From positions 62,001 to 126,000 of the forward strand of contig JAFIEP010000129.1 in NCBI GenBank assembly GCA_020832495.1: DNA of 64,000 nt, written 5' to 3'. Position 1 is the first letter of the stretch; each line of letters starts with the position of its first letter. Below, one piece after another: positions 1-64,000 of this stretch. Below the pieces are notes generated by a model. That model was given only the letters and a program-made list of their open reading frames with translations, did not search any database and was not told where the DNA came from. This DNA is from Acidimicrobiia bacterium (GTDB lineage Bacteria; Actinomycetota; Acidimicrobiia; Acidimicrobiales; Acidimicrobilacustridaceae). A program made the translations under genes and the position numbers.

Positions 1-599
1 TCCTGGCATCACTGGGCACCGCCACGTCGGTCGGGTTGCTCACCGCAGCGATCCGCCCCATCCAGATGCTGACCGTCCTGCCGACGGCCCTGGCGTCCAC
101 ATTGCTGCCCAGGTTCGTCCGCACCCATCGGGACTCGCCGAGCGGCTACGAGAAAGTGCTCCGGGTCAGCGCGCTGGGCTTCACCGTCCTCAGCCTGTTG
201 TTCGCCGCCGTGTTCTTCTTCGGTGCGCCGCTCATCGTGGACGTGTTCTACGGCCCGGAGTTCGCCGATGCCGTGTGGGTCATGCAGATCGCCTCGGCCA
301 TGCTCATCTTCATCTTCCTACGTGCCATCCTCACCAACTGGTACGTCACCGAAGAGGCCTACACCTGGAGCGTGGGCAGCTACCTGCTGGGGGCCATCAC
401 CGCCTTCGCCGGCGGCTGGATCCTCATCAGCAACACGCCCACCGCCCCGATGACGGCGGCAGTGCTGGTGGCCCAGGGCATCGCCGGCAGCCTCCTGGCC
501 CTGGTCGTCACCTCGCGAGGTCGCGGCTACTTGCGGGTCGTCTTCGGTGGGCGAGCCAGGCGAGGACCCACCGACCCCGCAGCCGCTACCGACGTGTGA
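1..599 (+). CDS. Lipopolysaccharide/teichoic-acid type flippase, C-terminal part
   Basis: The reading frame is open from the left edge of the window to the TGA at 597-599, so the start is missing. About 198 residues are visible. They alternate hydrophobic helices (about five, such as the segment around FTVLSLLFAAVFFFGAPLIV) with short basic loops and end in an Arg-rich cytoplasmic tail. The motif pattern with PLIVDVFYGPEF followed by further helices is typical of MurJ/Wzx-type (MATE-like) flippases, which move lipid-linked sugars across the membrane. Family level only; the substrate cannot be told from this fragment. It could belong to a cell-surface polysaccharide cluster to the left. Confidence 0.7.
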   Translation, partial: LASLGTATSVGLLTAAIRPIQMLTVLPTALASTLLPRFVRTHRDSPSGYEKVLRVSALGFTVLSLLFAAVFFFGAPLIVDVFYGPEFADAVWVMQIASAMLIFIFLRAILTNWYVTEEAYTWSVGSYLLGAITAFAGGWILISNTPTAPMTAAVLVAQGIAGSLLALVVTSRGRGYLRVVFGGRARRGPTDPAAATDV

Positions 600-626
600 C
601 CGAGCGTCGCCACGCCGCTCTAGGCT
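597..626 (+). promoter_or_regulatory. Probable leaderless promoter of the deaminase gene
   Basis: A TAGGCT -10 box at 621-626 lies only six bases before the ATG at 633, with a weak TGACCG -35-like element at 597-602. No Shine-Dalgarno sequence fits between them, so the transcript should start at or next to the ATG. Inferred from spacing only. Confidence 0.45.
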
Positions 627-632
627 GCCGCA

Positions 633-1880
633 ATGGCGATCACCATCCGCAACACGGTCCACGACGGACGACCCACTTCTCTCCGCTGCGACAACGGCAT
701 CATCGTCGAGTTGGGCACCGACGTCGTCCCCCGAGAAGGCGACGAGATCCTCGACGCCGACGGCCTGGCGCTGGTCCCCGGCATGGTGAACGGCCACACC
801 CACGCCGCCATGACGCTCTTCCGGTCCTTCGGGGACGACCTCCCGCTCATGCGGTGGCTACAGGAGTTGATCTGGCCCGCCGAGGCGAAACTGACCGCCG
901 ACGACGTCTACTGGGGCACGCGACTGGCCGCCATCGAGATGCTCCGGTCGGGCACGGTCGAGTTCTGCGACATGTACTGGCACGGGCCGGCGGTGGCGCG
1001 AGCCGCCGCCGACAGCGGCATCAAGGCAATCGTGGCCTCGGTGTTCTTCGACGGCGGTGACGCCGAGGCCGGCACGGCACAGCGCACCAAGGTGCTCGAG
1101 GACCTCGATGCGATCGCGGAGGCCGGTGCACTGGTGCGACCGGCGCTCGGGCCCCACGCCATCTACACCGTCAGCGCCGAGTCCCTGGCCTGGCTGGCCG
1201 AGGTGTCCGAGGACCGCCAGGTCCCGCTGCACATCCACCTCTCCGAGACCGAGGGCGAGGTGACTGACTGTGTCGAGGCGCACGGCCTTCGACCGGCGCT
1301 GTGGGTCGACGAACTCGGCGTGCTCAGCCCTCGCGCCATCCTGGCGCACGGGAGCTACCTCGATCCCGAGGAACTCGAGCTGGTGTCGGCTCGGGACGCC
1401 ACCGTGGTGACCAACCCGGTGTCCAACATGAAGCTGGCCAACGGACGCAGCCTGCCCTACGTGGAGGCGGCGCGTCGCGGTGTGGCCATCGGGCTCGGCA
1501 CCGACGGCGCCTCGTCGAACAACGCCCTCGACCTGCTGGCCGAACTGAAGGTGTTCGCGCTGTTGCAGAAGCACGAGCACCGCGATCCGTCGGTCCTGCC
1601 CGCTGCCGAGGCGCTGGCCGTGGCCCGAGGCGAGCAATCACCGCTGCTCGGTGCGCGACGCATCGAACTCGGCCAGCCCGCAGACCTGTTGCTGGTCGAC
1701 GTCGACGGTCCCGAGCTCACCCCGGGTGACCTCGACGCCAACCTCGTCTACGCCGCCACCGGCGCGCAGGTCGACACCGTGGTGGTGGGCGGCGAGGTGG
1801 CGATGCGTCACCGCGTCGTCCCCGGCACCGACGAGGTACTCGCCGAGGTGCGAGCCCGCGCCGAACGCCTCCGTTCCTGA
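633..1880 (+). CDS. mtaD: MtaD/SAH-deaminase-like amidohydrolase
   Basis: This is a 415-residue metal-dependent hydrolase of the TRZ/ATZ branch of the amidohydrolase superfamily. Members deaminate 5-methylthioadenosine or S-adenosylhomocysteine to the inosine derivative in the methionine salvage/methyl cycle. Visible landmarks are the metal-binding HTH after a small beta domain (residues about 55-57, in GMVNGHTHAAM), LGPHAIYT near 175, HIHLSE near 200, an ILAHG strand and the GLGTDGASSNN catalytic Asp region near 289, which ends in a beta sandwich. The length matches the family. The ATG at 633 is chosen because it lies just downstream of a -10 box. A chlorohydrolase or guanine-deaminase-like substrate remains possible; the exact purine is not proven. 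Confidence 0.8.
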   Translation: MAITIRNTVHDGRPTSLRCDNGIIVELGTDVVPREGDEILDADGLALVPGMVNGHTHAAMTLFRSFGDDLPLMRWLQELIWPAEAKLTADDVYWGTRLAAIEMLRSGTVEFCDMYWHGPAVARAAADSGIKAIVASVFFDGGDAEAGTAQRTKVLEDLDAIAEAGALVRPALGPHAIYTVSAESLAWLAEVSEDRQVPLHIHLSETEGEVTDCVEAHGLRPALWVDELGVLSPRAILAHGSYLDPEELELVSARDATVVTNPVSNMKLANGRSLPYVEAARRGVAIGLGTDGASSNNALDLLAELKVFALLQKHEHRDPSVLPAAEALAVARGEQSPLLGARRIELGQPADLLLVDVDGPELTPGDLDANLVYAATGAQVDTVVVGGEVAMRHRVVPGTDEVLAEVRARAERLRS

Positions 1881-1906
1881 CCCCCGCCGCGCAGCCCACG
1901 CGCATC

Positions 1907-1938
1907 GGCCCTCCCGGCGACGATGCCGTGGGAGGGCC
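1907..1938 (+). terminator. Hairpin terminator after the deaminase gene
   Basis: A nine-base stem (GGCCCTCCC with GGGAGGGCC) encloses a second GGC/GCC stem, 27 bases after the stop codon. No U-tract follows, as is common in high-GC actinobacteria. It also separates the host gene from the att site at 1973. Confidence 0.6.
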
Positions 1939-1972
1939 GAGGACACGCAGCCGCTCGAGGCGGGTGCTCGCT

Positions 1973-2020
1973 GCTCCGGGGGTGGGGCTCGAACCCACGA
2001 CATTCTGATTAACAGTCAGA
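1973..2020. repeat. attL core (displaced 3' end of tRNA-Asn)
   Basis: These 48 bases are identical to 10570-10617 and cover the acceptor 3' strand, T arm, variable loop and anticodon arm of tRNA-Asn on the minus strand. The sequence then diverges, so the 5' half of a tRNA is missing and this copy is not a functional gene. Confidence 0.93.
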
Positions 2021-2089
2021 ACAGACGTGATAATGGCTACCAAAGAGTGTCTACGTTGTCCCTGGTCACAGTAGGTGAAGTGGTCATGC

Positions 2090-2118
2090 CTGTCAACAGT
2101 TGCTAACTGTCGTACACT
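2090..2118 (+). promoter_or_regulatory. Candidate integrase promoter with operator in the spacer
   Basis: A TACACT -10 box lies at 2113-2118 with a CTGTCA -35-like element at 2090-2095, 17 bases apart. The spacer is filled by a perfect dyad, ACAGTT-GCT-AACTGT, at 2096-2110. A repressor bound there would block polymerase. Inference from sequence only; the regulator is unknown, though the HTH/Xis or WhiB-like protein of the element are candidates. Confidence 0.5.
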
Positions 2119-2121
2119 CTG

Positions 2122-2146
2122 CGTTGGTTACCTGGTTGGTTACCTC
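2122..2146 (+). repeat. Left arm-type integrase sites (tandem)
   Basis: Two tandem copies of GTTGGTTACCT lie 101 bases inside the attL core. The same 25-bp block occurs at 10488-10512, just inside attR. Paired arm sites of this kind bind the small N-terminal domain of lambda-type integrases. Confidence 0.7.
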
Positions 2147-2166
2147 GGACCCCGTAGGAGCGTCGG

Positions 2167-3312
2167 ATGGCCAAGCGCAGCAACTCGACAGGGAGCATCT
2201 ACTACAACGCCTCCCGTGACCGGTGGGACGCCAAGGTCACCCTCGGCCGCAATCCTGACGGCACACTCAAGCGGCGTACCTTCACCGCCAAGACCCAACG
2301 TGAAGTCGCCAAGCGGCTGCGTGAAGCACTCGACGCCCACGACAACGGCCTCGACATCGGTGGGCGGGATCTCACCGTGGAGACCTTCGGCCGCTGGTGG
2401 GCCACCGAACTCCTACCCGGTGAAGGTCTCGCCCCCAGGACCGAGACGTGGTACCGCCAGACGCTCGAGGCGTACGTGCTCCCGCACGTCGGGAACCGCC
2501 GGTTGACCGGCCCCGGTCAGATCACCCCCGGCGATGTCGAAGCGATGACCGCCAAGTTGGCGAAGCAGGGTTACAGCCACAGGGTGCAGGTGGTGGCCCG
2601 CACCGTGCTCGGCAAGGTGCTCCGAGCCGCTGAAGTGCGAGGGTTCACCACCCGCAACGCTGCCCGCCTGGCCAAGTCACCACGGGACCGTGGAGACGCC
2701 CGAGACGTGAAGGCGCTCACCAAGAAGGAACTCGGCAAGCTCCTGACCGCCCTCGAGGGCACCCGCTGGTACGCACCGACGGCGGTGGCGGCCACCACCG
2801 GTCTACGACCTGGGGAAGTGCTGGCCCTCCACTGGCCCGACGTCGACCTGGGCGACGATCCGCACGTGTCGGTGCGTCATGCGTTGCAGTGGATCTCCCC
2901 AGGGCCGGAGCCGCACTTGAAGGCCCCCAAGCGGAACCGCTCCTACCGGACCGTCCCGCTGCCTGACTCGACGGTCGGCGTGCTCAAGGCGTGGCGGACC
3001 GAGCAGAAGGACCAGCGGGTCAACGCCGGCGAACTGTGGCGCCCTGTGTGGGATGACCTGGTGTTCACCGCTCCGAACGGGGCGCCGCTCAAGTTGATGA
3101 GCTGGCGTCAGGCCATGTCCCGAGCGATGAAGGGAACGCACCCGCACCGGTTGCGGCACACGTACGCAACGCACTTGATCTCCTCTGGCGTGCCGATAGC
3201 CCACGTGGCCGAACTGCTCGGTGATTCGGTGGCGGTGGTGGACTCCACCTACAGCCACGTGGTGAGGATCAAGTCCGAGACCCGACAGGTGGCTGACGGT
3301 CTGCTCGGCTAG
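2167..3312 (+). CDS. int: Tyrosine integrase
   Basis: A 381-residue phage-type site-specific recombinase that would integrate the element at the tRNA-Asn att site. An N-terminal arm-binding domain (GSIYYNASRDRWDAKV, residues about 9-60) precedes a SAM-like core-binding domain (about 65-175) and the catalytic domain. The latter shows Arg in TTGLRPGEVLALHW (about 212), the HRLRH box (327-331) and the nucleophile Tyr362 in STYSHV. The usual GH before the Tyr is GDS here. The ATG has a TAGGAG ribosome site. It is the first gene inside attL, the usual integrase position, and its own arm-site array overlaps its leader, which suggests autoregulation. Confidence 0.95.
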   Translation: MAKRSNSTGSIYYNASRDRWDAKVTLGRNPDGTLKRRTFTAKTQREVAKRLREALDAHDNGLDIGGRDLTVETFGRWWATELLPGEGLAPRTETWYRQTLEAYVLPHVGNRRLTGPGQITPGDVEAMTAKLAKQGYSHRVQVVARTVLGKVLRAAEVRGFTTRNAARLAKSPRDRGDARDVKALTKKELGKLLTALEGTRWYAPTAVAATTGLRPGEVLALHWPDVDLGDDPHVSVRHALQWISPGPEPHLKAPKRNRSYRTVPLPDSTVGVLKAWRTEQKDQRVNAGELWRPVWDDLVFTAPNGAPLKLMSWRQAMSRAMKGTHPHRLRHTYATHLISSGVPIAHVAELLGDSVAVVDSTYSHVVRIKSETRQVADGLLG

Positions 3313-3319
3313 GTCACCA

Positions 3320-3682
3320 CTACCGGGATGGCGCTCCCGGCAAGGCTCGGCCATCAGCCGGAACTCGGCAGTTGGCCGCTGCCAGTTTCTCGGTGGTGAG
3401 CGTCAGTGTGCCGCTGGTGGCCGCAGTCAGTAGCCGGTTCAGTGTGGCGTCTCGCCCTCGGATGGTTTGGCCACAGGCCGTGCAGGTGACCTCAAAGCTT
3501 CTCCCACCGTGGGGTGAGAGCCAGCTACTTTCCCGTGCGAACCACGTCCCGTCCCACAAGTCGCGACCGCCGAAGCCGCAAGGCCACAGGATGCCGAGCC
3601 GCTTACCGCACTCGCAACGCACCGTCCGGTCGTCATCGGCATGGAACCAGGGGCGATCTCTAACCCGCTTGCGTCGTGACAC
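3320..3682 (-). CDS. Small zinc-finger protein of unknown function
   Basis: About 120 residues, transcribed against the integrase. A CECGK pair near residue 24 and CTACG near residue 68 form two knuckles of a probable zinc ribbon; the tail is Ala/Pro-rich. I do not recognise a family. The GTG at 3682 is preferred over the ATG further upstream because a perfect TATAAT lies seven bases before it, which implies a leaderless message. The gene diverges from the excisionase operon, the position in which many satellites place a regulator, so a DNA- or RNA-binding control role is possible but unproven. Confidence 0.6.
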   Translation of the reverse strand: MSRRKRVRDRPWFHADDDRTVRCECGKRLGILWPCGFGGRDLWDGTWFARESSWLSPHGGRSFEVTCTACGQTIRGRDATLNRLLTAATSGTLTLTTEKLAAANCRVPADGRALPGAPSR

Positions 3683-3689
3683 GCGTGTA

Positions 3690-3695
3690 ATTATA
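3690..3695 (-). promoter_or_regulatory. Perfect TATAAT -10 box, leftward
   Basis: The minus strand reads TATAAT here, seven bases before the GTG at 3682. On the plus strand a TTGACA lies at 3704-3709, facing the excisionase, but no good -10 box follows at normal spacing. The interval 3683-3807 is the divergent control region of the element. Confidence 0.5.
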
Positions 3696-3807
3696 GTCGG
3701 TGGTTGACATCCATACACCGGTCCGCTTCGGCGTAGACCCGTAAGTCAGGGCAGCAACGACAGGGTGCCCGCCGCCTAACCCCCATCGGGTTCGGGCTGG
3801 AGCACCC

Positions 3808-3996
3808 ATGTCCACCGTTGACCGGTTGGCGTACAGCCCAGCAGAGGCCGCACAGGCCCTCGGCTGCACCCGCCAGCACATCTACAACATGCTCACTCGA
3901 GGTGAGCTGCACAGCATCAAGCTCGGCAAGCGTCGGTTCATCCCACGTGCCGGCCTCGAGGCCCTGCTCGCTGAGGACCAGGGGGTTGCATCGTGA
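3808..3996 (+). CDS. Excisionase-type HTH protein
   Basis: A 62-residue winged-helix protein of the MerR/AlpA/Xis type. The pattern YSPAEAAQALGCTRQHIYNMLTRGEL followed by IKLGKRRFIPRAGLEALL is the classic excisionase fold: a helix-turn-helix and a two-strand wing. In such elements it directs integrase towards excision and often regulates transcription. The ATG at 3808 gives a full-length domain. Its TGA overlaps the GTG of the next gene (3993), so excision and replication functions appear co-translated. Confidence 0.85.
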   Translation: MSTVDRLAYSPAEAAQALGCTRQHIYNMLTRGELHSIKLGKRRFIPRAGLEALLAEDQGVAS

Positions 3997-4976
3997 CGAC
4001 CCCGAACATGCCGCCGCCCCCGGTCGGAGCCGAGGGCGGGGCGGACGATCACCAGGGCAGCGGTGTCACCGACAACGATACCACCGGGGGTACCTCGGTG
4101 GGAGCCCTCCACGGCGCCGCCCGCCAGTACGCGAAAAACCAACGGCCCGTGTTCCCGTTGCAACCTGGCATGAAGGTGCCGCTGCCGGGCAGCGGGGGGT
4201 TCAAGGACGCCACGACCGATCTCACACAGATCGACGCCTGGTGGTGGACGAACCCGTCGTACAACATCGGCGTGGCCACCGGCCCGGCGGGGTTGGTCGT
4301 GGTGGACCTCGACGTGAAGTGGCTCCCCGACGGCAGGCCCAACCCCGACCACAACGGTTACACGGCGTGGTATCGGCTGCTCACCGACCTCGGTTTCGAT
4401 GATGAGCCGCACACCTTCACCGTGGACTCACCGACCGGTGGGCGGCACCTGTACTTCCTGGCCCTCCCTGGGCGCCCGGTGGCGACATCGACCGGTGGCA
4501 CGCCCAAGAGCTTCCCTGTCGGTATCGACGTGCGGGCCGAGGGCGGCTACATCGTGGCGGCGCCGTCGGTGCGTCCCGATGGCGGCTACATCGTGGACCG
4601 CCACACCGAGGCCATCCCGTTCCCCGACGCCCTGGCCGACTACCTCGAGGCCAAGGCGAACCAACCGGTCCGACGGCGCCGTCCGACGGCGGTGCAACCG
4701 CTCCGACGACCCCGGCGAGGGTACGGTGCCGCAGCCCTGGCCGATGAGGTGCAGCGGGTCGCAACCGCCCCGGTCGGCACCCGCAACGACGCGCTCAACC
4801 GGGCAGCGTTCAACCTGGGCCAACTGGTCGCAGGTGGCGTGCTCGAGGCCACCGACACCGCCAACGCCCTGTTGGACGCCGCCACCGCATGCGGGCTCGG
4901 TGAGGACGAGGCAAGCCGCACCGTCCTGAGTGCGTTCACGGCGTCGGCCGACCAGCCACGGCAGGTGCCAGCATGA
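3993..4976 (+). CDS. Bifunctional DNA primase/polymerase (prim-pol)
   Basis: A 327-residue archaeo-eukaryotic-type primase-polymerase. After a Pro/Gly-rich N-terminal stretch come the three catalytic motifs: VVVDLDVKW (Asp-x-Asp, about residue 105), SPTGGRHLYF (Ser/Gly-Gly-x-His, about 147) and GIDVRAEGGYIVAAPS (about 170). Members start and extend DNA chains during replication of plasmids, phages and satellites. A helical C-terminal region (from about 245) resembles the PriCT-like domains found after such cores. The GTG start overlaps the stop of the excisionase gene, and the stop overlaps the ATG of the ATPase gene, a compact replication module. Confidence 0.9.
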   Translation: MTTPNMPPPPVGAEGGADDHQGSGVTDNDTTGGTSVGALHGAARQYAKNQRPVFPLQPGMKVPLPGSGGFKDATTDLTQIDAWWWTNPSYNIGVATGPAGLVVVDLDVKWLPDGRPNPDHNGYTAWYRLLTDLGFDDEPHTFTVDSPTGGRHLYFLALPGRPVATSTGGTPKSFPVGIDVRAEGGYIVAAPSVRPDGGYIVDRHTEAIPFPDALADYLEAKANQPVRRRRPTAVQPLRRPRRGYGAAALADEVQRVATAPVGTRNDALNRAAFNLGQLVAGGVLEATDTANALLDAATACGLGEDEASRTVLSAFTASADQPRQVPA

Positions 4977-6688
4977 GCGCCCGAGACGATTTGCTCAAGG
5001 GTGTGGAGGAGCTTCACGCCGACACTGAACCCGCCGAGGGCGACGAGGACAAGAAGCCGAACCAGGCCACCATCCTGGTGGAGTTGGCCGAGTCGTACTA
5101 CCGCCTCGGTGCCGACCTCACCGGCGAACCACACGCCGTGGAACATGACGGCCCCAACCTGGCCCGCCAGTTGCGTGGCCGTGGTGGTCTGCGTGCGGAG
5201 TTGGCCGACGCCTTCTTCAACCGGCACGGCAAGGCGCCATCGGCTACCGCTCTCGCCGACGCCCTCACCGTCCTCGAGGGTCGAGCGGTGCGGGCCGAAC
5301 GTGAACCCGTCGCCCTGCGGGTCGCTGAGTATGGCGATGCTGTCGTGATCGACCTGGGCGACCCCGACGGTCGCTGCATCATCGTGGAACCAGGGTCGTG
5401 GCGGATCGCTGACCGGTCCCCGGTCCTGTTCCGTCGGTCTGCGTTGACTGGTCGGCTACCAGATCCCGCAGCAACCGGGGATCTTGACCGTCTGCGGCGT
5501 CACGTCAACGTGAGCGATGACCTGTGGCCCGTCCTGGTCGGGTGGCTGGTGGCCGCTCTCATCAGCGGTATCCCTCACCCGATTCTCGCCCTCCTCGGTG
5601 AGCAGGGGACCGCCAAGACCACGACAGCGGTCCGCCTGGTCGGGCTGATCGACAACAGTCCCGCCCCGGTGCGGACCGCCCCACGGGATCCCGAACAGTG
5701 GGTTGTGTCCGCTGCCGGGTCGTACGTCGTCGGGGTCGACAACATCTCGTCGGTGCAGGCGTGGTTGTCGGACGCCTGGTGTCGAGTCGTGACCGGTGAC
5801 GGACTGGTCCGACGGACCCTCTACAGCGACGGGGACTTGACCGTGACGGCGTTGCGTAGGTGCCTCATCATCACGGCAATCGACGCCGGAGCCCTGCGAG
5901 GAGACCTCGCTGAGCGCCTCGTCCCCCTCGAGTTGGAACGCATCCCGAAGGGTTCCCGCCAGCTCGACGCCGAGCTAACCGCCCGGTGGCAGGACGATCA
6001 CCCGATCATCCTCGCTGGTCTGTTGGATCTCGTTGCCAAGGTGCTGGCCGTCCTGCCGTCCACGGTGGTCGACGACCTGCCCAGGATGGCGGACTTCGCT
6101 CTCGTCCTGGCCGCAATCGACCGGATCAACGAATCGTCCTCCCTCGACACCTACCGCCGGCTAACTGAGCGGACCGCCGCCGAAGTGGTCGATTCCGACC
6201 CTGTGGCCGCAGCTGTTGCCGACCTGGTGGCGGACCAACCGTGGAGCGGCACGGCAGGGGCTCTCCTCGACGCCCTCAACGCACGCCGCACCGATGAGCG
6301 GGCCCCGAGGGGATGGCCCGGATCGCCTCGAGCAATGGGCGGTGCCCTCCGGCGGTGCGCCCCTGGTCTGCGTGCCGCTGGCATCGACGTGGACGACGAA
6401 CGGGACTCCACCAAGCAACGGCGGCGCCTGTTCACCATCGGACAGAGGGGGGATGGAAACGACCGTCCGAACAGTCCGAACAGTCCGAATCCCGCCCCTG
6501 ACCTGGGGAAACACCTTCGGACGGTCGGTCGGACGGTCGCGACACCAACCGTCCAACAGTCCGACGAACAGTCCGACACGAAAACGCCCGCTGACCTGGG
6601 CTTTTCCACCCCGTCGGACGGTTCGGACGGTTCGGACGAACGAAACCGACCCCCCTCTGACGCCACCGACCTCGAGGAGCACCCGTGA
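4973..6688 (+). CDS. P-loop ATPase, probable replicative helicase/loader
   Basis: 571 residues. A Walker A motif GEQGTAKTTT (about 208-217) is followed by strand-Asp patterns YVVGVDNISS (about 250) and a sensor-like LIITAIDAG (about 297). This arrangement is seen in ATPases next to prim-pol in actinobacterial phages and integrative elements. It would unwind or remodel DNA for element replication. The last 100 residues are low-complexity, with repeated NSPNSPN, SDGSDGS and QSDEQSD, probably a disordered linker. It starts by an ATGA overlap with the prim-pol gene. The helicase activity is inferred from position and P-loop; no clear SF3 arginine finger is recognised. Confidence 0.75.
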   Translation: MSARDDLLKGVEELHADTEPAEGDEDKKPNQATILVELAESYYRLGADLTGEPHAVEHDGPNLARQLRGRGGLRAELADAFFNRHGKAPSATALADALTVLEGRAVRAEREPVALRVAEYGDAVVIDLGDPDGRCIIVEPGSWRIADRSPVLFRRSALTGRLPDPAATGDLDRLRRHVNVSDDLWPVLVGWLVAALISGIPHPILALLGEQGTAKTTTAVRLVGLIDNSPAPVRTAPRDPEQWVVSAAGSYVVGVDNISSVQAWLSDAWCRVVTGDGLVRRTLYSDGDLTVTALRRCLIITAIDAGALRGDLAERLVPLELERIPKGSRQLDAELTARWQDDHPIILAGLLDLVAKVLAVLPSTVVDDLPRMADFALVLAAIDRINESSSLDTYRRLTERTAAEVVDSDPVAAAVADLVADQPWSGTAGALLDALNARRTDERAPRGWPGSPRAMGGALRRCAPGLRAAGIDVDDERDSTKQRRRLFTIGQRGDGNDRPNSPNSPNPAPDLGKHLRTVGRTVATPTVQQSDEQSDTKTPADLGFSTPSDGSDGSDERNRPPSDATDLEEHP

Positions 6689-7149
6689 GCAACAGCCGCA
6701 GATTCCGCAGGAAGGTGGCCGAGCAGGCCCAGGCCGACCAGGTGGCCACCGCCGCCCGCATCCTGTCCACGAACCTCGAGCAGATGGCCGCCGAGACGGG
6801 ATGCAACCGGGAGGAGAACTCCCACCGCCTCGCCGCATCCCGACTCCATGGCCGTCTACTCGGTGGCCCGGCGGCAGAGGGGCGACTCAAGGCGTGCCCA
6901 CACATGGCGGCGCCGCAACCCGGCGCCGTCCTCGCCCCGTTCCCCGGTGTTGTGTGGTGCGCCAGTTGCGCCGCCGAGATCCTGGCCCGTGACGAGTTCC
7001 ACGAACTGTGGACCACATCGGGCTGTGACCTCTGCGCCGACCAGGTGGGCCGCTACCACCCAGTCGTCATCCAGGACGGCCCCGTGGCCATCCACGCCAC
7101 CGTGTGCCCGTCCTGCTTCCACGACACCCCCAACCCGAACCACAACTAG
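6685..7149 (+). CDS. Cys-rich hypothetical protein of the element
   Basis: 154 residues, starting at a GTG that overlaps the ATPase stop. The first 60 residues are helical and basic. The second half has paired cysteines (WCASC, CDLC, VCPSC) spaced like a double zinc ribbon. I do not recognise the family. It sits between the replication module and the capsid module; a role in DNA binding or in diverting a helper phage is possible, but nothing in the sequence decides it. Confidence 0.7.
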   Translation: MSNSRRFRRKVAEQAQADQVATAARILSTNLEQMAAETGCNREENSHRLAASRLHGRLLGGPAAEGRLKACPHMAAPQPGAVLAPFPGVVWCASCAAEILARDEFHELWTTSGCDLCADQVGRYHPVVIQDGPVAIHATVCPSCFHDTPNPNHN

Positions 7150-7157
7150 GAGACCCC

Positions 7158-7697
7158 ATGTCAGACGAACAGACCGAACCGACCGAACAGCCCACAGAGG
7201 CCGACGAGACCCAGGAGACCGAACACGACGAGACCCAGGAGATCCCCGGCGCGGGCGACAGCACAGAGGGAGAAGGCGAGGATCAGGAAGGCGAGGAGGG
7301 GGACCACGACCCGGCTGCAGCCGTCCGAGCCGAAGCCAAGCGGTACCGCCTCAAGTTGCGCGAGGTGGAGGGCGAGCGGGACGCCCTGCGGTCCCAGCTC
7401 GAGGCAGTCCACCGCCAAGAGGTGGTGCGCCACGCAGAAGGTGCCGGGATGCTGGCCGACGGCACAGACCTCCTCCTCGATGGCCGCTACTCCATCGGGG
7501 ATCTCCTCGACGCCGACGGAGCGGTCGACGGCGCCAAGGTGACCAAGGCCGTGGCCGACATCGTGGAACGGCGTCCGCACTGGCAGGCCCCCAGGGAACC
7601 GACGAACCCGACCGGTCGACCCGTCACCCGACTGCACGGCGGGACCGTGGACGACCCCGGCGCCCGGTCCTGGGGCGACGTGATCCGTAGACGCTGA
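7158..7697 (+). CDS. Capsid scaffold-like protein
   Basis: 179 residues. The first 50 are extremely acidic and disordered (repeated TE, ETQE, GEGEDQEGEE). A predicted coiled coil follows (about 55-90, AEAKRYRLKLREVEGERDALRSQ-like heptads), then a short C-terminal globular part with WGDVIRR. This is the usual build of phage scaffolding proteins, which shape the procapsid and are encoded directly before the major capsid gene, as here. The ATG has a good AGGAG site. The function is inferred from composition and order. Confidence 0.72.
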   Translation: MSDEQTEPTEQPTEADETQETEHDETQEIPGAGDSTEGEGEDQEGEEGDHDPAAAVRAEAKRYRLKLREVEGERDALRSQLEAVHRQEVVRHAEGAGMLADGTDLLLDGRYSIGDLLDADGAVDGAKVTKAVADIVERRPHWQAPREPTNPTGRPVTRLHGGTVDDPGARSWGDVIRRR

Positions 7698-7840
7698 AGT
7701 ACCCCGTGGGGTATGATGCTGGTGTCCTGTGAAACCGCCCGGTGCGACCACGGGACACCAGCTCCCCCCGGAGGGGACACAACAGGCAGGCCCGGAGCCG
7801 CCTAACCATCCCGTACCCCTCCGAACGAGGAGCTTTCCCC
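7698..7840 (+). promoter_or_regulatory. Structured leader before the capsid gene
   Basis: This 143-base gap holds a near-perfect dyad TACCCC-GT-GGGGTA at 7700-7713 and a longer stem (GGTGTCC at 7721 pairing with GGACACC near 7753-7759). A CG-rich stretch and a GAGGAG ribosome site before the ATG at 7841 follow. It may hold a promoter operator or an attenuator that lets capsid expression exceed that of the scaffold. No classical -10/-35 pair stands out. Confidence 0.4.
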
Positions 7841-8674
7841 ATGACTTTCGTCTCGAACGACGGCGCCAGCCTGCTGCGCCCCGAAGATGTCGGCACCCTG
7901 CTGGTGCAACCGGTGCAGCGTGCATCGGTGGCCATGTCGGTGTCCGAAGTGATCTTCACCGACTCGGCCGAGTTCCGAGTCCCTGTCGTCACCGACGACG
8001 CCACCGCCGGGTGGACCCCCGAGGGCGAGGAGATCACGCCCAGCAAGCCCGAGACCGACGAGGAGCTTGTGAAGCCGGCGAAGGTCGCTGGTCTGACCAT
8101 CGTGTCCCGCGAGTTGGCCGAGGACTCGAGCCCTGCCGCTGCCTCGGTGATCGGTGAATCCCTGGCCCGTGACATCGCCCGCAAGATCGACGCCGCCTTC
8201 TTCGGCAACGAGAGCCCACCCGCCCCGAGCGGCCTCGAGTCGCTGGCCGACGTGGACGACGTTGACGGAGACCTCGACTCCCTCGACGTGTTCGCCGAGG
8301 CCATCGCCGCCGCCGAGAACGTCGGTGCAACCCTCGGTGCGTTCGTCGCCAACCCCGCAGACGCCCTCGCCCTCGCCGTGCTCAAGGACCAGGACGAGAG
8401 CGTCAGGCCGTTGCTGTCGGCCGATCCGACCGAACCGACCCGCCGGGCCCCGTACGGCGTCCCCCTCTGGGTGTCGCCTGCCGTGACCGCCGGGACCATC
8501 TGGGGCATCCCGTCGGGACGCACCATGGTCGTGGTCCGCACCGACACCCGCATCGACGTGTCGGAGGACGCCTACTTCAGCTCCGACCGCCTCGCCGTCC
8601 GAGCCACCATGCGGGTCGGGTTCGCCTTCCCCCACGAAGAGGCCATCGTCGCCATCAACGTCGGCGGCAGTTGA
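7841..8674 (+). CDS. HK97-fold phage major capsid protein
   Basis: 277 residues. The N-terminal arm (SLLRPEDVGTLLVQPVQRASVAM), the PVVTDDATAGWTPEGEEI segment, the long helix region SRELAEDSSPAAASVIGESLARDIARKIDAAFF and the C-terminal GVPLWVSPAV...DVSEDAYFSSDRLAVRATMRVGF strands are the standard landmarks of the HK97-type shell protein. It lacks the extra N-terminal delta domain because a separate scaffold is encoded upstream. It would self-assemble into the icosahedral head. It is notable that no portal or terminase genes surround it, so packaging would depend on another phage. Confidence 0.9.
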   Translation: MTFVSNDGASLLRPEDVGTLLVQPVQRASVAMSVSEVIFTDSAEFRVPVVTDDATAGWTPEGEEITPSKPETDEELVKPAKVAGLTIVSRELAEDSSPAAASVIGESLARDIARKIDAAFFGNESPPAPSGLESLADVDDVDGDLDSLDVFAEAIAAAENVGATLGAFVANPADALALAVLKDQDESVRPLLSADPTEPTRRAPYGVPLWVSPAVTAGTIWGIPSGRTMVVVRTDTRIDVSEDAYFSSDRLAVRATMRVGFAFPHEEAIVAINVGGS

Positions 8675-8734
8675 TTTCCCGAGCCACGGGAAAACGGTGG
8701 CCCCCCTCTCCGTGGCAAGAGGGGGGTCACCACC
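8675..8734 (+). terminator. Two successive hairpins after the capsid gene
   Basis: TTTCCCG-agcca-CGGGAAA at 8675-8693 starts directly after the stop. A second stem at 8696-8734 (GGTGG and CCCCCCTCT with AGAGGGGGG and CCACC) follows. Together they make a strong transcription terminator or an RNA-protecting structure at the end of the structural module. Up to 8837 the DNA is a C-rich tract with repeated CCACCCCC and no gene. Confidence 0.7.
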
Positions 8735-8837
8735 TCACCCCCACCCCCGGCAGGTGGACCCCACCCCCATGTGGCAGGCCCCACCCCACCCCCAGGTGGG
8801 AGCCACGGCAAGCCGACGGCAACGAGGACACAACAAC

Positions 8838-9209
8838 GTGACCAACACGACCACGAACACGATGCAGTCGGTGGCCATGGCCACCCTGACCGCCCTCGCC
8901 GCCAGCATCATCCTCGGCGCACTGCTGCGCAGGTGGAACCGAACAGAGCACACCGCAACCGCTCAACACACCAGCAACACAGCCGGCAAACGACCGAGCG
9001 AAACGCCAGCAACGGCAACGGATCGCGCCAACGGCAACCGACCGAGCACCAGCCACCGCACCCCCAGGGGGGATGACCCCCGCCCCGCCCCGCTGACAAC
9101 CTGGTCGGTCATAGCGTCAAATCTCTCCCCACCAGTTTCGGGGGGCGAACCTGCGCCCACCTGGCAGCCCTCCACGGCGTCGGTTTCGGGGGGTGTGACC
9201 GGTGAGTGA
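8838..9209 (+). CDS. Small membrane protein with disordered tail
   Basis: About 123 residues from the GTG at 8838. A single transmembrane helix (SVAMATLTALAASIILGALL, about 10-29) is followed by RRWNR and a long polar Thr/Asn/Pro/Ser-rich tail. It overlaps the WhiB-like gene by eight bases, so it is probably translated with it. A holin-like, surface or anchoring role is conceivable; the sequence has no other recognisable motif. Confidence 0.5.
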   Translation: MTNTTTNTMQSVAMATLTALAASIILGALLRRWNRTEHTATAQHTSNTAGKRPSETPATATDRANGNRPSTSHRTPRGDDPRPAPLTTWSVIASNLSPPVSGGEPAPTWQPSTASVSGGVTGE

Positions 9210-9588
9210 ACGGCGTGGTGCGTCGGCGGAGCGGGAGGCCCGAGCGGCTGCCGGGCTCGCCGCCCAGCTCGATGAGCGAGGGCAGGCGGAGGCCGCTGCA
9301 CTCCACCGTGCTCGAGCAGCCCAGGCGGAGCGGGACGCGTTCACGACGTTGATGGTCGGTGCCGACCTGCCGGATCTCATCCCGCCTCGCCCTCGGTGGC
9401 ACGCCGACGCTGCATGTCGTGGCAGGGGCGACTGGTTCGACCTGGCCGCACCCGACGCCAAAGCAATCTGTGGTGAGTGCCCGGTGAAGCAGGCGTGCGC
9501 TGACGACGGGATCGAGGAACCGGCTGGTGTGTGGGGCGGCATGTCCGAGCGGGACCGTCGGAAGTTGCGACGAGGCCGGGTCGCCTGA
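9202..9588 (+). CDS. WhiB-family iron-sulfur regulator
   Basis: 128 residues. The four cluster cysteines are Cys72, Cys90, Cys93 and Cys99 (pattern C...C-x2-C-x5-C), followed by the G[VI]WGG turn (109-113) and the basic SERDRRKLRR tail. Wbl proteins are actinobacterial [4Fe-4S] proteins that bind the principal sigma factor region 4 and steer promoter choice; phage copies can cause superinfection exclusion. The N-terminal 60 residues are an extra Ala/Arg/Glu-rich helix. The gene is last in the rightward operon of the element and is closed by a hairpin at 9602. Confidence 0.92.
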   Translation: MSERRGASAEREARAAAGLAAQLDERGQAEAAALHRARAAQAERDAFTTLMVGADLPDLIPPRPRWHADAACRGRGDWFDLAAPDAKAICGECPVKQACADDGIEEPAGVWGGMSERDRRKLRRGRVA

Positions 9589-9601
9589 CCGCAGACGCGA
9601 A

Positions 9602-9629
9602 ACGACCCCCAGCCTGAGCCGGGGGTCGT
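9602..9629. terminator. Bidirectional hairpin between convergent genes
   Basis: ACGACCCCC at 9602-9610 pairs with GGGGGTCGT at 9621-9629 around a ten-base loop. It lies between the WhiB-like gene and the leftward gene ending at 9652 and could stop transcription from both sides. Confidence 0.7.
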
Positions 9630-9651
9630 GACGCTGGTGCTGTCGGTGTGG

Positions 9652-9933
9652 TCAGCGGGTGACGGTGAACCCCCGAGACTCGACCTCGGCCACCAGGTGC
9701 TCATCGGCCACGTCCGACAGGTCCGGTCCGCCATCGGGAGTGAGTCCCGCCTTGAGCTGGTCGATCAAGTCCGACGCATCGGACCGCGTGATGTCGTAGC
9801 GGACATCGGGAGCGTTCCCGCGCTTGTCGGTCAACCCCGCCGCCATCGCCGCGTCCGATGCCGAGTCGAATCCGGCCCGCCGCGACAGCGTGGCGATGAG
9901 CTCTACCTGCTTGCTGGTCGGCTGAGTGCTCAT
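9652..9933 (-). CDS. Hypothetical element protein, 93 residues
   Basis: The start is MSTQPTSKQVELIATL at the ATG 9933, which overlaps the stop of the preceding gene (TCAT on the plus strand at 9930-9933). The short protein has a helical N-terminus (TSKQVELIATLSRRAGF), a middle part rich in Asp and a second helix (DASDLIDQLKAGL). It resembles the small TSKQ/TDKQ-type helical proteins seen in actinophages, but I cannot assign a function. It is co-transcribed with the 175-residue gene upstream. Confidence 0.6.
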   Translation of the reverse strand: MSTQPTSKQVELIATLSRRAGFDSASDAAMAAGLTDKRGNAPDVRYDITRSDASDLIDQLKAGLTPDGGPDLSDVADEHLVAEVESRGFTVTR

Positions 9934-10457
9934 GCTGTCCCCAGGATCTCGTTGCAGATGCGCCGCAGCTCCTCGAGGCACACCACCACGTCCTCGTGGT
10001 CACTGGTCCGCTCGTGGAACCGCACCGACCGACCGCCCTCGAAGAACCGGCCCGTCACCTGGCACCGCCAGGCGCCCTCGCGCCGCTCCACGATGGCCTG
10101 CCACGGCTGCGCCTCGTACAGCCGATAGTCCTCCTGCTCGCGCTTGCGCTTCGCGACGGCATCCTCGGGGAGATGGGCCAACACGGCGTTGAGCACGGTG
10201 GGATCGACCACCATGGCCAGCTCGATCTCGGCACGGCGCACCAGCACGTCGAGGTTGGTGCGCATCGAAGGGTCGAGCATGTCGGGGTTCTCGAAGGCGT
10301 AGAGCATGGTTCGTGCCCGCTCCACGGCCGCTTCGTAGTCGCCGTGGGCCGGGAGGATCGAGTCGAGCAGGTACTCGACGAAATCGTCCTTGTCGAAGCA
10401 CACCAGCCACTCGGCAAGCAGCTCCCGGGCGGTGTCGGTCGGTTCGGTGGTTTCCAT
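9930..10457 (-). CDS. Hypothetical element protein, 175 residues
   Basis: An intact acidic, mostly helical protein starting at the ATG 10457 with GGAGAG upstream. The C-terminal half contains WQAIVERREGAWRCQVTG and GRFFEGG, a small beta-rich segment. No family recognised. It is the first gene inside attR and is transcribed away from it. In many satellites this edge carries accessory genes that interfere with helper or competing phages, so it is a candidate for such a role by position only. Confidence 0.6.
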   Translation of the reverse strand: METTEPTDTARELLAEWLVCFDKDDFVEYLLDSILPAHGDYEAAVERARTMLYAFENPDMLDPSMRTNLDVLVRRAEIELAMVVDPTVLNAVLAHLPEDAVAKRKREQEDYRLYEAQPWQAIVERREGAWRCQVTGRFFEGGRSVRFHERTSDHEDVVVCLEELRRICNEILGTA

Positions 10458-10487
10458 GGTTGGTCTCTCCTGTGGTTGGGAGACACC

Positions 10488-10512
10488 CGTTGGTTACCTG
10501 GTTGGTTACCTC
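10488..10512 (+). repeat. Right arm-type integrase sites (tandem)
   Basis: Identical over 25 bases to 2122-2146: two GTTGGTTACCT units, 57 bases inside the attR core. Both copies lie inside the element and in the same orientation, as expected of integrase arm sites carried by the excised circle. Confidence 0.7.
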
Positions 10513-10569
10513 ACCGACGTTTCGCTGTCGGTGAGGCTACCCGCACCCTGCCTGACCTGGTGTTTTGTA

Positions 10570-10617
10570 GCTCCGGGGGTGGGGCTCGAACCCACGACAT
10601 TCTGATTAACAGTCAGA
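10570..10617. repeat. attR core within tRNA-Asn
   Basis: The 48-bp match with attL ends after the 5' strand of the anticodon stem. Bases 10618-10643 (D arm and acceptor 5' strand) are host DNA. The element therefore supplied a new 3' part and kept the tRNA intact. Confidence 0.93.
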
Positions 10618-10643
10618 CGCTCTGCCGGCTGAGCTACCCCGGA
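10571..10643 (-). tRNA. tRNA-Asn (GTT)
   Basis: 73 bases fold into a full cloverleaf on the minus strand: acceptor TCCGGGG/CCCCGGA, D arm GCTC...GAGC, anticodon stem TCTGA/TCAGA with loop CTGTTAA (anticodon GTT), T stem GTGGG/CCCAC with TTCGAGC, and discriminator G. CCA is not encoded. It is the integration target of the element to its left. Confidence 0.96.
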
Positions 10644-10757
10644 AGGTGTCGTTGCAGGATAGCAGTGGCACTCGGTCGCCCCGAACTCCGATCTGCGGCC
10701 GGCGCCCCCGTCCGGTGCCTCGCCTGACACGACGTGGACGAAGGGCGGCTCGTGCGC

Positions 10758-10763
10758 TACAAA
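10758..10763 (+). promoter_or_regulatory. -10 box of the 10770 gene
   Basis: TACAAA lies six bases before the ATG at 10770, so the message is probably leaderless. The -35 region is weak (GTGGAC at 10734-10739). Confidence 0.4.
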
Positions 10764-10769
10764 GCACCT

Positions 10770-11090
10770 ATGCGTGCCAAGACCGGTCTGTTCGTGGGCC
10801 TCGCCGTCGGCTACTACTTCGGGGCCAAGGCTGGTCGGGAGCGCTACGAGCAGCTCGATGCCACGTTGCGCCGCATCCGCCGCCACCCCCGAGTGGCGGG
10901 GACCGTCGCCGAGGTCGACGTGCGTGTCCGTCCGCACCTCGAGCGGACCCTGCTCGTGGTGGACGACGCCGTCCCCGGACTGTGCGACACCTTGGGCATC
11001 GCGGTGCCGAAGGAGGCGACCCCTGACTGGGGCGTCCCCACCTGGGTGAGCGACGAATCGTCGGAGGACGAGCCAGAACCCTGGCGGTGA
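10770..11090 (+). CDS. YtxH-like small envelope protein
   Basis: 106 residues from the ATG at 10770. The opening MRAKTGLFVGLAVGYYFGAKAG is a short glycine-rich membrane helix followed by basic residues (RERYEQL), the build of actinobacterial YtxH-like proteins encoded beside housekeeping genes. The rest is soluble and ends in an acidic tail (SSEDEPEP). The function of the family is not known; membrane association is inferred from the helix. It converges on rpoD. Confidence 0.6.
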   Translation: MRAKTGLFVGLAVGYYFGAKAGRERYEQLDATLRRIRRHPRVAGTVAEVDVRVRPHLERTLLVVDDAVPGLCDTLGIAVPKEATPDWGVPTWVSDESSEDEPEPWR

Positions 11091-11115
11091 ACAGGGCTCG
11101 ACCGTCCGGAGCGGG

Positions 11116-12414
11116 TTACTCGACGTCGAGGTAGTCGCGCAGCTTCTGGCTGCGGTGCGGGTGACGCAGCTTGGCCAGGGTCTTCGACTCGATCTGGCGG
11201 ATGCGTTCGCGAGTGACCCCGAAGCGTTTGCCGACCTCCTCGAGGGTGTGGGCCTGGCCGTCGTCGAGCCCGAACCGCATGCGCACCACCGCCCTCTCCC
11301 GCTCGTTCAGGCCCTCGAGTGCTTCCTCGAGGGTGTCGGTGAGCATCTTGCGGGCGGCCATGTCGGCGGGAGCATCGGCCTGCTTGTCCTCGATGAAGTC
11401 CGCCAGGTTGGTGTCCTCCTCGTCGCCGACCGGGGAGTCGAGCGACAGGGGTTCCTGGCTGATCCTCAGGATCTCTCGGACCCGCTCGGGGGTCATGTCG
11501 ACCCGCTCGGCCAGTTCCTCGACAGTGGGCTCGCGCTCGAGCCCCTGCTGCATCTCCCGCTGCACCCGCTGCACCCGGTTCATCGACTCGACCATGTGTA
11601 CCGGGATGCGGATCGTGCGGGCCTGGTCGGCAATGGCCCGGGTGATGGCCTGGCGGATCCACCAGGTGGCGTAGGTGGAGAACTTGAACCCCTTGGTGTG
11701 ATCGAACTTCTCGACCGCACGCATCAGCCCCAGGTTGCCTTCCTGCACCAGGTCGAGCAGATGCAGACCGCGCCCGTTGTAGCGCTTGGCGATCGACACC
11801 ACGAGGCGGAGATTGGCCTGGGTCAACTCGGCCTTCGCCTCCTTGCCGTCGCGCACGTCGGCGACCAAACGACGACGTTCATCGGGGTCGAGCCGGTGAA
11901 GTTCGTCGGTGGCCTGCAGATCCATGATGCGCGCAGCAGCCGTGGCACCCACCTCGATGCGCTTGGCCAGCTCGACCTCCTCGGCGGCGTCGAGGAGCGA
12001 CACCTGACCGATCTCCTTCAGGTACAACCGCACCGGGTCGGCACTTCCGCCGGATGTCGAGCCAGCGCTGAGACCCCGGCCGTTGCGACCGGCCCGCGAC
12101 CTGCTCCGCACCCTCGGGGCTCGTTCCCCCTCGAGGTCGGCCAGGAACCGGTCGTCCACGAGGTCCAGGACCACGGCGTTCACCTTCCCGGGCTCGCGCT
12201 CGTCAACCGTCACTTCGGCGTCGCTCGTCCGCGCCGCGTCGGCCCGTCGAGGAGCGCTGCCTTCTGGCTCGTCGGTTGTCCCGTCCTCCACCGTCACCTC
12301 CGCAGTGGGTGCCGCAGCGGGCTCGATCAGCGGTATGTCGCTGGCACCACTCGGTCGCTCGGCATCCCCCGGACCGTCACCCTCCCGGGACAGCACCCCC
12401 ATGCCCTCGGTCAT
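11116..12414 (-). CDS. rpoD: Principal RNA polymerase sigma factor (RpoD/SigA)
   Basis: 432 residues from the ATG at 12414, which overlaps the dnaG stop by four bases. It recruits core polymerase to housekeeping promoters. An acidic disordered N-terminus is followed by region 1.2/2 ([13 protein letters not shown], then the [16 protein letters not shown]-type core, [13 protein letters not shown] for -10 recognition and melting), region 3 and region 4 ([21 protein letters not shown], the -35 helix-turn-helix). The longer frame upstream to 12504 lies inside dnaG and is rejected. dnaG-rpoD is the ancient macromolecular-synthesis arrangement. This is the factor that a WhiB-like protein from the left element would be expected to contact. 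Confidence 0.95.
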
Positions 12415-14267
12415 GCTGTCTCCTCGAACCGGTCTGCCAGCCAGACTAGCAAGCTGCTCAGGGCTGCCGATCCCGCGTCCGGATCGCGCAGTTCTTCGGA
12501 CCAACGCTTGAGGTCGACCAGGTCGGCGGCGTACACGAGTGGATCATCGGCATGAGAGGCCCCGTACCGAAGCGCGTCGATCGCTCGCTGCGCCGCCGCC
12601 TCGACCAACCGAGCCACGACGTCGTCGGTTTCGGCGCCACTCTGCTCGGTGGCGACCTGCCGGAGCAGGTCGGCGACTGGGTCGTCCACACCCGCTGGTG
12701 GACCCGCCTCGAGACTCGCCGGTGGGTCGTCGCCCTGCCCGGGCGGCGGAGCGAGGTCGTCGAGCGCAGCGCGCACCGACCCGTCGTGGCGTTGCAGCAC
12801 CTCGTACACGGCGCGGGCACGCTCGTCGCTGAACAGACAGGGATGCAGCGCTGGGGCCAACGATGCGAAGTCGGCGACCAACAGCCGCAGCGCCTCACGT
12901 TCGGGTCCGGGCACCGACGCCCGCTCGAGCCGCCGCCCGCCCACAGCGCCTCGAGCGTCAGTGGCGGCGGGGCCACCACGCCCGCCGCCCGAGCGACGGC
13001 CCCGGCTCATCGACCGCAGCCGGTCGGGGTCGAGCCGTGTGCGGGAGGCCACCGTCATCAGGTACTCGTCACGCACCAGCTCGCTCGGATGCTCGGAAAT
13101 GACCACCATCGCCGCCTCGGCAGTCTGCGCTCGGCCTTCGGGGGTGTCCAACCGCCCGGCGTCGAGGACTCGTTGCACCCGGAACCCCAAGAAGGGCAGC
13201 GCGTCGTTCACGGCACGCCGCAACGCCTCGGGGTCCGAGCGTGCCAGATCACCCGGGTCGCTGCCGGCGGGGAGCCGAGCCACTGCCACGTCGAGCTCGA
13301 ACTGACGCTCCCAGGCGTAGATCCGTTCGGCGGCGTGCTGCCCGGCGGCATCTGCGTCGAAGGCCAATACCACCCGCCGGGCGAAACTCCGCAACGTGCG
13401 GACATGGTCCTCGGTCAGTGCCGTGCCACAGGTGGCCACCGCCCGGTTCATGCCGACGGCAGCGAAGCCGATCACGTCGGTGTAGCCCTCGCACACGATG
13501 GCTTCGTCGGCAGCCACGATGTCGCCCTTTGCCCAGTGCAGGCCGTAGAGCACCCGGCTCTTGTGGTACAGCACCCCGTCAGGTGAATTGATGTACTTGC
13601 GGGGATCCTCACCGGGCATGGCGCGGCCACCGAAGCCCACCGGTTTCCCTCCGGCGTCGAAGATGGGGAACATGATGCGGCCCCGGAAGGCGTCGGTCTG
13701 ACCGCCCCAGTTGTTGAGCCGTCCCAACCCGGCCTCGACGAACACGTCGTCGGGCAACCGCAACGCCTTGGCCAGCGCATCCCACGACTGCGGCGCCCAC
13801 CCGAGCTTGTAGGTGCGCACCTCGTCGCCGGTCACGCCCCGGGACCGCAGGTAGGCACGGGCCGGTCCGGCGTCGGCACCGTTCAGCAACCGCCGGTGGT
13901 AGAAGTCCACCGCACGTTCCACGGCGTCGTGCAGCTTGGAGCGACGCCGTCGCCCCTCGCTCTCGGCCACGTCGGTGTAGCGCAGGGTCATCCCGGCGGT
14001 GGCTGCCAGTTTCTCGACCGCACCGACGAAGTCGAGATGCTCGATCTCCCGGATGAAGGTGATCACGTCGCCCTTGGCCCCACAGCCGAAGCAGTAGTAC
14101 AGACCGTCCTCGCGGTTCACCGAGAACGAGGGCGACTTCTCGGCGTGGAACGGGCACAGTCCCTGCCAGCGCCGCCCCACCCGCCGCAGCTGGACGTGCT
14201 CGCCGATGACCGAGACGATGTCAGCGCGCTCTCTCAGCGTGGCGATGTCCTCGTCGACGATGCCCAT
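12411..14267 (-). CDS. dnaG: DNA primase DnaG
   Basis: 618 residues, the normal length. It makes RNA primers at the replication fork. The CHC2 zinc finger is Cys38, His41, Cys59 and Cys62 (CPFH...CFGC). The Toprim core follows, with [12 protein letters not shown] and its catalytic Glu, and LAFDADAAG for the Asp-x-Asp metal site. The C-terminal DnaB-binding region (about 430-618) is rich in Arg, Ala and Asp and poorly conserved. The ATG at 14267 gives the standard [18 protein letters not shown] start. Translationally coupled to rpoD. Confidence 0.96.
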
Positions 14268-14310
14268 CCGTGGGGACCTCCCACCGAACGCTACCAGCGC
14301 TGCTGTGGCG

Positions 14311-15962
<1,652 letters not shown>

Positions 15963-15966
<4 letters not shown>

Positions 15967-16835
15967 CCGCCCGCTTCCTCGTCGGCGCGGTCCGCTGGTG
16001 TGGCCGGGAGTCGAGCCCGCAGGCTGTAGAGCAGGGGGATGCGCGGCGACCCGGCGGGCAGCCGGTAGGTGCCGTCGACCTGGCGCTCGAGGAACGGCCA
16101 CCGCTGCCAGAGGGTGACATCCCGTTCGGCCAGCAACTCCACCTGCAACCCGGCAGCCACCACGGCGGTGACGACGTCGCCGATGGGGTGTGTCCACTCC
16201 CAGGTCACGTTGTGCAGCGTGCCGTCGCCGCCATCGGTGTAGGTACCGTCCACCTCGTAGCGGGTGCCGTCGGGGCGGGTGAAGTAGTCCTCGGTGACCA
16301 CCAGCGCGTCCTCGGCCAGCATGTCGGTGAAGGGGTGGAACTCACACAGGTAGAGCATGCCACCCGGTCGGAGGAGAGACGCGACCACCTCGGCCCAGCG
16401 CCACACGTCGGGGAGCCACACCAGTGCGCCGATCCCGGTGTACACAACGTCCGCGCTGGCCGGCTCCACCACCTCTGCTGCCCGGTAGACGTCGGCCTCC
16501 ACGAATCGGGCGTCAAGCCCCAGGCGGGCGGCCAATGCCTGCGCCTCGGCGATGGCCGCCGCCGAGAAGTCGAGCCCGGTGACGTGCGCGCCTCGCCGAG
16601 CCCACGACAGCGTGTCCTGGCCGAAGTGACACTGCAGGTGCACCAGGTCCAGGCCGGCCACATCGCCGACGTCATCGACCTCGAACGGTCGCAGGGAACA
16701 ACGCCCCGCCACGAAGCCCTCGACGTCGTAGTACTCGGACGCCAGGTGGATGGGAACCCGTTCCTCCCAGGCCGTCCGGTTCACCACCAACCGTTCGTCC
16801 ACGGTCCGGCACCCTACCGGGCCGGCAACGCCCAC
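15963..16835 (-). CDS. Class I SAM-dependent methyltransferase
   Basis: 290 residues (possibly 279 if the GTG near 16802 is used). Motif I reads LDLVHLQCHFGQDTLSWARRGAHVTGLDFS (about 65-95), with acidic residue Asp in GLDFS for SAM and the post-motif DARFVEADVY. The conserved FHPFTDML and WEWTHPIGDVV segments place it in the Methyltransf_11/25 group found widely in actinobacteria. The substrate is not known. It is coupled to the PPDK-like gene by a four-base overlap. Confidence 0.82.
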
Positions 16836-16914
16836 GACGGCTGTCGCCGCGTCGAGGAGCCCGTCGGCGATCGACGCCCCGGACAGGCGCCCCGGGCAGG
16901 CGCTCAGGTAGGGC

Positions 16915-18303
16915 TCAGGGCAGGCGCTCGCCGAGCACTGCCATCAAGTCGTCGATGGGCACCCGTACCTGGGCCATGGTGTCACGGTCGCGCACCGTCA
17001 CCGCCCGGTCCTCGAGCGTCTCGAAGTCGATGGTCACGCACACCGGGGTACCCAGTTCGTCCTGGCGTCGGTAGCGCTTGCCGATGGCCTGGGTCTCGTC
17101 GTAGTCGGTCATCCACCGGTCGGCCACCATGGTGTGGACCTCCGAGGCCACGCCGGCCAACTCGGGCTTGCGCGACAGCGGCAGCACCGCCGCCTTGTAG
17201 GGCGCCAGGCGAGGATGCAGGCGCAGCACCACCCGAGTCTCGCCGCGCACCTGTTCCTCGTCATAGGCGGCCAGCAGGAAGGCCATCATGGCCCGGGTGG
17301 CGCCGGCGGCCGGCTCGATGACGTGGGGTGTGTAGCGGGTGCCCGACGCCTGGTCGAAGTAGTCGAGTTTCTCGCCCGAGTGGGTGGCGTGCTGGGTGAG
17401 GTCGTAGTCGCCCCGGTTGGCCACCCCCTCGAGCTCGCCCCAACCCCAGGGGAAGGCGAACTCGACGTCGGACGTCCCCGAGGAGTAGTGCGACAGCTCA
17501 TCGGCGTCGTGGGGCCGCATGCGGAGGCGGTCCTCGGGAATGCCGAACTCGACGTACCAGTTGTAGCGCTCGGCGCACCAGTACTCGTACCAGTGCTCGA
17601 CCTCGTCGGGCGGCACGAAGTACTCCATCTCCATCTGCTCGAACTCCCGCGTGCGGAACACGAAGTTGCCTGGGGTGATCTCGTTGCGGAACGACTTGCC
17701 GATCTGAGCGATGCCGAACGGCGGGCGCTTGCGGCTGGCGTTGAGCACGTTGGCGAAGTTGGTGAAGATGCCCTGCGCCGTCTCGGGACGCAGATAGGCC
17801 ACCGCCGCGTCCTCCTCCACCGGCCCGGCGTGGGTCTTGAACATGAGGTTGAACTGCCGGGCTGCGGTGAAGCTGTCCTTCGCCCCGCAGGTGGGGCAGG
17901 TCGTGGGATCCTCGAGCTGGTCCTCGCGGAAACGGCTCTTGCACTTGCGGCAGTCCACCAGTGGGTCGGTGAAGTTCACCAGGTGGCCCGAGGCCTCCCA
18001 CACCGCCGGCGGCGACAGGATGGCGGCGTCGAGCCCCACCACGTCGGTGCGGAGCTGCACCATCGACCGCCACCAGGCGTCCTTGACGTTGCGCAGCAGC
18101 AGCACGCCGATGGGGCCGTAGTCGTAGGTGGAACGGAACCCGCCGTAGATCTCCGCCGAGGGGAACACGAAGCCCCGACGCTTGGACAGGTTCACCACCC
18201 GCTCCATGAGCGTCTCGTCGTTGGGCACGTCGACGGGCACCACCTCCTCGACACGGTCGGTGGTGCTGGCGGTGTCGGTGGGGTTCGGCTCGGCGTCGGA
18301 CAT
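16915..18303 (-). CDS. glyQS: Glycyl-tRNA synthetase (class II, dimeric)
   Basis: 462 residues from the ATG at 18303; a longer frame is open upstream but without support. It charges tRNA-Gly with glycine. Landmarks are KRRGFVFPSAEIYGGFRSTYDYGPIGV at the N-terminus, a zinc-like pair DCRKCKSRF...CPTCGAKD, motif 2 with FRNEITPGNFVFRTREFEQMEMEYF, motif 3 near GATRAMMAFL, and the anticodon-binding C-terminal domain APYKAAVLPLSRK...VCVTIDFETLED. Length and motifs match the single-chain alpha2 type used in actinobacteria. Confidence 0.95.
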   Translation of the reverse strand: MSDAEPNPTDTASTTDRVEEVVPVDVPNDETLMERVVNLSKRRGFVFPSAEIYGGFRSTYDYGPIGVLLLRNVKDAWWRSMVQLRTDVVGLDAAILSPPAVWEASGHLVNFTDPLVDCRKCKSRFREDQLEDPTTCPTCGAKDSFTAARQFNLMFKTHAGPVEEDAAVAYLRPETAQGIFTNFANVLNASRKRPPFGIAQIGKSFRNEITPGNFVFRTREFEQMEMEYFVPPDEVEHWYEYWCAERYNWYVEFGIPEDRLRMRPHDADELSHYSSGTSDVEFAFPWGWGELEGVANRGDYDLTQHATHSGEKLDYFDQASGTRYTPHVIEPAAGATRAMMAFLLAAYDEEQVRGETRVVLRLHPRLAPYKAAVLPLSRKPELAGVASEVHTMVADRWMTDYDETQAIGKRYRRQDELGTPVCVTIDFETLEDRAVTVRDRDTMAQVRVPIDDLMAVLGERLP

Positions 18304-18487
18304 CGGACGCAGCATAGAGGCCGGACTCCCTGCCCCCGACGCCGGTTTGCCGAGAGTGTCGGGCTCGCTCGGCCCCACCTCGGCCGGCGGTGTGGCACCC
18401 CGTCACCACCTCCACCCACCTGCGGCAGCGCCGCCTGGGCCGACGCTCGAACGTTCTCGTCAGCAGACACCGTCCGTTCGCGCCACA

Positions 18488-19357
18488 ATGCCCTCCATGC
18501 AACCCGCCGCTGTGGAGCAACCCACCAAGGTCATGGGCCGTCGCCTGGTGGCCGGCACCCTCGACTACCTCGTCCTCCCGTTCGTGATCGGCGTTGCCGC
18601 GTTCGCCCTCACCGCGGACTTCATCGAGGTTCCGTTCTGCTCGAGTGAGACCGACCCCAACTGCATCGCACTCGAGGTCGGCGACGACCCGCGGTACTGG
18701 GTGATCGCCGATGACGGCTGGATCCTGCCCACCTACGGGGCAGCGTTCGGTGTCTGGGTCCTCAACCTCGTCATACTCCAGGGCCTCGTCGGTGCCTCGC
18801 TGTTCAAGCTGGCGCTCGGGCTGCGGGTGGTGAACGAGGAGGGTCGGCTCGCCGGGTTCGGCAAGGTCCTCATCCGCTCCGTCGTGTGGATCGTGGACGG
18901 CATCGGCTGCTGTGTACCGCTGGTCGGCCCCATCGTGGCGCTGGCCTCGAAGGACGACCGCCGCATCGGCGACATGGCTGCCAAGACGAACGTGGTGCGC
19001 AAGCGTTCCGTGGGCACGCCGCCGCTCGGCGCTGCGGTGGCGGCCGGCCCCTACGGCAGCACACCCGGCGGCTACGGCGCCACGGGCTACGGGACCTCGG
19101 GCGCCTACGGCTCGACGGGTTACGGAACCCCCGGTGGCTACGGCTCGCCAGGCGCCGCTCCTGGCTACGGCACACCCGAGACCCCCGGCTACGCCGCCGC
19201 CACCCCGCCAGGCGCCGCCAGCGGACCCAGCGACACGGGGGGTGCGCCGGAGCCGCAGTGGGACGCCGAGCGCAACGCCTGGGTGCAGTGGGACCCCGAG
19301 GGTGCCCGGTGGATGCGCTATGACGACGCCAGCGGCGGCTGGGTGCCACTGCAGTAG
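18488..19357 (+). CDS. RDD-family membrane protein with Gly-Tyr repeat tail
   Basis: 289 residues from the ATG at 18488 (a second ATG at 18497 is possible). The RDD domain occupies about 1-180: RRLVAGTLDYLVLPFVIGVAAFAL opens the first helix and LKLALGLRVVNEEGRLAGFGKVLIRSVVWIVDGIGCCVP forms the second and third. The tail has repeated GYG units (GGYGATGYGTSGAYG and similar) and ends in two WW-like modules (QWDAERNAWVQWD, ARWMRYD). RDD proteins are poorly characterised; some are ion antiporters. The tail looks disordered and may bind other envelope proteins. Confidence 0.8.
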   Translation: MPSMQPAAVEQPTKVMGRRLVAGTLDYLVLPFVIGVAAFALTADFIEVPFCSSETDPNCIALEVGDDPRYWVIADDGWILPTYGAAFGVWVLNLVILQGLVGASLFKLALGLRVVNEEGRLAGFGKVLIRSVVWIVDGIGCCVPLVGPIVALASKDDRRIGDMAAKTNVVRKRSVGTPPLGAAVAAGPYGSTPGGYGATGYGTSGAYGSTGYGTPGGYGSPGAAPGYGTPETPGYAAATPPGAASGPSDTGGAPEPQWDAERNAWVQWDPEGARWMRYDDASGGWVPLQ

Positions 19358-19411
19358 CGCCACCGCACGAGCACCCCGGGTGGTAGCGCAGCGGCAGCGG
19401 GTGCGACGTGC

Positions 19412-20137
19412 TCAGCCGGCGTCGAGCACGGCCACCGAGCGGAGCCGTCGCTCGATGTGGTGCTCGAACAGCGCCGTGGCCACCCGATCCACCTCGCCGG
19501 TGGCCGGACCGCGTGGTGTGGCCAGGGCGGCAGCCAACCGCCCGCCCAGGATGTCACCGAGGAGGGTGATCGCTTCCGGTGAGATGGCGCCGCCTCGCCG
19601 GTGTGGCCGGCACAGCAGGCCACCACTGCCGGCATCAAAGGCCACCAGGTCCTCGATCGCTCCGCACGCCACGCAGCCCTCCACCTGCGGGCGGAACCCC
19701 TCCAGCGCCAAGGCCTTCAGCAGGAATGCCGATGCCACCAGGGCGCTGTCGTTCTCGCCGAGCGAGCGCAGGGCGCCCACCAGCATTCGAAACAGCTCGG
19801 GGGTGGGCTCGCCCTCCATCGACAGGTGGTCGGCCGCCTCGAGCATGGCCACCGCCCGCCCGAGCCGCCCGAGGTCGTCGCGGATGGTGCGGAAGGTGTC
19901 GATGGTCTCCGCCTGGGTGATCACATCGAGGTTCCGTCCCTCGTGCAGCTGCACGGTGACGTGGGTGAGCGGCTCGAGACGGCCGCCGAAGCGCGACCGG
20001 GTCTTGCGCACTCCCTTGGCCACCGCTCGCACCTTGCCGTGGTCCGCGGTGAGCAACACCACGATGCGGTCGGCCTCGCCGAGCTTGTAGGTGCGCAGCA
20101 CCACGGCGGTGTCGCTCCGGAGGCGCACCTCACCCAC
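19412..20137 (-). CDS. recO: DNA repair protein RecO
   Basis: 241 residues from the GTG at 20137, which overlaps the uppS stop. RecO anneals single strands and loads RecA with RecR in the gap-repair pathway. The OB-fold N-terminus (TAVVLRTYKLGEADRIVVLLTADHGKVRAVAKGVRKTRSRFGG) is intact. Four residues CVAC...LLCRPH form the zinc site (about 155-180), and a helical C-terminus follows. The order uppS-recO is common in actinobacteria. Longer upstream extension of the frame is rejected because it runs through uppS. Confidence 0.9.
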   Translation of the reverse strand: MGEVRLRSDTAVVLRTYKLGEADRIVVLLTADHGKVRAVAKGVRKTRSRFGGRLEPLTHVTVQLHEGRNLDVITQAETIDTFRTIRDDLGRLGRAVAMLEAADHLSMEGEPTPELFRMLVGALRSLGENDSALVASAFLLKALALEGFRPQVEGCVACGAIEDLVAFDAGSGGLLCRPHRRGGAISPEAITLLGDILGGRLAAALATPRGPATGEVDRVATALFEHHIERRLRSVAVLDAG

Positions 20138-20906
20138 CCCCGCCGCGGTCGTCCCGATCGGTGAGCCCGCCGTAGCGGCGGTCGCGGGACTGGTACTCGC
20201 GCACGGCGTCGAAGAGGTGCTCGCGGCGGAAGTCCGGCCACAGGACGTCGGTGAAGACCAACTCGCTGTAGGCCAACTCCCACAACAAGAAGTTGGAGAT
20301 GCGGTACTCGCCCGACGTGCGCACCACCAGGTCCGGCTCGGGCATCTCGGGGTCGTACAGTCGGGCCCGGATGGAGCGTTCGGTGATGCGGTCGGCGGCG
20401 ACACCGTCGCGCACGATCTGACGCACGGCGTCCACGATCTCGGCTCGACCCCCGTAGTTGAAGGCAATGGTGAAGGTCATGCCCGTGTTGTGGCGGGTCA
20501 TCTCGACGGTTTCGTCCATGAGCCGGATGAGCCGCTTGGGAACCCGCCAGTCGCGCCGCCCCATCACCCGGATGCGTACGCCTCGCTCGTTGAGGTCGTC
20601 GCGGTGGCCGAGCAGGATCCGCTCATTGAAGCCCATGAGGTAGCGGACCTCGTCCACGGGCCGCCGCCAGTTCTCCGTGGAGAAGGCGTAGACGGTGAAC
20701 CACCCGAGGCCCAGGTCGAGAGCGCCCTCCACCGCATCGAACAAGGCATCCTCGCCGGCGGCGTGTCCCTCGGTGCGCGGCAGCCCGCGACGCTTGGCCC
20801 ACCGGCCGTTCCCGTCCATGACACAGCCGACGTGCCGAGGGATGTGCGCGGGATCGATGCCGGGGACGTCCACCGGCCCGACGTTACCGGCTGGCCGGTG
20901 GACCAT
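20130..20906 (-). CDS. uppS: Isoprenyl (undecaprenyl) diphosphate synthase
   Basis: 258 residues. It condenses isopentenyl diphosphate onto an allylic primer to make the polyprenyl carrier for cell-wall synthesis. The signature HVGCVMDGNGRWAKRRGLPRTEGH carries the catalytic Asp31. Further conserved parts are TVYAFSTENWRRP, FAFNYGGRAEI-type TIAFNYGGRAEIVDAV and PEPDLVVRTSGEYRISNFLLWELAYSEL. The start may lie a few codons downstream (GTG), since the first 20 residues are variable. Confidence 0.94.
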   Translation of the reverse strand: MVHRPAGNVGPVDVPGIDPAHIPRHVGCVMDGNGRWAKRRGLPRTEGHAAGEDALFDAVEGALDLGLGWFTVYAFSTENWRRPVDEVRYLMGFNERILLGHRDDLNERGVRIRVMGRRDWRVPKRLIRLMDETVEMTRHNTGMTFTIAFNYGGRAEIVDAVRQIVRDGVAADRITERSIRARLYDPEMPEPDLVVRTSGEYRISNFLLWELAYSELVFTDVLWPDFRREHLFDAVREYQSRDRRYGGLTDRDDRGGGG

Positions 20907-20957
20907 CGGGCACCGCGCCGACCCGACCGGGTGCGCCGCCGGCGTCAGTGTGCCGTG

Positions 20958-21185
20958 TCAGGTCCGAGCGCGGCGTCGACGTCCGGCGTCGACCCGGCGT
21001 GCTCGCTGCACGACCTCGTCCCACCGGGGATGACCACCACGGCCCGGCGGGTGGTCGCCGAGATCCTGGGCCATGGCCTCGAGCAGGCCCGAGAGGCTCA
21101 CCCCGGCACTGTCGGCCAGGTCGTGCAACACAGCGTGGCTGCTGTCGCTCAGGTACGCATGAACTGCTCTTCGCTCATCGGCCAT
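20958..21185 (-). CDS. Small ribbon-helix-helix-like protein
   Basis: 75 residues. MADERRAVHAYLSDSSHAVLHDLADSAGVSLSGLLEAMAQDL fits a CopG/Arc-type strand-helix-helix, followed by a basic tail (RRARRVDAGRRRRART). The ATG at 21185 is preferred over the GTG at 21191 because a TAATGT -10 box lies six bases before it. Such proteins bind DNA as dimers, often as autoregulators or antitoxins, but no toxin gene is next to it. Confidence 0.6.
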   Translation of the reverse strand: MADERRAVHAYLSDSSHAVLHDLADSAGVSLSGLLEAMAQDLGDHPPGRGGHPRWDEVVQRARRVDAGRRRRART

Positions 21186-21191
21186 CGCCAC

Positions 21192-21197
21192 ACATTA
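21192..21197 (-). promoter_or_regulatory. -10 box of the 21185 gene
   Basis: TAATGT on the minus strand, six bases before the ATG, with a CGGACA -35-like element 17 bases upstream (plus positions 21215-21220). It fits the leaderless pattern seen elsewhere in this window. Confidence 0.45.
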
Positions 21198-21242
21198 CGA
21201 ACTCTGTTCTTGTTTGTCCGATCGAGCGCGCTGCCCGGGCGG

Positions 21243-22088
21243 TCACAGGCCGTAGCCCAGCTCCCCCATCAGCCCTGGACGTCGTTGCCAGTCCTTGTCC
21301 ACCTTCACGAACAGCTCGAGGTACACCCCGTCGGGGAGTTGACGCCGCACCTCGGTGCCCACCTTCTTCAACACCTCGCCCTTGCGGCCGATGACGATGC
21401 CCTTCTGCGAGTCACGGGCCACCAGGATCTCGCATCGGATGCGGGGCCACTCCCACTCGGTCACCCGCGTGGCGACGGCGTGCGGCAGCTCGTCGCGCAA
21501 CACCGCCAAGAGCTGCTCGCGCACCAGCTCGGCCACCCAGAACGCCTCGGGCACGTCGGTCACCATGTCGGGCGGGTAGAAGGCCGGGCCCTCGGGCAGA
21601 CGGGCCACGAGATGGTCGACGAGCTGCGGCACCCCCTCACCCGTCGTGGCGGACACCGGGAAGTACTCGCTGGCCTCGAGCTGCCCGGCGGCACGAGCGA
21701 GCTGCTCGAGGACCTGTTGGGGAGCGGCCAGGTCGACCTTGTTGACCACGACCACGGTGTCGGGGTCGCAGCGCTCGGCGATGAAACGATCGCCCGGGCC
21801 GATGGGCGCCGTGGCATCGACCACCAGACAGGTCACGTCGACGTCGCCCAGGGTGGCGGTGGCCGCCGCGTTCAGGCGCTCCCCCAGCATGCCCCGGGGT
21901 TTGTGGATACCCGGGGTGTCCACGAACACCACCTGCGCATCGGGGCGGTTCAGCACCCCACGTACCTGGGTGCGGGTGGTCTGCGGTCGAGCTGAGACGA
22001 TGGAGACCTTGGTGCCCACGATGGTGTTGACCAGGGTGGACTTCCCCACATTCGGTCGACCGACGAGTGTGACGAAACCACTCTTCAC
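21243..22088 (-). CDS. era: Ribosome-assembly GTPase Era
   Basis: 281 residues from the GTG at 22088, overlapping the upstream stop by four bases. G1 is GRPNVGKST (10-18), the switch region ARPQTTRT, G3 DTPGIHKP, G4 NKVD and G5 SATTGEG. The C-terminal KH domain carries VIGRKGEVLKKVG and ends with VKVDKDWQRRPGLM. Era binds the 3' end of 16S rRNA during 30S maturation. It is the last gene of a phoH-ybeY-CNNM-era operon, a standard arrangement. Confidence 0.95.
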   Translation of the reverse strand: MKSGFVTLVGRPNVGKSTLVNTIVGTKVSIVSARPQTTRTQVRGVLNRPDAQVVFVDTPGIHKPRGMLGERLNAAATATLGDVDVTCLVVDATAPIGPGDRFIAERCDPDTVVVVNKVDLAAPQQVLEQLARAAGQLEASEYFPVSATTGEGVPQLVDHLVARLPEGPAFYPPDMVTDVPEAFWVAELVREQLLAVLRDELPHAVATRVTEWEWPRIRCEILVARDSQKGIVIGRKGEVLKKVGTEVRRQLPDGVYLELFVKVDKDWQRRPGLMGELGYGL

Positions 22089-23395
22089 GAACTGTCCCTT
22101 CCGTTGGCCCGTACCGTGGTCGGCAGCGGGCAGGTGGATGGCTCGACGGCCACCCGGTGGATGCGGCGACCCTGGACCCGTTCGGCGACGAGCAGCCAAC
22201 CATCGCACGCCGCCCACTCCCCTTCCGCCGGTACGTGACCGACGAGGTGGAACAGCAACCCCCCGACGGTGTCCCAGTCGCCGTCGGGCAGGCGGGCGTC
22301 GAGCAGATCATTGAGTTCGTCGACGTGCAGCCTGCCGTTGACCCGCACCCGACCCTCCGCCGCGGGCTCGACCATCGGTTCCTCGCGGTCGTACTCGTCG
22401 ACGATCTCACCCACGAGTTCCTCGATGAGATCCTCGAGCGTGACGAGTCCGGCGGTGCCTCCGTACTCGTCGACCACCACCGCCATGTGGAACTGTTCGG
22501 CCTGCATCTCGCGCAGCAGGGCGCTGATCCGCTTGGTCTCGGGGACGAAGCGCGCCGGACGCGCCAGCGACCGCACGGCGAGGTCCTCCTGGCCGTCTCG
22601 TTCGGCACGCATGAGGTCCTTGGCGAACACGATGCCCACCACGTCGTCGATACCGTCCCCCGTTGCCGGCAGACGGCTCAGCCCGTTGAGGATGGCCACC
22701 TCCATCACGTCGGCCACCCGGAACTCGGACTCGACGGTGACCATGTCGGGGCGGGGCACCATGACCTCGCGCACCACCGTGTCACCGAAGTCGATGACCG
22801 ACGCCAGCAGGTTCCGATGCTCACCGCGGTCATCCTCCGCGTCGAGCACCGCCGAGGCGTAGGCCAGGACGTCGTCGGCACCGCTGCTCGGGGTCGTCTC
22901 GTCGGCATCGGGCGATACCCGATCGGCCAGCGACACCAGTCCGCTGGCCCACCACCACAACGGCCCGACCATCACGACCGGGCGCAGCAGCCCCACCATG
23001 GCGCCGGCCACCCGTCGCGGCGCCCGACGACCCGCCCGAGCAGCCACGGCAACCACCAGCGCCGCCAGGACCACCGTCGACGCACCCGACACGCTGGCCG
23101 GCACCACCGTGGTGCGCTCGGCGGCAACCAACGTGACCACGAGCACCGCTGTGGTGGCCGTCGTGGCCGCCACCACCCACAGCGCGTCCACCGCCCGCGG
23201 CACAGGACGCCCGAGGGCGACCCGCGGATCGGGTCGATCCCGCCCTTCGCGCTCGTCGCCGCTCCCTGCGTCGTCGCGCCGCCCTCGATCCGTGTGGCCC
23301 GGCGGCAGGGTGACGAGCGCCGTCGCCGTTGCCGCACAGCTCCCGGTGAGCGCCAACAGGACGACGACGGCGAGCCCTACGCCGGCCAGCATCAC
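22085..23395 (-). CDS. CNNM/CorC-type hemolysin-family membrane protein
   Basis: 436 residues. The N-terminus has three hydrophobic segments (about 1-25, 75-105, 125-150) with a degenerate CNNM fold. Two CBS domains follow (VMVPRPDMVTVESEF, then ARFVPETKRISALLREMQ with DEYGGTAGLVTLEDLIEELVGEIVDE) and a C-terminal CorC_HlyC domain (RVRVNGRLHVDELNDLL). Members are linked to Mg2+/Co2+ transport. The GTG at 23395 and ATG at 23392 are adjacent, and the ybeY stop overlaps them, so either may be used. Confidence 0.85.
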   Translation of the reverse strand: MMLAGVGLAVVVLLALTGSCAATATALVTLPPGHTDRGRRDDAGSGDEREGRDRPDPRVALGRPVPRAVDALWVVAATTATTAVLVVTLVAAERTTVVPASVSGASTVVLAALVVAVAARAGRRAPRRVAGAMVGLLRPVVMVGPLWWWASGLVSLADRVSPDADETTPSSGADDVLAYASAVLDAEDDRGEHRNLLASVIDFGDTVVREVMVPRPDMVTVESEFRVADVMEVAILNGLSRLPATGDGIDDVVGIVFAKDLMRAERDGQEDLAVRSLARPARFVPETKRISALLREMQAEQFHMAVVVDEYGGTAGLVTLEDLIEELVGEIVDEYDREEPMVEPAAEGRVRVNGRLHVDELNDLLDARLPDGDWDTVGGLLFHLVGHVPAEGEWAACDGWLLVAERVQGRRIHRVAVEPSTCPLPTTVRANGRDSS

Positions 23396-23973
23396 TGTCT
23401 CCAGGGGTCACGCGCCAAGGCGCGCCAGTGTCGATCGAGGTGCCGTCGTTCGGTCGCCTGCATGACCCGTCGCTCGTCGTCGTCGGCGTGGTCCATGCCC
23501 AACAGGTGCAACAGTCCGTGCACCACGAGCAGCGCCACCTCGTCGTCGTAGGTGCCCGCATGCGCGGGAGCGTTGGCGGCCGCCACGTCGGGACAGATCA
23601 CCACGTCGCCGAGCAGCAGGGGCAGGTCGTCGGGATCCTGAGGGGGCCGTGCCGGCCCGCCGGGGCCGCCGTGGGGATGGCGACCCATGGCCACCAGGTC
23701 TCCGTCGATGGGGAAGGCCAACACGTCGGTGGGACCGTTCACCTCCCGGTGGAGTGCGTTCAGCTCGGCAATAGTGGCCCGGTCCACGAACAGCAGGGAC
23801 ACCTCGGCATCGCCGTCGACGCCTTCGTCGGCCAACACCGCTTCGGCGAGCGTTCGCCAACAGTCGGTGTCGACCTCGTGGTCGCCCTGTTCGTTCGCCA
23901 CGAACACGCTGAGCGTGCCGTCGTCGGGGCCCCGCCGGCGTCGTGGCGGCGCTCCCCGCCGGGGTTCGCTCAC
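23392..23973 (-). CDS. ybeY: rRNA maturation endoribonuclease YbeY
   Basis: 193 residues. The zinc-binding signature is HGLLHLLGMDHADDDE (about 155-170). The upstream LNALHREVNGPTDVLAFP strand pair is equally characteristic. YbeY trims the 16S rRNA 3' end and acts in ribosome quality control together with Era, encoded two genes downstream. An N-terminal basic/Pro extension and a Gly/Pro-rich insert near 100-115 are unusual additions. The GTG start directly abuts the phoH stop. Confidence 0.93.
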   Translation of the reverse strand: MSEPRRGAPPRRRRGPDDGTLSVFVANEQGDHEVDTDCWRTLAEAVLADEGVDGDAEVSLLFVDRATIAELNALHREVNGPTDVLAFPIDGDLVAMGRHPHGGPGGPARPPQDPDDLPLLLGDVVICPDVAAANAPAHAGTYDDEVALLVVHGLLHLLGMDHADDDERRVMQATERRHLDRHWRALARDPWRQ

Positions 23974-24987
23974 CTACTGCCCCACCGGATCGGTCGGCGG
24001 ATCGTCAGAGACCGTTGTCGCAGTGTCGGCACCGGTGGCACGTCCTGCTTCGTGGGCCTCGTACGCCGACACGATGTCACCCACGATGCGGTGCCGCACC
24101 ACGTCGCGCCGGTCGAGGTGGACGAACTCGAGGCCGTCGATGGCACCGAGCACGTCCTCGAGCCCCGTCAGCCCGGAACGCCCGCCGGCGACGTCGACCT
24201 GGGTGGTGTCGCCGGTGACCACGGCGCGGGAACCGAAGCCGATGCGGGTCAGGAACATCTTCATCTGCTCGGGGGAGGTGTTCTGGGCCTCGTCCAAGAT
24301 GATGAAGCTGGAGTTCAGCGTGCGCCCCCGCATGAAGGCCAGGGGCGCCACCTCGACCGCCCCACGCTCGAGGAGGCGCTGGGCCCCGTCGGTGCCGGCC
24401 ATGTCGTGCAGCGCGTCGTACAGCGGCCGCAGGTAGGGGTCCACCTTGGCCATGAGGTCGCCCGGGAGAAAGCCCAGACGCTCCCCCGCCTCGACGGCGG
24501 GTCGGGTAAGGATGATCCGATCGACCTGCTTGTCCTGCAACGCCTGGGTAGCCATGGCGACGGCGAGCCACGACTTGCCGGTGCCGGCCGGCCCCAGCCC
24601 GAAGGTGATGACGTTGCGACGGATGGCGTCGACGTAGCGCTTCTGGCCGGCCGAGCGGGGATGGACCCCACGACCGCGCACCGGCCGCACGACCTCGTCG
24701 GTGAGAACCTCCGATGGACGCACGTCGGCGTTCACCATGTCCACCATCCGCTCGAGCGCCGCCGGCTCGACGGAATGGCCGGCCTCGACCATGACGACCA
24801 GCTCCTCGAACAGCCGCCCGACCCGTTCCGCGGTGGGGCCCTGGACGGTGATCTCGTTGCCGCGCACCAGCACCGTGGCATCGGGGAAGTGATCCTCCAC
24901 CAACGTGAGGAGTTCGTCGTGCTGTCCGAGCACACCGACCATGAGGTGGTTGCCCGGTACGTTGATCTTCACGTGGGTGGTCGTCAT
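23974..24987 (-). CDS. phoH: PhoH-family ATPase/RNA-associated protein
   Basis: 337 residues from the ATG at 24987; the open frame upstream is not used. A small N-terminal domain (MTTTHVKINVPGNHLMVGVLGQ, KH-like) precedes the PhoH core with Walker A GPAGTGKS (about 131), RPAVEAGERLGFLPGDL, Walker B FIILDEAQNTSPEQM (about 225) and VVTGDTTQVD. PhoH-like proteins are ATPases joined to ybeY in a ribosome/RNA operon. It is the first gene of the leftward operon. Confidence 0.93.
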   Translation of the reverse strand: MTTTHVKINVPGNHLMVGVLGQHDELLTLVEDHFPDATVLVRGNEITVQGPTAERVGRLFEELVVMVEAGHSVEPAALERMVDMVNADVRPSEVLTDEVVRPVRGRGVHPRSAGQKRYVDAIRRNVITFGLGPAGTGKSWLAVAMATQALQDKQVDRIILTRPAVEAGERLGFLPGDLMAKVDPYLRPLYDALHDMAGTDGAQRLLERGAVEVAPLAFMRGRTLNSSFIILDEAQNTSPEQMKMFLTRIGFGSRAVVTGDTTQVDVAGGRSGLTGLEDVLGAIDGLEFVHLDRRDVVRHRIVGDIVSAYEAHEAGRATGADTATTVSDDPPTDPVGQ

Positions 24988-25098
24988 CAGGGTGCCAGCG
25001 CGCCTCGCGTGCTGTGCGGTGGCGCGCCACCAGCGTACCGACCACGGTCCGTGTGACCCACTCGGATTCGCACCGGCCCGCCCGTACCCTTCCCGGCG

Positions 25099-25770
25099 GT
25101 GCCCCCTCCTCGTCCACCCGAACCATCGCCGCCGACCGAGCCGGTGCACACCGACACCCCCGACCATTTCGACCGATCGCTCGCCGACCCCGGCGAGGCC
25201 GTCGCCGAGTGGACGAAGGAGGACGCCGTCGCCCGGCGGCGCCACCGGTGGTGGCTGCGGACCCGAGCAGCCGAGGCCGCCAGCGTGGCGTCCGTGCTGT
25301 GGGTTGCCGCCGAGGAGGGCAGCGAGGTGGTGCTCGGCGTTCGGTCCACTCGCCGGGTCCGAGGACGGGTCACGGCGGTGGGTGACGAGGCGGTGGTTCT
25401 GGCCACAGCACGGGGCCGGTCAGTGGTGCGCAGCGCGGCCATCACCTCGGTCCGTCGCACCCCCGACGCGGCCGGCCCCGACCCGGCCGGTCCTCGGGAG
25501 GGCCTGATGGCGTCCGACTCGCACCGCAGTGACGCGGGTCGCCCCTGGCACGATCACGACGACCGCTCACCGGCGACGGGGTCGTTCCGCGAGGCGCTGG
25601 CAGTTCGTCTGGTCCGACCGACGCCGGGCACGCTGTACCTCGTCGACGGGGAGCGACACTGCGGGACGGTGTGGTCGCTGGGCGTGGACGTGGTGACCGT
25701 GCGCGAACGGGGGCACGTGGTCTACGTGGCGTTGGACTCCGTGGCGGAGGCGTCGCTCGAATCCGGATAG
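25099..25770 (+). CDS. Conserved hypothetical protein
   Basis: 223 residues from the GTG at 25099, eight bases after a TACCCT -10 box. Two halves each contain a short beta-barrel-like unit (VLGVRSTRRVRGRVTAVGDEAVVLATARGRSVVRSAAI and TLYLVDGERHCGTVWSLGVDVVTVRERGHVVYVALDSV), linked by a polar, His/Asp-rich stretch. The repeat suggests a duplicated Sm-like or SH3-like fold. No function known to me. The 3' end overlaps the convergent HTH gene by 49 bases. Confidence 0.6.
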   Translation: MPPPRPPEPSPPTEPVHTDTPDHFDRSLADPGEAVAEWTKEDAVARRRHRWWLRTRAAEAASVASVLWVAAEEGSEVVLGVRSTRRVRGRVTAVGDEAVVLATARGRSVVRSAAITSVRRTPDAAGPDPAGPREGLMASDSHRSDAGRPWHDHDDRSPATGSFREALAVRLVRPTPGTLYLVDGERHCGTVWSLGVDVVTVRERGHVVYVALDSVAEASLESG

Positions 25771-26018
25771 AGATGTTCGAGCGACCCGGGGGCGATGCGG
25801 CACGACTCGATGAACGTGTCGACCTCGTCCGCCTTCAGCCGGATGACCCGACCCAGCCGGTAGGCAGGGAGTTGGCCCTCGTCGATGAACCGGTAGAGCG
25901 TACGGGCCGTGATGCCCAGCCGGGAAGCTGCCTCCCCGGTGCTGAGCCACTCGATGGGACCACCGGCGCGAGTCGTCCCGTCGTGTTGCTGCTCACGTGG
26001 GGACTCAGCGCTGCTCAC
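25722..26018 (-). CDS. BldC/excisionase-type helix-turn-helix protein
   Basis: 98 residues. EWLSTGEAASRLGITARTLYRFIDEGQLPAYRLGRVIRLKADEVDTFIESCRI is a complete MerR-like winged helix. This single-domain type occurs in actinobacteria next to Tad/Flp pilus genes and includes the developmental regulator BldC. It is encoded just before the Tad operon on the opposite strand and may control it; this is an inference from position. Confidence 0.8.
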   Translation of the reverse strand: MSSAESPREQQHDGTTRAGGPIEWLSTGEAASRLGITARTLYRFIDEGQLPAYRLGRVIRLKADEVDTFIESCRIAPGSLEHLYPDSSDASATESNAT

Positions 26019-26271
26019 ACCCGCAGTGTACCCACCGCCGATGACACGGAAACACCCCGGATCACAGGTCCGAGGGCCACGGCGACGCTCCGTGCCGGTT
26101 CGGCCGCGACCACCTGTGGCCGGTCACCGCCGGTGGTCGACGAAGCGCACCGAGTGCGATCGCCGCCCCAGCTTCGCCCCCCACGGGCGACGGCCACACG
26201 TAGCGTCCGCCGTCGCACACCCGTCCCGGATCCACGAGCAGCCGGACGTCAGCCGGAAGGACGATCAGCCT

Positions 26272-27027
26272 GTGGGCCCCACCCTCTCTCCCCCTCGCCA
26301 CGATGACCGCCCACCCACCTCACCCACCGCAGAGGACAGCGTCGGTGCCGGCGGCACGTCAGGTCCGCAGCCCAAACGGTTCGGCCGGTCGTCTCCTCTG
26401 TGGAGCGGCCGTGCCGCGGTCGGGGCGCTCCTCGTGGCGGCGGCAGCGGTGGGCACCTACGCCGCCGCCCGGCCGGGCCCACCACCCGTCCCACCCGATG
26501 TCCTGGTGGCCAGCGAGCACGTGCCGGCCGGGACACCGCTGGCCGAGGCCTCGCTGGTTGCCTCCCCCGTGGCGCTTCCCGACGACGTCCTGCAGCGCGT
26601 CCTGCAACCTGATGCCGACCTCGCCGGACTGGTGACCGCCGTCCCGCTGCACGCCGGCGATCCGCTCTTCGTGGCGACGGTCACCGACGCCGATCGGTCC
26701 CCGCTCCACGACCGTGTCGAGCTGGCGATCCGCCTCCCGGCCCAGGACGCCCTCCACGGGCGAGTCCGCGCCGGGGAGGTGCTGGCCGTCGTGGGCGCTG
26801 AGGCCTCCTCCCCCGACAGCACCCTGGTGGTGCTCAGCGGGGACGCCCTCGTGGTGTCCGCTGACGTGTCCGACAGCACGACCCTCGGCGCGACGGACAC
26901 GGTCGACCTCGTCATGGCGCTCCCCCCGCACGACCTGCTCGGCGTGGTCGCCGCCCACCGCAGCGGCGGCGTGCACGTCGTGCGCGCCGGCCGCACCACC
27001 AACCTGTCGGGCCGAGGCGACCGATGA
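26272..27027 (+). CDS. SAF-domain protein, CpaB-like (Tad pilus)
   Basis: 251 residues from the GTG at 26272, eight bases after GGAAGGA. A cytoplasmic Pro/Gly-rich start is followed by one membrane helix (AAVGALLVAAAAVGTYAA, about 45-62). Outside lies a SAF domain (DVLVASEHVPAGTPLAEASL) and an RcpC-like part ending in VVAAHRSGGVHVVRAGR. CpaB/RcpC proteins are periplasmic or cell-wall parts of the Tad machine. It is the first gene of the pilus operon and its stop overlaps the next ATG. Confidence 0.8.
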   Translation: MGPTLSPPRHDDRPPTSPTAEDSVGAGGTSGPQPKRFGRSSPLWSGRAAVGALLVAAAAVGTYAAARPGPPPVPPDVLVASEHVPAGTPLAEASLVASPVALPDDVLQRVLQPDADLAGLVTAVPLHAGDPLFVATVTDADRSPLHDRVELAIRLPAQDALHGRVRAGEVLAVVGAEASSPDSTLVVLSGDALVVSADVSDSTTLGATDTVDLVMALPPHDLLGVVAAHRSGGVHVVRAGRTTNLSGRGDR

Positions 27028-28310
27028 GTGAACGCTGGGTCCTCCTCGTGGCGGCGCATCCGCGGTCGTCGTGGTTCCGGGAGGTCACTCGGTGGGCATC
27101 CACCGCAGCAGCACCCATTGAGGTGTCGGTGTGTCTCACCAGCGACCAGGTGACCACCGCGCTCACCTCCGGCCGAACCCACTCAGCGGTCCTGGTCGAT
27201 GACGGCTTCGCCGACCTCGAGCGGGACCTGCTCGCCACCGCCCATCGCCGCGGCGTGCCGACGGTGGTCGTCGGGGACCCGGGCCGGCACGATCGATGGC
27301 GACGTCTCGGCGCCACGGGAACGCTCCCGGCGAGCTTCGGCCCCGAGGCGTTGCTGGACGCCCTGGGTGACCTCGCTCGACCCGTCGAGCAGATCCCCTC
27401 CCCCGCCACCCTGCGCACGCCACAGCCGGTCCACGCCCGACGAGCGCGGGTGATCACCGTGACCGGGGTGCCGGGGAGTGGCACGTCCACCCTGGCGCGG
27501 GCGGTGGCCGAGGGTCTCGGGCGATCGCAGGCCACCTTGCTGGCCGACCTGGCGCTGCACGCCGACCAGGCCGTACTCCACGACGTCGGCGACGTGGTGC
27601 CGGGGCTCCCCGAACTCCTCGAGGCGTGTCGCTTCGGCGACCCCGACCGGACGACGCCGCTCGAGTTCTGCTGGTCCGCCGAGCACCTCCCGCACCTGCT
27701 GCTCCTCGGCCTCCGCCACCCCTCCGACTGGGTGACCGTCCGTCCGGCAGCACTGAGTACTGCGCTGGCGTGGTGTGCGGCAGCCTTCGAGGCCTGCGTG
27801 ATCGACGTCGACCACGACGTCGAGGGCGAGGAGCGCACCGGCTCGGTGGACGTGGAGGACCGCCACCGTCTGGCACGCAGCGCCCTCGGCTGGGCAGATG
27901 TCGTGCTCGTCACCGCACCACCCGACGTGCGCGGCATCCACCGCCTCAGTGGGCTGCTCCGGCGGCTCGAGGAGTTCGGGGTCGACGGGAGCCGCCTCCA
28001 ACCAGTGTTCATCGGCCCGACACCACGATCCGGGGTCCGTTCCGCACAGCGAGCCGTCGAGCAGCTGCGCCCATCCCCCGCCGGCCACCTGGCCACGGCA
28101 GTGCGCCGCCCGGCGTGGTTCCCGACGCACCGAGGCGTCGAGCGGGCAGTACGAGACGCCAGGCCGCTGCCCCACAACCTGGTGACCCAGGCCGCCGCGC
28201 TGGCCGATGCCGCCCTTCGGAACGCAGCACCGCACACACCGACCGTGGAGGAGACCCCGGAGCCCGTCGCTCCCGGATCGCTCGGCCACTGGTACGAGGA
28301 CGTCCCGTGA
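27024..28310 (+). CDS. CpaE/Ssd-like ATPase-fold protein of the Tad operon
   Basis: 428 residues. The N-terminal 130 residues resemble a receiver-like domain, then comes a MinD/CpaE-type domain whose P-loop reads GVPGSGTSTLARAV (about 150-163). The lysine expected in a GKT loop is replaced by Thr, as in actinobacterial septum-site (Ssd) and CpaE-like proteins. Later motifs are ACVIDVDHDV and VLVTAPPDVRGIHRLSGLL. It probably locates or regulates the pilus machine. ATGA overlap with the SAF gene and GTGA overlap with the cpaF start show tight coupling. Confidence 0.82.
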   Translation: MSERWVLLVAAHPRSSWFREVTRWASTAAAPIEVSVCLTSDQVTTALTSGRTHSAVLVDDGFADLERDLLATAHRRGVPTVVVGDPGRHDRWRRLGATGTLPASFGPEALLDALGDLARPVEQIPSPATLRTPQPVHARRARVITVTGVPGSGTSTLARAVAEGLGRSQATLLADLALHADQAVLHDVGDVVPGLPELLEACRFGDPDRTTPLEFCWSAEHLPHLLLLGLRHPSDWVTVRPAALSTALAWCAAAFEACVIDVDHDVEGEERTGSVDVEDRHRLARSALGWADVVLVTAPPDVRGIHRLSGLLRRLEEFGVDGSRLQPVFIGPTPRSGVRSAQRAVEQLRPSPAGHLATAVRRPAWFPTHRGVERAVRDARPLPHNLVTQAAALADAALRNAAPHTPTVEETPEPVAPGSLGHWYEDVP

Positions 28311-28582
28311 CCGTCGGCGACATCACGACGTCACCGCAGCAGGCACTCGAGCGGCTCGTCCAGGACCGCGCCCGGCACCTCGACAACAGCACCGACCCCA
28401 CGGTGCTCGAGGCCGAGTTGTCGGTCCTCATCGACGAGGAGATCGGGCGGTGGAACGACGACGTGCGACGGGGCATCCGTCAGCAGGCGCTCGAACCAGT
28501 TGCAGCCGTGGCCCACCGCGCACGCTGCAACCTGGCGCGCTACGGCCCGCTGACCAGCCTCCTCGACGACGACGACGTGTGA
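28307..28582 (+). pseudogene. cpaF: cpaF (Tad secretion ATPase), 5' fragment
   Basis: 91 residues from the GTG at 28307 (overlapping the previous stop) to a TGA at 28580-28582 created by the inserted element. It holds only the N-terminal helical domain of CpaF/TadA, ending RARCNLARYGPLTSLLDDDDV. In the family this is followed directly by a (W)E(V/I)MVNAPD strand, which is found at 52680. The two bases TG of the next codon remain here and the G is at 52679, so excision would rebuild TGG (Trp). Without the rest there is no nucleotide-binding site. Confidence 0.93.
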
Positions 28583-29125
28583 GGCTCCTATGTGAAGGAT
28601 CGGGGTGCGCGAAACGCTGGGGTGCGCGTCTCGGAGCGCTCCGGCCCGTCGCTCCTGCCAATGCTTCCAGGTCAGGGTGCGCGAAACTCGGGACGCGTTC
28701 CGGACACTGCAGGCACCGCTGTCGGCAGTCCGCGCAAGGGTGGGGATCTGCGCAGACACTTGCCGAGCTCCGGTGTCGAGCGGTTGTGGAGACCACCGAC
28801 ACGGCCGACAGGCTGTGGGGCGGAGGCCGCATCGCGACGAGGTCGTCCACGCGTCGAACTTCACGTCGAAGACCGCCGGCGGCCCCCGACATTCGATGGG
28901 TTCAAGAGGTGCCGGCTACCGCTGAGGTCTGAGCCTCCAGCGCTCACGGGCCGGATGTCGCTCGCAGGAAGGTTGGTCAGACTCGCAGCGATGAGGCGGG
29001 TCCCGGGTTCCGCTGGAGGCGCTGTGCGCATTCTCCCTGCAAGGCGCTTCTCGGCGAGGATCGGTGTCCACCGACAAACGCGCCCTTCATCCATTCGGCG
29101 CTCGATGCGGGTGGTACCGTAGGGC
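28583..29125. other. Left end of the transposon, no gene seen
   Basis: 543 bases without a convincing gene; the open frames here are short and lack family features. It contains the left inverted repeat (28602-28652), a third AGGGTGCGCGAAAC copy at 28674-28687 and a TACCGT -10 box at 29115-29120 five bases before the MazF start. Confidence 0.6.
28602..28652 (+). repeat. Left inverted repeat of the transposon
   Basis: 51 bases match the reverse complement of 52556-52606 with three mismatches. Inside are two direct copies of GGGGTGCGCG 17 bases apart and a perfect palindrome GGAGCGCTCC. The outer edge lies 20 bases from the cpaF junction. Probably the recombinase binding region. Confidence 0.9.
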
Positions 29126-29491
29126 ATGGCCACCCTACCGATTCGACGTGGCGACGTTGTATGGGTGAACCTCAAAGGAGCGATCGGGGCCGAGAAGCAG
29201 AAGACGCGTCCATGCGTAGTCGTCCAGAACAACCGTGGGAACACGGCAAGCGCGGTAACGATCGTGGCGCCTCTCACTGACGCGAACCAAGCCAAGGAGT
29301 ACCGGGAGCATGTGCTGGTGGAGGCAACCGAGCTCGGTCCAGGGGCGAAGCGATCTGTCGTTGACTGCGGGCAACTCCGGACTATCGACCGAGATCAACG
29401 CATTGATCTGGCGCGAGGGGTGACAGCTCGCCTGTCTGCGGCGACGATGGCAAAGATCGACGAGGCGCTGCGCGCGAGCTTGGCGCTGTAG
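29126..29491 (+). CDS. MazF/PemK-family endoribonuclease toxin
   Basis: 121 residues. IRRGDVVWVNLKGAIGAEKQKTRPCVVVQNNRGN is the beta-barrel start of the MazF/PemK fold, with Arg of KTRPCVV as a catalytic candidate. SAVTIVAPLTD, ALVEATELGPGAKRSVVDCGQLRTIDRDQRI and the last helix complete it. Members cut mRNA at short motifs when free of antitoxin. No antitoxin gene is visible upstream or downstream, so it may be a solitary copy, be controlled from elsewhere, or serve to hold the element in the cell. A -10 box five bases before the ATG suggests a leaderless message. Confidence 0.85.
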   Translation: MATLPIRRGDVVWVNLKGAIGAEKQKTRPCVVVQNNRGNTASAVTIVAPLTDANQAKEYREHVLVEATELGPGAKRSVVDCGQLRTIDRDQRIDLARGVTARLSAATMAKIDEALRASLAL

Positions 29492-29834
29492 GCCACCCAA
29501 CAGGTGGTCGGACTGCACGGCCGCTGGGAAGCAGAACCCAGGCGAACAGGGCTCTCGCCGGCCGCTAGAGCTACTCTGCGAAGGCCCGTCTGGGGCGACA
29601 AGGTGTTGCTGCTTGCGGAATGCCATGCGAGTTGGCTCGTTCGCTTCAGCTACAAGGACGTGGCGGCGAGGGCGAGTCCAACCGACTGGCCGGAACTGTA
29701 GGGGTCTGGAGGTGAGGGTCCGCGAGCGCTGCAGCGGAGCGCAGCGAGATCGGTGGTGTTTGGCGCCGTCGATACCATGAGCGAGAAGAAGCACATCTGC
29801 GTCCACCGATCGCAGGTCGTTGACCAGCTTGCGC
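29492..29834. other. Intergenic region, no gene seen
   Basis: 343 bases between the MazF gene and the small leftward gene. Short open frames show no recognisable protein features and I see no strong repeats or hairpins. Confidence 0.5.
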
Positions 29835-30035
29835 TCAGATCTCGATCACTTCGAAATCGGCTTCGTCGTCAGTTAGTGGGTAGTCGCCTGGGTTGGACAT
29901 GTGGAGGATCTCCTGACCCTGGCTGTAGCAGCTCGCCATGTACATCCCGTAGTCGTTCGCCTCCGACTCGGACTCACACAGCTCCTCCAGTTCATGACTC
30001 GTCCCGTCAGAGAACGTGATTACCACCTTGTACAT
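29835..30035 (-). CDS. Small acidic hypothetical protein
   Basis: 66 residues with a strong GGAGG site six bases before the ATG at 30035. The composition is very acidic (ELEELCESESEANDYG, DDEADFEVIEI) with two short strands (YKVVITFSDG, EFEVIEI-like). The regular pattern and ribosome site argue that it is real. Function unknown. Its acidity suggests a DNA-mimic or inhibitor, but this is a guess; it lies between the toxin and the recombinase genes. Confidence 0.6.
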   Translation of the reverse strand: MYKVVITFSDGTSHELEELCESESEANDYGMYMASCYSQGQEILHMSNPGDYPLTDDEADFEVIEI

Positions 30036-30168
30036 GCGCTACCTCCAGCCCGTAGATGAGACTTCGCCATTGGCACGTCGTCAGAGAGCGTGCCTTTGTC
30101 CGTCGATCGTAGGACGTCGCTGGACCGCACGTCAGGAGCACGTGGCGTCGAGCCACGCTGCGACGCGG

Positions 30169-30570
30169 TCAGGGGTGACGGAGCGGGACGACGTTCGCGG
30201 GGTTGGCGGACCGTTGGTGGTCGAGTTCCATCTGTAGGAGGTAGATGGCGTCGCGCAGGCTGGCGTTCTCTGCTTCGACTTCGACGAGTCGTCGGCGTGT
30301 GTCGTTGCGGGCGGCGTTCGCTGCCGCGAGTTGGGCATTGAGTTTGTCGATGAGGTTCGGGGCGCCACCGCCTTCGGCTTTGGCTGCTGCGAGCGCTTCC
30401 AGTTCGCTGCGGACCGGGCTGCGGATGATGGCGGTGCGTGGGACGTCGGCCTCGATGGCGAGCGATCGGACGGTAAGGCTGCCGGTCGTGGAGCGTGTGT
30501 AGGTTCCGTCGACGAGCCGTTGGAGCGCGGCGCGAATGTCGTTGTCGCGGTCAAGCTTCGGGCGGCCCAT
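30169..30570 (-). CDS. TnpC-like coiled-coil transposition protein
   Basis: 133 residues from the ATG at 30570, overlapping the upstream recombinase by 20 bases. The N-terminus (MGRPKLDRDNDIRAALQRLVDG...LTVRSLAIEADVPRTAIIR) resembles a small helix-turn-helix. The second half is a coiled coil (NLIDKLNAQLAAANAARNDTRRRLVEVEAENASLRDAI). TnpC of Tn554 and its relatives has this size, order and build and aids or orients transposition. It is the last gene of the four-gene transposition operon. Confidence 0.75.
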   Translation of the reverse strand: MGRPKLDRDNDIRAALQRLVDGTYTRSTTGSLTVRSLAIEADVPRTAIIRSPVRSELEALAAAKAEGGGAPNLIDKLNAQLAAANAARNDTRRRLVEVEAENASLRDAIYLLQMELDHQRSANPANVVPLRHP

Positions 30571-32668
30571 GGGGCTCCTCCTCGGTGGCGGCGAGTGCTT
30601 CACGCGCGTTGGCTTGGCGCTGCTCGAGGCTGCGGATGAGGGGTGTGGGTTTCGGCTGGCGCTTTCGTGCGGCAGCAAGTTCCACGGTGACTACATGCTC
30701 TTCGTTTTTCCAGGCTTCGCGGTGCTGGGATCCGATGTATGAGTTGTTGCAGGAGACTTGTTGGCATAGGTGCGGGCGGGGTTCGCCGCGTTGCTCGATG
30801 GGTGTGCCGGTCCAGCATTTCGCGTGGGCGGAGTCGTATACGCACATGTTGAGGGGCATCGCTCGGACGTCTCTGAGCTGGAGGTGCCGGTCGATCTCCG
30901 CTTCGCTGGCGATCATTGGACCGATGGTCTCGAGGTAGTCTCGGGTGTGCGGCGACAGCTTCGCTGGGCTTCCGTCGTTGAGGGTGTCGCAGGCGTCGAG
31001 GAGGGACACTGCGATGTGTACTCGGCGTTGGGTTTCGATTTCGTGGAGCAGTCCGTCTTGGGGACCGCCGGCATACATTTCGGAGGTGAGCGGCGACACG
31101 TGTTTGAACTGGCGTTTCAGGGCGACGGTCCCGCCTGGGGTTGATGCGATGTACCTGGCGAGCGTTTTTCGCAGTGCCCTGCCGTTGACCGGGACGAGCT
31201 CACCGGGGATGAATGGCCCGTCGTCCGTCGAGAAGCGGCGGTTAACCCAGCGGGTGAAGACGTTGAGAGTGGTTGACGCGGCGCCCAGGTTCTTGAGGAC
31301 CAACCCGATGTTCGTTCCAGGTGTGAGCTTTGCCGTCGTACCGCCGTTCATCCAGTAGGCGTGTTCGAGGTGCGCTGCTTCGATGTCGCGGAGGACAGCC
31401 AAGGCGGTGTGAGCGTGCGGGGAGCACACCCATTCCGCTTCGGGTCCGCCGCGCAACCCCTGACCCTTGACAAGTCGGCCGCGCAGCCGGTAGCGGGTGG
31501 CTCCGGTTGCTGACGTGGTCGTGACGGCGGCGTCGGGCGGCATCGCCAGCAGTTCGTGCAGACGCAGCCCGCTGCCGAACAGGATGACGATGAGGCACGC
31601 CTGGATGGCCGCTACTCGCAGTTGCTGAAGTTCCGATGGGTGCATGGGTTGCGGGAGCCATGGCCCGCCGATCGCGGGGAAGTGGGCGACTGGCAGTCCG
31701 AGCCCGACTGGTTCGAGACCCAGACGTTCGCCGGCCTCCTTGACTCGCTCGCACAGTCGTCCCCGCAGCGCGTGCGGTTGCCCGCAGAGCAGCCCGATGA
31801 GCGGCCAGTCAGGCTGCGTCGGGTTGGAGCGAGACGCAGGCACGGGTTCGGAGCGTCGCTCGAGTCCGTTGAGGTAGTGATCGACGTCGTCGACGGTCGC
31901 GCGGTGGGCTGGGCCGCTGGATGTCGCGGCTTCGAGGAGCTGCGTGTGGTGGCGGATCGCGGCTGTGACATCCGCTGCGCCTGCAGTTACCAGGTGGAGA
32001 GCAACTTCGAGCATGGGAGCCATCTGCGACTCGGGGATCACTTTGGTTTTCGTGGCGGAGTTCCTGCGAGCGGTGCCGGCGGGTGGCCGGTACGAGAAGT
32101 CGCTGGGGGTGAGGGGTCGGCTGAGCATTGACCTGTAGCGATGGAGGTGGTTGACGCAGGTGAGCACTCCACGCACCCCACTCCAGCCACACCTTTCGTG
32201 CACGGCCTCGAAGAATGCGTGGATCGTGTCGGGGGTTTGCGCGTCGGCGTCGACGCCGATGGCGACGCTGTAGGTCAACCACCAGTACAAGTGCGCGGTC
32301 AATCCGGCGAGGATGGCTGGCGACTTCGGTCGCACAGCGGCTGGGACCGGCGGCTCGATCCCGTTGATGACGAGGTAGATGCCCTCCTTCAAGGCGAACG
32401 TGATGTCTTCTGGAAGATCAGTGGAGAGTCCAGGTCCGACGAATGGTCCCGAGCTTCGACGGCCAGCGAACCTCGCCTGGAAGCTCGATCGCGGCATCCC
32501 CGGTGCGCAACATGCAGGCGCGAGATCCCAGCAGTCGTCCCCGAGTCGGGGGATCGGTGCGTCCGCGTCGAGGACATCTCCGGTCCACACGAGCGTGTCT
32601 GGCCCTAGCCTGAGTTCGGATCCGGTGTCTGCCGCGCTTTTTGGGTTCTCTGCAGTTGTAAGTCTCAC
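30551..32668 (-). CDS. Tyrosine recombinase, third of the trio (TnpB-like)
   Basis: 705 residues. The catalytic Arg is in GSGLRLHELLAM (about 370), the second box reads VNGRALRKTLARYIAS and the terminal box FKHVSPLTSEMYAG carries His and the probable nucleophile Tyr. The C-terminus has a Cys/His cluster (LNMCVYDS...KCWTG...HLCQQVSCN), typical of large TnpB-like recombinases. The N-terminal 300 residues are a specific DNA-binding extension. It overlaps both neighbours (ATGA upstream) and would act with the other two recombinases at the element ends. Confidence 0.82.
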   Translation of the reverse strand: MRLTTAENPKSAADTGSELRLGPDTLVWTGDVLDADAPIPRLGDDCWDLAPACCAPGMPRSSFQARFAGRRSSGPFVGPGLSTDLPEDITFALKEGIYLVINGIEPPVPAAVRPKSPAILAGLTAHLYWWLTYSVAIGVDADAQTPDTIHAFFEAVHERCGWSGVRGVLTCVNHLHRYRSMLSRPLTPSDFSYRPPAGTARRNSATKTKVIPESQMAPMLEVALHLVTAGAADVTAAIRHHTQLLEAATSSGPAHRATVDDVDHYLNGLERRSEPVPASRSNPTQPDWPLIGLLCGQPHALRGRLCERVKEAGERLGLEPVGLGLPVAHFPAIGGPWLPQPMHPSELQQLRVAAIQACLIVILFGSGLRLHELLAMPPDAAVTTTSATGATRYRLRGRLVKGQGLRGGPEAEWVCSPHAHTALAVLRDIEAAHLEHAYWMNGGTTAKLTPGTNIGLVLKNLGAASTTLNVFTRWVNRRFSTDDGPFIPGELVPVNGRALRKTLARYIASTPGGTVALKRQFKHVSPLTSEMYAGGPQDGLLHEIETQRRVHIAVSLLDACDTLNDGSPAKLSPHTRDYLETIGPMIASEAEIDRHLQLRDVRAMPLNMCVYDSAHAKCWTGTPIEQRGEPRPHLCQQVSCNNSYIGSQHREAWKNEEHVVTVELAAARKRQPKPTPLIRSLEQRQANAREALAATEEEPHGPPEA

Positions 32669-34389
32669 GGGTTGGTCCCCTTGTCCGTCTCGGTGTCGAT
32701 TCGTTGGTCGGCGGCTTTCACGGTCTCAGCATCGAACTCGGGGAGGTACCGGTCGTGGATCACGTCCCAGGCCAGCCCGTGGACCAGACGAAAGTCGTGA
32801 TCGCTCATGGTGTCGCGGGCGGTGAGCAGCGTCCTCCGGTAGCGGAGCACCTGCTCGAGGTGGCGTGCTCCGACCACCAGCACAGCGTTCGCGCACCCCC
32901 AGCAGGCGTGCCCGGCGACCGGACACACTTCGCCTTTCGCCGACATCGGACCGTTCGTAATGTCGACGCAGGAGCCGAAGTGTGCGTCGAGACGACCGTC
33001 GACGACTTTGTCGTGGGTGGCTGCGTCAACGTCGTCGTGGCGATCCGCCGGGTGGATGATCCGGTGCCGCACCTCGAATGCCTTGTCGATGCTGAGCTCG
33101 ACGGATTGGTCGTGGTAGTCGGCTAGTTCGGGCAGGTCTGCGTAGTAGGCGTCGGCCACCGCCAGTGTTTGGCCGTTCGCGAACCGGTGCAGGTTGCCGT
33201 CGCGTAGGTAGTCGACGCGCCGGTACCACTTCCGAACGCGCCGCAGGGTGATCCGTAGCGGCTCGCCGTTTTCGACGAGGTCGAGGCCGCGTCGAGTCAT
33301 CCACCGCCGCCAGTCCTTGCTGTAGATGCCGAGCTCGAAGCCAGCGAAGGTCCTGATAGTCGTTCCTTCAGTAGGGCCGGGCGCTCTCCGTTTCAGGGCG
33401 ACCCATACGTCAAGCACGTCTCGTCCCGTTTCGTTCGACAGCTGCTTGCGCCCCGGCTCGGTCGCCTTGATGACGAAGCGCAGTACGGCGGCCGGGCTGA
33501 GTGGTGTGCCGTCACGGAGCGGCCGGTCCTGGTAGTGGCGACCCGCCGCGCGACGCTTCGTCACGGCGACGGTCGCGGAGCCACCGCCCTGGGCGGACAT
33601 GCACCCGACCTGGAGTGTCCGCACACAGTCCGGCTCCCAACCGGTCACAAAGCTGAACAGCAGCAGCAGCGACATCGCTTCGTCGGTGTCGAGCACGTAC
33701 GGCTCCGTCCGCCACCGTCGCCGGATCTGCCAGTAGTGACGGACGCACGCACCGAACAAGGCCCTCGCGGCGTCGTCGGGCAACGGCGCCGACTTCCCGA
33801 GCCTGGGGTTCGCGAGCGTCGGAGCGCGCGTGTACCCCAACCGCGCCACGAACCGCTCGTCACCGAGCCCGTGGTACTCGGCGACCGAGGCCAACAGGTT
33901 CCGGGCATCGAGCCACTGGTTCCGAGCGGTCACCTCGTTGGATGCACCTGATCGCGCCCGCTGCAAGAAGAACTCCTCAAGCTGGTCGGCGGTCGCCCAG
34001 GTCACCGACTCGATGCCCACGGTCGCAGCGCCCAAACCCGCCGTCCGCATGAACTGGAGAAGCAGCCGAGCGGCGCACGTAGTGCGGCCGATCCGTCGAA
34101 TGCTGCTGTACTGCTCGCCAGGGCGGGACTGGTCAGCGATCATGGCGCCGATCTGCTCCCTGAGCCGCCCGGCCGGCAGCGCAGACCTCAGCCTGAACGT
34201 CCGTTGTCGCCCGCTCGTCGGATCGGTATGCACCAAGACGAGGTCGCCGAGCGGGCCGTCGGGGTGGGTGGGTTCGACCAGCCGCGGGACTGGGTCACCT
34301 GGTACTCCGAGGTCCGCGCGGCGGCCCCGACGTTTCCGCGGTGACAGCGAGTTGTCGCACCCGGCGGTTGTGGCGTCGGTGGAGGTCAC
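32665..34389 (-). CDS. Tyrosine recombinase-like protein, second of the trio
   Basis: 574 residues. The fold pattern matches the family (core-binding helices about 70-190, LLLLFSFVTGWEPDCVRTLQ at the first catalytic position, LRRVRKWYRR at the second), but the canonical GLR and HxxR boxes are altered, so it may be an inactive or architectural partner. A Cys/His cluster (VCPVAGHACWGC) follows. In recombinase trios the middle member is often the most divergent. Four-base overlaps link it to both neighbours. Confidence 0.75.
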   Translation of the reverse strand: MTSTDATTAGCDNSLSPRKRRGRRADLGVPGDPVPRLVEPTHPDGPLGDLVLVHTDPTSGRQRTFRLRSALPAGRLREQIGAMIADQSRPGEQYSSIRRIGRTTCAARLLLQFMRTAGLGAATVGIESVTWATADQLEEFFLQRARSGASNEVTARNQWLDARNLLASVAEYHGLGDERFVARLGYTRAPTLANPRLGKSAPLPDDAARALFGACVRHYWQIRRRWRTEPYVLDTDEAMSLLLLFSFVTGWEPDCVRTLQVGCMSAQGGGSATVAVTKRRAAGRHYQDRPLRDGTPLSPAAVLRFVIKATEPGRKQLSNETGRDVLDVWVALKRRAPGPTEGTTIRTFAGFELGIYSKDWRRWMTRRGLDLVENGEPLRITLRRVRKWYRRVDYLRDGNLHRFANGQTLAVADAYYADLPELADYHDQSVELSIDKAFEVRHRIIHPADRHDDVDAATHDKVVDGRLDAHFGSCVDITNGPMSAKGEVCPVAGHACWGCANAVLVVGARHLEQVLRYRRTLLTARDTMSDHDFRLVHGLAWDVIHDRYLPEFDAETVKAADQRIDTETDKGTNP

Positions 34390-35795
34390 GTCGGCATCTC
34401 CCTATCCCATTTCGAGACCGTCGCCGCGACGGCGTCTTGGTTGCGGCGCAGCGTGTGGACGTATCGGTACGTGGATTCGAGGCGGCGGTGACCAAGCAAA
34501 CGCATCAGCTCACGGACCGGGTCGTACACATGGCGGGCCAGAACGACGTTCGCAGGGTCGGCCAGCTCGTCGGGATCGGCGGACAGCAGCGCATCGCAGA
34601 GGTAGCCCAGCAGCGACGTCGCCATCGAATGCCTCAGCATGTGCGGGGTCACCCACATGTGGTCAGCGACCTCGCGGTCCCGGTTGTACACCCGACTCGC
34701 CGCCCGGAAGTAGTAGTTCCACAACCCCTCGTCCGCCACCGGAACACCCTGCTGCGTCAGAAAGAACGCCAGGGGTTCAGGTTGGCCGTCAGGAGACCAC
34801 AGCAGACGACGGCGCATCGCTGCATCGAGGGAGTCCAGCCGAACACGGTCTCCCGACCCGAGCACAGCGGTGTAGCTGTCGGCGTGAGAACGGAGCTCGT
34901 GCGCATGCACCCAGTGAGAGCCGTTGTACCGGCCAGCGGCGCGTGCCTTCTCGATCGCCTCGGCTCGACCGAACCGCTCATAGCTGCGCAGCCGTGCCAC
35001 CGCCCGAGCGGGAACGAACACGTGTCGGGCCGAGTGGTACTTGCATGTCGCTTCGGCCAACCACAGTCGCGCCACCGGGCCGTCCGTGGCGCACGCCCGG
35101 TCCACATCACACTTGAGGACCGCCGACAACTCGGCCCTCCGGGCACCGGTCCGATGCGCCGTCACCGCGAACGCAGTGAGCACTCCGGCTGACCGGGCCG
35201 GCAGCCGGCCGACGCCCTCACGGATCCAGGCGTCGAACTCGCTGCCTGTCAAGTAGCGCAGGTGCGCTGGTCCCGGTGACGCCTGCGACGCGACCGGCAC
35301 CCGGTCGGTGACCGTTGTGCCACCGACTCGGCGGGTGCGGGCCCTCATCGCTACAGGCACCCGCTCGCAGTAGCCCTTCTCGACACCCCACACGTACAGC
35401 CGGCACACCACCTGCAAGTCACCCGACCACGTCGACATCGCGACCGTCGCCTTGCGATACGCGATGAACTCGGCGACGTCATCAGGTGTGGCGTCCCACA
35501 CCGTCATGGTCCGCTCAGCGAACCACCGAGCAAACACGGCGAGATGCTGCGCCTCAGTGTGGAGCGACTGCTTGCTAGAGACACCAGACCGGCCCGGGAG
35601 CAGCCGCAGATAGGCATTGAGGGCTCCGTCCGGGGTGCCATCGGGGCCGATCAATACCGGATACCCGTCTCGCGCCGTCGCCGCAACTGCCGAAGACAGT
35701 TCAATGCCGCGATCAGCCAAGGCAGCAACGCCACGGTGTACGTCGAGGACGCGCACCCGCAGGACCGGATGGTCGCCAGTCCGGTCAGCGCCCAT
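34386..35795 (-). CDS. Tyrosine recombinase, first of the trio (TnpA-like)
   Basis: About 469 residues from the ATG at 35795; an open extension to 36020 is Arg/Pro-rich and probably not translated. It has the best catalytic set of the three: Arg in AHRTGARRAELSAVL, HMLRHSMATSLLG for His-x-x-Arg, and GHRRLESTYRYVHTLR with His and the nucleophile Tyr. The core-binding domain (SSKQSLHTEAQHLAVFARWFAE) is clear. It starts the transposition operon and is expected to do the strand exchange at the element ends and at the cpaF target. Confidence 0.88.
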   Translation of the reverse strand: MGADRTGDHPVLRVRVLDVHRGVAALADRGIELSSAVAATARDGYPVLIGPDGTPDGALNAYLRLLPGRSGVSSKQSLHTEAQHLAVFARWFAERTMTVWDATPDDVAEFIAYRKATVAMSTWSGDLQVVCRLYVWGVEKGYCERVPVAMRARTRRVGGTTVTDRVPVASQASPGPAHLRYLTGSEFDAWIREGVGRLPARSAGVLTAFAVTAHRTGARRAELSAVLKCDVDRACATDGPVARLWLAEATCKYHSARHVFVPARAVARLRSYERFGRAEAIEKARAAGRYNGSHWVHAHELRSHADSYTAVLGSGDRVRLDSLDAAMRRRLLWSPDGQPEPLAFFLTQQGVPVADEGLWNYYFRAASRVYNRDREVADHMWVTPHMLRHSMATSLLGYLCDALLSADPDELADPANVVLARHVYDPVRELMRLLGHRRLESTYRYVHTLRRNQDAVAATVSKWDREMPT

Positions 35796-36171
35796 TCCGC
35801 CACCCCGACCATCTCGCCTGTCGGTCCCGCAAACACACGGCGAGACGCTCCGGGCATGCGACAGGAGCAAGCGTCGCGGGCTCGCATGCGGACCGGGCCG
35901 AGCGGCGGTGTTGCCCGTGGGCCGCCACCCGTCCGGCGGACACCCTGACCTGGCGGAGGCCGGACCTAGTGGAACGCGTTCGTGCTGAGGCCATGCCCGA
36001 CCGTAAGCAGTGAAATCCACGGCTCAGACAGCGTCTCGTGGAGTTTCAACTTGTTGCGCAAAGTTTCAACTTGTTGCACAGAGTTGCAACCCACCGTTCG
36101 ACGACGCGGCACCGACCGCTCTCCCGCAACGACAGGGGGTTCGGCTCGGGACCGGCGGCTACCGTCAAGCT
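35796..36171. other. Divergent control region
   Basis: 376 bases between the leftward transposition operon and the rightward XRE-type gene. It holds the 20-bp tandem repeat at 36042-36090 and a TACCGT -10 box at 36160-36165, six bases before the GTG at 36172. No convincing gene; the long frames here are Arg/Pro-rich shadows. Confidence 0.5.
36042..36090 (+). repeat. 2.5 copies of a 20-bp tandem repeat
   Basis: Units AGTTTCAACTTGTTGC-GCAA and AGTTTCAACTTGTTGC-ACAG are followed by AGTTGCAAC. Each unit contains the dyad CAAC-TT-GTTG. Period 20 and AT-richness in a GC-rich setting suggest operator sites for the HTH protein encoded downstream or for the recombinases. Confidence 0.65.
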
Positions 36172-37185
36172 GTGACCAGAGGCAAGACACCCGACACCTA
36201 CCTGACCCAGAAGGGCACGTTCGGGAACCCGGAACGGCGCGGAGCCGAGTGGACGACGAGCCACGACGTGCAGGGCAGGGGTCTGATGCAAGCGATCTGG
36301 CAGCACCTCGTCGCCACGAAGATCAAGAACGCCCTGCGATCGCACCCTGACATCCAAACCCAGGCTGCCCTCGCGCGGATCACGCCCTATTCGAAGCCCC
36401 TCTGGTCCAAGTACCTGAGCGGCAAGGCCGTCATGCCCGAAGAAGCCGCGTTCGCCGCCGGAAAGGCGCTCGAATGCAAAGTCCTGCCGACAGACGAGGA
36501 GCTCAACAACCTCGTCAGCGACGTTCACGCCGCCACGGGTGTGTTTCCCATCGAGTGGGTTCGACAACTCCCACCGACCGACCCGCCGTTGCAAGCACTC
36601 ACCGTGGCCGCCGTGCTAACGGGTACCGTCCGCAACGTGGACGGCTATCCGCTCGACGAGATCATGGCTACGGCGGAGCAGCCGCTGCGAACGGCGTTGT
36701 TCGCCGAGCAGGCCACCATCAGGCCGGGGCTCACAAACCGGCCCGACCCGAACATTCGATACTGGCTGCCAGGCGAAGACCCCTACGACGCGGACAACAT
36801 CTACAACCGGTCGAGTGGCGTCGTGACGGAAGCCGAAGGCGTCGAAATCGATGCGGACGTGTACCTCGACACGGCATGGCTGGAAGCCACCCGCCGGTGG
36901 CCCGCTGTGCTCGTCGACGGCCGGTTCCCCATCGCGTACCTCGAATGGGACGACCACGACCGACCCACGACGATCGCTGCCATCCGGGCGCTCCCAAGGA
37001 TCGTGTTCCCCGACGGAACAGGCGACGACTGGACGTTCGCTACAGCCCCCGCGTCGGTTCACTGGGACGGCGACACCGCCACGCTCGAGTGGCACGAACC
37101 GGACCTCATCGAAGCCGCCGACGCGTGGGGCGAACGAGTCGGACGGCCACCGATCCGCAACATCCACCTCTGGGCCGGCACCTGA
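36172..37185 (+). CDS. XRE-like helix-turn-helix protein
   Basis: 337 residues from the GTG at 36172 (leaderless spacing). Residues about 45-95 (NALRSHPDIQTQAALARITPYSKPLWSKYLSGKAVMPEEAAFAAGKAL) look like the XRE-type HTH used by actinobacterial regulators with the WSRYLSGK pattern. The C-terminal 200 residues contain Trp-rich strands (AVLVDGRFPIAYLEWDDHDRPTT, SVHWDGDTATLEWHEPD) of unknown function. It lies between the transposition genes and the restriction operon and may regulate either. Confidence 0.65.
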   Translation: MTRGKTPDTYLTQKGTFGNPERRGAEWTTSHDVQGRGLMQAIWQHLVATKIKNALRSHPDIQTQAALARITPYSKPLWSKYLSGKAVMPEEAAFAAGKALECKVLPTDEELNNLVSDVHAATGVFPIEWVRQLPPTDPPLQALTVAAVLTGTVRNVDGYPLDEIMATAEQPLRTALFAEQATIRPGLTNRPDPNIRYWLPGEDPYDADNIYNRSSGVVTEAEGVEIDADVYLDTAWLEATRRWPAVLVDGRFPIAYLEWDDHDRPTTIAAIRALPRIVFPDGTGDDWTFATAPASVHWDGDTATLEWHEPDLIEAADAWGERVGRPPIRNIHLWAGT

Positions 37186-37847
37186 CCCGACCGGGCGGCG
37201 GGCCAACAGCTCGACGGCCGTCCGCGCCACAAACGCAACCCCAACTCGCTGCTATTCGACCGCCGAACCACCACGCGAGCGACAACAGACCAACGGCAAC
37301 AGATCTCGGCTCCCACACCCGCTGACGCGCTGCCCCCACACGTCGACAGCGCCGCCGACGCAGTCAGCGAGGGGGATGCCTCAAGAGACATCCACCGTCG
37401 ATCATCACCGCCAGCTGATCGCTGCCCGGGACCGGCGTCAACACCGAGACGAACACCGGAATCGGGAGGCCCGACGTGCTTCCCACCGGCCATGCAGGCG
37501 CCATCAAGGCGATTCGACTTCCACCGAGCTGCGGTTCCGATGGTGCGGGCAACGCGGCGCTGAGCAACAACACACGCCGGGCCACCACGTCGAGGCATCC
37601 CGCCGAGCATCCGCTTGGGCATCCGGCCGGACGTCCCGCAGGCGTCGCGCAGGCGTCGCGTAGGCATCCGGGGAGGCATCCTCAATCGCCCCAACCAAGT
37701 CAGGGTGAGGCATCCCACAGGCGTCACGCAGGCATCCCGCCGACGGCTCTGCGCTCGACCCAGTCCCCCGAGTCACGGCGCTGACCTACCATCGGACGGA
37801 GTCGGGGCTGTCGGCGAACTTGAGCGGGAAGCAGGGAGGAGCGTGAA
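37186..37847. other. Upstream region of the restriction operon
   Basis: 662 bases without a convincing gene. It includes the phased repeat array at 37594-37736. A GGGAGGA ribosome site lies before the hsdM GTG at 37848. The start of the region is C-rich with no strong hairpin. Confidence 0.5.
37594..37736 (+). repeat. Helically phased array of eleven GGCRTC-type motifs
   Basis: GGCATC/GGCGTC-like hexamers begin at 37594, 37606 (AGCATC), 37618, 37630 (GACGTC), 37641, 37652, 37663, 37675, 37709, 37720 and 37731. The spacing is 11 or 12 bases, and the single gap of 34 equals three turns. This looks like iterated protein-binding sites about 110-250 bases before hsdM. It is too short and irregular for a CRISPR. 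Confidence 0.6.
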
Positions 37848-39398
37848 GTGAGAAGCGAGGATCTGGGCGAGGTTCAACGGACCCTGTGGAAAGCGGCCGA
37901 CGAGCTGCGAGCAAACTCGAGCCTGACCCCTGCCGACTACCGCAGCCCAGTGTTGGGACTCATCTTCTTGGCGTACGCCGAGCATCGCTTCGACGCCGTA
38001 CGCGGCGACATCGAAGCCGAAGCCACACCCCGGAACCCCGCCACACCCGACGACTACCGAGCCCGCTCAGTGCTGTTCGTGCCCGACGCAGCGCGCCTCT
38101 CCACGCTCGTGGAGCTTCCCGAAGGTGAGAACCTCGGCAAAGCGCTCGACGACGCCATGAACACCATGGAAGGGGCAAACCCCGAGCTCACCGACGTGCT
38201 GCCACGGGGCTACCAGCGGCTGGAGAAGTCGACGCTTACCGAGCTGCTCCGCTTGTTCGCCCCACTGCCCCGCAAGCTGTCCGGCGACGCCTTCGGGCTC
38301 ATCTACGAAGACTTCCTCTCCAACTTCGCCATGGCCGAAGGCCGCCTCGGCGGCGAGTTCTTCACTCCCTACTCCATCGTCCGACTCATCGTGGAGATCA
38401 TCGAACCGTTCCACGGCAAGGTCTTCGATCCCGCCTGCGGGTCCGGCGGCATGTTCGTCCAGTGCGCCAAGTTCGTCGAACGCCACAACGAATCCGCCAG
38501 CCGCGAGCTGTCCATCTACGGCCAGGAACAGAAGGAAGGAACGGTCCCGCTGGCCAAGATGAACCTGGCGCTGCACGGCCTCTCCGGCGACATCCGCCTC
38601 GGCAACACCTACTACGACGACCTCCACCACAGCGTCGGCCTGGCCGACTTCGTCATGGCCAATCCACCCTTCAACGTGAACGGCGTCGACAAGGACAAGC
38701 TGGCAGGCGACCCGCGGTTCCCGTTCGGGCTGCCTCGCACCGACAACGCCAACTACCTGTGGATCCAGCAGTTCTACGCCGCGCTGAACGACGACGGCCG
38801 CGCCGGGTTCGTCATGGCCAACTCCGCGGGCGACGCAGGCCACTCCGAGAAGGAGATCCGCCGCCAACTCGTCGAGTCCGGCGCCGTCGACGTGATGGTC
38901 GCCATCGGCACCAACTTCTTCTACACCGTCACCCTGCCGGTCACCCTGTGGTTCCTCGACAAGGCCAAGGGCGGCACCAAGCGTGAGGACACGGTGCTGT
39001 TCATCGACGCCCGCCACCAGTACCGCCAAATCGACCGCGCCCACCGCGACTTCCTACCCGAGCAGATCGAACTGCTCGCCAACATCGTCCGCCTCTACCG
39101 AGGCGAGGACGTCCAAACCGCCGACGGCAGCGACACCGCCATCAAGGAGCACTTCCCCGATGGCACGTACGTCGACGTCCCCGGCCTCTGCAAGGTCGCC
39201 ACCCGCGCCGAGATCGAAGCACAAGGCTGGAGCCTCAACCCCGGCCGCTACACCGGCACGGCAGCCGTCGAGGACGACGGCGAAGACTTCACCGAGAAGC
39301 TCGGAGGGCTCTACGAGGAGTTCACCACACTCAGCGACGAAGCCGAAGTGCTACGAGCCAAGGTCGACGCCGCCGTGACCGGGATCCTCAGCCAGTGA
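37848..39398 (+). CDS. hsdM: Type I restriction-modification methylase subunit HsdM
   Basis: 516 residues. HsdM adds methyl groups to adenine N6 in the target of HsdS and forms the M2S methylase. The helical N-terminus (TLWKAADELRANSSLTPADYRSPVLGLIFLAYAEHRFD) is followed by GEFFTPYSIVRLIVEII. SAM motif I is FDPACGSGGMFVQC (about 194) and the catalytic box is MANPPFNVNG (NPPF near 271). GTG start with GGGAGGA eight bases upstream. Its stop overlaps the hsdS start by four bases. Confidence 0.96.
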   Translation: MRSEDLGEVQRTLWKAADELRANSSLTPADYRSPVLGLIFLAYAEHRFDAVRGDIEAEATPRNPATPDDYRARSVLFVPDAARLSTLVELPEGENLGKALDDAMNTMEGANPELTDVLPRGYQRLEKSTLTELLRLFAPLPRKLSGDAFGLIYEDFLSNFAMAEGRLGGEFFTPYSIVRLIVEIIEPFHGKVFDPACGSGGMFVQCAKFVERHNESASRELSIYGQEQKEGTVPLAKMNLALHGLSGDIRLGNTYYDDLHHSVGLADFVMANPPFNVNGVDKDKLAGDPRFPFGLPRTDNANYLWIQQFYAALNDDGRAGFVMANSAGDAGHSEKEIRRQLVESGAVDVMVAIGTNFFYTVTLPVTLWFLDKAKGGTKREDTVLFIDARHQYRQIDRAHRDFLPEQIELLANIVRLYRGEDVQTADGSDTAIKEHFPDGTYVDVPGLCKVATRAEIEAQGWSLNPGRYTGTAAVEDDGEDFTEKLGGLYEEFTTLSDEAEVLRAKVDAAVTGILSQ

Positions 39399-40588
39399 GC
39401 GAGTGGCGGGAAGTGACGCTGGGCGACTTGGTCGACCTGTTCGACCACAAGCGTGTGCCGCTCTCAACCGCGCAGCGTTCGACACGGGCGGGGCCGTACC
39501 CGTACTACGGAGCGCAAGGGGTGATCGACCACATCGACGACTACATATTTGACGGCAGGTTCATCCTCATCCCCGAGGACGGCGAGAACCTGCGGAGCCG
39601 AAAGCTGCCGATCGCCTACTTTGCGGAGGGAAGGTTCTGGGTCAACAACCACGCACACATCGTCAAGGCGAAGCCCGGCGTTGCCATGGACCGCTTCGTC
39701 CAAAGCGCCATTGAGGCCAGCGACATCGGGCCGTTCGTGACCGGCGCCGCCCAACCGAAGTTGTCGCAGGCCAACCTTCGGAGGCTGCCGCTACGGGTCC
39801 CACCACTTGCCGAGCAGAGCGCGATCGCTTCGATCCTCGACGCCATCGATGACCTGATCGAGAACAATCGGCGGCGGGTGGAGGTGTTGGAGGAGATGGC
39901 GCGGGCGATCTACCGGGAGTGGTTCGTGCGCTTCCGGTTCCCTGGCCACGAGGACGTCCCCCTCGTCGACTCCCCCCTCGGCCTGTTTCCCGAGGGGTGG
40001 CGGACCGTGCGTCTTGCGGATTCGGCACAGGTCACGATGGGCCAGTCACCCAAGTCCGAGTTCTACAACGGGGAGGGAGTCGGAACCCCCTTCCACCAAG
40101 GTGTAACCGACTTTGGTTCGCACTATCCGACCCACCGAAAATACTGCACCGTCCAGAAGCGGCTAGCTGACGAGGGTGACGTGTTGGTCAGCGTGCGCGC
40201 CCCGGTTGGACGCCTCAACATTGCAGACAGAACCCTCGTCATCGGGCGAGGGCTTGCCGCTGTCAGATCTCGGCGTGGCCACCAGAACCTGCTCCTCGGA
40301 AACCTCAAGGAGGTCTTCAGTGAGGAGGACTCGATGGGCGGTGGCACGATCTTCAAGGCGATCGGAAAGGCAGAACTCGAGGGCCTCCAAGTACTCGAGG
40401 TTCCCGAGGCCTTGGCTCAGCTTGCAGAAGCCCATCTCGCAGCGAAATCGGACCTGATCCGCTCCCTAACCTTCTCGACGCGTCGCCTCACCGCGCTCCG
40501 CGACCTCCTCCTGCCCAAGCTGGTGACTGGCCAGATCGACGTGTCTGATCTCGACTTGGATGCGTTAGTGGAGGGTTCGGCGGCGTGA
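39395..40588 (+). CDS. hsdS: Type I specificity subunit HsdS
   Basis: 397 residues with two target-recognition domains, each followed by a conserved helical spacer. TRD1 (about 1-130: WREVTLGDLVDLFDHKRVP...YPYYGAQGVIDHIDDYIFDG) is followed by PLAEQSAIASILDAIDDLIENNRRRVEVLEEMARAIYREWFV. TRD2 (about 205-340: GWRTVRLADSAQVTMGQSPKS...) is followed by the C-terminal helix LIRSLTFSTRRLTALRDLLLPKLVTGQIDV. It sets the DNA sequence read by the whole system; the sequence recognised cannot be told from here. Confidence 0.95.
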   Translation: MSEWREVTLGDLVDLFDHKRVPLSTAQRSTRAGPYPYYGAQGVIDHIDDYIFDGRFILIPEDGENLRSRKLPIAYFAEGRFWVNNHAHIVKAKPGVAMDRFVQSAIEASDIGPFVTGAAQPKLSQANLRRLPLRVPPLAEQSAIASILDAIDDLIENNRRRVEVLEEMARAIYREWFVRFRFPGHEDVPLVDSPLGLFPEGWRTVRLADSAQVTMGQSPKSEFYNGEGVGTPFHQGVTDFGSHYPTHRKYCTVQKRLADEGDVLVSVRAPVGRLNIADRTLVIGRGLAAVRSRRGHQNLLLGNLKEVFSEEDSMGGGTIFKAIGKAELEGLQVLEVPEALAQLAEAHLAAKSDLIRSLTFSTRRLTALRDLLLPKLVTGQIDVSDLDLDALVEGSAA

Positions 40589-43500
40589 CTCCCGGGGCGT
40601 ACTCGGAGGACGGGCTGGTGGAGCAGCCGACGCTGGATCTGTTGGGCGAGCTCGGGTGGACGGTCGTCAATGCGTTCTCGGAGTCGTTCGGTCCTGACGG
40701 GACGCTCGGCCGTGATTCGATGCACGAAGCGGTGCTCATCCATCGGCTGCGCGACGCCGTCCGCCGGCTGAATCCCGACGTGCCCGAGCACGTGCGGGAG
40801 GAGGCTCTGGCGGCGATCGGCAAGGATCGGTCGGTGATGGATCGGGTGCGGGCCAACCGTGAGATCCACGATCTGTTGCGTGACGGCTTCCGGGCGGAGT
40901 GGCAGGACGATCGAGGCGACCGGCAGTACGCGACGGTCCGCTACGTCGATTTCCGTGATTCGACGAACAACGACTGGTTGGCGGCGTCGCAGGTGTGGGT
41001 GGCGGGTGACCTGTACCGCCGTCGCACCGACACGGTGCTGTTCGTGAACGGCATCCCGTTGGTGGTGTTGGAGTTCAAGGAGCCGAACCGTCCGGTGAGG
41101 GCGGCGTTCGAGGAGAACCTTACCGATTACCGCGACACGATCCCGCAGCTGTTCGTCCCGAACAGTTTCGTGGTGTTGTCGAACGGGTCGGAAGCCAAGA
41201 TCGGCTCGACGTTCGCTCCGTGGGAGTTCTTCGGCGACTGGAAGGTCATCGATGCGGACGGCACGCGCGGGGTGGTGGCGTTGGAGACCGCCATTCGGGG
41301 TACGTGCGCCCACGACCGGCTGTTGGACCTGGTCGAGAACTTCGTCGCGTACATCGAACGTCCGGGCGGGTTGATCAAGGTGGTGGCCCGCAACCATCAG
41401 GTGTTGGGGGTCAACGCGGCGATCGAGAACCTGCACCGGGTCCGCTCAGAGGGCGATACCCGCCTGGGGGTGTTCTGGCACACCCAGGGGGCCGGCAAGT
41501 CGCTGTCGATGTTGTGGTTCACCCAGAAGGTGCTGCGTCGCATCCCTGGGGCGTGGACGTTCGTGATGGTGACCGACCGCACGGAGCTCGACGTGCAGCT
41601 CCACGGCGAGTTCGCCGACGCCGGCGCCATCTCACCTGAGGCGCAGGTGCACGCCTCGTCGTCGACGCATCTGCGGGAGTTGTTGGCGGCCGATCACCGC
41701 TACGTGTTCACCCTCATCCACAAGTTCCGTGTCGACGCTGCGGCGGGTGAGTCGACCATGCCGGTGCTGTCGGACCGCTCCGATGTGATCGTGATCACTG
41801 ACGAGGCGCACCGCAGCCAGTACGACACGTTGGCACTGAACATGCGCCGTGCGCTTCCGAACGCGGCGTTCATGGGGTTCACTGGCACACCGCTGATGGA
41901 CGGCGAGGAACTCACCCGCCAGCAGTTCGGCGACTACGTGAGCATCTACAACTTCCGTGACGCCATCGAGGACGGCGCCACCGTCCCGCTGTACTACGAG
42001 AACCGCATCCCCGAGCTGCAGCTCATCAACGACGACTTCGCCGAGGAGCTCGCCGAGTTGTTGGAGGACGCCGAGCTCGACGAGGACGCCGAAGGGCAGC
42101 TCGCGCGCCGTTTCGGCCGCGAGTACACGCTGCTCACCCGACCCGAACGGCTGCAGACCGTGGCGCGGGATCTGGTGCGCCACTTCGTGGGGCGGGGCTT
42201 CACCGGCAAGGCCATGTACGTGGGCGTCGACAAGGCCGCGGCGGTGCGCATGTACGACGAGGTGCAGACCGCCTGGGCCGAGCACCTCGACGAGTTGCGA
42301 GCCCAACACGACGCCCTACCTGAGTTGGAACGGCCGTGGTTGGCCAGCCGCATCCAGCTCATGGAATCCACCGACATGGCCGTCGTCGTCAGCCAAGCCC
42401 AAAACGAGATCGCCCACCTCCAGGAGCTCGGTCTCGACATCCGACCGCATCGCGAACGGATGCTGCGCGAGGACCTGGCCGAACGGTTCAAGGCCACCGA
42501 CGACCCGCTGCGGCTGGTGTTCGTGTGCGGCATGTGGATGACCGGGTTCGACGCCCCGAGCGTGTCGACGATCTACCTGGACCGGCCGATGCGCAACCAC
42601 ACGTTGATGCAGACCATCGCCCGAGCGAACCGGGTGTTTCCCGACAAGGACAACGGGCTGATCGTCGACTACGTCGGCGTGTTCCGCAACCTAGAGAAAG
42701 CGCTCGCCATCTACGGCGCCGCCAACGCCGAGGCCGGGGTCGACTCGCCGATCCAAGACGTCGACGCGTTGGTGGACGCCCTCGGCGACGCCATCGACAC
42801 GGTGGTGTCGATGTGCGCCACCCACGGCGTCGACCTGATCGAACTGCGCGACGCGTCGGGGTTCGCGCACATCGCGTTGCGGGACGCCGCCGTCGAAGCG
42901 CTCCTCGCCGACGAAGACGTACGCACCGGGTTCCTGGCCGCCGCCCGCCAGGTACGCAAACTGTTCAAGGCGCTGCTGCCCGACCCCAACGCAGCTGCGC
43001 ACCAGCGGACAGTCGCCGCCATCAGGGTGCTGGCCGAACGCATCGCCGAGGTGTCACGCCCCCCGCAGGCCGACCTCGACGAGATCGCCGACGCCGTAGA
43101 CGAACTGTTGGACCGCTCCGTCGGCGCCGAGGAGTACGTCATCCGCGCCGCCGCCGAGGGCAGCGAACCCGACCCGCTCATCGACCTCTCGCAGATCGAC
43201 TTCGATGCCCTCGCTGCCAGCTTCGCCGGCCGCAAACGAGCCGAAACCGACCGGCTGGCCGCCCTGCTGCGCCAACGCGCCGCCGGCGCCGCCACCCGCA
43301 ACCCCACCCGCTACGACCTCGTGGAACGCATCGAAGAACTGATCGCCAGCTACAACGCCGGCAGCGTCAACATCGACGAATACCTCCGCCGCCTCATCGA
43401 CCTGTCACAGACCCTCACCGACGAGGAAAAGCGGGCCGTCACCGAAGGGCTCACCGAAGAAGAACTCGCCATCTTCGACCTCCTCACCCAACCCGAACCT

Positions 43501-44436
43501 GTCCTCGACGCGGATGAGACCAAGGTGGTCAAAGCCAGCGCCAAGAAGCTGCTCGCCCACCTCCACGACAAACTCGTGCTCGACTGGCGACGCAAGGCCG
43601 CCACCACCGCCGACGTCCGCTCATCAATCAAGCGGATCCTCGACCAGGAACTCCCCGCCGACCCGTATCCCCCAGACGTGTTCGACACCAAGGTGCAGGC
43701 CGTGTTCGACCACGTCGCCACCGTCTACGGCGACGACGGAACCAGCGTCTACCAAGGCGACCAGGCGTCGGCGGCAACCGTCGGGGCGAGTGTTGCCACG
43801 CTGGCCACGCCGGATCTGGCGACCATCGCCGACGACGTCGTCGAACGGATCCGCCATGACAACGAGTTCGCCGCCCTGGTCGCCGAACAGCTCGGCCTGT
43901 CGGGTGGGGCGGCGTTGCGCACGGTCGAGGAGATCATCGCCAACGACGAAGACTTCGCCGTCGAGTTCAAATCCACCGCCCGGTGGGACCTGCGCGAGCA
44001 GACGGCGAACAAGGCGATGGAAGACGCCGTGGTCAAGACCATCGCCGGGTTCCTCAACACCGACGGCGGCACACTGCTCATCGGCGTCGACGACCAAGGC
44101 ACCATCCTCGGCCTCGACCCCGACTACGTCAGAGTGAAGCCACCCAACGGCGACGGCTTCGTCAACTGGCTCACCACCCACCTCATCAACGCACTCGGCC
44201 ACACACCCGTCACCCGCACCCGCGCACGCATCGTCACCCACGACAGCGCCGAGATCTGCCGCGTCGACGTCGCCCGCTCGCCCGCACCCGTCTTGGCGAA
44301 GACCAGTAAACAGCCGGAGGTGTTCTTCGTGCGCCTCAACAACTCCACTCGGGCACTACCCGACGACGAGGTCGAACGGTACTGCGCACAGCATTGGACA
44401 CCATGCCCAGAAGACCATGGCGTCGGTCATCGCTGA
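40585..44436 (+). CDS. hsdR: Type I restriction subunit HsdR with C-terminal AlbA_2-like domain
   Basis: 1283 residues, about 200 more than a usual HsdR. The N-terminal nuclease shows Asp and LEFK (IPLVVLEFKEPN, about 160-168). The translocase has Walker A WHTQGAGKS (about 298) and DEAH (about 403), later motifs GTPLMDGEELT and TIARANRVFPDKDNG. Residues from about 1120 form an extra Schlafen/AlbA_2-type domain (EFKSTARWDL...NTDGGTLLIGVDDQG...FVRLNNSTRALPDDEVERYC). It cuts unmethylated DNA after translocation; the extra domain may add DNA/RNA binding or nuclease activity. Overlap with hsdS is four bases. Confidence 0.92.
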   Translation: MTPGAYSEDGLVEQPTLDLLGELGWTVVNAFSESFGPDGTLGRDSMHEAVLIHRLRDAVRRLNPDVPEHVREEALAAIGKDRSVMDRVRANREIHDLLRDGFRAEWQDDRGDRQYATVRYVDFRDSTNNDWLAASQVWVAGDLYRRRTDTVLFVNGIPLVVLEFKEPNRPVRAAFEENLTDYRDTIPQLFVPNSFVVLSNGSEAKIGSTFAPWEFFGDWKVIDADGTRGVVALETAIRGTCAHDRLLDLVENFVAYIERPGGLIKVVARNHQVLGVNAAIENLHRVRSEGDTRLGVFWHTQGAGKSLSMLWFTQKVLRRIPGAWTFVMVTDRTELDVQLHGEFADAGAISPEAQVHASSSTHLRELLAADHRYVFTLIHKFRVDAAAGESTMPVLSDRSDVIVITDEAHRSQYDTLALNMRRALPNAAFMGFTGTPLMDGEELTRQQFGDYVSIYNFRDAIEDGATVPLYYENRIPELQLINDDFAEELAELLEDAELDEDAEGQLARRFGREYTLLTRPERLQTVARDLVRHFVGRGFTGKAMYVGVDKAAAVRMYDEVQTAWAEHLDELRAQHDALPELERPWLASRIQLMESTDMAVVVSQAQNEIAHLQELGLDIRPHRERMLREDLAERFKATDDPLRLVFVCGMWMTGFDAPSVSTIYLDRPMRNHTLMQTIARANRVFPDKDNGLIVDYVGVFRNLEKALAIYGAANAEAGVDSPIQDVDALVDALGDAIDTVVSMCATHGVDLIELRDASGFAHIALRDAAVEALLADEDVRTGFLAAARQVRKLFKALLPDPNAAAHQRTVAAIRVLAERIAEVSRPPQADLDEIADAVDELLDRSVGAEEYVIRAAAEGSEPDPLIDLSQIDFDALAASFAGRKRAETDRLAALLRQRAAGAATRNPTRYDLVERIEELIASYNAGSVNIDEYLRRLIDLSQTLTDEEKRAVTEGLTEEELAIFDLLTQPEPVLDADETKVVKASAKKLLAHLHDKLVLDWRRKAATTADVRSSIKRILDQELPADPYPPDVFDTKVQAVFDHVATVYGDDGTSVYQGDQASAATVGASVATLATPDLATIADDVVERIRHDNEFAALVAEQLGLSGGAALRTVEEIIANDEDFAVEFKSTARWDLREQTANKAMEDAVVKTIAGFLNTDGGTLLIGVDDQGTILGLDPDYVRVKPPNGDGFVNWLTTHLINALGHTPVTRTRARIVTHDSAEICRVDVARSPAPVLAKTSKQPEVFFVRLNNSTRALPDDEVERYCAQHWTPCPEDHGVGHR

Positions 44437-44482
44437 CCAACGCCGAACGCATGCGCCATGACTTCAGCGACGGTCTCGACGC

Positions 44483-44528
44483 TAGGGTCGGTCCAGTGAG
44501 CTCTCCCAACCTGCGGGCTACAGCGTGA
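44483..44528 (+). promoter_or_regulatory. Leaderless promoter and ten-codon leader ORF
   Basis: A TAGGGT -10 box at 44483-44488 precedes a GTG at 44496 by seven bases. That GTG opens a ten-codon frame (MSSPNLRATA) whose TGA (44526-44528) overlaps the GTG of the large NTPase (44525) as GTGA. The arrangement suggests translational coupling or sensing through a leader peptide. Inferred from sequence only. Confidence 0.4.
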
Positions 44529-47500
44529 GGGTGACGTCAGGTACGTCAACAGAGGTTCGGCTGCGTGAGATCCGATCTCACGAGGGAAGCCAGGCGCGCG
44601 CTTGGGAGGAGCTTGCGTACCAATTGCGTCCCGCGCCGGGCGACGGCCATGTAGAGACCCGGAAGACCCGTGCCCCCGATGCTGGGGTCGAGTGGTACGA
44701 CGTGTACACCGACGGTCATCTCGAGGGTTTTCAGGCGAAGTTCCACAATCGCCTTCAGGACGCGCTCGGCGGGATGCGCGAGTCCGTAGTGGCAGTGTGC
44801 GAGACAAGGCCCAGTATGACGAAGCTGACCTTTGTCGTTCCATACGATTTCACCGACTCCGGAAGTGCCGGCAGGACGACCGACCAAGACCGATGGGAGA
44901 GCGCGGTAGAGAGGTGGCGCAAGGACATCCCCGGTGCCAAGAACGTCACGTTCGGCACTGTCAGGGCTGGAGACATCACAGCGAAGCTTGCGCTAGGCGA
45001 ACACCGCGGACGCCGTGAGTACTGGTTCGGTGGACTTGAAATCGGGCCTGACTGGTTCCTCAATCAGTTCGAGGAGTCCATAAAGGTGGCAGGAAGCCGC
45101 TACACACCGGAGGCGGACACTGAGTCGTCCATTAACCTCACGATCGATGCGGTTGCTGCGGGCGCTAGGTTCCGAGACAGGCTTTCATCTCTCGCTGCTC
45201 AAGCGATCGCTGCCGCCCGACAGGACACCGGGGTGTGGGAGCAGGACGCCAACACAGTGGGATCATTGCTGGAACAGCTCGAGGTCGCCCGCTTGGCTCT
45301 CCTGCGTGAGGACGCAAGCCAACCGCTTGCTTCGCAAGATGTGACTGCAGTCGAAGGCATCGCGTTCGAGCTGTCCCGCGTTGCCAGTGCCCGCCTTGAG
45401 GGTCTGGAGCCCATTAAGCGCCGGAATCTCGACGAGGCATTGTCCGCCTTTCAGGCACTGTGGTTCGCCACTTCCGACAAAGCAGCGAAAGCGTTCGCAC
45501 GGCGGCAGCTTGCTATCATCGGGCCGGCAGGACAGGGCAAGACACACACACTGATGCGAGCCGTTCGCGGCTGCCTTGACCACGGTGTGCCGGCGATCGC
45601 GATCCTTGGGCAGCGACTGAGCGACAAGAACTGGTGGCCCGCTGTGGCTGACTCGCTCGGCGGGCTCGCCATGGAAAGCGATGTCTTCTTGCAAGCGTTG
45701 GACTCGCTGGCCGAAGCGAGCGGCAGCCGTGCTCTCGTGGTCTTCGACGCCATCAACGAATCGCAGGCGCCGCACAGGTGGCGCGACGAACTCCCTGCGC
45801 TGCTGACTCAGTTCGGGCGCTACGACCACCTAGCACTGATTGTCTCGTTCCGGACCGACTACTTCGAGCTCCTCGGGCCACCCGACTCGCTGATGTGCCT
45901 TCGTCACCCGGGTTTGAGCGGCCATGAGGCCGAAGCGCTTAGCGCCTACTGCGGTCTTTTCAAGATCCCGGTCCCAGTAAAGGCGCATTTCGACCCGGCG
46001 CTGTCGAGCCCGCTGTTCTTGCGCATGTACTGCGAGGTGGTCGCAGCAGACGATCCCAGCGAGCCGCACGCACCGAGCCGATCGGAGTTGTTCAGGAGGT
46101 ACACAGAGGTGGTCGGCGCGAAAGTGCTCGAGAAACTCAAGGTAGCTCCTTCGAGCACAATCGTTGAGGAAGCGATTACCTGGCTCGCTGATGAGTTCCT
46201 TGCGAACGACGGGAAGCCGTTGCCCAGGACCATCGTCGAGCAGCGAATCGACGAGTTCCTACCAGAGCGAGATTGGCCGAACACGCTCTTTCAACAGCTC
46301 GCGAGCGAGGGTCTGATCGAGTTGCGGCCGAGCTTCGATGGAACCGAGTCGGTTGCCTTCCCGTTCCAGGCGTATTCGGAGCACCTGCTTGCCGAGCGAT
46401 TGCTATCGGCCGTCGACCGCCGTACCCGACCACGGGTGAAATGCACCTTTTCGCCGCTGAGGAAGCGCTTGCGCTTGCGACGACTCCGGAGGCGAGCAGC
46501 AGCCGCGCCGTGGTCGTGGCGAACTTTGGCGATCCTGCTGCCGGAACGAGAAGAAATTGAGCTAGTTGACCTTCTGGGTTCGGATTCTGAGGGTTTCCGT
46601 CTCACCGAAGCGACTCGCGAAAGCCTGGTCGATCGCTCACAGTCATCGTTCGGACCCCGAGCGCTTCAGCTGCTCGAGGAGTTCCTGCGAGTGGACGCGG
46701 ACGGCGAGAGCGGCGGAGTCGAGGCTGTGCTGTCAATCGCCCCTCGCGAGAAGCACCCCGGCAATGCGGACTGGCTCCACCAGCGGCTGACCACATTGAG
46801 CATGGCGGACCGGGACGCAACGTGGTCGATCGCCACTTTCAACGTCGAAGTGCACTCGCCTGCGTACGGACGCCTCTCGACCTGGATCGAGAACCAGTCA
46901 GCGGCCGGGAGCGACGAGGAGCTGCGACTTGCATCGATCGCTCTCATGTGGCTCCTCACTTCACCGAATCGGTTCCTGCGCGACAGAACCTCGAAGACCC
47001 TGATCACCATCCTGGCCGAACACCTTGGGCTCGCTGCCAATCTCGTAGCAGTCGCCAAGGTCGCGAACGATCCGTACGTCCAGGAGCGAGTCCTGACCTG
47101 CACGTACGGGGCAATTCTCATTGGCGGCGACGAGGACCTCGATGGCGCTCGACGTGTTCTCGAGGAAGTCTCAACGTGGCACTGCGCCGGTCTACCCATC
47201 GACGTACTCGCAAGAGACTCCGCACGCGGAATCGCCGCCTGGTGCGCCGACCGCCAGATCTTGGACGCCGAGTCGTTGACAGCGTTCGAACCTCCGTACG
47301 AAGCTGCCCCGCCCGAAGAACCGCCCTCGCGAGAGGAACTCGAATCCAGACACGGACCAGTAGTTGACGGCGAAGGCAACCACCTCGAGCGGCATGCCAC
47401 GTCGATCCTGCGCTCCTGCCTCGACTGGTACGGCGACTTCAACAGGTACGTCGTCAGGGGTGACGTCGAGTTCTTCAGCTGGTATCCACTAAGCGACCCG

Positions 47501-48721
47501 AGCCCGTCATCAAGCAGTCGGGACAATCCGCTGGATCGGGTCGACGTGGACTGGTCCGGACGGTGGATCGCCGACCGCGCCATCTCCCTTGGCTGGACTG
47601 CCAAGCGCTTCGAGGCCTTCGAGAGTGACCACGACCTCAGGAGAGGGCGAGATGCCCACAAGGCTGAGCGGTTCGGCAAGAAGTACCAGTGGATCGCCCT
47701 TCGCGAGCTGCTCGCACGACTCGCCGACAACTACCACCCAGCCTTCGAGCCATGGAACCCAATCCCCGCGCTTTACCAGGGACCGTGGGCCTGGTCCGGG
47801 CGGGACTTCGATCCCACCCTCCCGCCAAGCGCCACGGTAGATGGGTCCAACGTCTGTCGGGTGGCAGTGAGCCGATCGCATGCATGGGCAGCACTGTCTT
47901 CCCCAGACATGGACTGCGGAGCGATGCCGAATGACTGGGTCGCCATGACGCGCGATCTTCCGAGTCAGTCCGCCGTGTTCGGCGCAACCGCTCCTGACGG
48001 ACAGAGGTGGGTGGCCTTGCAGCGGTACTCGGCCTGGGATCGCGACAACGCGCAGCACACCGGCCTGAGCCAGCGAGCACGCGACATCTTCTTCCTGCAG
48101 TTCGCATGGCTCGTCCCAGCAGGACTCGGGACCGCACTGCTCCGTCGCATCGAGGAAATCGGTCTTGCTGGTCGATGGATGCCGGATACCAGCCGCATGC
48201 GTGACCAGTACCTCGGCGAAGGTTCGTCGGCCCCCATCGTCGCCTGCGCTCCTCAGGAAGCCGCCGACTGGCCCGCCCAGTTGCAAGACGGTCGGCTGCA
48301 GCCGCGACCTGCAGTTGAGCAGTACCTCTGGGAGGGCAACACGCTGGACTGTTCGATCGACGAGTCTGTTGATCTTTACGCACCGACGCCAGAACTTCTC
48401 GGCGACGCCCGCTGGGTCGGCCGACACGCTGCCTGGGCACTCGATGGCACTCTTGTCGTTCAAGCTGTTGAAGTGCCTGGTAGTCACCGCCACCAGGACG
48501 TTCTCCTTGCCAGAGCCGACTGGTTGACAGCAAGGCTGAAGGACCTCCGGTCGGACATCGTGATCGGCACGCTCAGCGAACGACACGCACGGCCGGCCGA
48601 CGATGTCGACTATCAGCGATTCGCCTCATCCGATATCTGCTACGGCACGCTGCTTCCTGCTGACGACCGTCCCGACACGTTCGGGCCCAATCTCACGGTC
48701 CGAGGGCGCGTCCGCGACTGA
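44525..48721 (+). CDS. STAND-type NTPase with N-terminal nuclease-like domain (Avs-like)
   Basis: 1398 residues. The N-terminus (about 20-130) resembles a Mrr/Cap4-type PD-(D/E)xK nuclease: Glu in RAWEELAYQL, then VEWYDVYTDG and EGFQAKF with the Gln-x-Lys variant at 70-72. The NTPase has Walker A IIGPAGQGKTHT (about 333-344), Walker B LVVFDAINES (about 403), and VSFRTDYFELL as sensor. About 800 further residues are helical and then beta/Trp-rich, without clear repeats, and may form the sensor. This order (nuclease, STAND ATPase, long sensor) is that of antiphage Avs-type proteins. Next to the restriction operon, defence is likely but unproven. Confidence 0.72.
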   Translation: MRVTSGTSTEVRLREIRSHEGSQARAWEELAYQLRPAPGDGHVETRKTRAPDAGVEWYDVYTDGHLEGFQAKFHNRLQDALGGMRESVVAVCETRPSMTKLTFVVPYDFTDSGSAGRTTDQDRWESAVERWRKDIPGAKNVTFGTVRAGDITAKLALGEHRGRREYWFGGLEIGPDWFLNQFEESIKVAGSRYTPEADTESSINLTIDAVAAGARFRDRLSSLAAQAIAAARQDTGVWEQDANTVGSLLEQLEVARLALLREDASQPLASQDVTAVEGIAFELSRVASARLEGLEPIKRRNLDEALSAFQALWFATSDKAAKAFARRQLAIIGPAGQGKTHTLMRAVRGCLDHGVPAIAILGQRLSDKNWWPAVADSLGGLAMESDVFLQALDSLAEASGSRALVVFDAINESQAPHRWRDELPALLTQFGRYDHLALIVSFRTDYFELLGPPDSLMCLRHPGLSGHEAEALSAYCGLFKIPVPVKAHFDPALSSPLFLRMYCEVVAADDPSEPHAPSRSELFRRYTEVVGAKVLEKLKVAPSSTIVEEAITWLADEFLANDGKPLPRTIVEQRIDEFLPERDWPNTLFQQLASEGLIELRPSFDGTESVAFPFQAYSEHLLAERLLSAVDRRTRPRVKCTFSPLRKRLRLRRLRRRAAAAPWSWRTLAILLPEREEIELVDLLGSDSEGFRLTEATRESLVDRSQSSFGPRALQLLEEFLRVDADGESGGVEAVLSIAPREKHPGNADWLHQRLTTLSMADRDATWSIATFNVEVHSPAYGRLSTWIENQSAAGSDEELRLASIALMWLLTSPNRFLRDRTSKTLITILAEHLGLAANLVAVAKVANDPYVQERVLTCTYGAILIGGDEDLDGARRVLEEVSTWHCAGLPIDVLARDSARGIAAWCADRQILDAESLTAFEPPYEAAPPEEPPSREELESRHGPVVDGEGNHLERHATSILRSCLDWYGDFNRYVVRGDVEFFSWYPLSDPSPSSSSRDNPLDRVDVDWSGRWIADRAISLGWTAKRFEAFESDHDLRRGRDAHKAERFGKKYQWIALRELLARLADNYHPAFEPWNPIPALYQGPWAWSGRDFDPTLPPSATVDGSNVCRVAVSRSHAWAALSSPDMDCGAMPNDWVAMTRDLPSQSAVFGATAPDGQRWVALQRYSAWDRDNAQHTGLSQRARDIFFLQFAWLVPAGLGTALLRRIEEIGLAGRWMPDTSRMRDQYLGEGSSAPIVACAPQEAADWPAQLQDGRLQPRPAVEQYLWEGNTLDCSIDESVDLYAPTPELLGDARWVGRHAAWALDGTLVVQAVEVPGSHRHQDVLLARADWLTARLKDLRSDIVIGTLSERHARPADDVDYQRFASSDICYGTLLPADDRPDTFGPNLTVRGRVRD

Positions 48722-48998
48722 CGCACGGCGCGTCCCGAGCGAACCGACGCGATAGCCAGGACCACCGTGGCAACTTCACCGTGCCAGCAGTGATCCTCCT
48801 GGCGACAGGAGCTGCGGGCGAACTTCCCCAACCGGGCCGATCGGGACCACGGCGACGACTTCCGTCATCCACCGGTCCTGGGCGTCGACTCGGCCAGGCC
48901 CACACCCACGTCGGTCGGTTCGTCCCTGGTCGGCATCTTCGCTAGTCGGTTCGGCCGCTTGGCCGCCGGCACTTCGTTTCGCGACACGAACCTGCGGG

Positions 48999-50048
48999 TC
49001 ACCGGGCCTGCCACCAGCGCCTCCACTTCCGCTCAGGCGGGGTTGGTGCGGGCGGTGCAACCACGGAGATGGCAGCTACCGAGGCATTGGATGTGTGGTC
49101 GCGATGTTCGTAGAGCCAGCATTGGCATGGGGGATCCTGGCAGTCTTGATGTGGCACCGGTGGATTGCGGAGCGCTTCGGCGTAGGTCATGTCGGGCCGA
49201 TCTTCGGTGCACGGCCCGCAAGTGCACCCGCCAACACCCATCAGCGTCTCGGGACGGGTCCAGCTGATGCTGCGAAGCTGTGCCTCGACAGCGAGTCTCG
49301 CCTGCTCGAACCAATCGCGGCCCTCCTCGGCGAGCAAACCCGCCATCTCGCGCCGCACTAGCGCCTCTCGACCGTGCTCGCCATCCCGTGCAGCACTGAG
49401 AGTGAGCTCGCCTGCATGGGACCAAAAGGTGTCCGCGGCGCTAGCCGACCGCCCGAACTGCCCGCTCAGTTCTCGACGTCGATTCTCGAACTCCGGGTCG
49501 GAGATCCCAATCCTGTTCGCTCGGACGAGCACCCGTTCGTCGTTGGCTCTCGCTTCCGCACTCCTCTTCCGCTCCTGGTCCTGCTCGGCCGTAAGGAGCC
49601 TGGCGTTCCCGTTGCTCCGACGCACAATGATGGTCTCGGCGCAATGCGGGCACTTGCGACTCCGCTTCGGCACCGCCTCGAGCGACGTCTCGCACGCAGG
49701 ACATGCCACCGGCAATGCCGTATCGGAAGCCTTCGAAGCGAGTTCCCGAGCTTTGCGCAGCCTCGGCGCCAACCCGGTCCCATGCCCGACTGGGCAGGCG
49801 GCCTCGTAGCGTTCGAGCACGGCGACCTCAGCAGCAAACTCCTTGCGCTTGCGGTGAATGATCGCAGCCTGCTCGAAGTACCAGGGAGCCGGAGCGAGTC
49901 CCTCCGCCTGCCCTTCGCTCTCGGCAGCGGCCATGCACCCACTCAGGATCTCGAGAGCACCCTCGAGATCAGAGTCCCGCTTGCGCTGCTTCACTTCTTC
50001 GACCCACGCGGTGTAGTGCCTACCCCGGTAGTTCCCAGCCTCTGCCAT
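48999..50048 (-). CDS. Zinc-ribbon hypothetical protein
   Basis: 349 residues with an AAGGAGG site before the ATG at 50048. The first 110 residues are helical and TPR-like (LEGALEILSGCMAAAESEGQAEGLAPAPWYFEQAAIIHRKRKEFAAEVAVLERY). A zinc ribbon follows (CPACETSLEAVPKRSRKCPHCAETI, about 125-150), then a charged helical region and a second Cys cluster (GGCTCGPCTEDRP, CQDPPCQCWLYEH). I do not recognise the family. Its size and RNA/DNA-binding look fit an accessory protein of the transposon cargo. Confidence 0.7.
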   Translation of the reverse strand: MAEAGNYRGRHYTAWVEEVKQRKRDSDLEGALEILSGCMAAAESEGQAEGLAPAPWYFEQAAIIHRKRKEFAAEVAVLERYEAACPVGHGTGLAPRLRKARELASKASDTALPVACPACETSLEAVPKRSRKCPHCAETIIVRRSNGNARLLTAEQDQERKRSAEARANDERVLVRANRIGISDPEFENRRRELSGQFGRSASAADTFWSHAGELTLSAARDGEHGREALVRREMAGLLAEEGRDWFEQARLAVEAQLRSISWTRPETLMGVGGCTCGPCTEDRPDMTYAEALRNPPVPHQDCQDPPCQCWLYEHRDHTSNASVAAISVVAPPAPTPPERKWRRWWQAR

Positions 50049-50351
50049 GCCGCCTCCTTATTCGTTCCTCGGTCCGATCCTTGCACGTCCAGCCTGATCT
50101 GTGCGGCACCACCGCATGGATCGACCTGCCGATGCTCGCGCCGCTCTGCCTCCGCCCGGCCGCTTGCTGCCAGGGTTCGAGGGTGCCCTCTCGTGTCCAC
50201 GTGTATCGGTTCGAAACCGCTCCGCGCGATGTCTGTGACGGACCCGGAGCCTGAGTGCTCCCGGGCCGACAGGAATTCGCCACGGAGCAGGCGGCGCGTG
50301 GCGTCCGCGGGTCCGAAGCGAGATGTCGCCTCGATCTGGCAAGCTGCGCGA
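50049..50351. other. Divergent intergenic region
   Basis: 303 bases between two divergent cargo genes. It contains the AAGGAGG site of the leftward gene. No other structure, repeat or gene is apparent to me. Confidence 0.4.
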
Positions 50352-50975
50352 ATGCCTGCCGGTGGCGGAAGTAACGATGGGAATCGTGGGGCGGGCGAGA
50401 TGATCGAGAAGCTCTCCGCTAGCAGGGAGGAGGCGGAGGATTTCGTCGAGGCCGAGCGTGTCGCGCCCATCGACAAAGACCGTTGGCTCCTGGCCGTGCA
50501 CGAGGCTGGACATGCCGCTGTGGCGGTATCGCAGGGGTTCGTGGTCAAGGAAGTCGTCTTGGACCGGTCGTCCAGCAACAGGACACCCGGTGAGAGCTGG
50601 ACGGAGCTTAGTGAGCCTGACGACCTAGAGGATCCCGACGAGGCGCACCTCCTCGTAGCCATCGCGGGGTACGCCAATGTCGGCGTCCGACTCGGCGCTG
50701 ACGCCGAAGGAGCCAACAAGGCTGCGGACCGAGATGAACCCGACTCCGACCTCCATCGCGCCTACGCACGGCTTCGCTCGCGTGGTGGTACCGAAGCGGA
50801 GATGACGGAGGAGTTCGTCAAGGCCGATTGCCGCGTGCGCGACCTGCTAGGCAACACCTGGGTTGGCGCTGCCGCCAACGAGGTCGCTGACTACCTCTAC
50901 CGTCACGGCTCCATCGCTGGTGCCGGGCTTCGCAACATCGTCGATCGCACACGGCCCCCGGTGGAACCCGACTAG
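50352..50975 (+). CDS. Small M41-like HEAGH metallopeptidase-like protein
   Basis: 207 residues from the ATG at 50352 (an alternative ATG lies at 50400). The zinc motif HEAGHAAVAVSQGF (about 50) and the following VVKEVVLDRSSS match the start of the FtsH-type (M41) peptidase domain. A DEAHLLVAIAGYANVGVRLG helix follows, where M41 has the region that carries the third ligand. The AAA and membrane domains of FtsH are absent. It may be a stand-alone protease used for defence or plasmid/phage control, or a catalytically altered copy. A role is not established. Confidence 0.65.
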   Translation: MPAGGGSNDGNRGAGEMIEKLSASREEAEDFVEAERVAPIDKDRWLLAVHEAGHAAVAVSQGFVVKEVVLDRSSSNRTPGESWTELSEPDDLEDPDEAHLLVAIAGYANVGVRLGADAEGANKAADRDEPDSDLHRAYARLRSRGGTEAEMTEEFVKADCRVRDLLGNTWVGAAANEVADYLYRHGSIAGAGLRNIVDRTRPPVEPD

Positions 50976-51238
50976 CGCCGCCGAAGTGAGCGAACCACCA
51001 CCACAGCACATCCCCAGAATACGACCTACGGTCAGAGCCGCCGCTCCCTCTTGCGACACTGGGCAACCTGCTGCGCACGTGCGGCAACAACAACCCGAGG
51101 AAGCAGCGTCGGATCGTCGAGCGCTTGCAAGCGGGGCGAGAGCGTTGAGACGACGGTTCGGCGCAGCCAACCAGTTTGCGGCTGCCAGTGCATCGGCCTC
51201 GACTCCGGCGCTATGGCGCCGAGACATGCCATGGGCGC

Positions 51239-51448
51239 TCAGATCACTTCAACTTGCCTGAGCCGGCCGGCAGGTCCCTCGACGAGAACCCGGGCGCCCT
51301 TGGTGCGCGCGTCGTCGAATGCTCGACCCGCTGCGAGGCTCCGGCGAAGTGCCTCAGTGACGGTGGTCCCGTTCCGGTCCGCTTGAGCCCGGAGCTCAGC
51401 GAGTTCGCGACCGGTGATGTTGACGGTGAGCTTCACTGTGTCCGCCAC
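51239..51448 (-). CDS. Ribbon-helix-helix protein, antitoxin-like
   Basis: 69 residues. VADTVKLTVNITGRELAELRAQADRNGTTVTEALRRSLAAGRAF is a strand-helix-helix of the CopG/MetJ type, followed by a short basic-hydrophobic tail ending RQVEVI that could bind a partner. The GTG at 51448 is chosen because GAGGAGG lies five bases upstream. No toxin gene adjoins it; the only clear toxin gene in the element is the MazF-like gene 22 kb away. It could equally be a plain regulator. Confidence 0.7.
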   Translation of the reverse strand: MADTVKLTVNITGRELAELRAQADRNGTTVTEALRRSLAAGRAFDDARTKGARVLVEGPAGRLRQVEVI

Positions 51449-51553
51449 GTAGCCTCCTCGGGATGCCCGCACGATAAAAATGATACCCGGTCGGCGCGCC
51501 CGCGATCAGTGCCGGTACGTGGGCGCTGTGCGTGGGATCTAGGGTCGCTGTCC

Positions 51554-52330
51554 ATGAGCGATGATGGCGCTGATGACCAAGGATCGCTCGAATGGGCAAC
51601 CGAGCGACTCAGGCGCTTCGTCGATGCTTCGTCGAGGGTGCTCGTACCGCCTCCATCCGGCGTGATAGGTCCAGGCTCCTACAAGACGAAAAGCCCCGAC
51701 GACCTCGTGGTTGAGCAATGGGCCGTTGTCGAGCGGATCCTTCAGCACTACCTGCCCGACTGGCAAGCTCGTGTGCAAGAGCCGGACGGGTACGACCGGC
51801 GCGGATATCGGTGGCGGGCACAGCGAGAAGCAGCGCTTCTCTGTCTCGCAGCGATCGAAGCTGAGGCTGAAATCGAGCGGCACTTGGCCGATAACGGGCC
51901 CTCAATGACGGCCGCTGAACTTCATCCGTGGGTATGGGAGGCGGCGAAGCCTGCGTGGAGCGCAAAGAACTTCGACGACGCCGTCGATGCGGCGGCAAGG
52001 AACCTCAACAGTCAACTGCGCGCCAAGGTCGGCAGACGCGACATCGGCGAGGGTGACCTTGTGGCGCAGGTGTTCAGTGACAAGCGAGGTGACGAAGACC
52101 AGCCACGCCTCCGTCTCGCATTCCCCCAGGAGCTCGGGACAAGGACGACGGCTTCGATCTATGCAGGGATCTCTGCATTCGGCAAGGGACTATTCCAGGC
52201 AGTCCGAAATCCACTCGCTCATGAGGCACCCGGCGCCACAGGACTCGGTGAGCAAGATGCTCTTGAATGCCTCGCTGCGCTGAGCCTTCTTGCTCGATGG
52301 ATCGATCGTGCCACTGTTCACCGATCATGA
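51554..52330 (+). CDS. TIGR02391/Ymh-family (HEPN-like) protein
   Basis: 258 residues from the ATG at 51554. The C-terminal half follows the Ymh/TIGR02391 pattern: WEAAKPAWSAKNFDDAVDAAARNLNSQLRAKVGRRDIGEGDLVAQVF, then RLRLAFPQE, GAISAFGKGLFQAVRNPLAHE-type segments (AGISAFGKGLFQAVRNPLAHEAPG) and LECLAALSLLARWID. The RN-x4-HE segment (RNPLAHE) is the HEPN signature of RNA-binding or RNA-cleaving proteins in toxin and defence systems. The first 110 residues are helical. It is the last gene before the right end. Confidence 0.75.
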   Translation: MSDDGADDQGSLEWATERLRRFVDASSRVLVPPPSGVIGPGSYKTKSPDDLVVEQWAVVERILQHYLPDWQARVQEPDGYDRRGYRWRAQREAALLCLAAIEAEAEIERHLADNGPSMTAAELHPWVWEAAKPAWSAKNFDDAVDAAARNLNSQLRAKVGRRDIGEGDLVAQVFSDKRGDEDQPRLRLAFPQELGTRTTASIYAGISAFGKGLFQAVRNPLAHEAPGATGLGEQDALECLAALSLLARWIDRATVHRS

Positions 52331-52679
52331 GCTCGGCGCTGGCCGTCGCAACGGGAAGCAGACCGGTCGAGGGATCCCACTGCGTCCCCGAGGTGTCGAT
52401 GGGGGCGAGGACAAGCACTACCTGACGACGCGCTAGCCGGCTTGGCGGGCCTGCGCTGCTGCAAGTGCTTGAGGGCGAACCGTCGACCAGCCCGCCTGCT
52501 TGCCAGACGTGCAGATTACCCCGGTTTCGACCCGTCGGTTGGCCAGCGCTCGGACGCGACGTGCCGGAGCGCTCCGAGTCGCGCACCCCAGCGATTCGCG
52601 CACCCCACAGCTCGACACCTTATGGGGAGAGGTCTGAATCCCGACCGAGTAACGCGCACAGTTGATCTCTCCACTAGGG
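52331..52679. other. Right end of the transposon, no gene seen
   Basis: 349 bases without a convincing gene, holding the right inverted repeat (52556-52606). The last bases read CTAGGGGAGG across the cpaF junction, which makes a good ribosome site in front of the 3' part of cpaF. Confidence 0.55.
52556..52606 (-). repeat. Right inverted repeat of the transposon
   Basis: The reverse complement equals 28602-28652 except for three bases. The repeat lies 72 bases from the right junction compared with 20 on the left, so the ends are asymmetric. Confidence 0.9.
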
Positions 52680-53855
52680 GAGGTGATGGTGAACGCGCCG
52701 GATCTGATCTTCGTTCGCCGCCACCGCGGGCCGAGCGGCTACCACCCTGACGTCTTCCACGACGAGGACCACGTGGTGCGCACCGTCACCCGGCTCCTCG
52801 ACCGGGCGGCGGGCAGCCACCGGGTGCTCGACCCGAGCGAGGGCATCCAGGACGCCCAGCTCGAGAACGGTGCACGAGTGCACATCGTGCACGGCGACCT
52901 GAGCCGCGGCGGCCACCTGTTGGTCAACATCAGGAAGTTCACCGGGGTCGCCTACCGCTCACTCGACGAACTCGTCGATGCCGGCACGCTCAGCAGCGCA
53001 GCAGCGCACCTGCTGCGCTGTGCGGTGACGGCGGGGGCCACCATCGTCTTCTCCGGCGCACCGGGGTCGGGGAAGACGACGCTGCTGTCGTGCTGCACCG
53101 CTGAGCTCCCACCCGGCCGGCGGGTGGTGACGGCCGAGGAGGTCTTCGAAGTCGAGATCCCGGTGCCCAACGTGGCTGCCATGCAGACCCGACCTCGACG
53201 CCCCGACCGAGCCAGCGTCGACCTCCGCCGCCTCGTCGGCGCCTTCCTCCGCATGGCTCCCGACGTCGCCATTGTCGGGGAAGTCCGTGACCGCGAGGCG
53301 CTGCCGTTGCTGCTGACGCTCTCGTCGGGGGTCACCGGTTACACCACGATCCACGCCGGTACCGCCCGGCAGGCCTTGACCCGGCTGCGCTTCATCTGCC
53401 AGCTCTCGGGTGCCGGCGAGCACCTCCCCGTGCACGCTCTGAACTCGCTCATCACCGACACCGTCGACATCGTCGTGCACTCGGTTCGGTCGGCCTCGGG
53501 CCCACAGGTCAGCGAGATCATCGCCGTGGACGACCTGGTGGCCTCACCCGACGCTGCGCAGTTCACGACTACGACGATCTTCGAGCGCACCACGAGCAGC
53601 GGGGAGCTCGAGTGGACCGGGCACCGTCCGGCCCGGCTCCACAGCCGCATGCTCCGTGCCGGACTCACCTCACCGTTCGACGCTGCCGCAGATCGCACCG
53701 CCGGAGGTCGCTCGTCGTACACGGACGAGCGACGGGGCATTCCCGGCACCGAGGTCGACACCCCACAAGCGGATCCGACGGCCCGCCGAACGACCGATCC
53801 AACTCCCAGCCCACCCGACCCGACGACCCCACCACCGCGACGGCGGCTCTGGTGA
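52680..53855 (+). pseudogene. cpaF: cpaF (Tad secretion ATPase), 3' fragment
   Basis: About 391 residues, resuming with EVMVNAPDLIFVRRHRGPSGYH exactly where the 5' fragment stops. It contains the whole catalytic part: LDPSEGIQDAQLENGARVHIVHGD, Walker A GAPGSGKTT (about residue 128 of the fragment), the Asp box RVVTAEEVFEVEIP, MAPDVAIVGEVRDREALPLLL and the His box TGYTTIHAG. A restart at the GTG 52689 or ATG 52686, after GGGGAGG, could give a truncated ATPase. The Pro-rich C-terminus overlaps the tadB start. Whether the fragment works without its N-terminal domain is unknown. Confidence 0.93.
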
Positions 53856-54730
53856 CGGCCGCAGCCACGGCACTCGTCGCCGCCAGCGGCACCTACCTCC
53901 TGGTGACGTCGGCGCTGTTCGGCTGGCGCGGGCGCGCCCCGCGTCTCGGCCACACGTCACTCGTGCAGGAGCGTCTGCGACGGTGGGCCGCCGGAGTCGG
54001 CATACAACGGTCGACGGCCCCGACGGTCCTGCTCGTCATGGGCGGTACCGCGCTCGCCGGTGCGGGGTTGGCCACGGTCCTCTTCGGTGGCCTCGTCCCC
54101 GCCGTCGTGGCCGGCGCCTTCGGTGCCGCCATGCCCCTCGCCGCCTACCGTCGTCAACAGCGTGCGCGCAGGGACGCGGTGCGAGCGTCCTGGCCGGCAC
54201 TGCTCGACGAGGTGCGCGTCCGCACCGGCGCAGGCGGCCAGTCCATCCCACAGGCACTCATCGCCCTTCGGGATCAGGCGCCGCCCGTGCTGGCGCCGAC
54301 CTTCGCAGCGGCCCACCACCGGTGGTCGGTCACCACCGATCTCGACGCCACCCTCGCCGTGGTCAGGGACGACCTGGCCGACGCCGCCACCGACACCATC
54401 TGTGAGACCCTCCTGGCCGTCCACGAAGCGGGCGGACCTCACCTCCACGAGCGGCTCGAGACGCTCGCCGAGGACCGCCGGGTCGATCTCCGTCACCGCA
54501 AGGACGCCCTCGCCCGGCAAGCCGGCGCCCGGTTCGCCCGCCGTTTCGTGGTGCTCGTCCCTGTGGGCATGGCACTGGTGGGCATGTCGATCGGCAGCGG
54601 TCGAGCGGCCTACGCAACGCCGGCCGGGCAGCTGGTGGTGGGCCTGTCCATTGCGCTCGTCGCGGTCTGCTGGTGGTGGGCAGGGCGGCTGATGGCTGTC
54701 CCCGAACCACCCCGGGTGCATCGCCGATGA
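53852..54730 (+). CDS. tadB: TadB-like pilus assembly protein (GspF family)
   Basis: 292 residues from the GTG at 53852, overlapping the cpaF stop. The inner-membrane platform protein of the Tad machine. A first helix (VAASGTYLLVTSALFGWRG), a pair around 55-95 (VLLVMGGTALAGAGLATVLFGGLVPAVVAGAFGAAMPLAAY) and two at the C-terminus (FVVLVPVGMALVGMSIG, LVVGLSIALVAVCWWW) surround the cytoplasmic T2SSF domain (PALLDEVRVRTGAGGQSIPQALIALR). Its stop overlaps the tadC ATG. Confidence 0.88.
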   Translation: MTAAATALVAASGTYLLVTSALFGWRGRAPRLGHTSLVQERLRRWAAGVGIQRSTAPTVLLVMGGTALAGAGLATVLFGGLVPAVVAGAFGAAMPLAAYRRQQRARRDAVRASWPALLDEVRVRTGAGGQSIPQALIALRDQAPPVLAPTFAAAHHRWSVTTDLDATLAVVRDDLADAATDTICETLLAVHEAGGPHLHERLETLAEDRRVDLRHRKDALARQAGARFARRFVVLVPVGMALVGMSIGSGRAAYATPAGQLVVGLSIALVAVCWWWAGRLMAVPEPPRVHRR

Positions 54731-55641
54731 CCACCGTGGTGTTGTTCACCCTCTGGTGGCTGGGGGCGGTGACGTTGGCCTCCTGCGTGCCACGCCTGCA
54801 TCGCCGATCGCTCGCCCTGCGCCTCCACCCCTACCAGCCCGGTGGCGCTCGGCGCGCCGACGCCGACGTCAGCTCCGTGCCGCCCGGTTTGAGGCACCAA
54901 CTGCGTGCCCTTCTGGTCGCCGCCGGCGAGTCGAGTGCATCGTTCGCCACGCTCACCTCTGCGGGCGGGCGCGAGACGGTCGACGAGCGCTTGCGTCTCG
55001 TCCGCTCGCCGCTCGACGGGGCGGCCTTCCGCGTCCGCCAGGTCGGCACCTGCTTCGCCGCGCTCCTGGTTGCCGGGGCGCTGCTCCCACTGTCGGGTCT
55101 CCCGCCGGCGGTGGCGGTCGTCGCCATCATCGGCGCGCCCGTCGCCTGTTTCGTGGCATGGGAGCAGCACCTCTCCGCCGTGGCCGCCGCTCACCGACGG
55201 GGCATCGTCGCCGAACTGCCGGTCGTTGCCGAGCACCTGGCGCTCCTGTTGGCCTCCGGCTGGTCGCTGGCCGGCGCCATCGACCGCATCGGGCAACGGG
55301 CGCATGGCCTCGTGGCCGCCGAGCTGCGGTCGGTGACCGCCCGGATCCATCACGGGCTGGCCACCACCAACGCCCTGGCCGAGTGGGCGGCGAGCAGCAG
55401 GGTCGACGAACTCGACCGGTTGGTGCGCGTCCTGTCCCTCGACAACGCCGGCACCGACACCTCTGCGTTGGTGAGCGCCGAAGCCAGTCTCCTTCGCGAC
55501 GAGGCCCATCGCCGGCTGATCGAAGACCTCGAGCGCCGGGCACAGCAGGTGTGGATCCCCGTGACCGTCGCCGCCCTCGTCCCCGGCACCGCCCTGCTGG
55601 CCGTCCCGTTCGTGGACGCCCTGTCCACCTTCGCCCACTGA
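54727..55641 (+). CDS. tadC: TadC-like pilus assembly protein (GspF family)
   Basis: 304 residues. Second T2SSF platform protein: N-terminal helix TTVVLFTLWWLGAVTLASC, central pair (CFAALLVAGALLPLSGLPPAVAVVAIIGAPVACFVAWE), cytoplasmic domain (IVAELPVVAEHLALLLASGWSLAGAIDRIGQRAHG) and C-terminal helix (VTVAALVPGTALLAVPFVDAL). Length and order after tadB are normal for actinobacterial Tad loci. Confidence 0.88.
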   Translation: MTTVVLFTLWWLGAVTLASCVPRLHRRSLALRLHPYQPGGARRADADVSSVPPGLRHQLRALLVAAGESSASFATLTSAGGRETVDERLRLVRSPLDGAAFRVRQVGTCFAALLVAGALLPLSGLPPAVAVVAIIGAPVACFVAWEQHLSAVAAAHRRGIVAELPVVAEHLALLLASGWSLAGAIDRIGQRAHGLVAAELRSVTARIHHGLATTNALAEWAASSRVDELDRLVRVLSLDNAGTDTSALVSAEASLLRDEAHRRLIEDLERRAQQVWIPVTVAALVPGTALLAVPFVDALSTFAH

Positions 55642-55697
55642 CCGCTGCCGGACGCCGAGTCGGCGGCAGCGACCACCAACCCACCCTGAGGAGTCCC

Positions 55698-55889
55698 ATG
55701 ACCGTCACCGCCTGGCTCACCGCCATCATCCGTGCCCGCGCCGACGACCGAGGCGAAGGAGTGATCTCCACCGCCATCGCCGTGCTGGTCATGGCGTCCA
55801 TCGGTGCCCTCATGTGGTTCGGGTTCCAGCAACTGTGGGCGAGCACCGAGGCTCGGACGACGACGCAGGTGGAGCAGATCGGTTCGTGA
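55698..55889 (+). CDS. Flp/Tad pilin-like small protein
   Basis: 63 residues with a TGAGGAG site. A basic start with DDRGEGVISTAIAVLVMASIGALMWFGFQQLW resembles a type IVb prepilin: a short leader, cleavage after Gly and a hydrophobic helix with Glu near the start. In this operon it is the best candidate for the pilin subunit, but it lacks a further signature and the cleavage site is inferred. Its stop overlaps the next GTG. Confidence 0.7.
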   Translation: MTVTAWLTAIIRARADDRGEGVISTAIAVLVMASIGALMWFGFQQLWASTEARTTTQVEQIGS

Positions 55890-56293
55890 CGGGCCACGAC
55901 GAGGGCACCGGGTGGATCGGCAGCGTGGCCGGCATGGCGGTGTTCCTGGCGTTCCTGCTGCTCGGCGCGCACGTCCTGGTGCACCTGCACGCCCGCACCA
56001 TCGTGGCCACCGCCGCGAGCGCGGCCGCCACCACCGCCGCCTCGGCACAGGTCGACCACCAGGATGCGGCGTCGGTGCGGGCCGGTCGTCAGCTCGGCGA
56101 GGAGCGGGCTCGGGCCCTCCTCGGCGCCAACGGCGCGGCGGCTCACTTCGACTGGTCCGGATCGAGCAGCGATCTGGTGGTCGTCGAGGTCACCGTGGCT
56201 GGTCCACGGCTGCTCCCGCCGACCCTTCGCCGCACGCTCCCCGCCGGCGACCTCCAACGGCGCGCCGCCGTCCACGTCGAGCACTTCCGGTGA
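55886..56293 (+). CDS. TadE-like pilus protein 1
   Basis: 135 residues from the GTG at 55886. One N-terminal helix (GSVAGMAVFLAFLLLGAHVLVHLHA) followed by an Ala-rich extracellular helix (TIVATAASAAATTAASAQVDHQDAAS) and a small beta domain (SDLVVVEVTVAGPRLLPPTLR). This is the build of TadE/TadG minor pilins or pseudopilins. Overlaps in frame with both neighbours. Confidence 0.7.
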   Translation: MTGHDEGTGWIGSVAGMAVFLAFLLLGAHVLVHLHARTIVATAASAAATTAASAQVDHQDAASVRAGRQLGEERARALLGANGAAAHFDWSGSSSDLVVVEVTVAGPRLLPPTLRRTLPAGDLQRRAAVHVEHFR

Positions 56294-56760
56294 GCGGCGC
56301 GCAACGGCGACCACGCCCACCACGACCCGACGACGCAGGTGTGGTCGGGGGCAGCGAAGCCATCGCCTTCGGCGTGGCCGTGCTCCTCGTCGGCACCCTC
56401 CTCGGCGCCAACCTGTGGGCCACCGTCGATGCCTCCGTGGCTGCCTCGGCGGCGGCGCGCCAAGCGGTTCGGGCCTACGTGGAGGCACCTGACGGCGCCA
56501 CCGCCCGCGAGGACGCCGAACGCGCTGCCACCGACGTGGTGGTGACCCACGGCCGGTCGCCCAGCCGCCTGTCGCTGCACATCGACCATCCAGACGGACG
56601 GCCGTGGGGTCGGTGCGTCCCGGTGCGGGTCACCGTCGACTACCGCCTGGCCCTGGCCACCGTGCCGGGGCTGTCCGCCGGCCCGGAGCGAACGGTCCGC
56701 GCCACGTCCACCGAGCGGATCGACCCGTGGCGGTCGGGCCTCGATGCGGGTGTGTGCTGA
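56290..56760 (+). CDS. TadE-like pilus protein 2
   Basis: 156 residues from the GTG at 56290. A Pro/Arg-rich cytoplasmic start leads to a helix (SEAIAFGVAVLLVGTLLGANLWATVDASVAASAAARQAVRAYVEA); the Glu in GGSEAIAFG is the usual TadE residue after processing. A beta domain follows (SRLSLHIDHPDGRPWGRCVPVRVTVDYRLAL). Confidence 0.75.
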   Translation: MSGAQRRPRPPRPDDAGVVGGSEAIAFGVAVLLVGTLLGANLWATVDASVAASAAARQAVRAYVEAPDGATAREDAERAATDVVVTHGRSPSRLSLHIDHPDGRPWGRCVPVRVTVDYRLALATVPGLSAGPERTVRATSTERIDPWRSGLDAGVC

Positions 56761-57191
56761 TGGGCCACCACAGGAGCGATCGTGGGTCGTCGCTGCTGCT
56801 CTTCCCGGCCGCGCTGCTCGTCGTCCTCACGCTGGCAGCCATCGCCACCGACCTGGCCCTGGTCCACCACGGCCGGCATCTCGCTCACCACGTGGCGGCC
56901 GCCGCTGCCGACGACGCCGTGATGGTCGGTCTCGACACCGAGGCGTTCCGCGCCGGCGGCGACGACTGGTACCTCGACCGCGCCCTGGTACGTGAGGTGG
57001 TCGCCACCACCGTGGCGGCGCACGACCTCGATGATCGCCTCGTGGGTGTCGACGTCGATCTCTCGCCCGACAGCCGACAGGTGACGGTACGGGTCACGCT
57101 CCGAGTCGACTACATCGTGGCCCGGGCGCTCCCCGGCGCCGACCACACGGTGGTGTCGTCCACGGCGCGAGCGGTGGCACACCTGCGGTGA
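56760..57191 (+). CDS. TadG/TadE-like pilus protein 3
   Basis: 143 residues from the ATG at 56760, overlapping the previous stop by one base. RGSSLLLFPAALLVVLTLAAIATDLALVHHGRHLAHHVAAAAADDAVMVG is the TadE/TadG-type N-terminal helix, and LSPDSRQVTVRVTLRVDYIVAR the C-terminal beta part. Last gene of the operon; 57192-57246 holds no clear terminator hairpin. Confidence 0.72.
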   Translation: MGHHRSDRGSSLLLFPAALLVVLTLAAIATDLALVHHGRHLAHHVAAAAADDAVMVGLDTEAFRAGGDDWYLDRALVREVVATTVAAHDLDDRLVGVDVDLSPDSRQVTVRVTLRVDYIVARALPGADHTVVSSTARAVAHLR

Positions 57192-57246
57192 GCGCAGCCC
57201 GTCCTGCAGCGAGTTCAGCGGGCCACGAGTTGGACAGAAACGGAGG

Positions 57247-58257
57247 TCACCGCGCGGCGTCGACTGCCTGGAACCACTCGAGAGTCTGGCGAATCCCTGA
57301 CTCGAGCGGGACCGGTTCGATGTCGGGGAACAGCGACCGCAGCGACGAGCAGTCCGCCTGGGAGTGGGGGACGTCCGACTGCCTCGGTGGCTGGTGCTCA
57401 CGCTCGAGCGAGCGGTCCAACAACCCTTCGAGCAGGCCGATGACCTCGAGCAGGCTGGTGCGGGACCCGAAGGCCAGGTTCACCGGCTCCGGTGACGCCA
57501 CCCGTCGTCGGACCGCATCGCAGATGACCCCGCAGACGCTGCCCACGAAGGTGAAGTCCCGGCTCTGGGTGCCGTCGCCGTGCACCGGCAGTCGCTCCCC
57601 GTCGAGCGCTGCCCGCACGAAAGCCGGCACCACCGCGGCGTAGGCATGTCCCGCCGGCTGCAAGGGCCCGAACACGTTGAAGAAGCGGAAGGCCAGCACG
57701 TCGAGGCCGAACGAGTGCTGCCACGACAGCGCGTAGGCCTCCGTGGCCAACTTGGAGGCGGCATAGGGGCTCATGGGCCGGGTGGCCATCGACTCGCGTT
57801 TGGGCAACTCCGGGTTGGCCCCGTAGACCGACGACGACGACGCCACCACCATGTGGCCGACGTCGGCGCGCCGCATTGCCTCGAGGACCTCGACGGTGCC
57901 CGAGGCGTTCACCCGGTGACTCGCCTCGGGATCGGCGATCGAGCGCGGCACCGACGGCCGGGCAGCGAGATGGACGACGGCGTCGGCGCCCACCATCGCC
58001 TCGTCGAGCGCATCGGGGTCGAGGATCGATCCCTCCACCAACGTGGCCTTCACCCCGTCGAGGTTGGAGGCGAACCCCGTGGAGAGGTCGTCGAGGGCCA
58101 CCACGTCGGCCACGCCCATCTCCGTCAGGGCGCGGCACAGGTTGGCGCCGATGAACCCGGCCCCGCCGGTGACCACCACCTTGCCCACACCGCCGGTCGC
58201 AGGGTCGACCTGGCCGTCGCTCGTCACCTGTCGTGCATCGGCTCGTTCTGTGGCCAT
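57247..58257 (-). CDS. NAD-dependent sugar-nucleotide epimerase
   Basis: 336 residues of the extended short-chain dehydrogenase family. NAD site VVVTGGAGFIGANLCRAL (about 27-44), Asp in ALDDLST, VVHLAARPSVPRSI, catalytic Ser with SSSSVYG and YAASKLA (Tyr-x3-Lys), then FRFFNVFGP. This is the UDP-glucose 4-epimerase/dTDP-sugar type; the exact sugar is open. A TAGTGT box nine bases before the ATG suggests an almost leaderless message. It begins a cell-surface sugar cluster. Confidence 0.87.
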   Translation of the reverse strand: MATERADARQVTSDGQVDPATGGVGKVVVTGGAGFIGANLCRALTEMGVADVVALDDLSTGFASNLDGVKATLVEGSILDPDALDEAMVGADAVVHLAARPSVPRSIADPEASHRVNASGTVEVLEAMRRADVGHMVVASSSSVYGANPELPKRESMATRPMSPYAASKLATEAYALSWQHSFGLDVLAFRFFNVFGPLQPAGHAYAAVVPAFVRAALDGERLPVHGDGTQSRDFTFVGSVCGVICDAVRRRVASPEPVNLAFGSRTSLLEVIGLLEGLLDRSLEREHQPPRQSDVPHSQADCSSLRSLFPDIEPVPLESGIRQTLEWFQAVDAAR

Positions 58258-58391
58258 CGTCGTCGGACACTACACCGCTGCGCCGACACGCTCGTCCGGC
58301 GGCCGCCCCGTCGCCGGCTCGCGCCCAGCGCGCCATCGAGGTCCGTGTGAGTTCGTAGACTGCCGCTCGCACCGGCCACACCGGAGGACAC

Positions 58392-59525
58392 GTGCCACGG
58401 CTCTACCTCTCACCCCCTGACATCGGCCCCGAAGAGCGGACGCTGCTCCTCGAGGCACTCGACTCCGGTTGGGTCGCGCCGCTGGGACCCATGGTGGACC
58501 GCTTCGAGGAGGAGCTCGCCGCCGCCGCCGGGCGCCGACACGCCGCTGCGTTGTCGAGCGGCACCGCGGCGCTGCACCTGGCCATGCTGCTCGCCGGTGT
58601 GCAACCGGGCGACGACGTCCTGGTGCCCACCCTCACCTTCGTGGCCACCGCCAACGCCGTCACCTACACCGGGGCACGCCCCTGCTTCATCGACGCCGAG
58701 CCCGACACATGGAACCTCGACCCGGCACTGCTGGCCGCCGAACTCGAGCGACGGGCCGCGGTCGACGACCTGCCCGCAGCGGTCATCCCCGTCGACCTCT
58801 ATGGCCGGTGCGCCGAGTACGACGCCATCTCGACCGCGTGTGCCCGCTACGGCGTGCCGGTGATCGAGGACGCCGCCGAGGCGCTCGGCGCGTCCTACCG
58901 GCAGCGTCCCGCCGGCAGCTTCGGCACCACCGCCGCGTTCTCCTTCAACGGCAACAAGATCATCACCACCAGCGGTGGCGGCATGCTGGTCGGTGACGAC
59001 CCCGACCTGATCGCCCGGGCACGGTCGCTGGCCAGCCAGGCCCGCCAGCCGGTGCTGCACTACGAACACCACGAGATCGGCTTCAACTACCGGATGTCGA
59101 ACCTGCTGGCCGCCGTGGGACTCGGCCAGCTACGAGGCCTGCCTGCCAAGATCGAGCGGCGCCGGCGGATCGCCGAGCGCTACCAGGCGGCGTTCGCCGA
59201 ACTCGACGGCCTCGACGTGGTGACAGCACCGCCCGAGCACGAACCCAACTTCTGGCTCACGGTGGCCCGCGTCGACGCCGCTCGCTTCGGCGCCACCCCC
59301 ACGCAGATATGCGACCACCTCGGAACGCTCGACATCGAGGCTCGGCCCACCTGGAAGCCAATGCACCTCCAGCCCCTGTACGCCGACCATCCGTGTGTCG
59401 GCGGCCAAGTGGCCGAGGAGGTGTTCCGCACCGGCATCTGCCTGCCGAGCGGCAGTGCCATGGCCGACAACGACCAGGATCGGGTCATCGAGGCGGTGGC
59501 GGGCCTCGCTGGTCGCGGCGCGTGA
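58392..59525 (+). CDS. DegT/DnrJ/EryC1 aminotransferase
   Basis: 377 residues from the GTG at 58392 with GGAGGA upstream. PLP-dependent sugar aminotransferase or dehydratase: RLYLSPPDIGPEERTLLLEALDSGWVAPLGP, AALSSGTAALHLAMLLAGVQPGDDV, VIEDAAEALGASY and the lysine segment FSFNGNKIITTSGGGMLV (Lys about 190). Such enzymes amino-modify nucleotide sugars for surface glycans. The stop overlaps the glycosyltransferase start. Confidence 0.9.
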   Translation: MPRLYLSPPDIGPEERTLLLEALDSGWVAPLGPMVDRFEEELAAAAGRRHAAALSSGTAALHLAMLLAGVQPGDDVLVPTLTFVATANAVTYTGARPCFIDAEPDTWNLDPALLAAELERRAAVDDLPAAVIPVDLYGRCAEYDAISTACARYGVPVIEDAAEALGASYRQRPAGSFGTTAAFSFNGNKIITTSGGGMLVGDDPDLIARARSLASQARQPVLHYEHHEIGFNYRMSNLLAAVGLGQLRGLPAKIERRRRIAERYQAAFAELDGLDVVTAPPEHEPNFWLTVARVDAARFGATPTQICDHLGTLDIEARPTWKPMHLQPLYADHPCVGGQVAEEVFRTGICLPSGSAMADNDQDRVIEAVAGLAGRGA

Positions 59526-60673
59526 GCATCGCCGCCCGGCCGCTTCGGGTGCTGTGGCTCATCAAGGGCCTGGGCCCCGGCGGTGCCGAACGCCTGCTCG
59601 TCCACCAGGCCCGAGTGGCCGACCGCGACGAAGTGGACCTCGCTGTGGGGTTCCTGGTCCCGTGGAAGGTCCACCTGATCCCCGACCTCGCCGCTGCGGG
59701 TGTGCGGGCCACGTGCTTTCCCAATGAGACCGAATGGGATCTCCGGTGGGCACGTGAACTCCGCCAGGTGCTCCTCACCCATCCGGCCGACGTGGTGCAC
59801 GTGCACTCCCCCTACGTCGCCTCCGTCGTCCGCCTCCTGGTGCGCACCCTGCCTCGGGCGACACGACCCGCCGTGGTGGTCACCGAACACAACCGCTGGC
59901 CTCGCCACGCGCGCGCCACCCGCCTGGCCAACCGGACCACCATGGCACTCGACGACGCCAGCCTGGCCGTGTCCGCCGATGTCCGCGCCACCATGCCCCA
60001 GCGGCTGGCGGAGCGCGTGGAGGTGATCACTCACGGCATCGAACTGGGCGCGCCGACCGAGGCGATCGCCCGACGGGACCTCCAACGCGCACGTCTTGGG
60101 ATCGGTGTCGACGAGTTCGTCATCGGCACGGTTGCCAACTACCGGCGCGAGAAGGCATGGGACCTGCTCCTCGATGCGGCCGCCGAGTTGTTCCGTCGCC
60201 GTCCCGATGCCCCGGTGCGCTTCGTCACCGTGGGCCAGGGGCCCCTGGCCGACGACGTGCACGACCAGCACGCCCGGTTGGGCCTCGGGGACCGGTTCGT
60301 GCTGCTCGGGTACCGCCCCGAACCGCTGTGGGACGTGGCGGCGTTCGACCTCTTCACGCTCTGCTCCCGACACGAAGGACTTCCCGTGGCGCTGATGGAG
60401 GCACTGGCCTGCCACGTGCCCGTGGTGGCCACCGACGTGGGCGGCGTGTCCGATGTCGTACGGCACGACGGCGAAGGACTCCTGGTGCCCGCCGAGGACG
60501 GCGACGCGCTCGTCGAGGCGTGGCTCCGCCTGCTCGACGAACCGTCGACCCGCCAGCGACTGGCCGACGGGGCCGCCCGGTCGGCAGACCGATTCGACAT
60601 CACCACTGCCCAGCGCCGACTGGAAGCGATCTACCGGGGCGTGGCGGGGCGTCAGCGCTGCGCGCCGGCGTAG
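59522..60673 (+). CDS. GT4-family glycosyltransferase
   Basis: 383 residues from the GTG at 59522. WLIKGLGPGGAERLLVHQA is the nucleotide-sugar-fold start; DVVHVHSPYVASVV and VVVTEHNRWPR follow. The C-terminal half shows NYRREKAWDLLLDAAAELF, FVLLGYRPEPLWDVAAFDLFTLCSRHEGLPVALMEALACHVPVVATDVGG, the usual E-x7-E donor-binding motif. It overlaps the convergent deacetylase gene by 22 bases. Confidence 0.9.
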   Translation: MSIAARPLRVLWLIKGLGPGGAERLLVHQARVADRDEVDLAVGFLVPWKVHLIPDLAAAGVRATCFPNETEWDLRWARELRQVLLTHPADVVHVHSPYVASVVRLLVRTLPRATRPAVVVTEHNRWPRHARATRLANRTTMALDDASLAVSADVRATMPQRLAERVEVITHGIELGAPTEAIARRDLQRARLGIGVDEFVIGTVANYRREKAWDLLLDAAAELFRRRPDAPVRFVTVGQGPLADDVHDQHARLGLGDRFVLLGYRPEPLWDVAAFDLFTLCSRHEGLPVALMEALACHVPVVATDVGGVSDVVRHDGEGLLVPAEDGDALVEAWLRLLDEPSTRQRLADGAARSADRFDITTAQRRLEAIYRGVAGRQRCAPA

Positions 60674-61545
60674 CGAACGCCGAACAGCAGGTGCCGCAGG
60701 CCGTCCTCTGCGCCCATGCCACCCGCCACCTTCCGCCGGAACCATCGCATCCCGTCGTTCCGCTGGATCGGCGAACGGAAGAGGCGATGGAGGTCGGTGG
60801 AGTGGTAGGGATTGACGCGGGTGCCGTCGAGCGCCGCGGTCCGGAAGCGTCGGCGGACCTCGTCCTCGACCGCAGCCGAGGGCGGGAGGGCCTTGGGGTA
60901 GGCGAAGTGGCGCACCTCCACTCCGAGGTTGTCCTCGATCAGGCCGATACTGCGATCGAGATCCTGGGCGAGCATCGCCGGGGACTCGCGGTCGAACAGC
61001 AAGTGGCTGTGGCTGTGGGACTGGACGCTGACGAGGCCGGTGCTCACGGCCTCACGGAGGGCGCCCCACGACAGGGGTCGGTCACCCTCCCAGAAGGGCA
61101 CGCCCTGTTCGGTCCACGCCGTGGCCAGGTACAGCGTCACCGGCAGGCGGAAGTGCTCGAGCACGGGTAGCGCCTGCTCGATGAAGTCGATCGAGCCGTC
61201 GTCGAAGGTGAGCACCACGGCGCTCTGGTGCGGCTGGTCCTGCGGTGGGGCCTCGAGCAGGTCGACTGCCCGGTCGAGCGACACGACTCGCCCGCTCGCT
61301 GACAACGCTTCCATCTGACGCTCGAAGAGCCACACCGGCATGTCGACCGAGCGGGAGGTGCGCCCCTTCACCTGGTGGTACGAGAGAATGACGGCTCCCG
61401 GCGGAGCCTCCTGGCCGACGTCGGCGATGGCAGCGGCCATCTTGACCGCCCGCCGCACTGCGCGCCGGGCAAGAGCTGACGGACCTCGTCCGGGGGCGTC
61501 ACCCTTCGGCATGGGTGACACAGAGGTGTCCGGCGTCTGGTGCAC
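60652..61545 (-). CDS. Polysaccharide deacetylase family protein
   Basis: 297 residues (NodB/CE4 fold). VILSYHQVKGR, VVLTFDDGS (the Asp-Asp metal/catalytic pair), SVQSHSHSHLLFDRE (metal His-x3-His) and HFAYPKALPP follow in the expected order. It would remove acetyl groups from a cell-surface or peptidoglycan-related sugar. The GTG at 61545 lies seven bases after a TACCAT -10 box (61553-61558 on the minus strand), again leaderless. Confidence 0.87.
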   Translation of the reverse strand: MHQTPDTSVSPMPKGDAPGRGPSALARRAVRRAVKMAAAIADVGQEAPPGAVILSYHQVKGRTSRSVDMPVWLFERQMEALSASGRVVSLDRAVDLLEAPPQDQPHQSAVVLTFDDGSIDFIEQALPVLEHFRLPVTLYLATAWTEQGVPFWEGDRPLSWGALREAVSTGLVSVQSHSHSHLLFDRESPAMLAQDLDRSIGLIEDNLGVEVRHFAYPKALPPSAAVEDEVRRRFRTAALDGTRVNPYHSTDLHRLFRSPIQRNDGMRWFRRKVAGGMGAEDGLRHLLFGVRYAGAQR

Positions 61546-61660
61546 GACCTGAATGGTAGCGAGTCACCGTGACAAACCCCCGCTTCTGGCGCCGCCCTGA
61601 CATCGCCCGTGGTGGCGATCGGTGCGAAGTCGACAACCCAATGTCGTCAGGCCGGCGTCG

Positions 61661-62020
61661 TCAGTCCGGGGTGGCGCGGGTGAGCGCAGAACACACCGCG
61701 GCGAGGCGCTCGGGCACCACCGACCACCACACCCACCGACCGCGACGCTCACCGCGGATGAGGCCCGCCTCGGCCAGGACCTTCGTGTGGTGGCTGACCG
61801 TTGGCTGGCTCTTGCGGACCGGGTCGACCAGGTCGCAGGCACATGCTTCGCCGGCCGCCGCGATCAGGCTCACCAGCTTGCACCGGACCGGGTCGGCCAG
61901 CGCGGCGAAGATGGTGGCCAATTCGTCGGCCTCTGCATCGTCGAGCGGTGCCTCCACGAGCGAAGGGCAGCACTGCGCCGTGTCGCCCGGTGTCTGCAGT
62001 GCGGGATCTCCGAGACTCAC
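61661..62020 (-). CDS. arsR: ArsR-family arsenic-responsive repressor
   Basis: 119 residues. QCCPSL (paired Cys near 17-18) and EACACDLVDPVRKSQPTVSHHTKVLAEAGLIRGERRGRWVWWSVVPERLAAV give the winged HTH with the Cys-x-Cys metal site at the start of the recognition region. It releases DNA on binding As(III). GTG start with GGAG seven bases upstream. Divergent from arsC with a shared control region. Confidence 0.9.
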   Translation of the reverse strand: MSLGDPALQTPGDTAQCCPSLVEAPLDDAEADELATIFAALADPVRCKLVSLIAAAGEACACDLVDPVRKSQPTVSHHTKVLAEAGLIRGERRGRWVWWSVVPERLAAVCSALTRATPD

Positions 62021-62139
62021 AGCTCACTCCTGACCGTCGGCGCCGACACGATCGGCGCCGGGACCTCCGGCGCCGGCCTCGAGCCGGCGGCGGTTGATGC
62101 ACCCACGGCTCCGGCCCCGGCCTCACTCCCTTTGCCAAC

Positions 62140-62155
62140 ATTGACGGATGTCGAT
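62140..62155. promoter_or_regulatory. Candidate ArsR operator
   Basis: ATTGAC-GGAT-GTCGAT is a dyad with five of six matching positions per arm, in the arsR-arsC intergenic region, 43 bases before the arsC ATG. It is similar in kind to ArsR/SmtB sites. Not proven. Confidence 0.5.
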
Positions 62156-62197
62156 ATGGCACGTACTCTCATCGAAGTGTACCGATCCGGAGGATCA

Positions 62198-62662
62198 ATG
62201 ACCGAGCCGAACCAGATCGACGACCAGCCGACGGACGACACACCGGTGGTGCTCTTCCTCTGCGTCCACAACGCGGGGCGCTCACAGATGGCCCTCGGCT
62301 GGTTCAATCACCTGGCCGGCGGCCGGGCCATCGCTCGCTCGGGCGGTTCCCAGCCTGCGAACGAGGTGAATCCTGCTGCGGTCAGCGCCATGGCCGAAGT
62401 CGGCATCGACATCGCCGACGAGTTCCCCAAGCCCTGGACCGACGACATCGTCGAATCGGCCGATGTCGTGGTGACCATGGGCTGTGGTGACGCCTGCCCC
62501 GTCTTCCCCGGCAAGCGCTATGAGGACTGGGTGCTTCCCGACCCGGCCGGCGCCGAGGTCGCAGCCGTCCGACCCATCCGCGATGACATCGAGCGGCGGG
62601 TCCGCCACCTCCTCGAGGACCTCGGGGTGGCGACCACCGACGCCCCTCCACTGCCGAGCTGA
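62198..62662 (+). CDS. arsC: Arsenate reductase, low-molecular-weight phosphatase type
   Basis: 154 residues from the ATG at 62198 with GGAGG seven bases upstream. LFLCVHNAGRSQMA is the Cys-x5-Arg loop (about residue 22), and TMGCGDACPVFPGKRYEDWVLPDPAG the Cys and Asp region. It reduces arsenate to arsenite using a thiol partner (thioredoxin or mycothiol). The open frame extends upstream but the ribosome site marks this start. Divergent from arsR. Confidence 0.9.
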   Translation: MTEPNQIDDQPTDDTPVVLFLCVHNAGRSQMALGWFNHLAGGRAIARSGGSQPANEVNPAAVSAMAEVGIDIADEFPKPWTDDIVESADVVVTMGCGDACPVFPGKRYEDWVLPDPAGAEVAAVRPIRDDIERRVRHLLEDLGVATTDAPPLPS

Positions 62663-62735
62663 ACGCACCGCTCCCCCGGCGCCTGAGCGCGACGGCACCG
62701 CTGCTACCGTCCGATGCCAACGAGGAGGCAACGAC

Positions 62736-63602
62736 GTGGGGCTGCTCGGCGACAGCGCACGAGGACCGAACATCATGGTGCGGCCCACTGCCACCGTGCC
62801 CGTCCAGGCGTTCCCACCGGGCTCGGTGCCCTTCGGAACGGTCGCCGTGGTCCCCGAGGGGTGGGGCCTCCTCGTGGTCGACGGCGCGGGGCACCTGACC
62901 GGGCGGTTCGAACCGGGCCGCCACGACCTCGACCCCGACGAACACCTCGCCCTGGCAGAACTGCGCCGCAGCCGTGCCCGCACCATCCCGGCCACCTTGG
63001 TCTTCGTCGCCGACCAGCCGGTCACCGGGCTCGGCTTCACCGGCGAGATCGACGACCTCGCCGACCTGGCCTCTGAGACGACCATCGAGGTGCGCTGCTG
63101 GGGGCGTTACGACGCCGCCGTCACCGACGCCGAGGAGTTGGTGGTGCGCCACGCACGGCAGGTCGACCTGTCGAACTCCCAGGCAGTCGACTACTGGATG
63201 TCACGCCAACTGCTGCGCGGCCTGCGCGACGTCATGGCCAACGCTGCCCGTGACGTCGACAGCGGATCGCGCTCGGCCATCCTTCGCGACGGCTCCGCCG
63301 GCGCCACCACCCGCCAAGCGCTGGTGGACGCCACCAATCGGCGGTTGCGTCGAACCGGCATCGGGATCAGCGAGGTCAGCGAACTCGAGCTGCGTGTGGT
63401 CGAGGCCCGCTCGACGTACCGGGTGTTGGCCTGGCCGAACACGCGCTGCGCCGGCTGCGCCGAGCCGCTCCCGGCCGGTGCCCGCTACTGCCCGCGCTGT
63501 GGCGCTGCATCAGCCGCCGAGCTGTGCCCCCGCTGTGACGCCGCGCTCGTCGAGGGGGCCGCCTACTGCATCGGCTGCGGCGCAGAAGTGCACAGCACCT
63601 GA
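62736..63602 (+). CDS. Zinc-ribbon protein with possible SPFH-like domain
   Basis: 288 residues from the GTG at 62736 with GAGGAGG upstream. Residues about 20-215 (PPGSVPFGTVAVVPEGWGLLVVDGAGHLTGRFEPGRHDL...) have the look of a band-7/SPFH-type domain. The C-terminus has two zinc ribbons (CAGCAEPLPAGARYCPRCG and CPRCDAALVEGAAYCIGCG). The function is unknown to me; ribbons of this kind often tether protein complexes. It converges on a TetR-like gene with one base between the stops. Confidence 0.65.
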   Translation: MGLLGDSARGPNIMVRPTATVPVQAFPPGSVPFGTVAVVPEGWGLLVVDGAGHLTGRFEPGRHDLDPDEHLALAELRRSRARTIPATLVFVADQPVTGLGFTGEIDDLADLASETTIEVRCWGRYDAAVTDAEELVVRHARQVDLSNSQAVDYWMSRQLLRGLRDVMANAARDVDSGSRSAILRDGSAGATTRQALVDATNRRLRRTGIGISEVSELELRVVEARSTYRVLAWPNTRCAGCAEPLPAGARYCPRCGAASAAELCPRCDAALVEGAAYCIGCGAEVHST

Positions 63603-63603
63603 C

Positions 63604-64000
63604 TCATGCTGGATCGCTGAACGTCTCGCCCACGGCGATGTAGATGGACGACAGCTCGGCCACGAGGTCGTCGATGGGCCGAGGGCTGCCCAACCAGGCG
63701 ATCATGGCGGCGTTGGCGGCGCCGACGAGGGCGTCAGCCACGAAGTGTGCCAGGCGAACAGTCCTGCCCTCCGCAGCAGCCATGGTGCCGGCTTCCCTGA
63801 TCAGCAGGGCTTGGTAGTTGCGGACGATCTGCCGCCGATGCACCTCGAACTCGGGGCTCACGCCCACCGACTCGATGCACTGGATCCGAGCCCGGCGCGG
63901 GTCGTCGAGCATGGCGTGGAGGTAGGCGGCCAGGCCGGTGCGCGTGCGCGTCGCCCGGTCGACGGCGCTCGTGGTCAGCGCCTCGGCCACCGCGTCGGCC
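63604..64000 (-). CDS. TetR-like regulator, C-terminal part
   Basis: The frame runs off the right edge of the window, so the start and any HTH domain are missing. The visible 130 residues (TGLAAYLHAMLDDPRRARIQCIESVGVSPEFEVHRRQIVRNYQALLIREAG...FVADALVGAANAAMIAWLGSPRPIDDLVAELSSIYIAVGE) match the ligand-binding helices of TetR-type repressors. Family level only. Confidence 0.65.
   Translation of the reverse strand, partial: ADAVAEALTTSAVDRATRTRTGLAAYLHAMLDDPRRARIQCIESVGVSPEFEVHRRQIVRNYQALLIREAGTMAAAEGRTVRLAHFVADALVGAANAAMIAWLGSPRPIDDLVAELSSIYIAVGETFSDPA

Follow-up and report, generated by a model that had tools for sequence, protein, structure and literature searches.

The candidate PICIs described from Mycobacterium (PMC10654092, text available in part) combine an integrase with a capsid gene, occupy tRNA sites with tyrosine integrases in the examples shown, and in some cases include replication proteins and a scaffold. 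The cfPICIs carry a larger set of parts, i.e., capsid, protease, portal, connectors, terminases and HNH (PMC10690885, text available in part). WhiB-like (Wbl) proteins have been reported as the most abundant transcription regulators of actinobacterial phages, with largely unknown roles there (PMC10023795 and PMC8612146, each available in part). Our literature search, made without most subscription papers or supplements, found no paper on WhiB-like proteins of phage satellites, so that annotation elsewhere is possible; in the available text of the satellite and PICI literature that was found, WhiB was mentioned for prophages or in reference lists only.

The window analyzed here, a 64,000-nt stretch of an Acidimicrobiia contig (JAFIEP010000129.1), contains an integrated element of about 8.6 kb, bounded by a 48-nt exact repeat in an intact tRNA-Asn, at its 3' end. 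The left attachment repeat (1973-2020) is identical to the right one (10570-10617), which lies inside the tRNA-Asn(gtt) that served as integration target (10570-10643, minus strand). A 25-nt perfect direct repeat is present at 2122-2146 and 10488-10512. Its core, TTGGTTACC, occurs only four times in the 64 kb, twice at each element end, and because of this confinement the repeats are taken as candidate integrase arm sites. The plus strand encodes a tyrosine integrase (2167-3312; PF00589, 68.3 bits; phrog_1), an excisionase-type HTH protein (3808-3996; TIGR01764, 41.6 bits; phrog_66), a Prim-Pol primase/polymerase (3993-4976; PF09250, 115.3 bits) and a helicase-like ATPase (4973-6688), which shows 31% identity to the helicase of Microbacterium phage Zeta1847 and matches no Pfam family over the cut-off. 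They are followed on the same strand by a Cys-rich protein (6685-7149), not a Wbl by Pfam, at the site where some related satellites have a Wbl; it gave a weak TniQ-like match (16.8 bits, cut-off 27; PADLOC TniQ, 21.3 bits). Next come a scaffold-like protein conserved alongside the capsid gene (7158-7697; weak match to phrog_4708, head scaffolding protein, E = 2.8e-4; no Pfam match), the HK97 major capsid protein (7841-8674; TIGR01554, 90.7 bits; PF05065, 103.3 bits on the longer ORF 7742-8674), a small ORF without a family match that could by eye encode a single-pass membrane protein (8838-9209), and the Wbl gene (9202-9588), all on the plus strand. Two minus-strand ORFs occupy the space between the Wbl gene and the right end, a small one (9652-9936; no family over the cut-off, with a weak DUF3072 match of 15.8 of 27.5 bits on a longer ORF) and one of 175 aa (9930-10457; no family found), and these are possible cargo. 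The earlier note had the Wbl protein ending the capsid operon, which is correct for the operon but not for the element, given the two opposite-strand ORFs.

Scans of the element's proteins with Pfam, PHROGs, TIGR and other libraries gave no terminase, portal, protease or tail family. The capsid and the scaffold-like protein are the only packaging or head parts recognized, which places the element outside the cfPICI definition; an integrase and a capsid gene between attachment repeats are what defines a candidate PICI in the available text of PMC10654092, and both are present. Judged by gene content, the element is satellite-like and not a cfPICI as defined; it supplies its own capsid protein and presumably obtains the remaining parts from a helper phage. 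A single-family test for a resident helper, a search of the whole assembly for the portal family PF04860, gave no match. In the viral_contigs collection, no relative of the element was found with the capsid or the helicase as single query, and the Wbl query returned one distant relative (L013). The capsid protein as single query in 148 relative genomes gave three weak matches besides itself. Elsewhere in the window, a defence island at 37848-48721 consists of type I restriction-modification M, S and R genes followed by an Avs2-like protein (PADLOC, 801 bits).

The Wbl gene begins with GTG and encodes 128 aa. It had been described as a complete four-Cys Wbl protein, and this description holds. 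PF02467 (Whib) matched residues 66-122 with 47.7 bits (E = 2.3e-12) against a curated Pfam cut-off of 23.6, PHROG WhiB families also matched, Cys72, Cys90, Cys93 and Cys99 do not vary in two alignments (20 and 57 Wbls from hosts, chromosomes and phages), and G109-V-W-G-G113 fits the family turn pattern G[I/V]W[G/A]G. By these profile and alignment results, 9202-9588 encodes a real Wbl-family protein. It scores lowest of the eight Wbls that PF02467 detected in its own genome (49.1 bits, the next 49.6). The spacing between Cys1 and Cys2 is 17 residues; among 74 distinct canonical-type Wbl motifs the commonest value is 22 and only one is shorter. The protein lacks the features of two known subclasses: it ends in RRGRVA without the AT-hook RGRP of WhiB7 and has W66, a counterpart of the N-terminal Trp that WhiB7 lacks, and no Arg-rich motif as in WhiB3 follows W78-F79 in the 17-residue Cys1-Cys2 stretch. 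Downstream of the gene a stable stem-loop (9602-9629, plus strand; z -4.1, with one of 200 shuffles as stable) has no T-run and was not listed by the terminator scan. The promoter scan gave one site, at 7688-7717, with 0.3 expected.

The helical N-terminal extension noted before was recovered as a prediction: 65 residues precede the Pfam domain, and AlphaFold2, run on a 57-row alignment, predicted a single helix from residue 3 to 53 (mean pLDDT 83, pTM 0.46; 84-97 in 10-residue blocks up to residue 50). A Foldseek search of the PDB with this model returned Wbls in all the top nine places (WhiB1, WhiB3, WhiB, WhiB7 and WhiB6), with a best E value of only 0.086; such weak values could perhaps be caused by the long helix. 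In the listed tblastn matches, 20 of 978 from phages and 12 of 70 from plasmids, the alignment begins at residue 45 at the earliest. Some genome and viral-contig matches begin earlier, at residues 4-38; several of their frames are long and rich in Ala and Arg, no common N-terminal motif is visible by eye, and these early parts are probably chance. An internal ATG at codon 51 would yield a Wbl of normal length. Translation of the whole frame from the GTG is favored over this start, since the codon-position composition is alike on either side of codon 51 (0.88/0.64/0.72 and 0.76/0.59/0.74) and a G-run, seen by eye, precedes the GTG.

The best phage matches of the capsid protein were 12 Mycolicibacterium aichiense records of about 11 kb (OR387110-OR387121), with 34-36% identity. 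A genome scan gave 13 capsid loci at 33-57% identity in Demequina, Cryobacterium, Nocardia, Pseudonocardia, Mycolicibacterium and others, and in genome family f89, 79 of 301 genomes matched a 15-row capsid alignment at E 1e-15 or better. In total 82 loci were read and 81 counted, L120 being dropped for want of a complete capsid ORF; as L312 equals L128 and L330 equals L075, 79 of them are distinct. A profile search found a diverged Wbl-like gene in 17 of the 81 loci, with the chromosomal WhiB of L132 set aside, a figure that applies to this selection, 60 loci of which were taken from the better-scoring capsid places in f89. When the capsids were clustered at 70% identity, 17 of the 57 clusters had a Wbl. 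Seventeen of 19 Wbl matches share the strand of the capsid ORF and stop 0.3-1.4 kb upstream of it, the other two being that of L132 and a second copy in L333; across the 81 loci there was no Wbl match on the opposite strand upstream or within 2.2 kb downstream of the capsid. Where the parts were recognized, the gene order is integrase, primase or AAA protein, Wbl, scaffold, capsid. L333 (about 3000-18100) seems to hold tandem satellites, with the order integrase, AAA, Wbl, capsid, integrase, AAA, Wbl. Twelve of the 17 copies exceed the Pfam cut-off (L067, L068, L127, L313, L322, L328, L333, L336, L347, L348, L352 and L355), four fall below it at 15.9-21.3 bits (L321, L337, L338 and L345) and one has no Pfam match (L344); the last five rest on the satellite profile, which was iterated on these same loci with L132 in the seed. 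A strict motif demanding a G.WG-type turn had earlier given no Wbl in an initial set of 18 capsid loci, 16 from genome stretches and two from phage records, and the chromosomal WhiB of L132 alone in L120-L136, an absence overturned by the profile, which found diverged copies in L067, L068 and L127.

When the 79 distinct loci are sorted by integrase, a Wbl is present in 14 of the 32 tyrosine-integrase loci, in 1 of the 23 serine-integrase loci, in 2 of the 7 where no integrase was found, and in 0 of 17 loci with a weak capsid score; the contrast between tyrosine and serine integrases gives a Fisher p of 0.0016 if the relatedness of the loci is ignored. No Wbl was found in 62 of the 79, and therefore the Wbl is not essential to this type of satellite. 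In 16 of these genomes, 123 Wbls exceed the PF02467 cut-off, and 11 of them lie by a capsid gene. With 112 other Wbls in about 76 Mb, a hand calculation puts the chance expectation at about 0.13 for Wbls on the capsid strand in the 2.2 kb upstream of the capsid across the 81 loci. The new point is a positionally fixed, recurrent Wbl in part of the capsid-carrying actinobacterial satellites. This recurrence argues against a chance passenger, and it suggests that a Wbl control switch may be shared among these satellites.

For the window gene itself, it is quite unlikely that it was acquired from a chromosome or a phage and has no role in the satellite. Such an origin could explain why the gene follows the capsid gene, unlike those of the 17 other loci, which sit between the replication genes and the scaffold or capsid genes, why its product has a canonical C terminus, and why its third-position GC is 0.73 when most larger genes of the element have 0.84-0.90. 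However, the frame is intact, the start of the ORF overlaps the stop of the preceding small ORF (8838-9209), the functional residues are conserved, and the count of Wbl-like genes in related loci far exceeds the expectation given above.

The related satellites with a Wbl have the composition of the window element. Pfam applied to 54 ORFs of six satellites, chosen from 121 listed for eight, gave six capsids, six integrases, four Whib, four HTH_17, primase- and AAA-type families and one small terminase, with no large terminase, portal or tail among the 22 families found. PHROGs agreed with Pfam on the six (25 of 64 families listed). Another 12 satellite ORFs were host-type genes, a regulator, a transposase or a scaffold-like protein, or had no match, without any terminase, portal or tail family.

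In WhiB3 a single Ala change of F31, F32 or W76, or of H516 in sigma-A, abolishes the complex; the equivalents in WhiB1 are F17, F18 and W60, and N-terminal Trp residues also matter (PMC10245118, text available in part). The cluster of WhiB1 is required for binding sigma-A (PMC5741622, text available in part). The window Wbl has W66, W78-F79 and W111, corresponding to residues reported to contact region 4 of sigma-A, and Glu106 stands two residues before the turn region (EPA-GVWGG). The SigA of the host can be aligned with mycobacterial SigA through KLRHP-RSQ-LRDYLD; in a residue numbering assigned by hand from this alignment, R515, H516 and P517 are kept and S512 is replaced by Ala. Because the contact residues for region 4 are present, a sigma-directed role of the window Wbl is plausible. 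The earlier note had proposed the Wbl as a possible switch of the satellite and pointed to the SigA encoded nearby. The contact residues and the recurrence of Wbls lend plausibility to the former, but the proximity of SigA adds nothing: its ORF starts at 11116, the element ends at 10617, and the product is the ordinary host sigma-A, encoded outside the element, so that nearness to the Wbl is no evidence of partnership. The note's further proposals, namely redox sensing, a block on other phages and the diverting of promoters of host or helper, stay conjectural. In the related elements L121, L122 and L123, inspection by eye points to an XRE-type repressor gene next to the integrase. No such repressor was recognized in the window element, so that a different regulator could have a place there.

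From these residues and the gene context, the window Wbl is most likely a sigma-A-directed regulator of satellite or helper genes. We are moderately confident in the more specific explanation, that the Wbl of an integrated, capsid-making satellite binds region 4 of sigma-A and changes promoter choice. The four Cys would hold a [4Fe-4S] cluster, W66, W78-F79 and W111 would bind region 4 of the host sigma-A, and the basic C-terminal helix, together with sigma-A binding, would alter the choice of promoters. On arrival of a helper, the Wbl might then raise or time the transcription of the satellite capsid genes, or that of packaging genes of the helper or host. The long predicted N-terminal helix may add a contact or oligomerise. 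A different function, as a metal-binding helper of capsid assembly or packaging that is made together with the capsid and is not a regulator, appears very improbable. It would fit the position in the capsid operon and the fact that, by eye, most satellite Wbls are without the canonical SERERRR tail and some without the turn Trp. The window Wbl nevertheless keeps the full set of sigma-contact residues and a basic C terminus, and AT-hook-like tails were found by pattern in three of 18 satellite Wbls, that of L313 being sub-threshold in Pfam (12.9 of 17.4 bits).

Whether the window Wbl belongs with the satellite Wbls was judged from several features. F or H at +7 and D or E at +8 after Cys1, a motif chosen after the satellite sequences had been seen, occurs in 17 of 18 satellite Wbls and in the window Wbl (F79-D80), and in none of 86 others (31 chromosomal, 55 phage); an aromatic residue at +7 that is not followed by the acid occurs more widely, in 22 of the 55 phage and 3 of the 31 chromosomal Wbls. 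The Cys1-Cys2 loop of satellite Wbls has 19-35 residues, mostly 29, and that of the window Wbl is shorter than all. Two more features speak against membership: the window Wbl fits the phage and chromosomal Wbl models better than the satellite model, and its gene comes after the capsid gene. In a quick tree, with many long branches and few columns, the 18 satellite Wbls stood apart at SH-aLRT 98 and the window Wbl fell among the canonical ones. A constrained tree in which it was held with the satellite Wbls had a likelihood 23.8 above that of the free search (p-AU 0.838), and 4.4 above it without the motif columns (p-AU 0.576), a result that does not show a clade. The window Wbl could derive either from common descent with a change of place or from a separate recruitment of a Wbl; whichever origin applies, Wbls are used in this lineage of capsid satellites. 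P4 Delta and P2 Ogr are small four-Cys activators of capsid-gene transcription, used by satellite and helper, that bind zinc and not an Fe-S cluster. A bolder reading, possible but in our view doubtful, is that the satellite-specific Wbls form a clade of late switches, counterparts of P4 Delta and Ogr, in which a sigma-A-bound Fe-S factor would activate the capsid operon when the helper arrives, with the window Wbl as a member moved behind the capsid.

Scoring 76.1 bits with the phage Wbl model, 58.3 with the chromosomal and 28.5 (core) with the satellite model, and with 978 phage records matching at E up to 1, the window Wbl could also be thought to act as TM4 WhiB does, on the host or on rival phages, as a dominant-negative protein that lowers a host whiB gene and excludes superinfection. 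In published work TM4 WhiB inhibited the whiB2 of its host, and the cells became resistant to TM4 (PMC8612146, text available in part). We consider such an action of the window Wbl unlikely. There was no close phage Wbl among the 20 of 978 listed, which reach about 36-41% identity over 75-83 residues, with TM4 outside this comparison, and a role in the satellite's own programme would account at least as well for the fixed place of satellite Wbls between replication and capsid genes. None of the 80 viral contigs with the nearest Wbls (best 80 of 415) had a capsid of this kind. One candidate with a Wbl and a Prim-Pol, L230, was rejected as a satellite, as by eye it resembles an ordinary phage, terminase and portal included.

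Satellite-type Wbls were also found away from these capsids. The satellite Wbl alignment gave 16 places at E 1e-10 or better in 30 genomes, 20 of them capsid-free and 10 capsid-positive, the latter picked for carrying a satellite Wbl, with six of their Wbls partly making up the query alignment. Ten places are by a capsid gene, five are in other integrase-bearing stretches (L380 and L385-L388), and the remaining one (G712:C35) looks canonical by its Pfam score of 74 bits. Three of the 20 capsid-free genomes have a satellite-type Wbl, all three in integrase stretches (L385-L387). L380, L385, L386 and L388 are integrase-bearing elements in which a satellite-type Wbl is present but none of these capsid genes was found; L380 also has an AAA protein. 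L387, an element with integrase, AAA protein and satellite-type Wbl, has a weak capsid-profile match at 10739-11953 (25.9 bits) and is perhaps a second capsid lineage on the same plan. Among 13 stretches around further, mostly weak Wbls of the same genomes, one is L380, one (L381) has a serine integrase at a distance of about 7 kb, and 11 had neither integrase nor capsid by the queries used; therefore odd Wbls are not confined to satellites. Small Wbl-like proteins encoded at about 8900-9500 of L372-L375, from two genomes, make up another odd group: their first half is unusual, their turn reads GLWAG, and neither an integrase nor a capsid gene was seen in the vicinity.

Compared with known systems, the proteins common in plan to the window Wbl are host WhiB1, WhiB3 and WhiB7 (6ono, 8cyf and 7kif), with which it shares the cluster Cys, the turn motif and the sigma-contact aromatics; it differs from them in the shorter Cys1-Cys2 loop, the absence of the RGRP AT-hook and the largely missing Arg-rich stretch of WhiB3 (R38, R42). 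TM4 WhiB and other phage Wbls (PMC8612146, text available in part) are likewise Wbls of mobile elements, but of full phages, and none of the 20 listed exceeds 41% identity to the window Wbl. P4 Delta and P2 Ogr belong to an unrelated family and offer an analogy only. The M. aichiense phages of about 11 kb, such as Alyssa1 and WillG, were compared through two of their records, which also have a scaffold-like gene before the capsid gene, but in these two records a serine integrase and annotated terminase, head-tail and tape-measure genes are present and no Wbl was found. The Mycobacterium candidate PICIs differ from the window element in that the available description names no WhiB gene, the word WhiB appearing in the reference list alone (PMC10654092). 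Satellites with a Wbl beside one capsid gene provide a simpler test bed, as they are built of about ten genes in a constant order and several diverged cases are available. A role of the Wbl in them would tell how satellites sense and answer their helpers, with a bearing on the mycobacterial PICI-like elements too.
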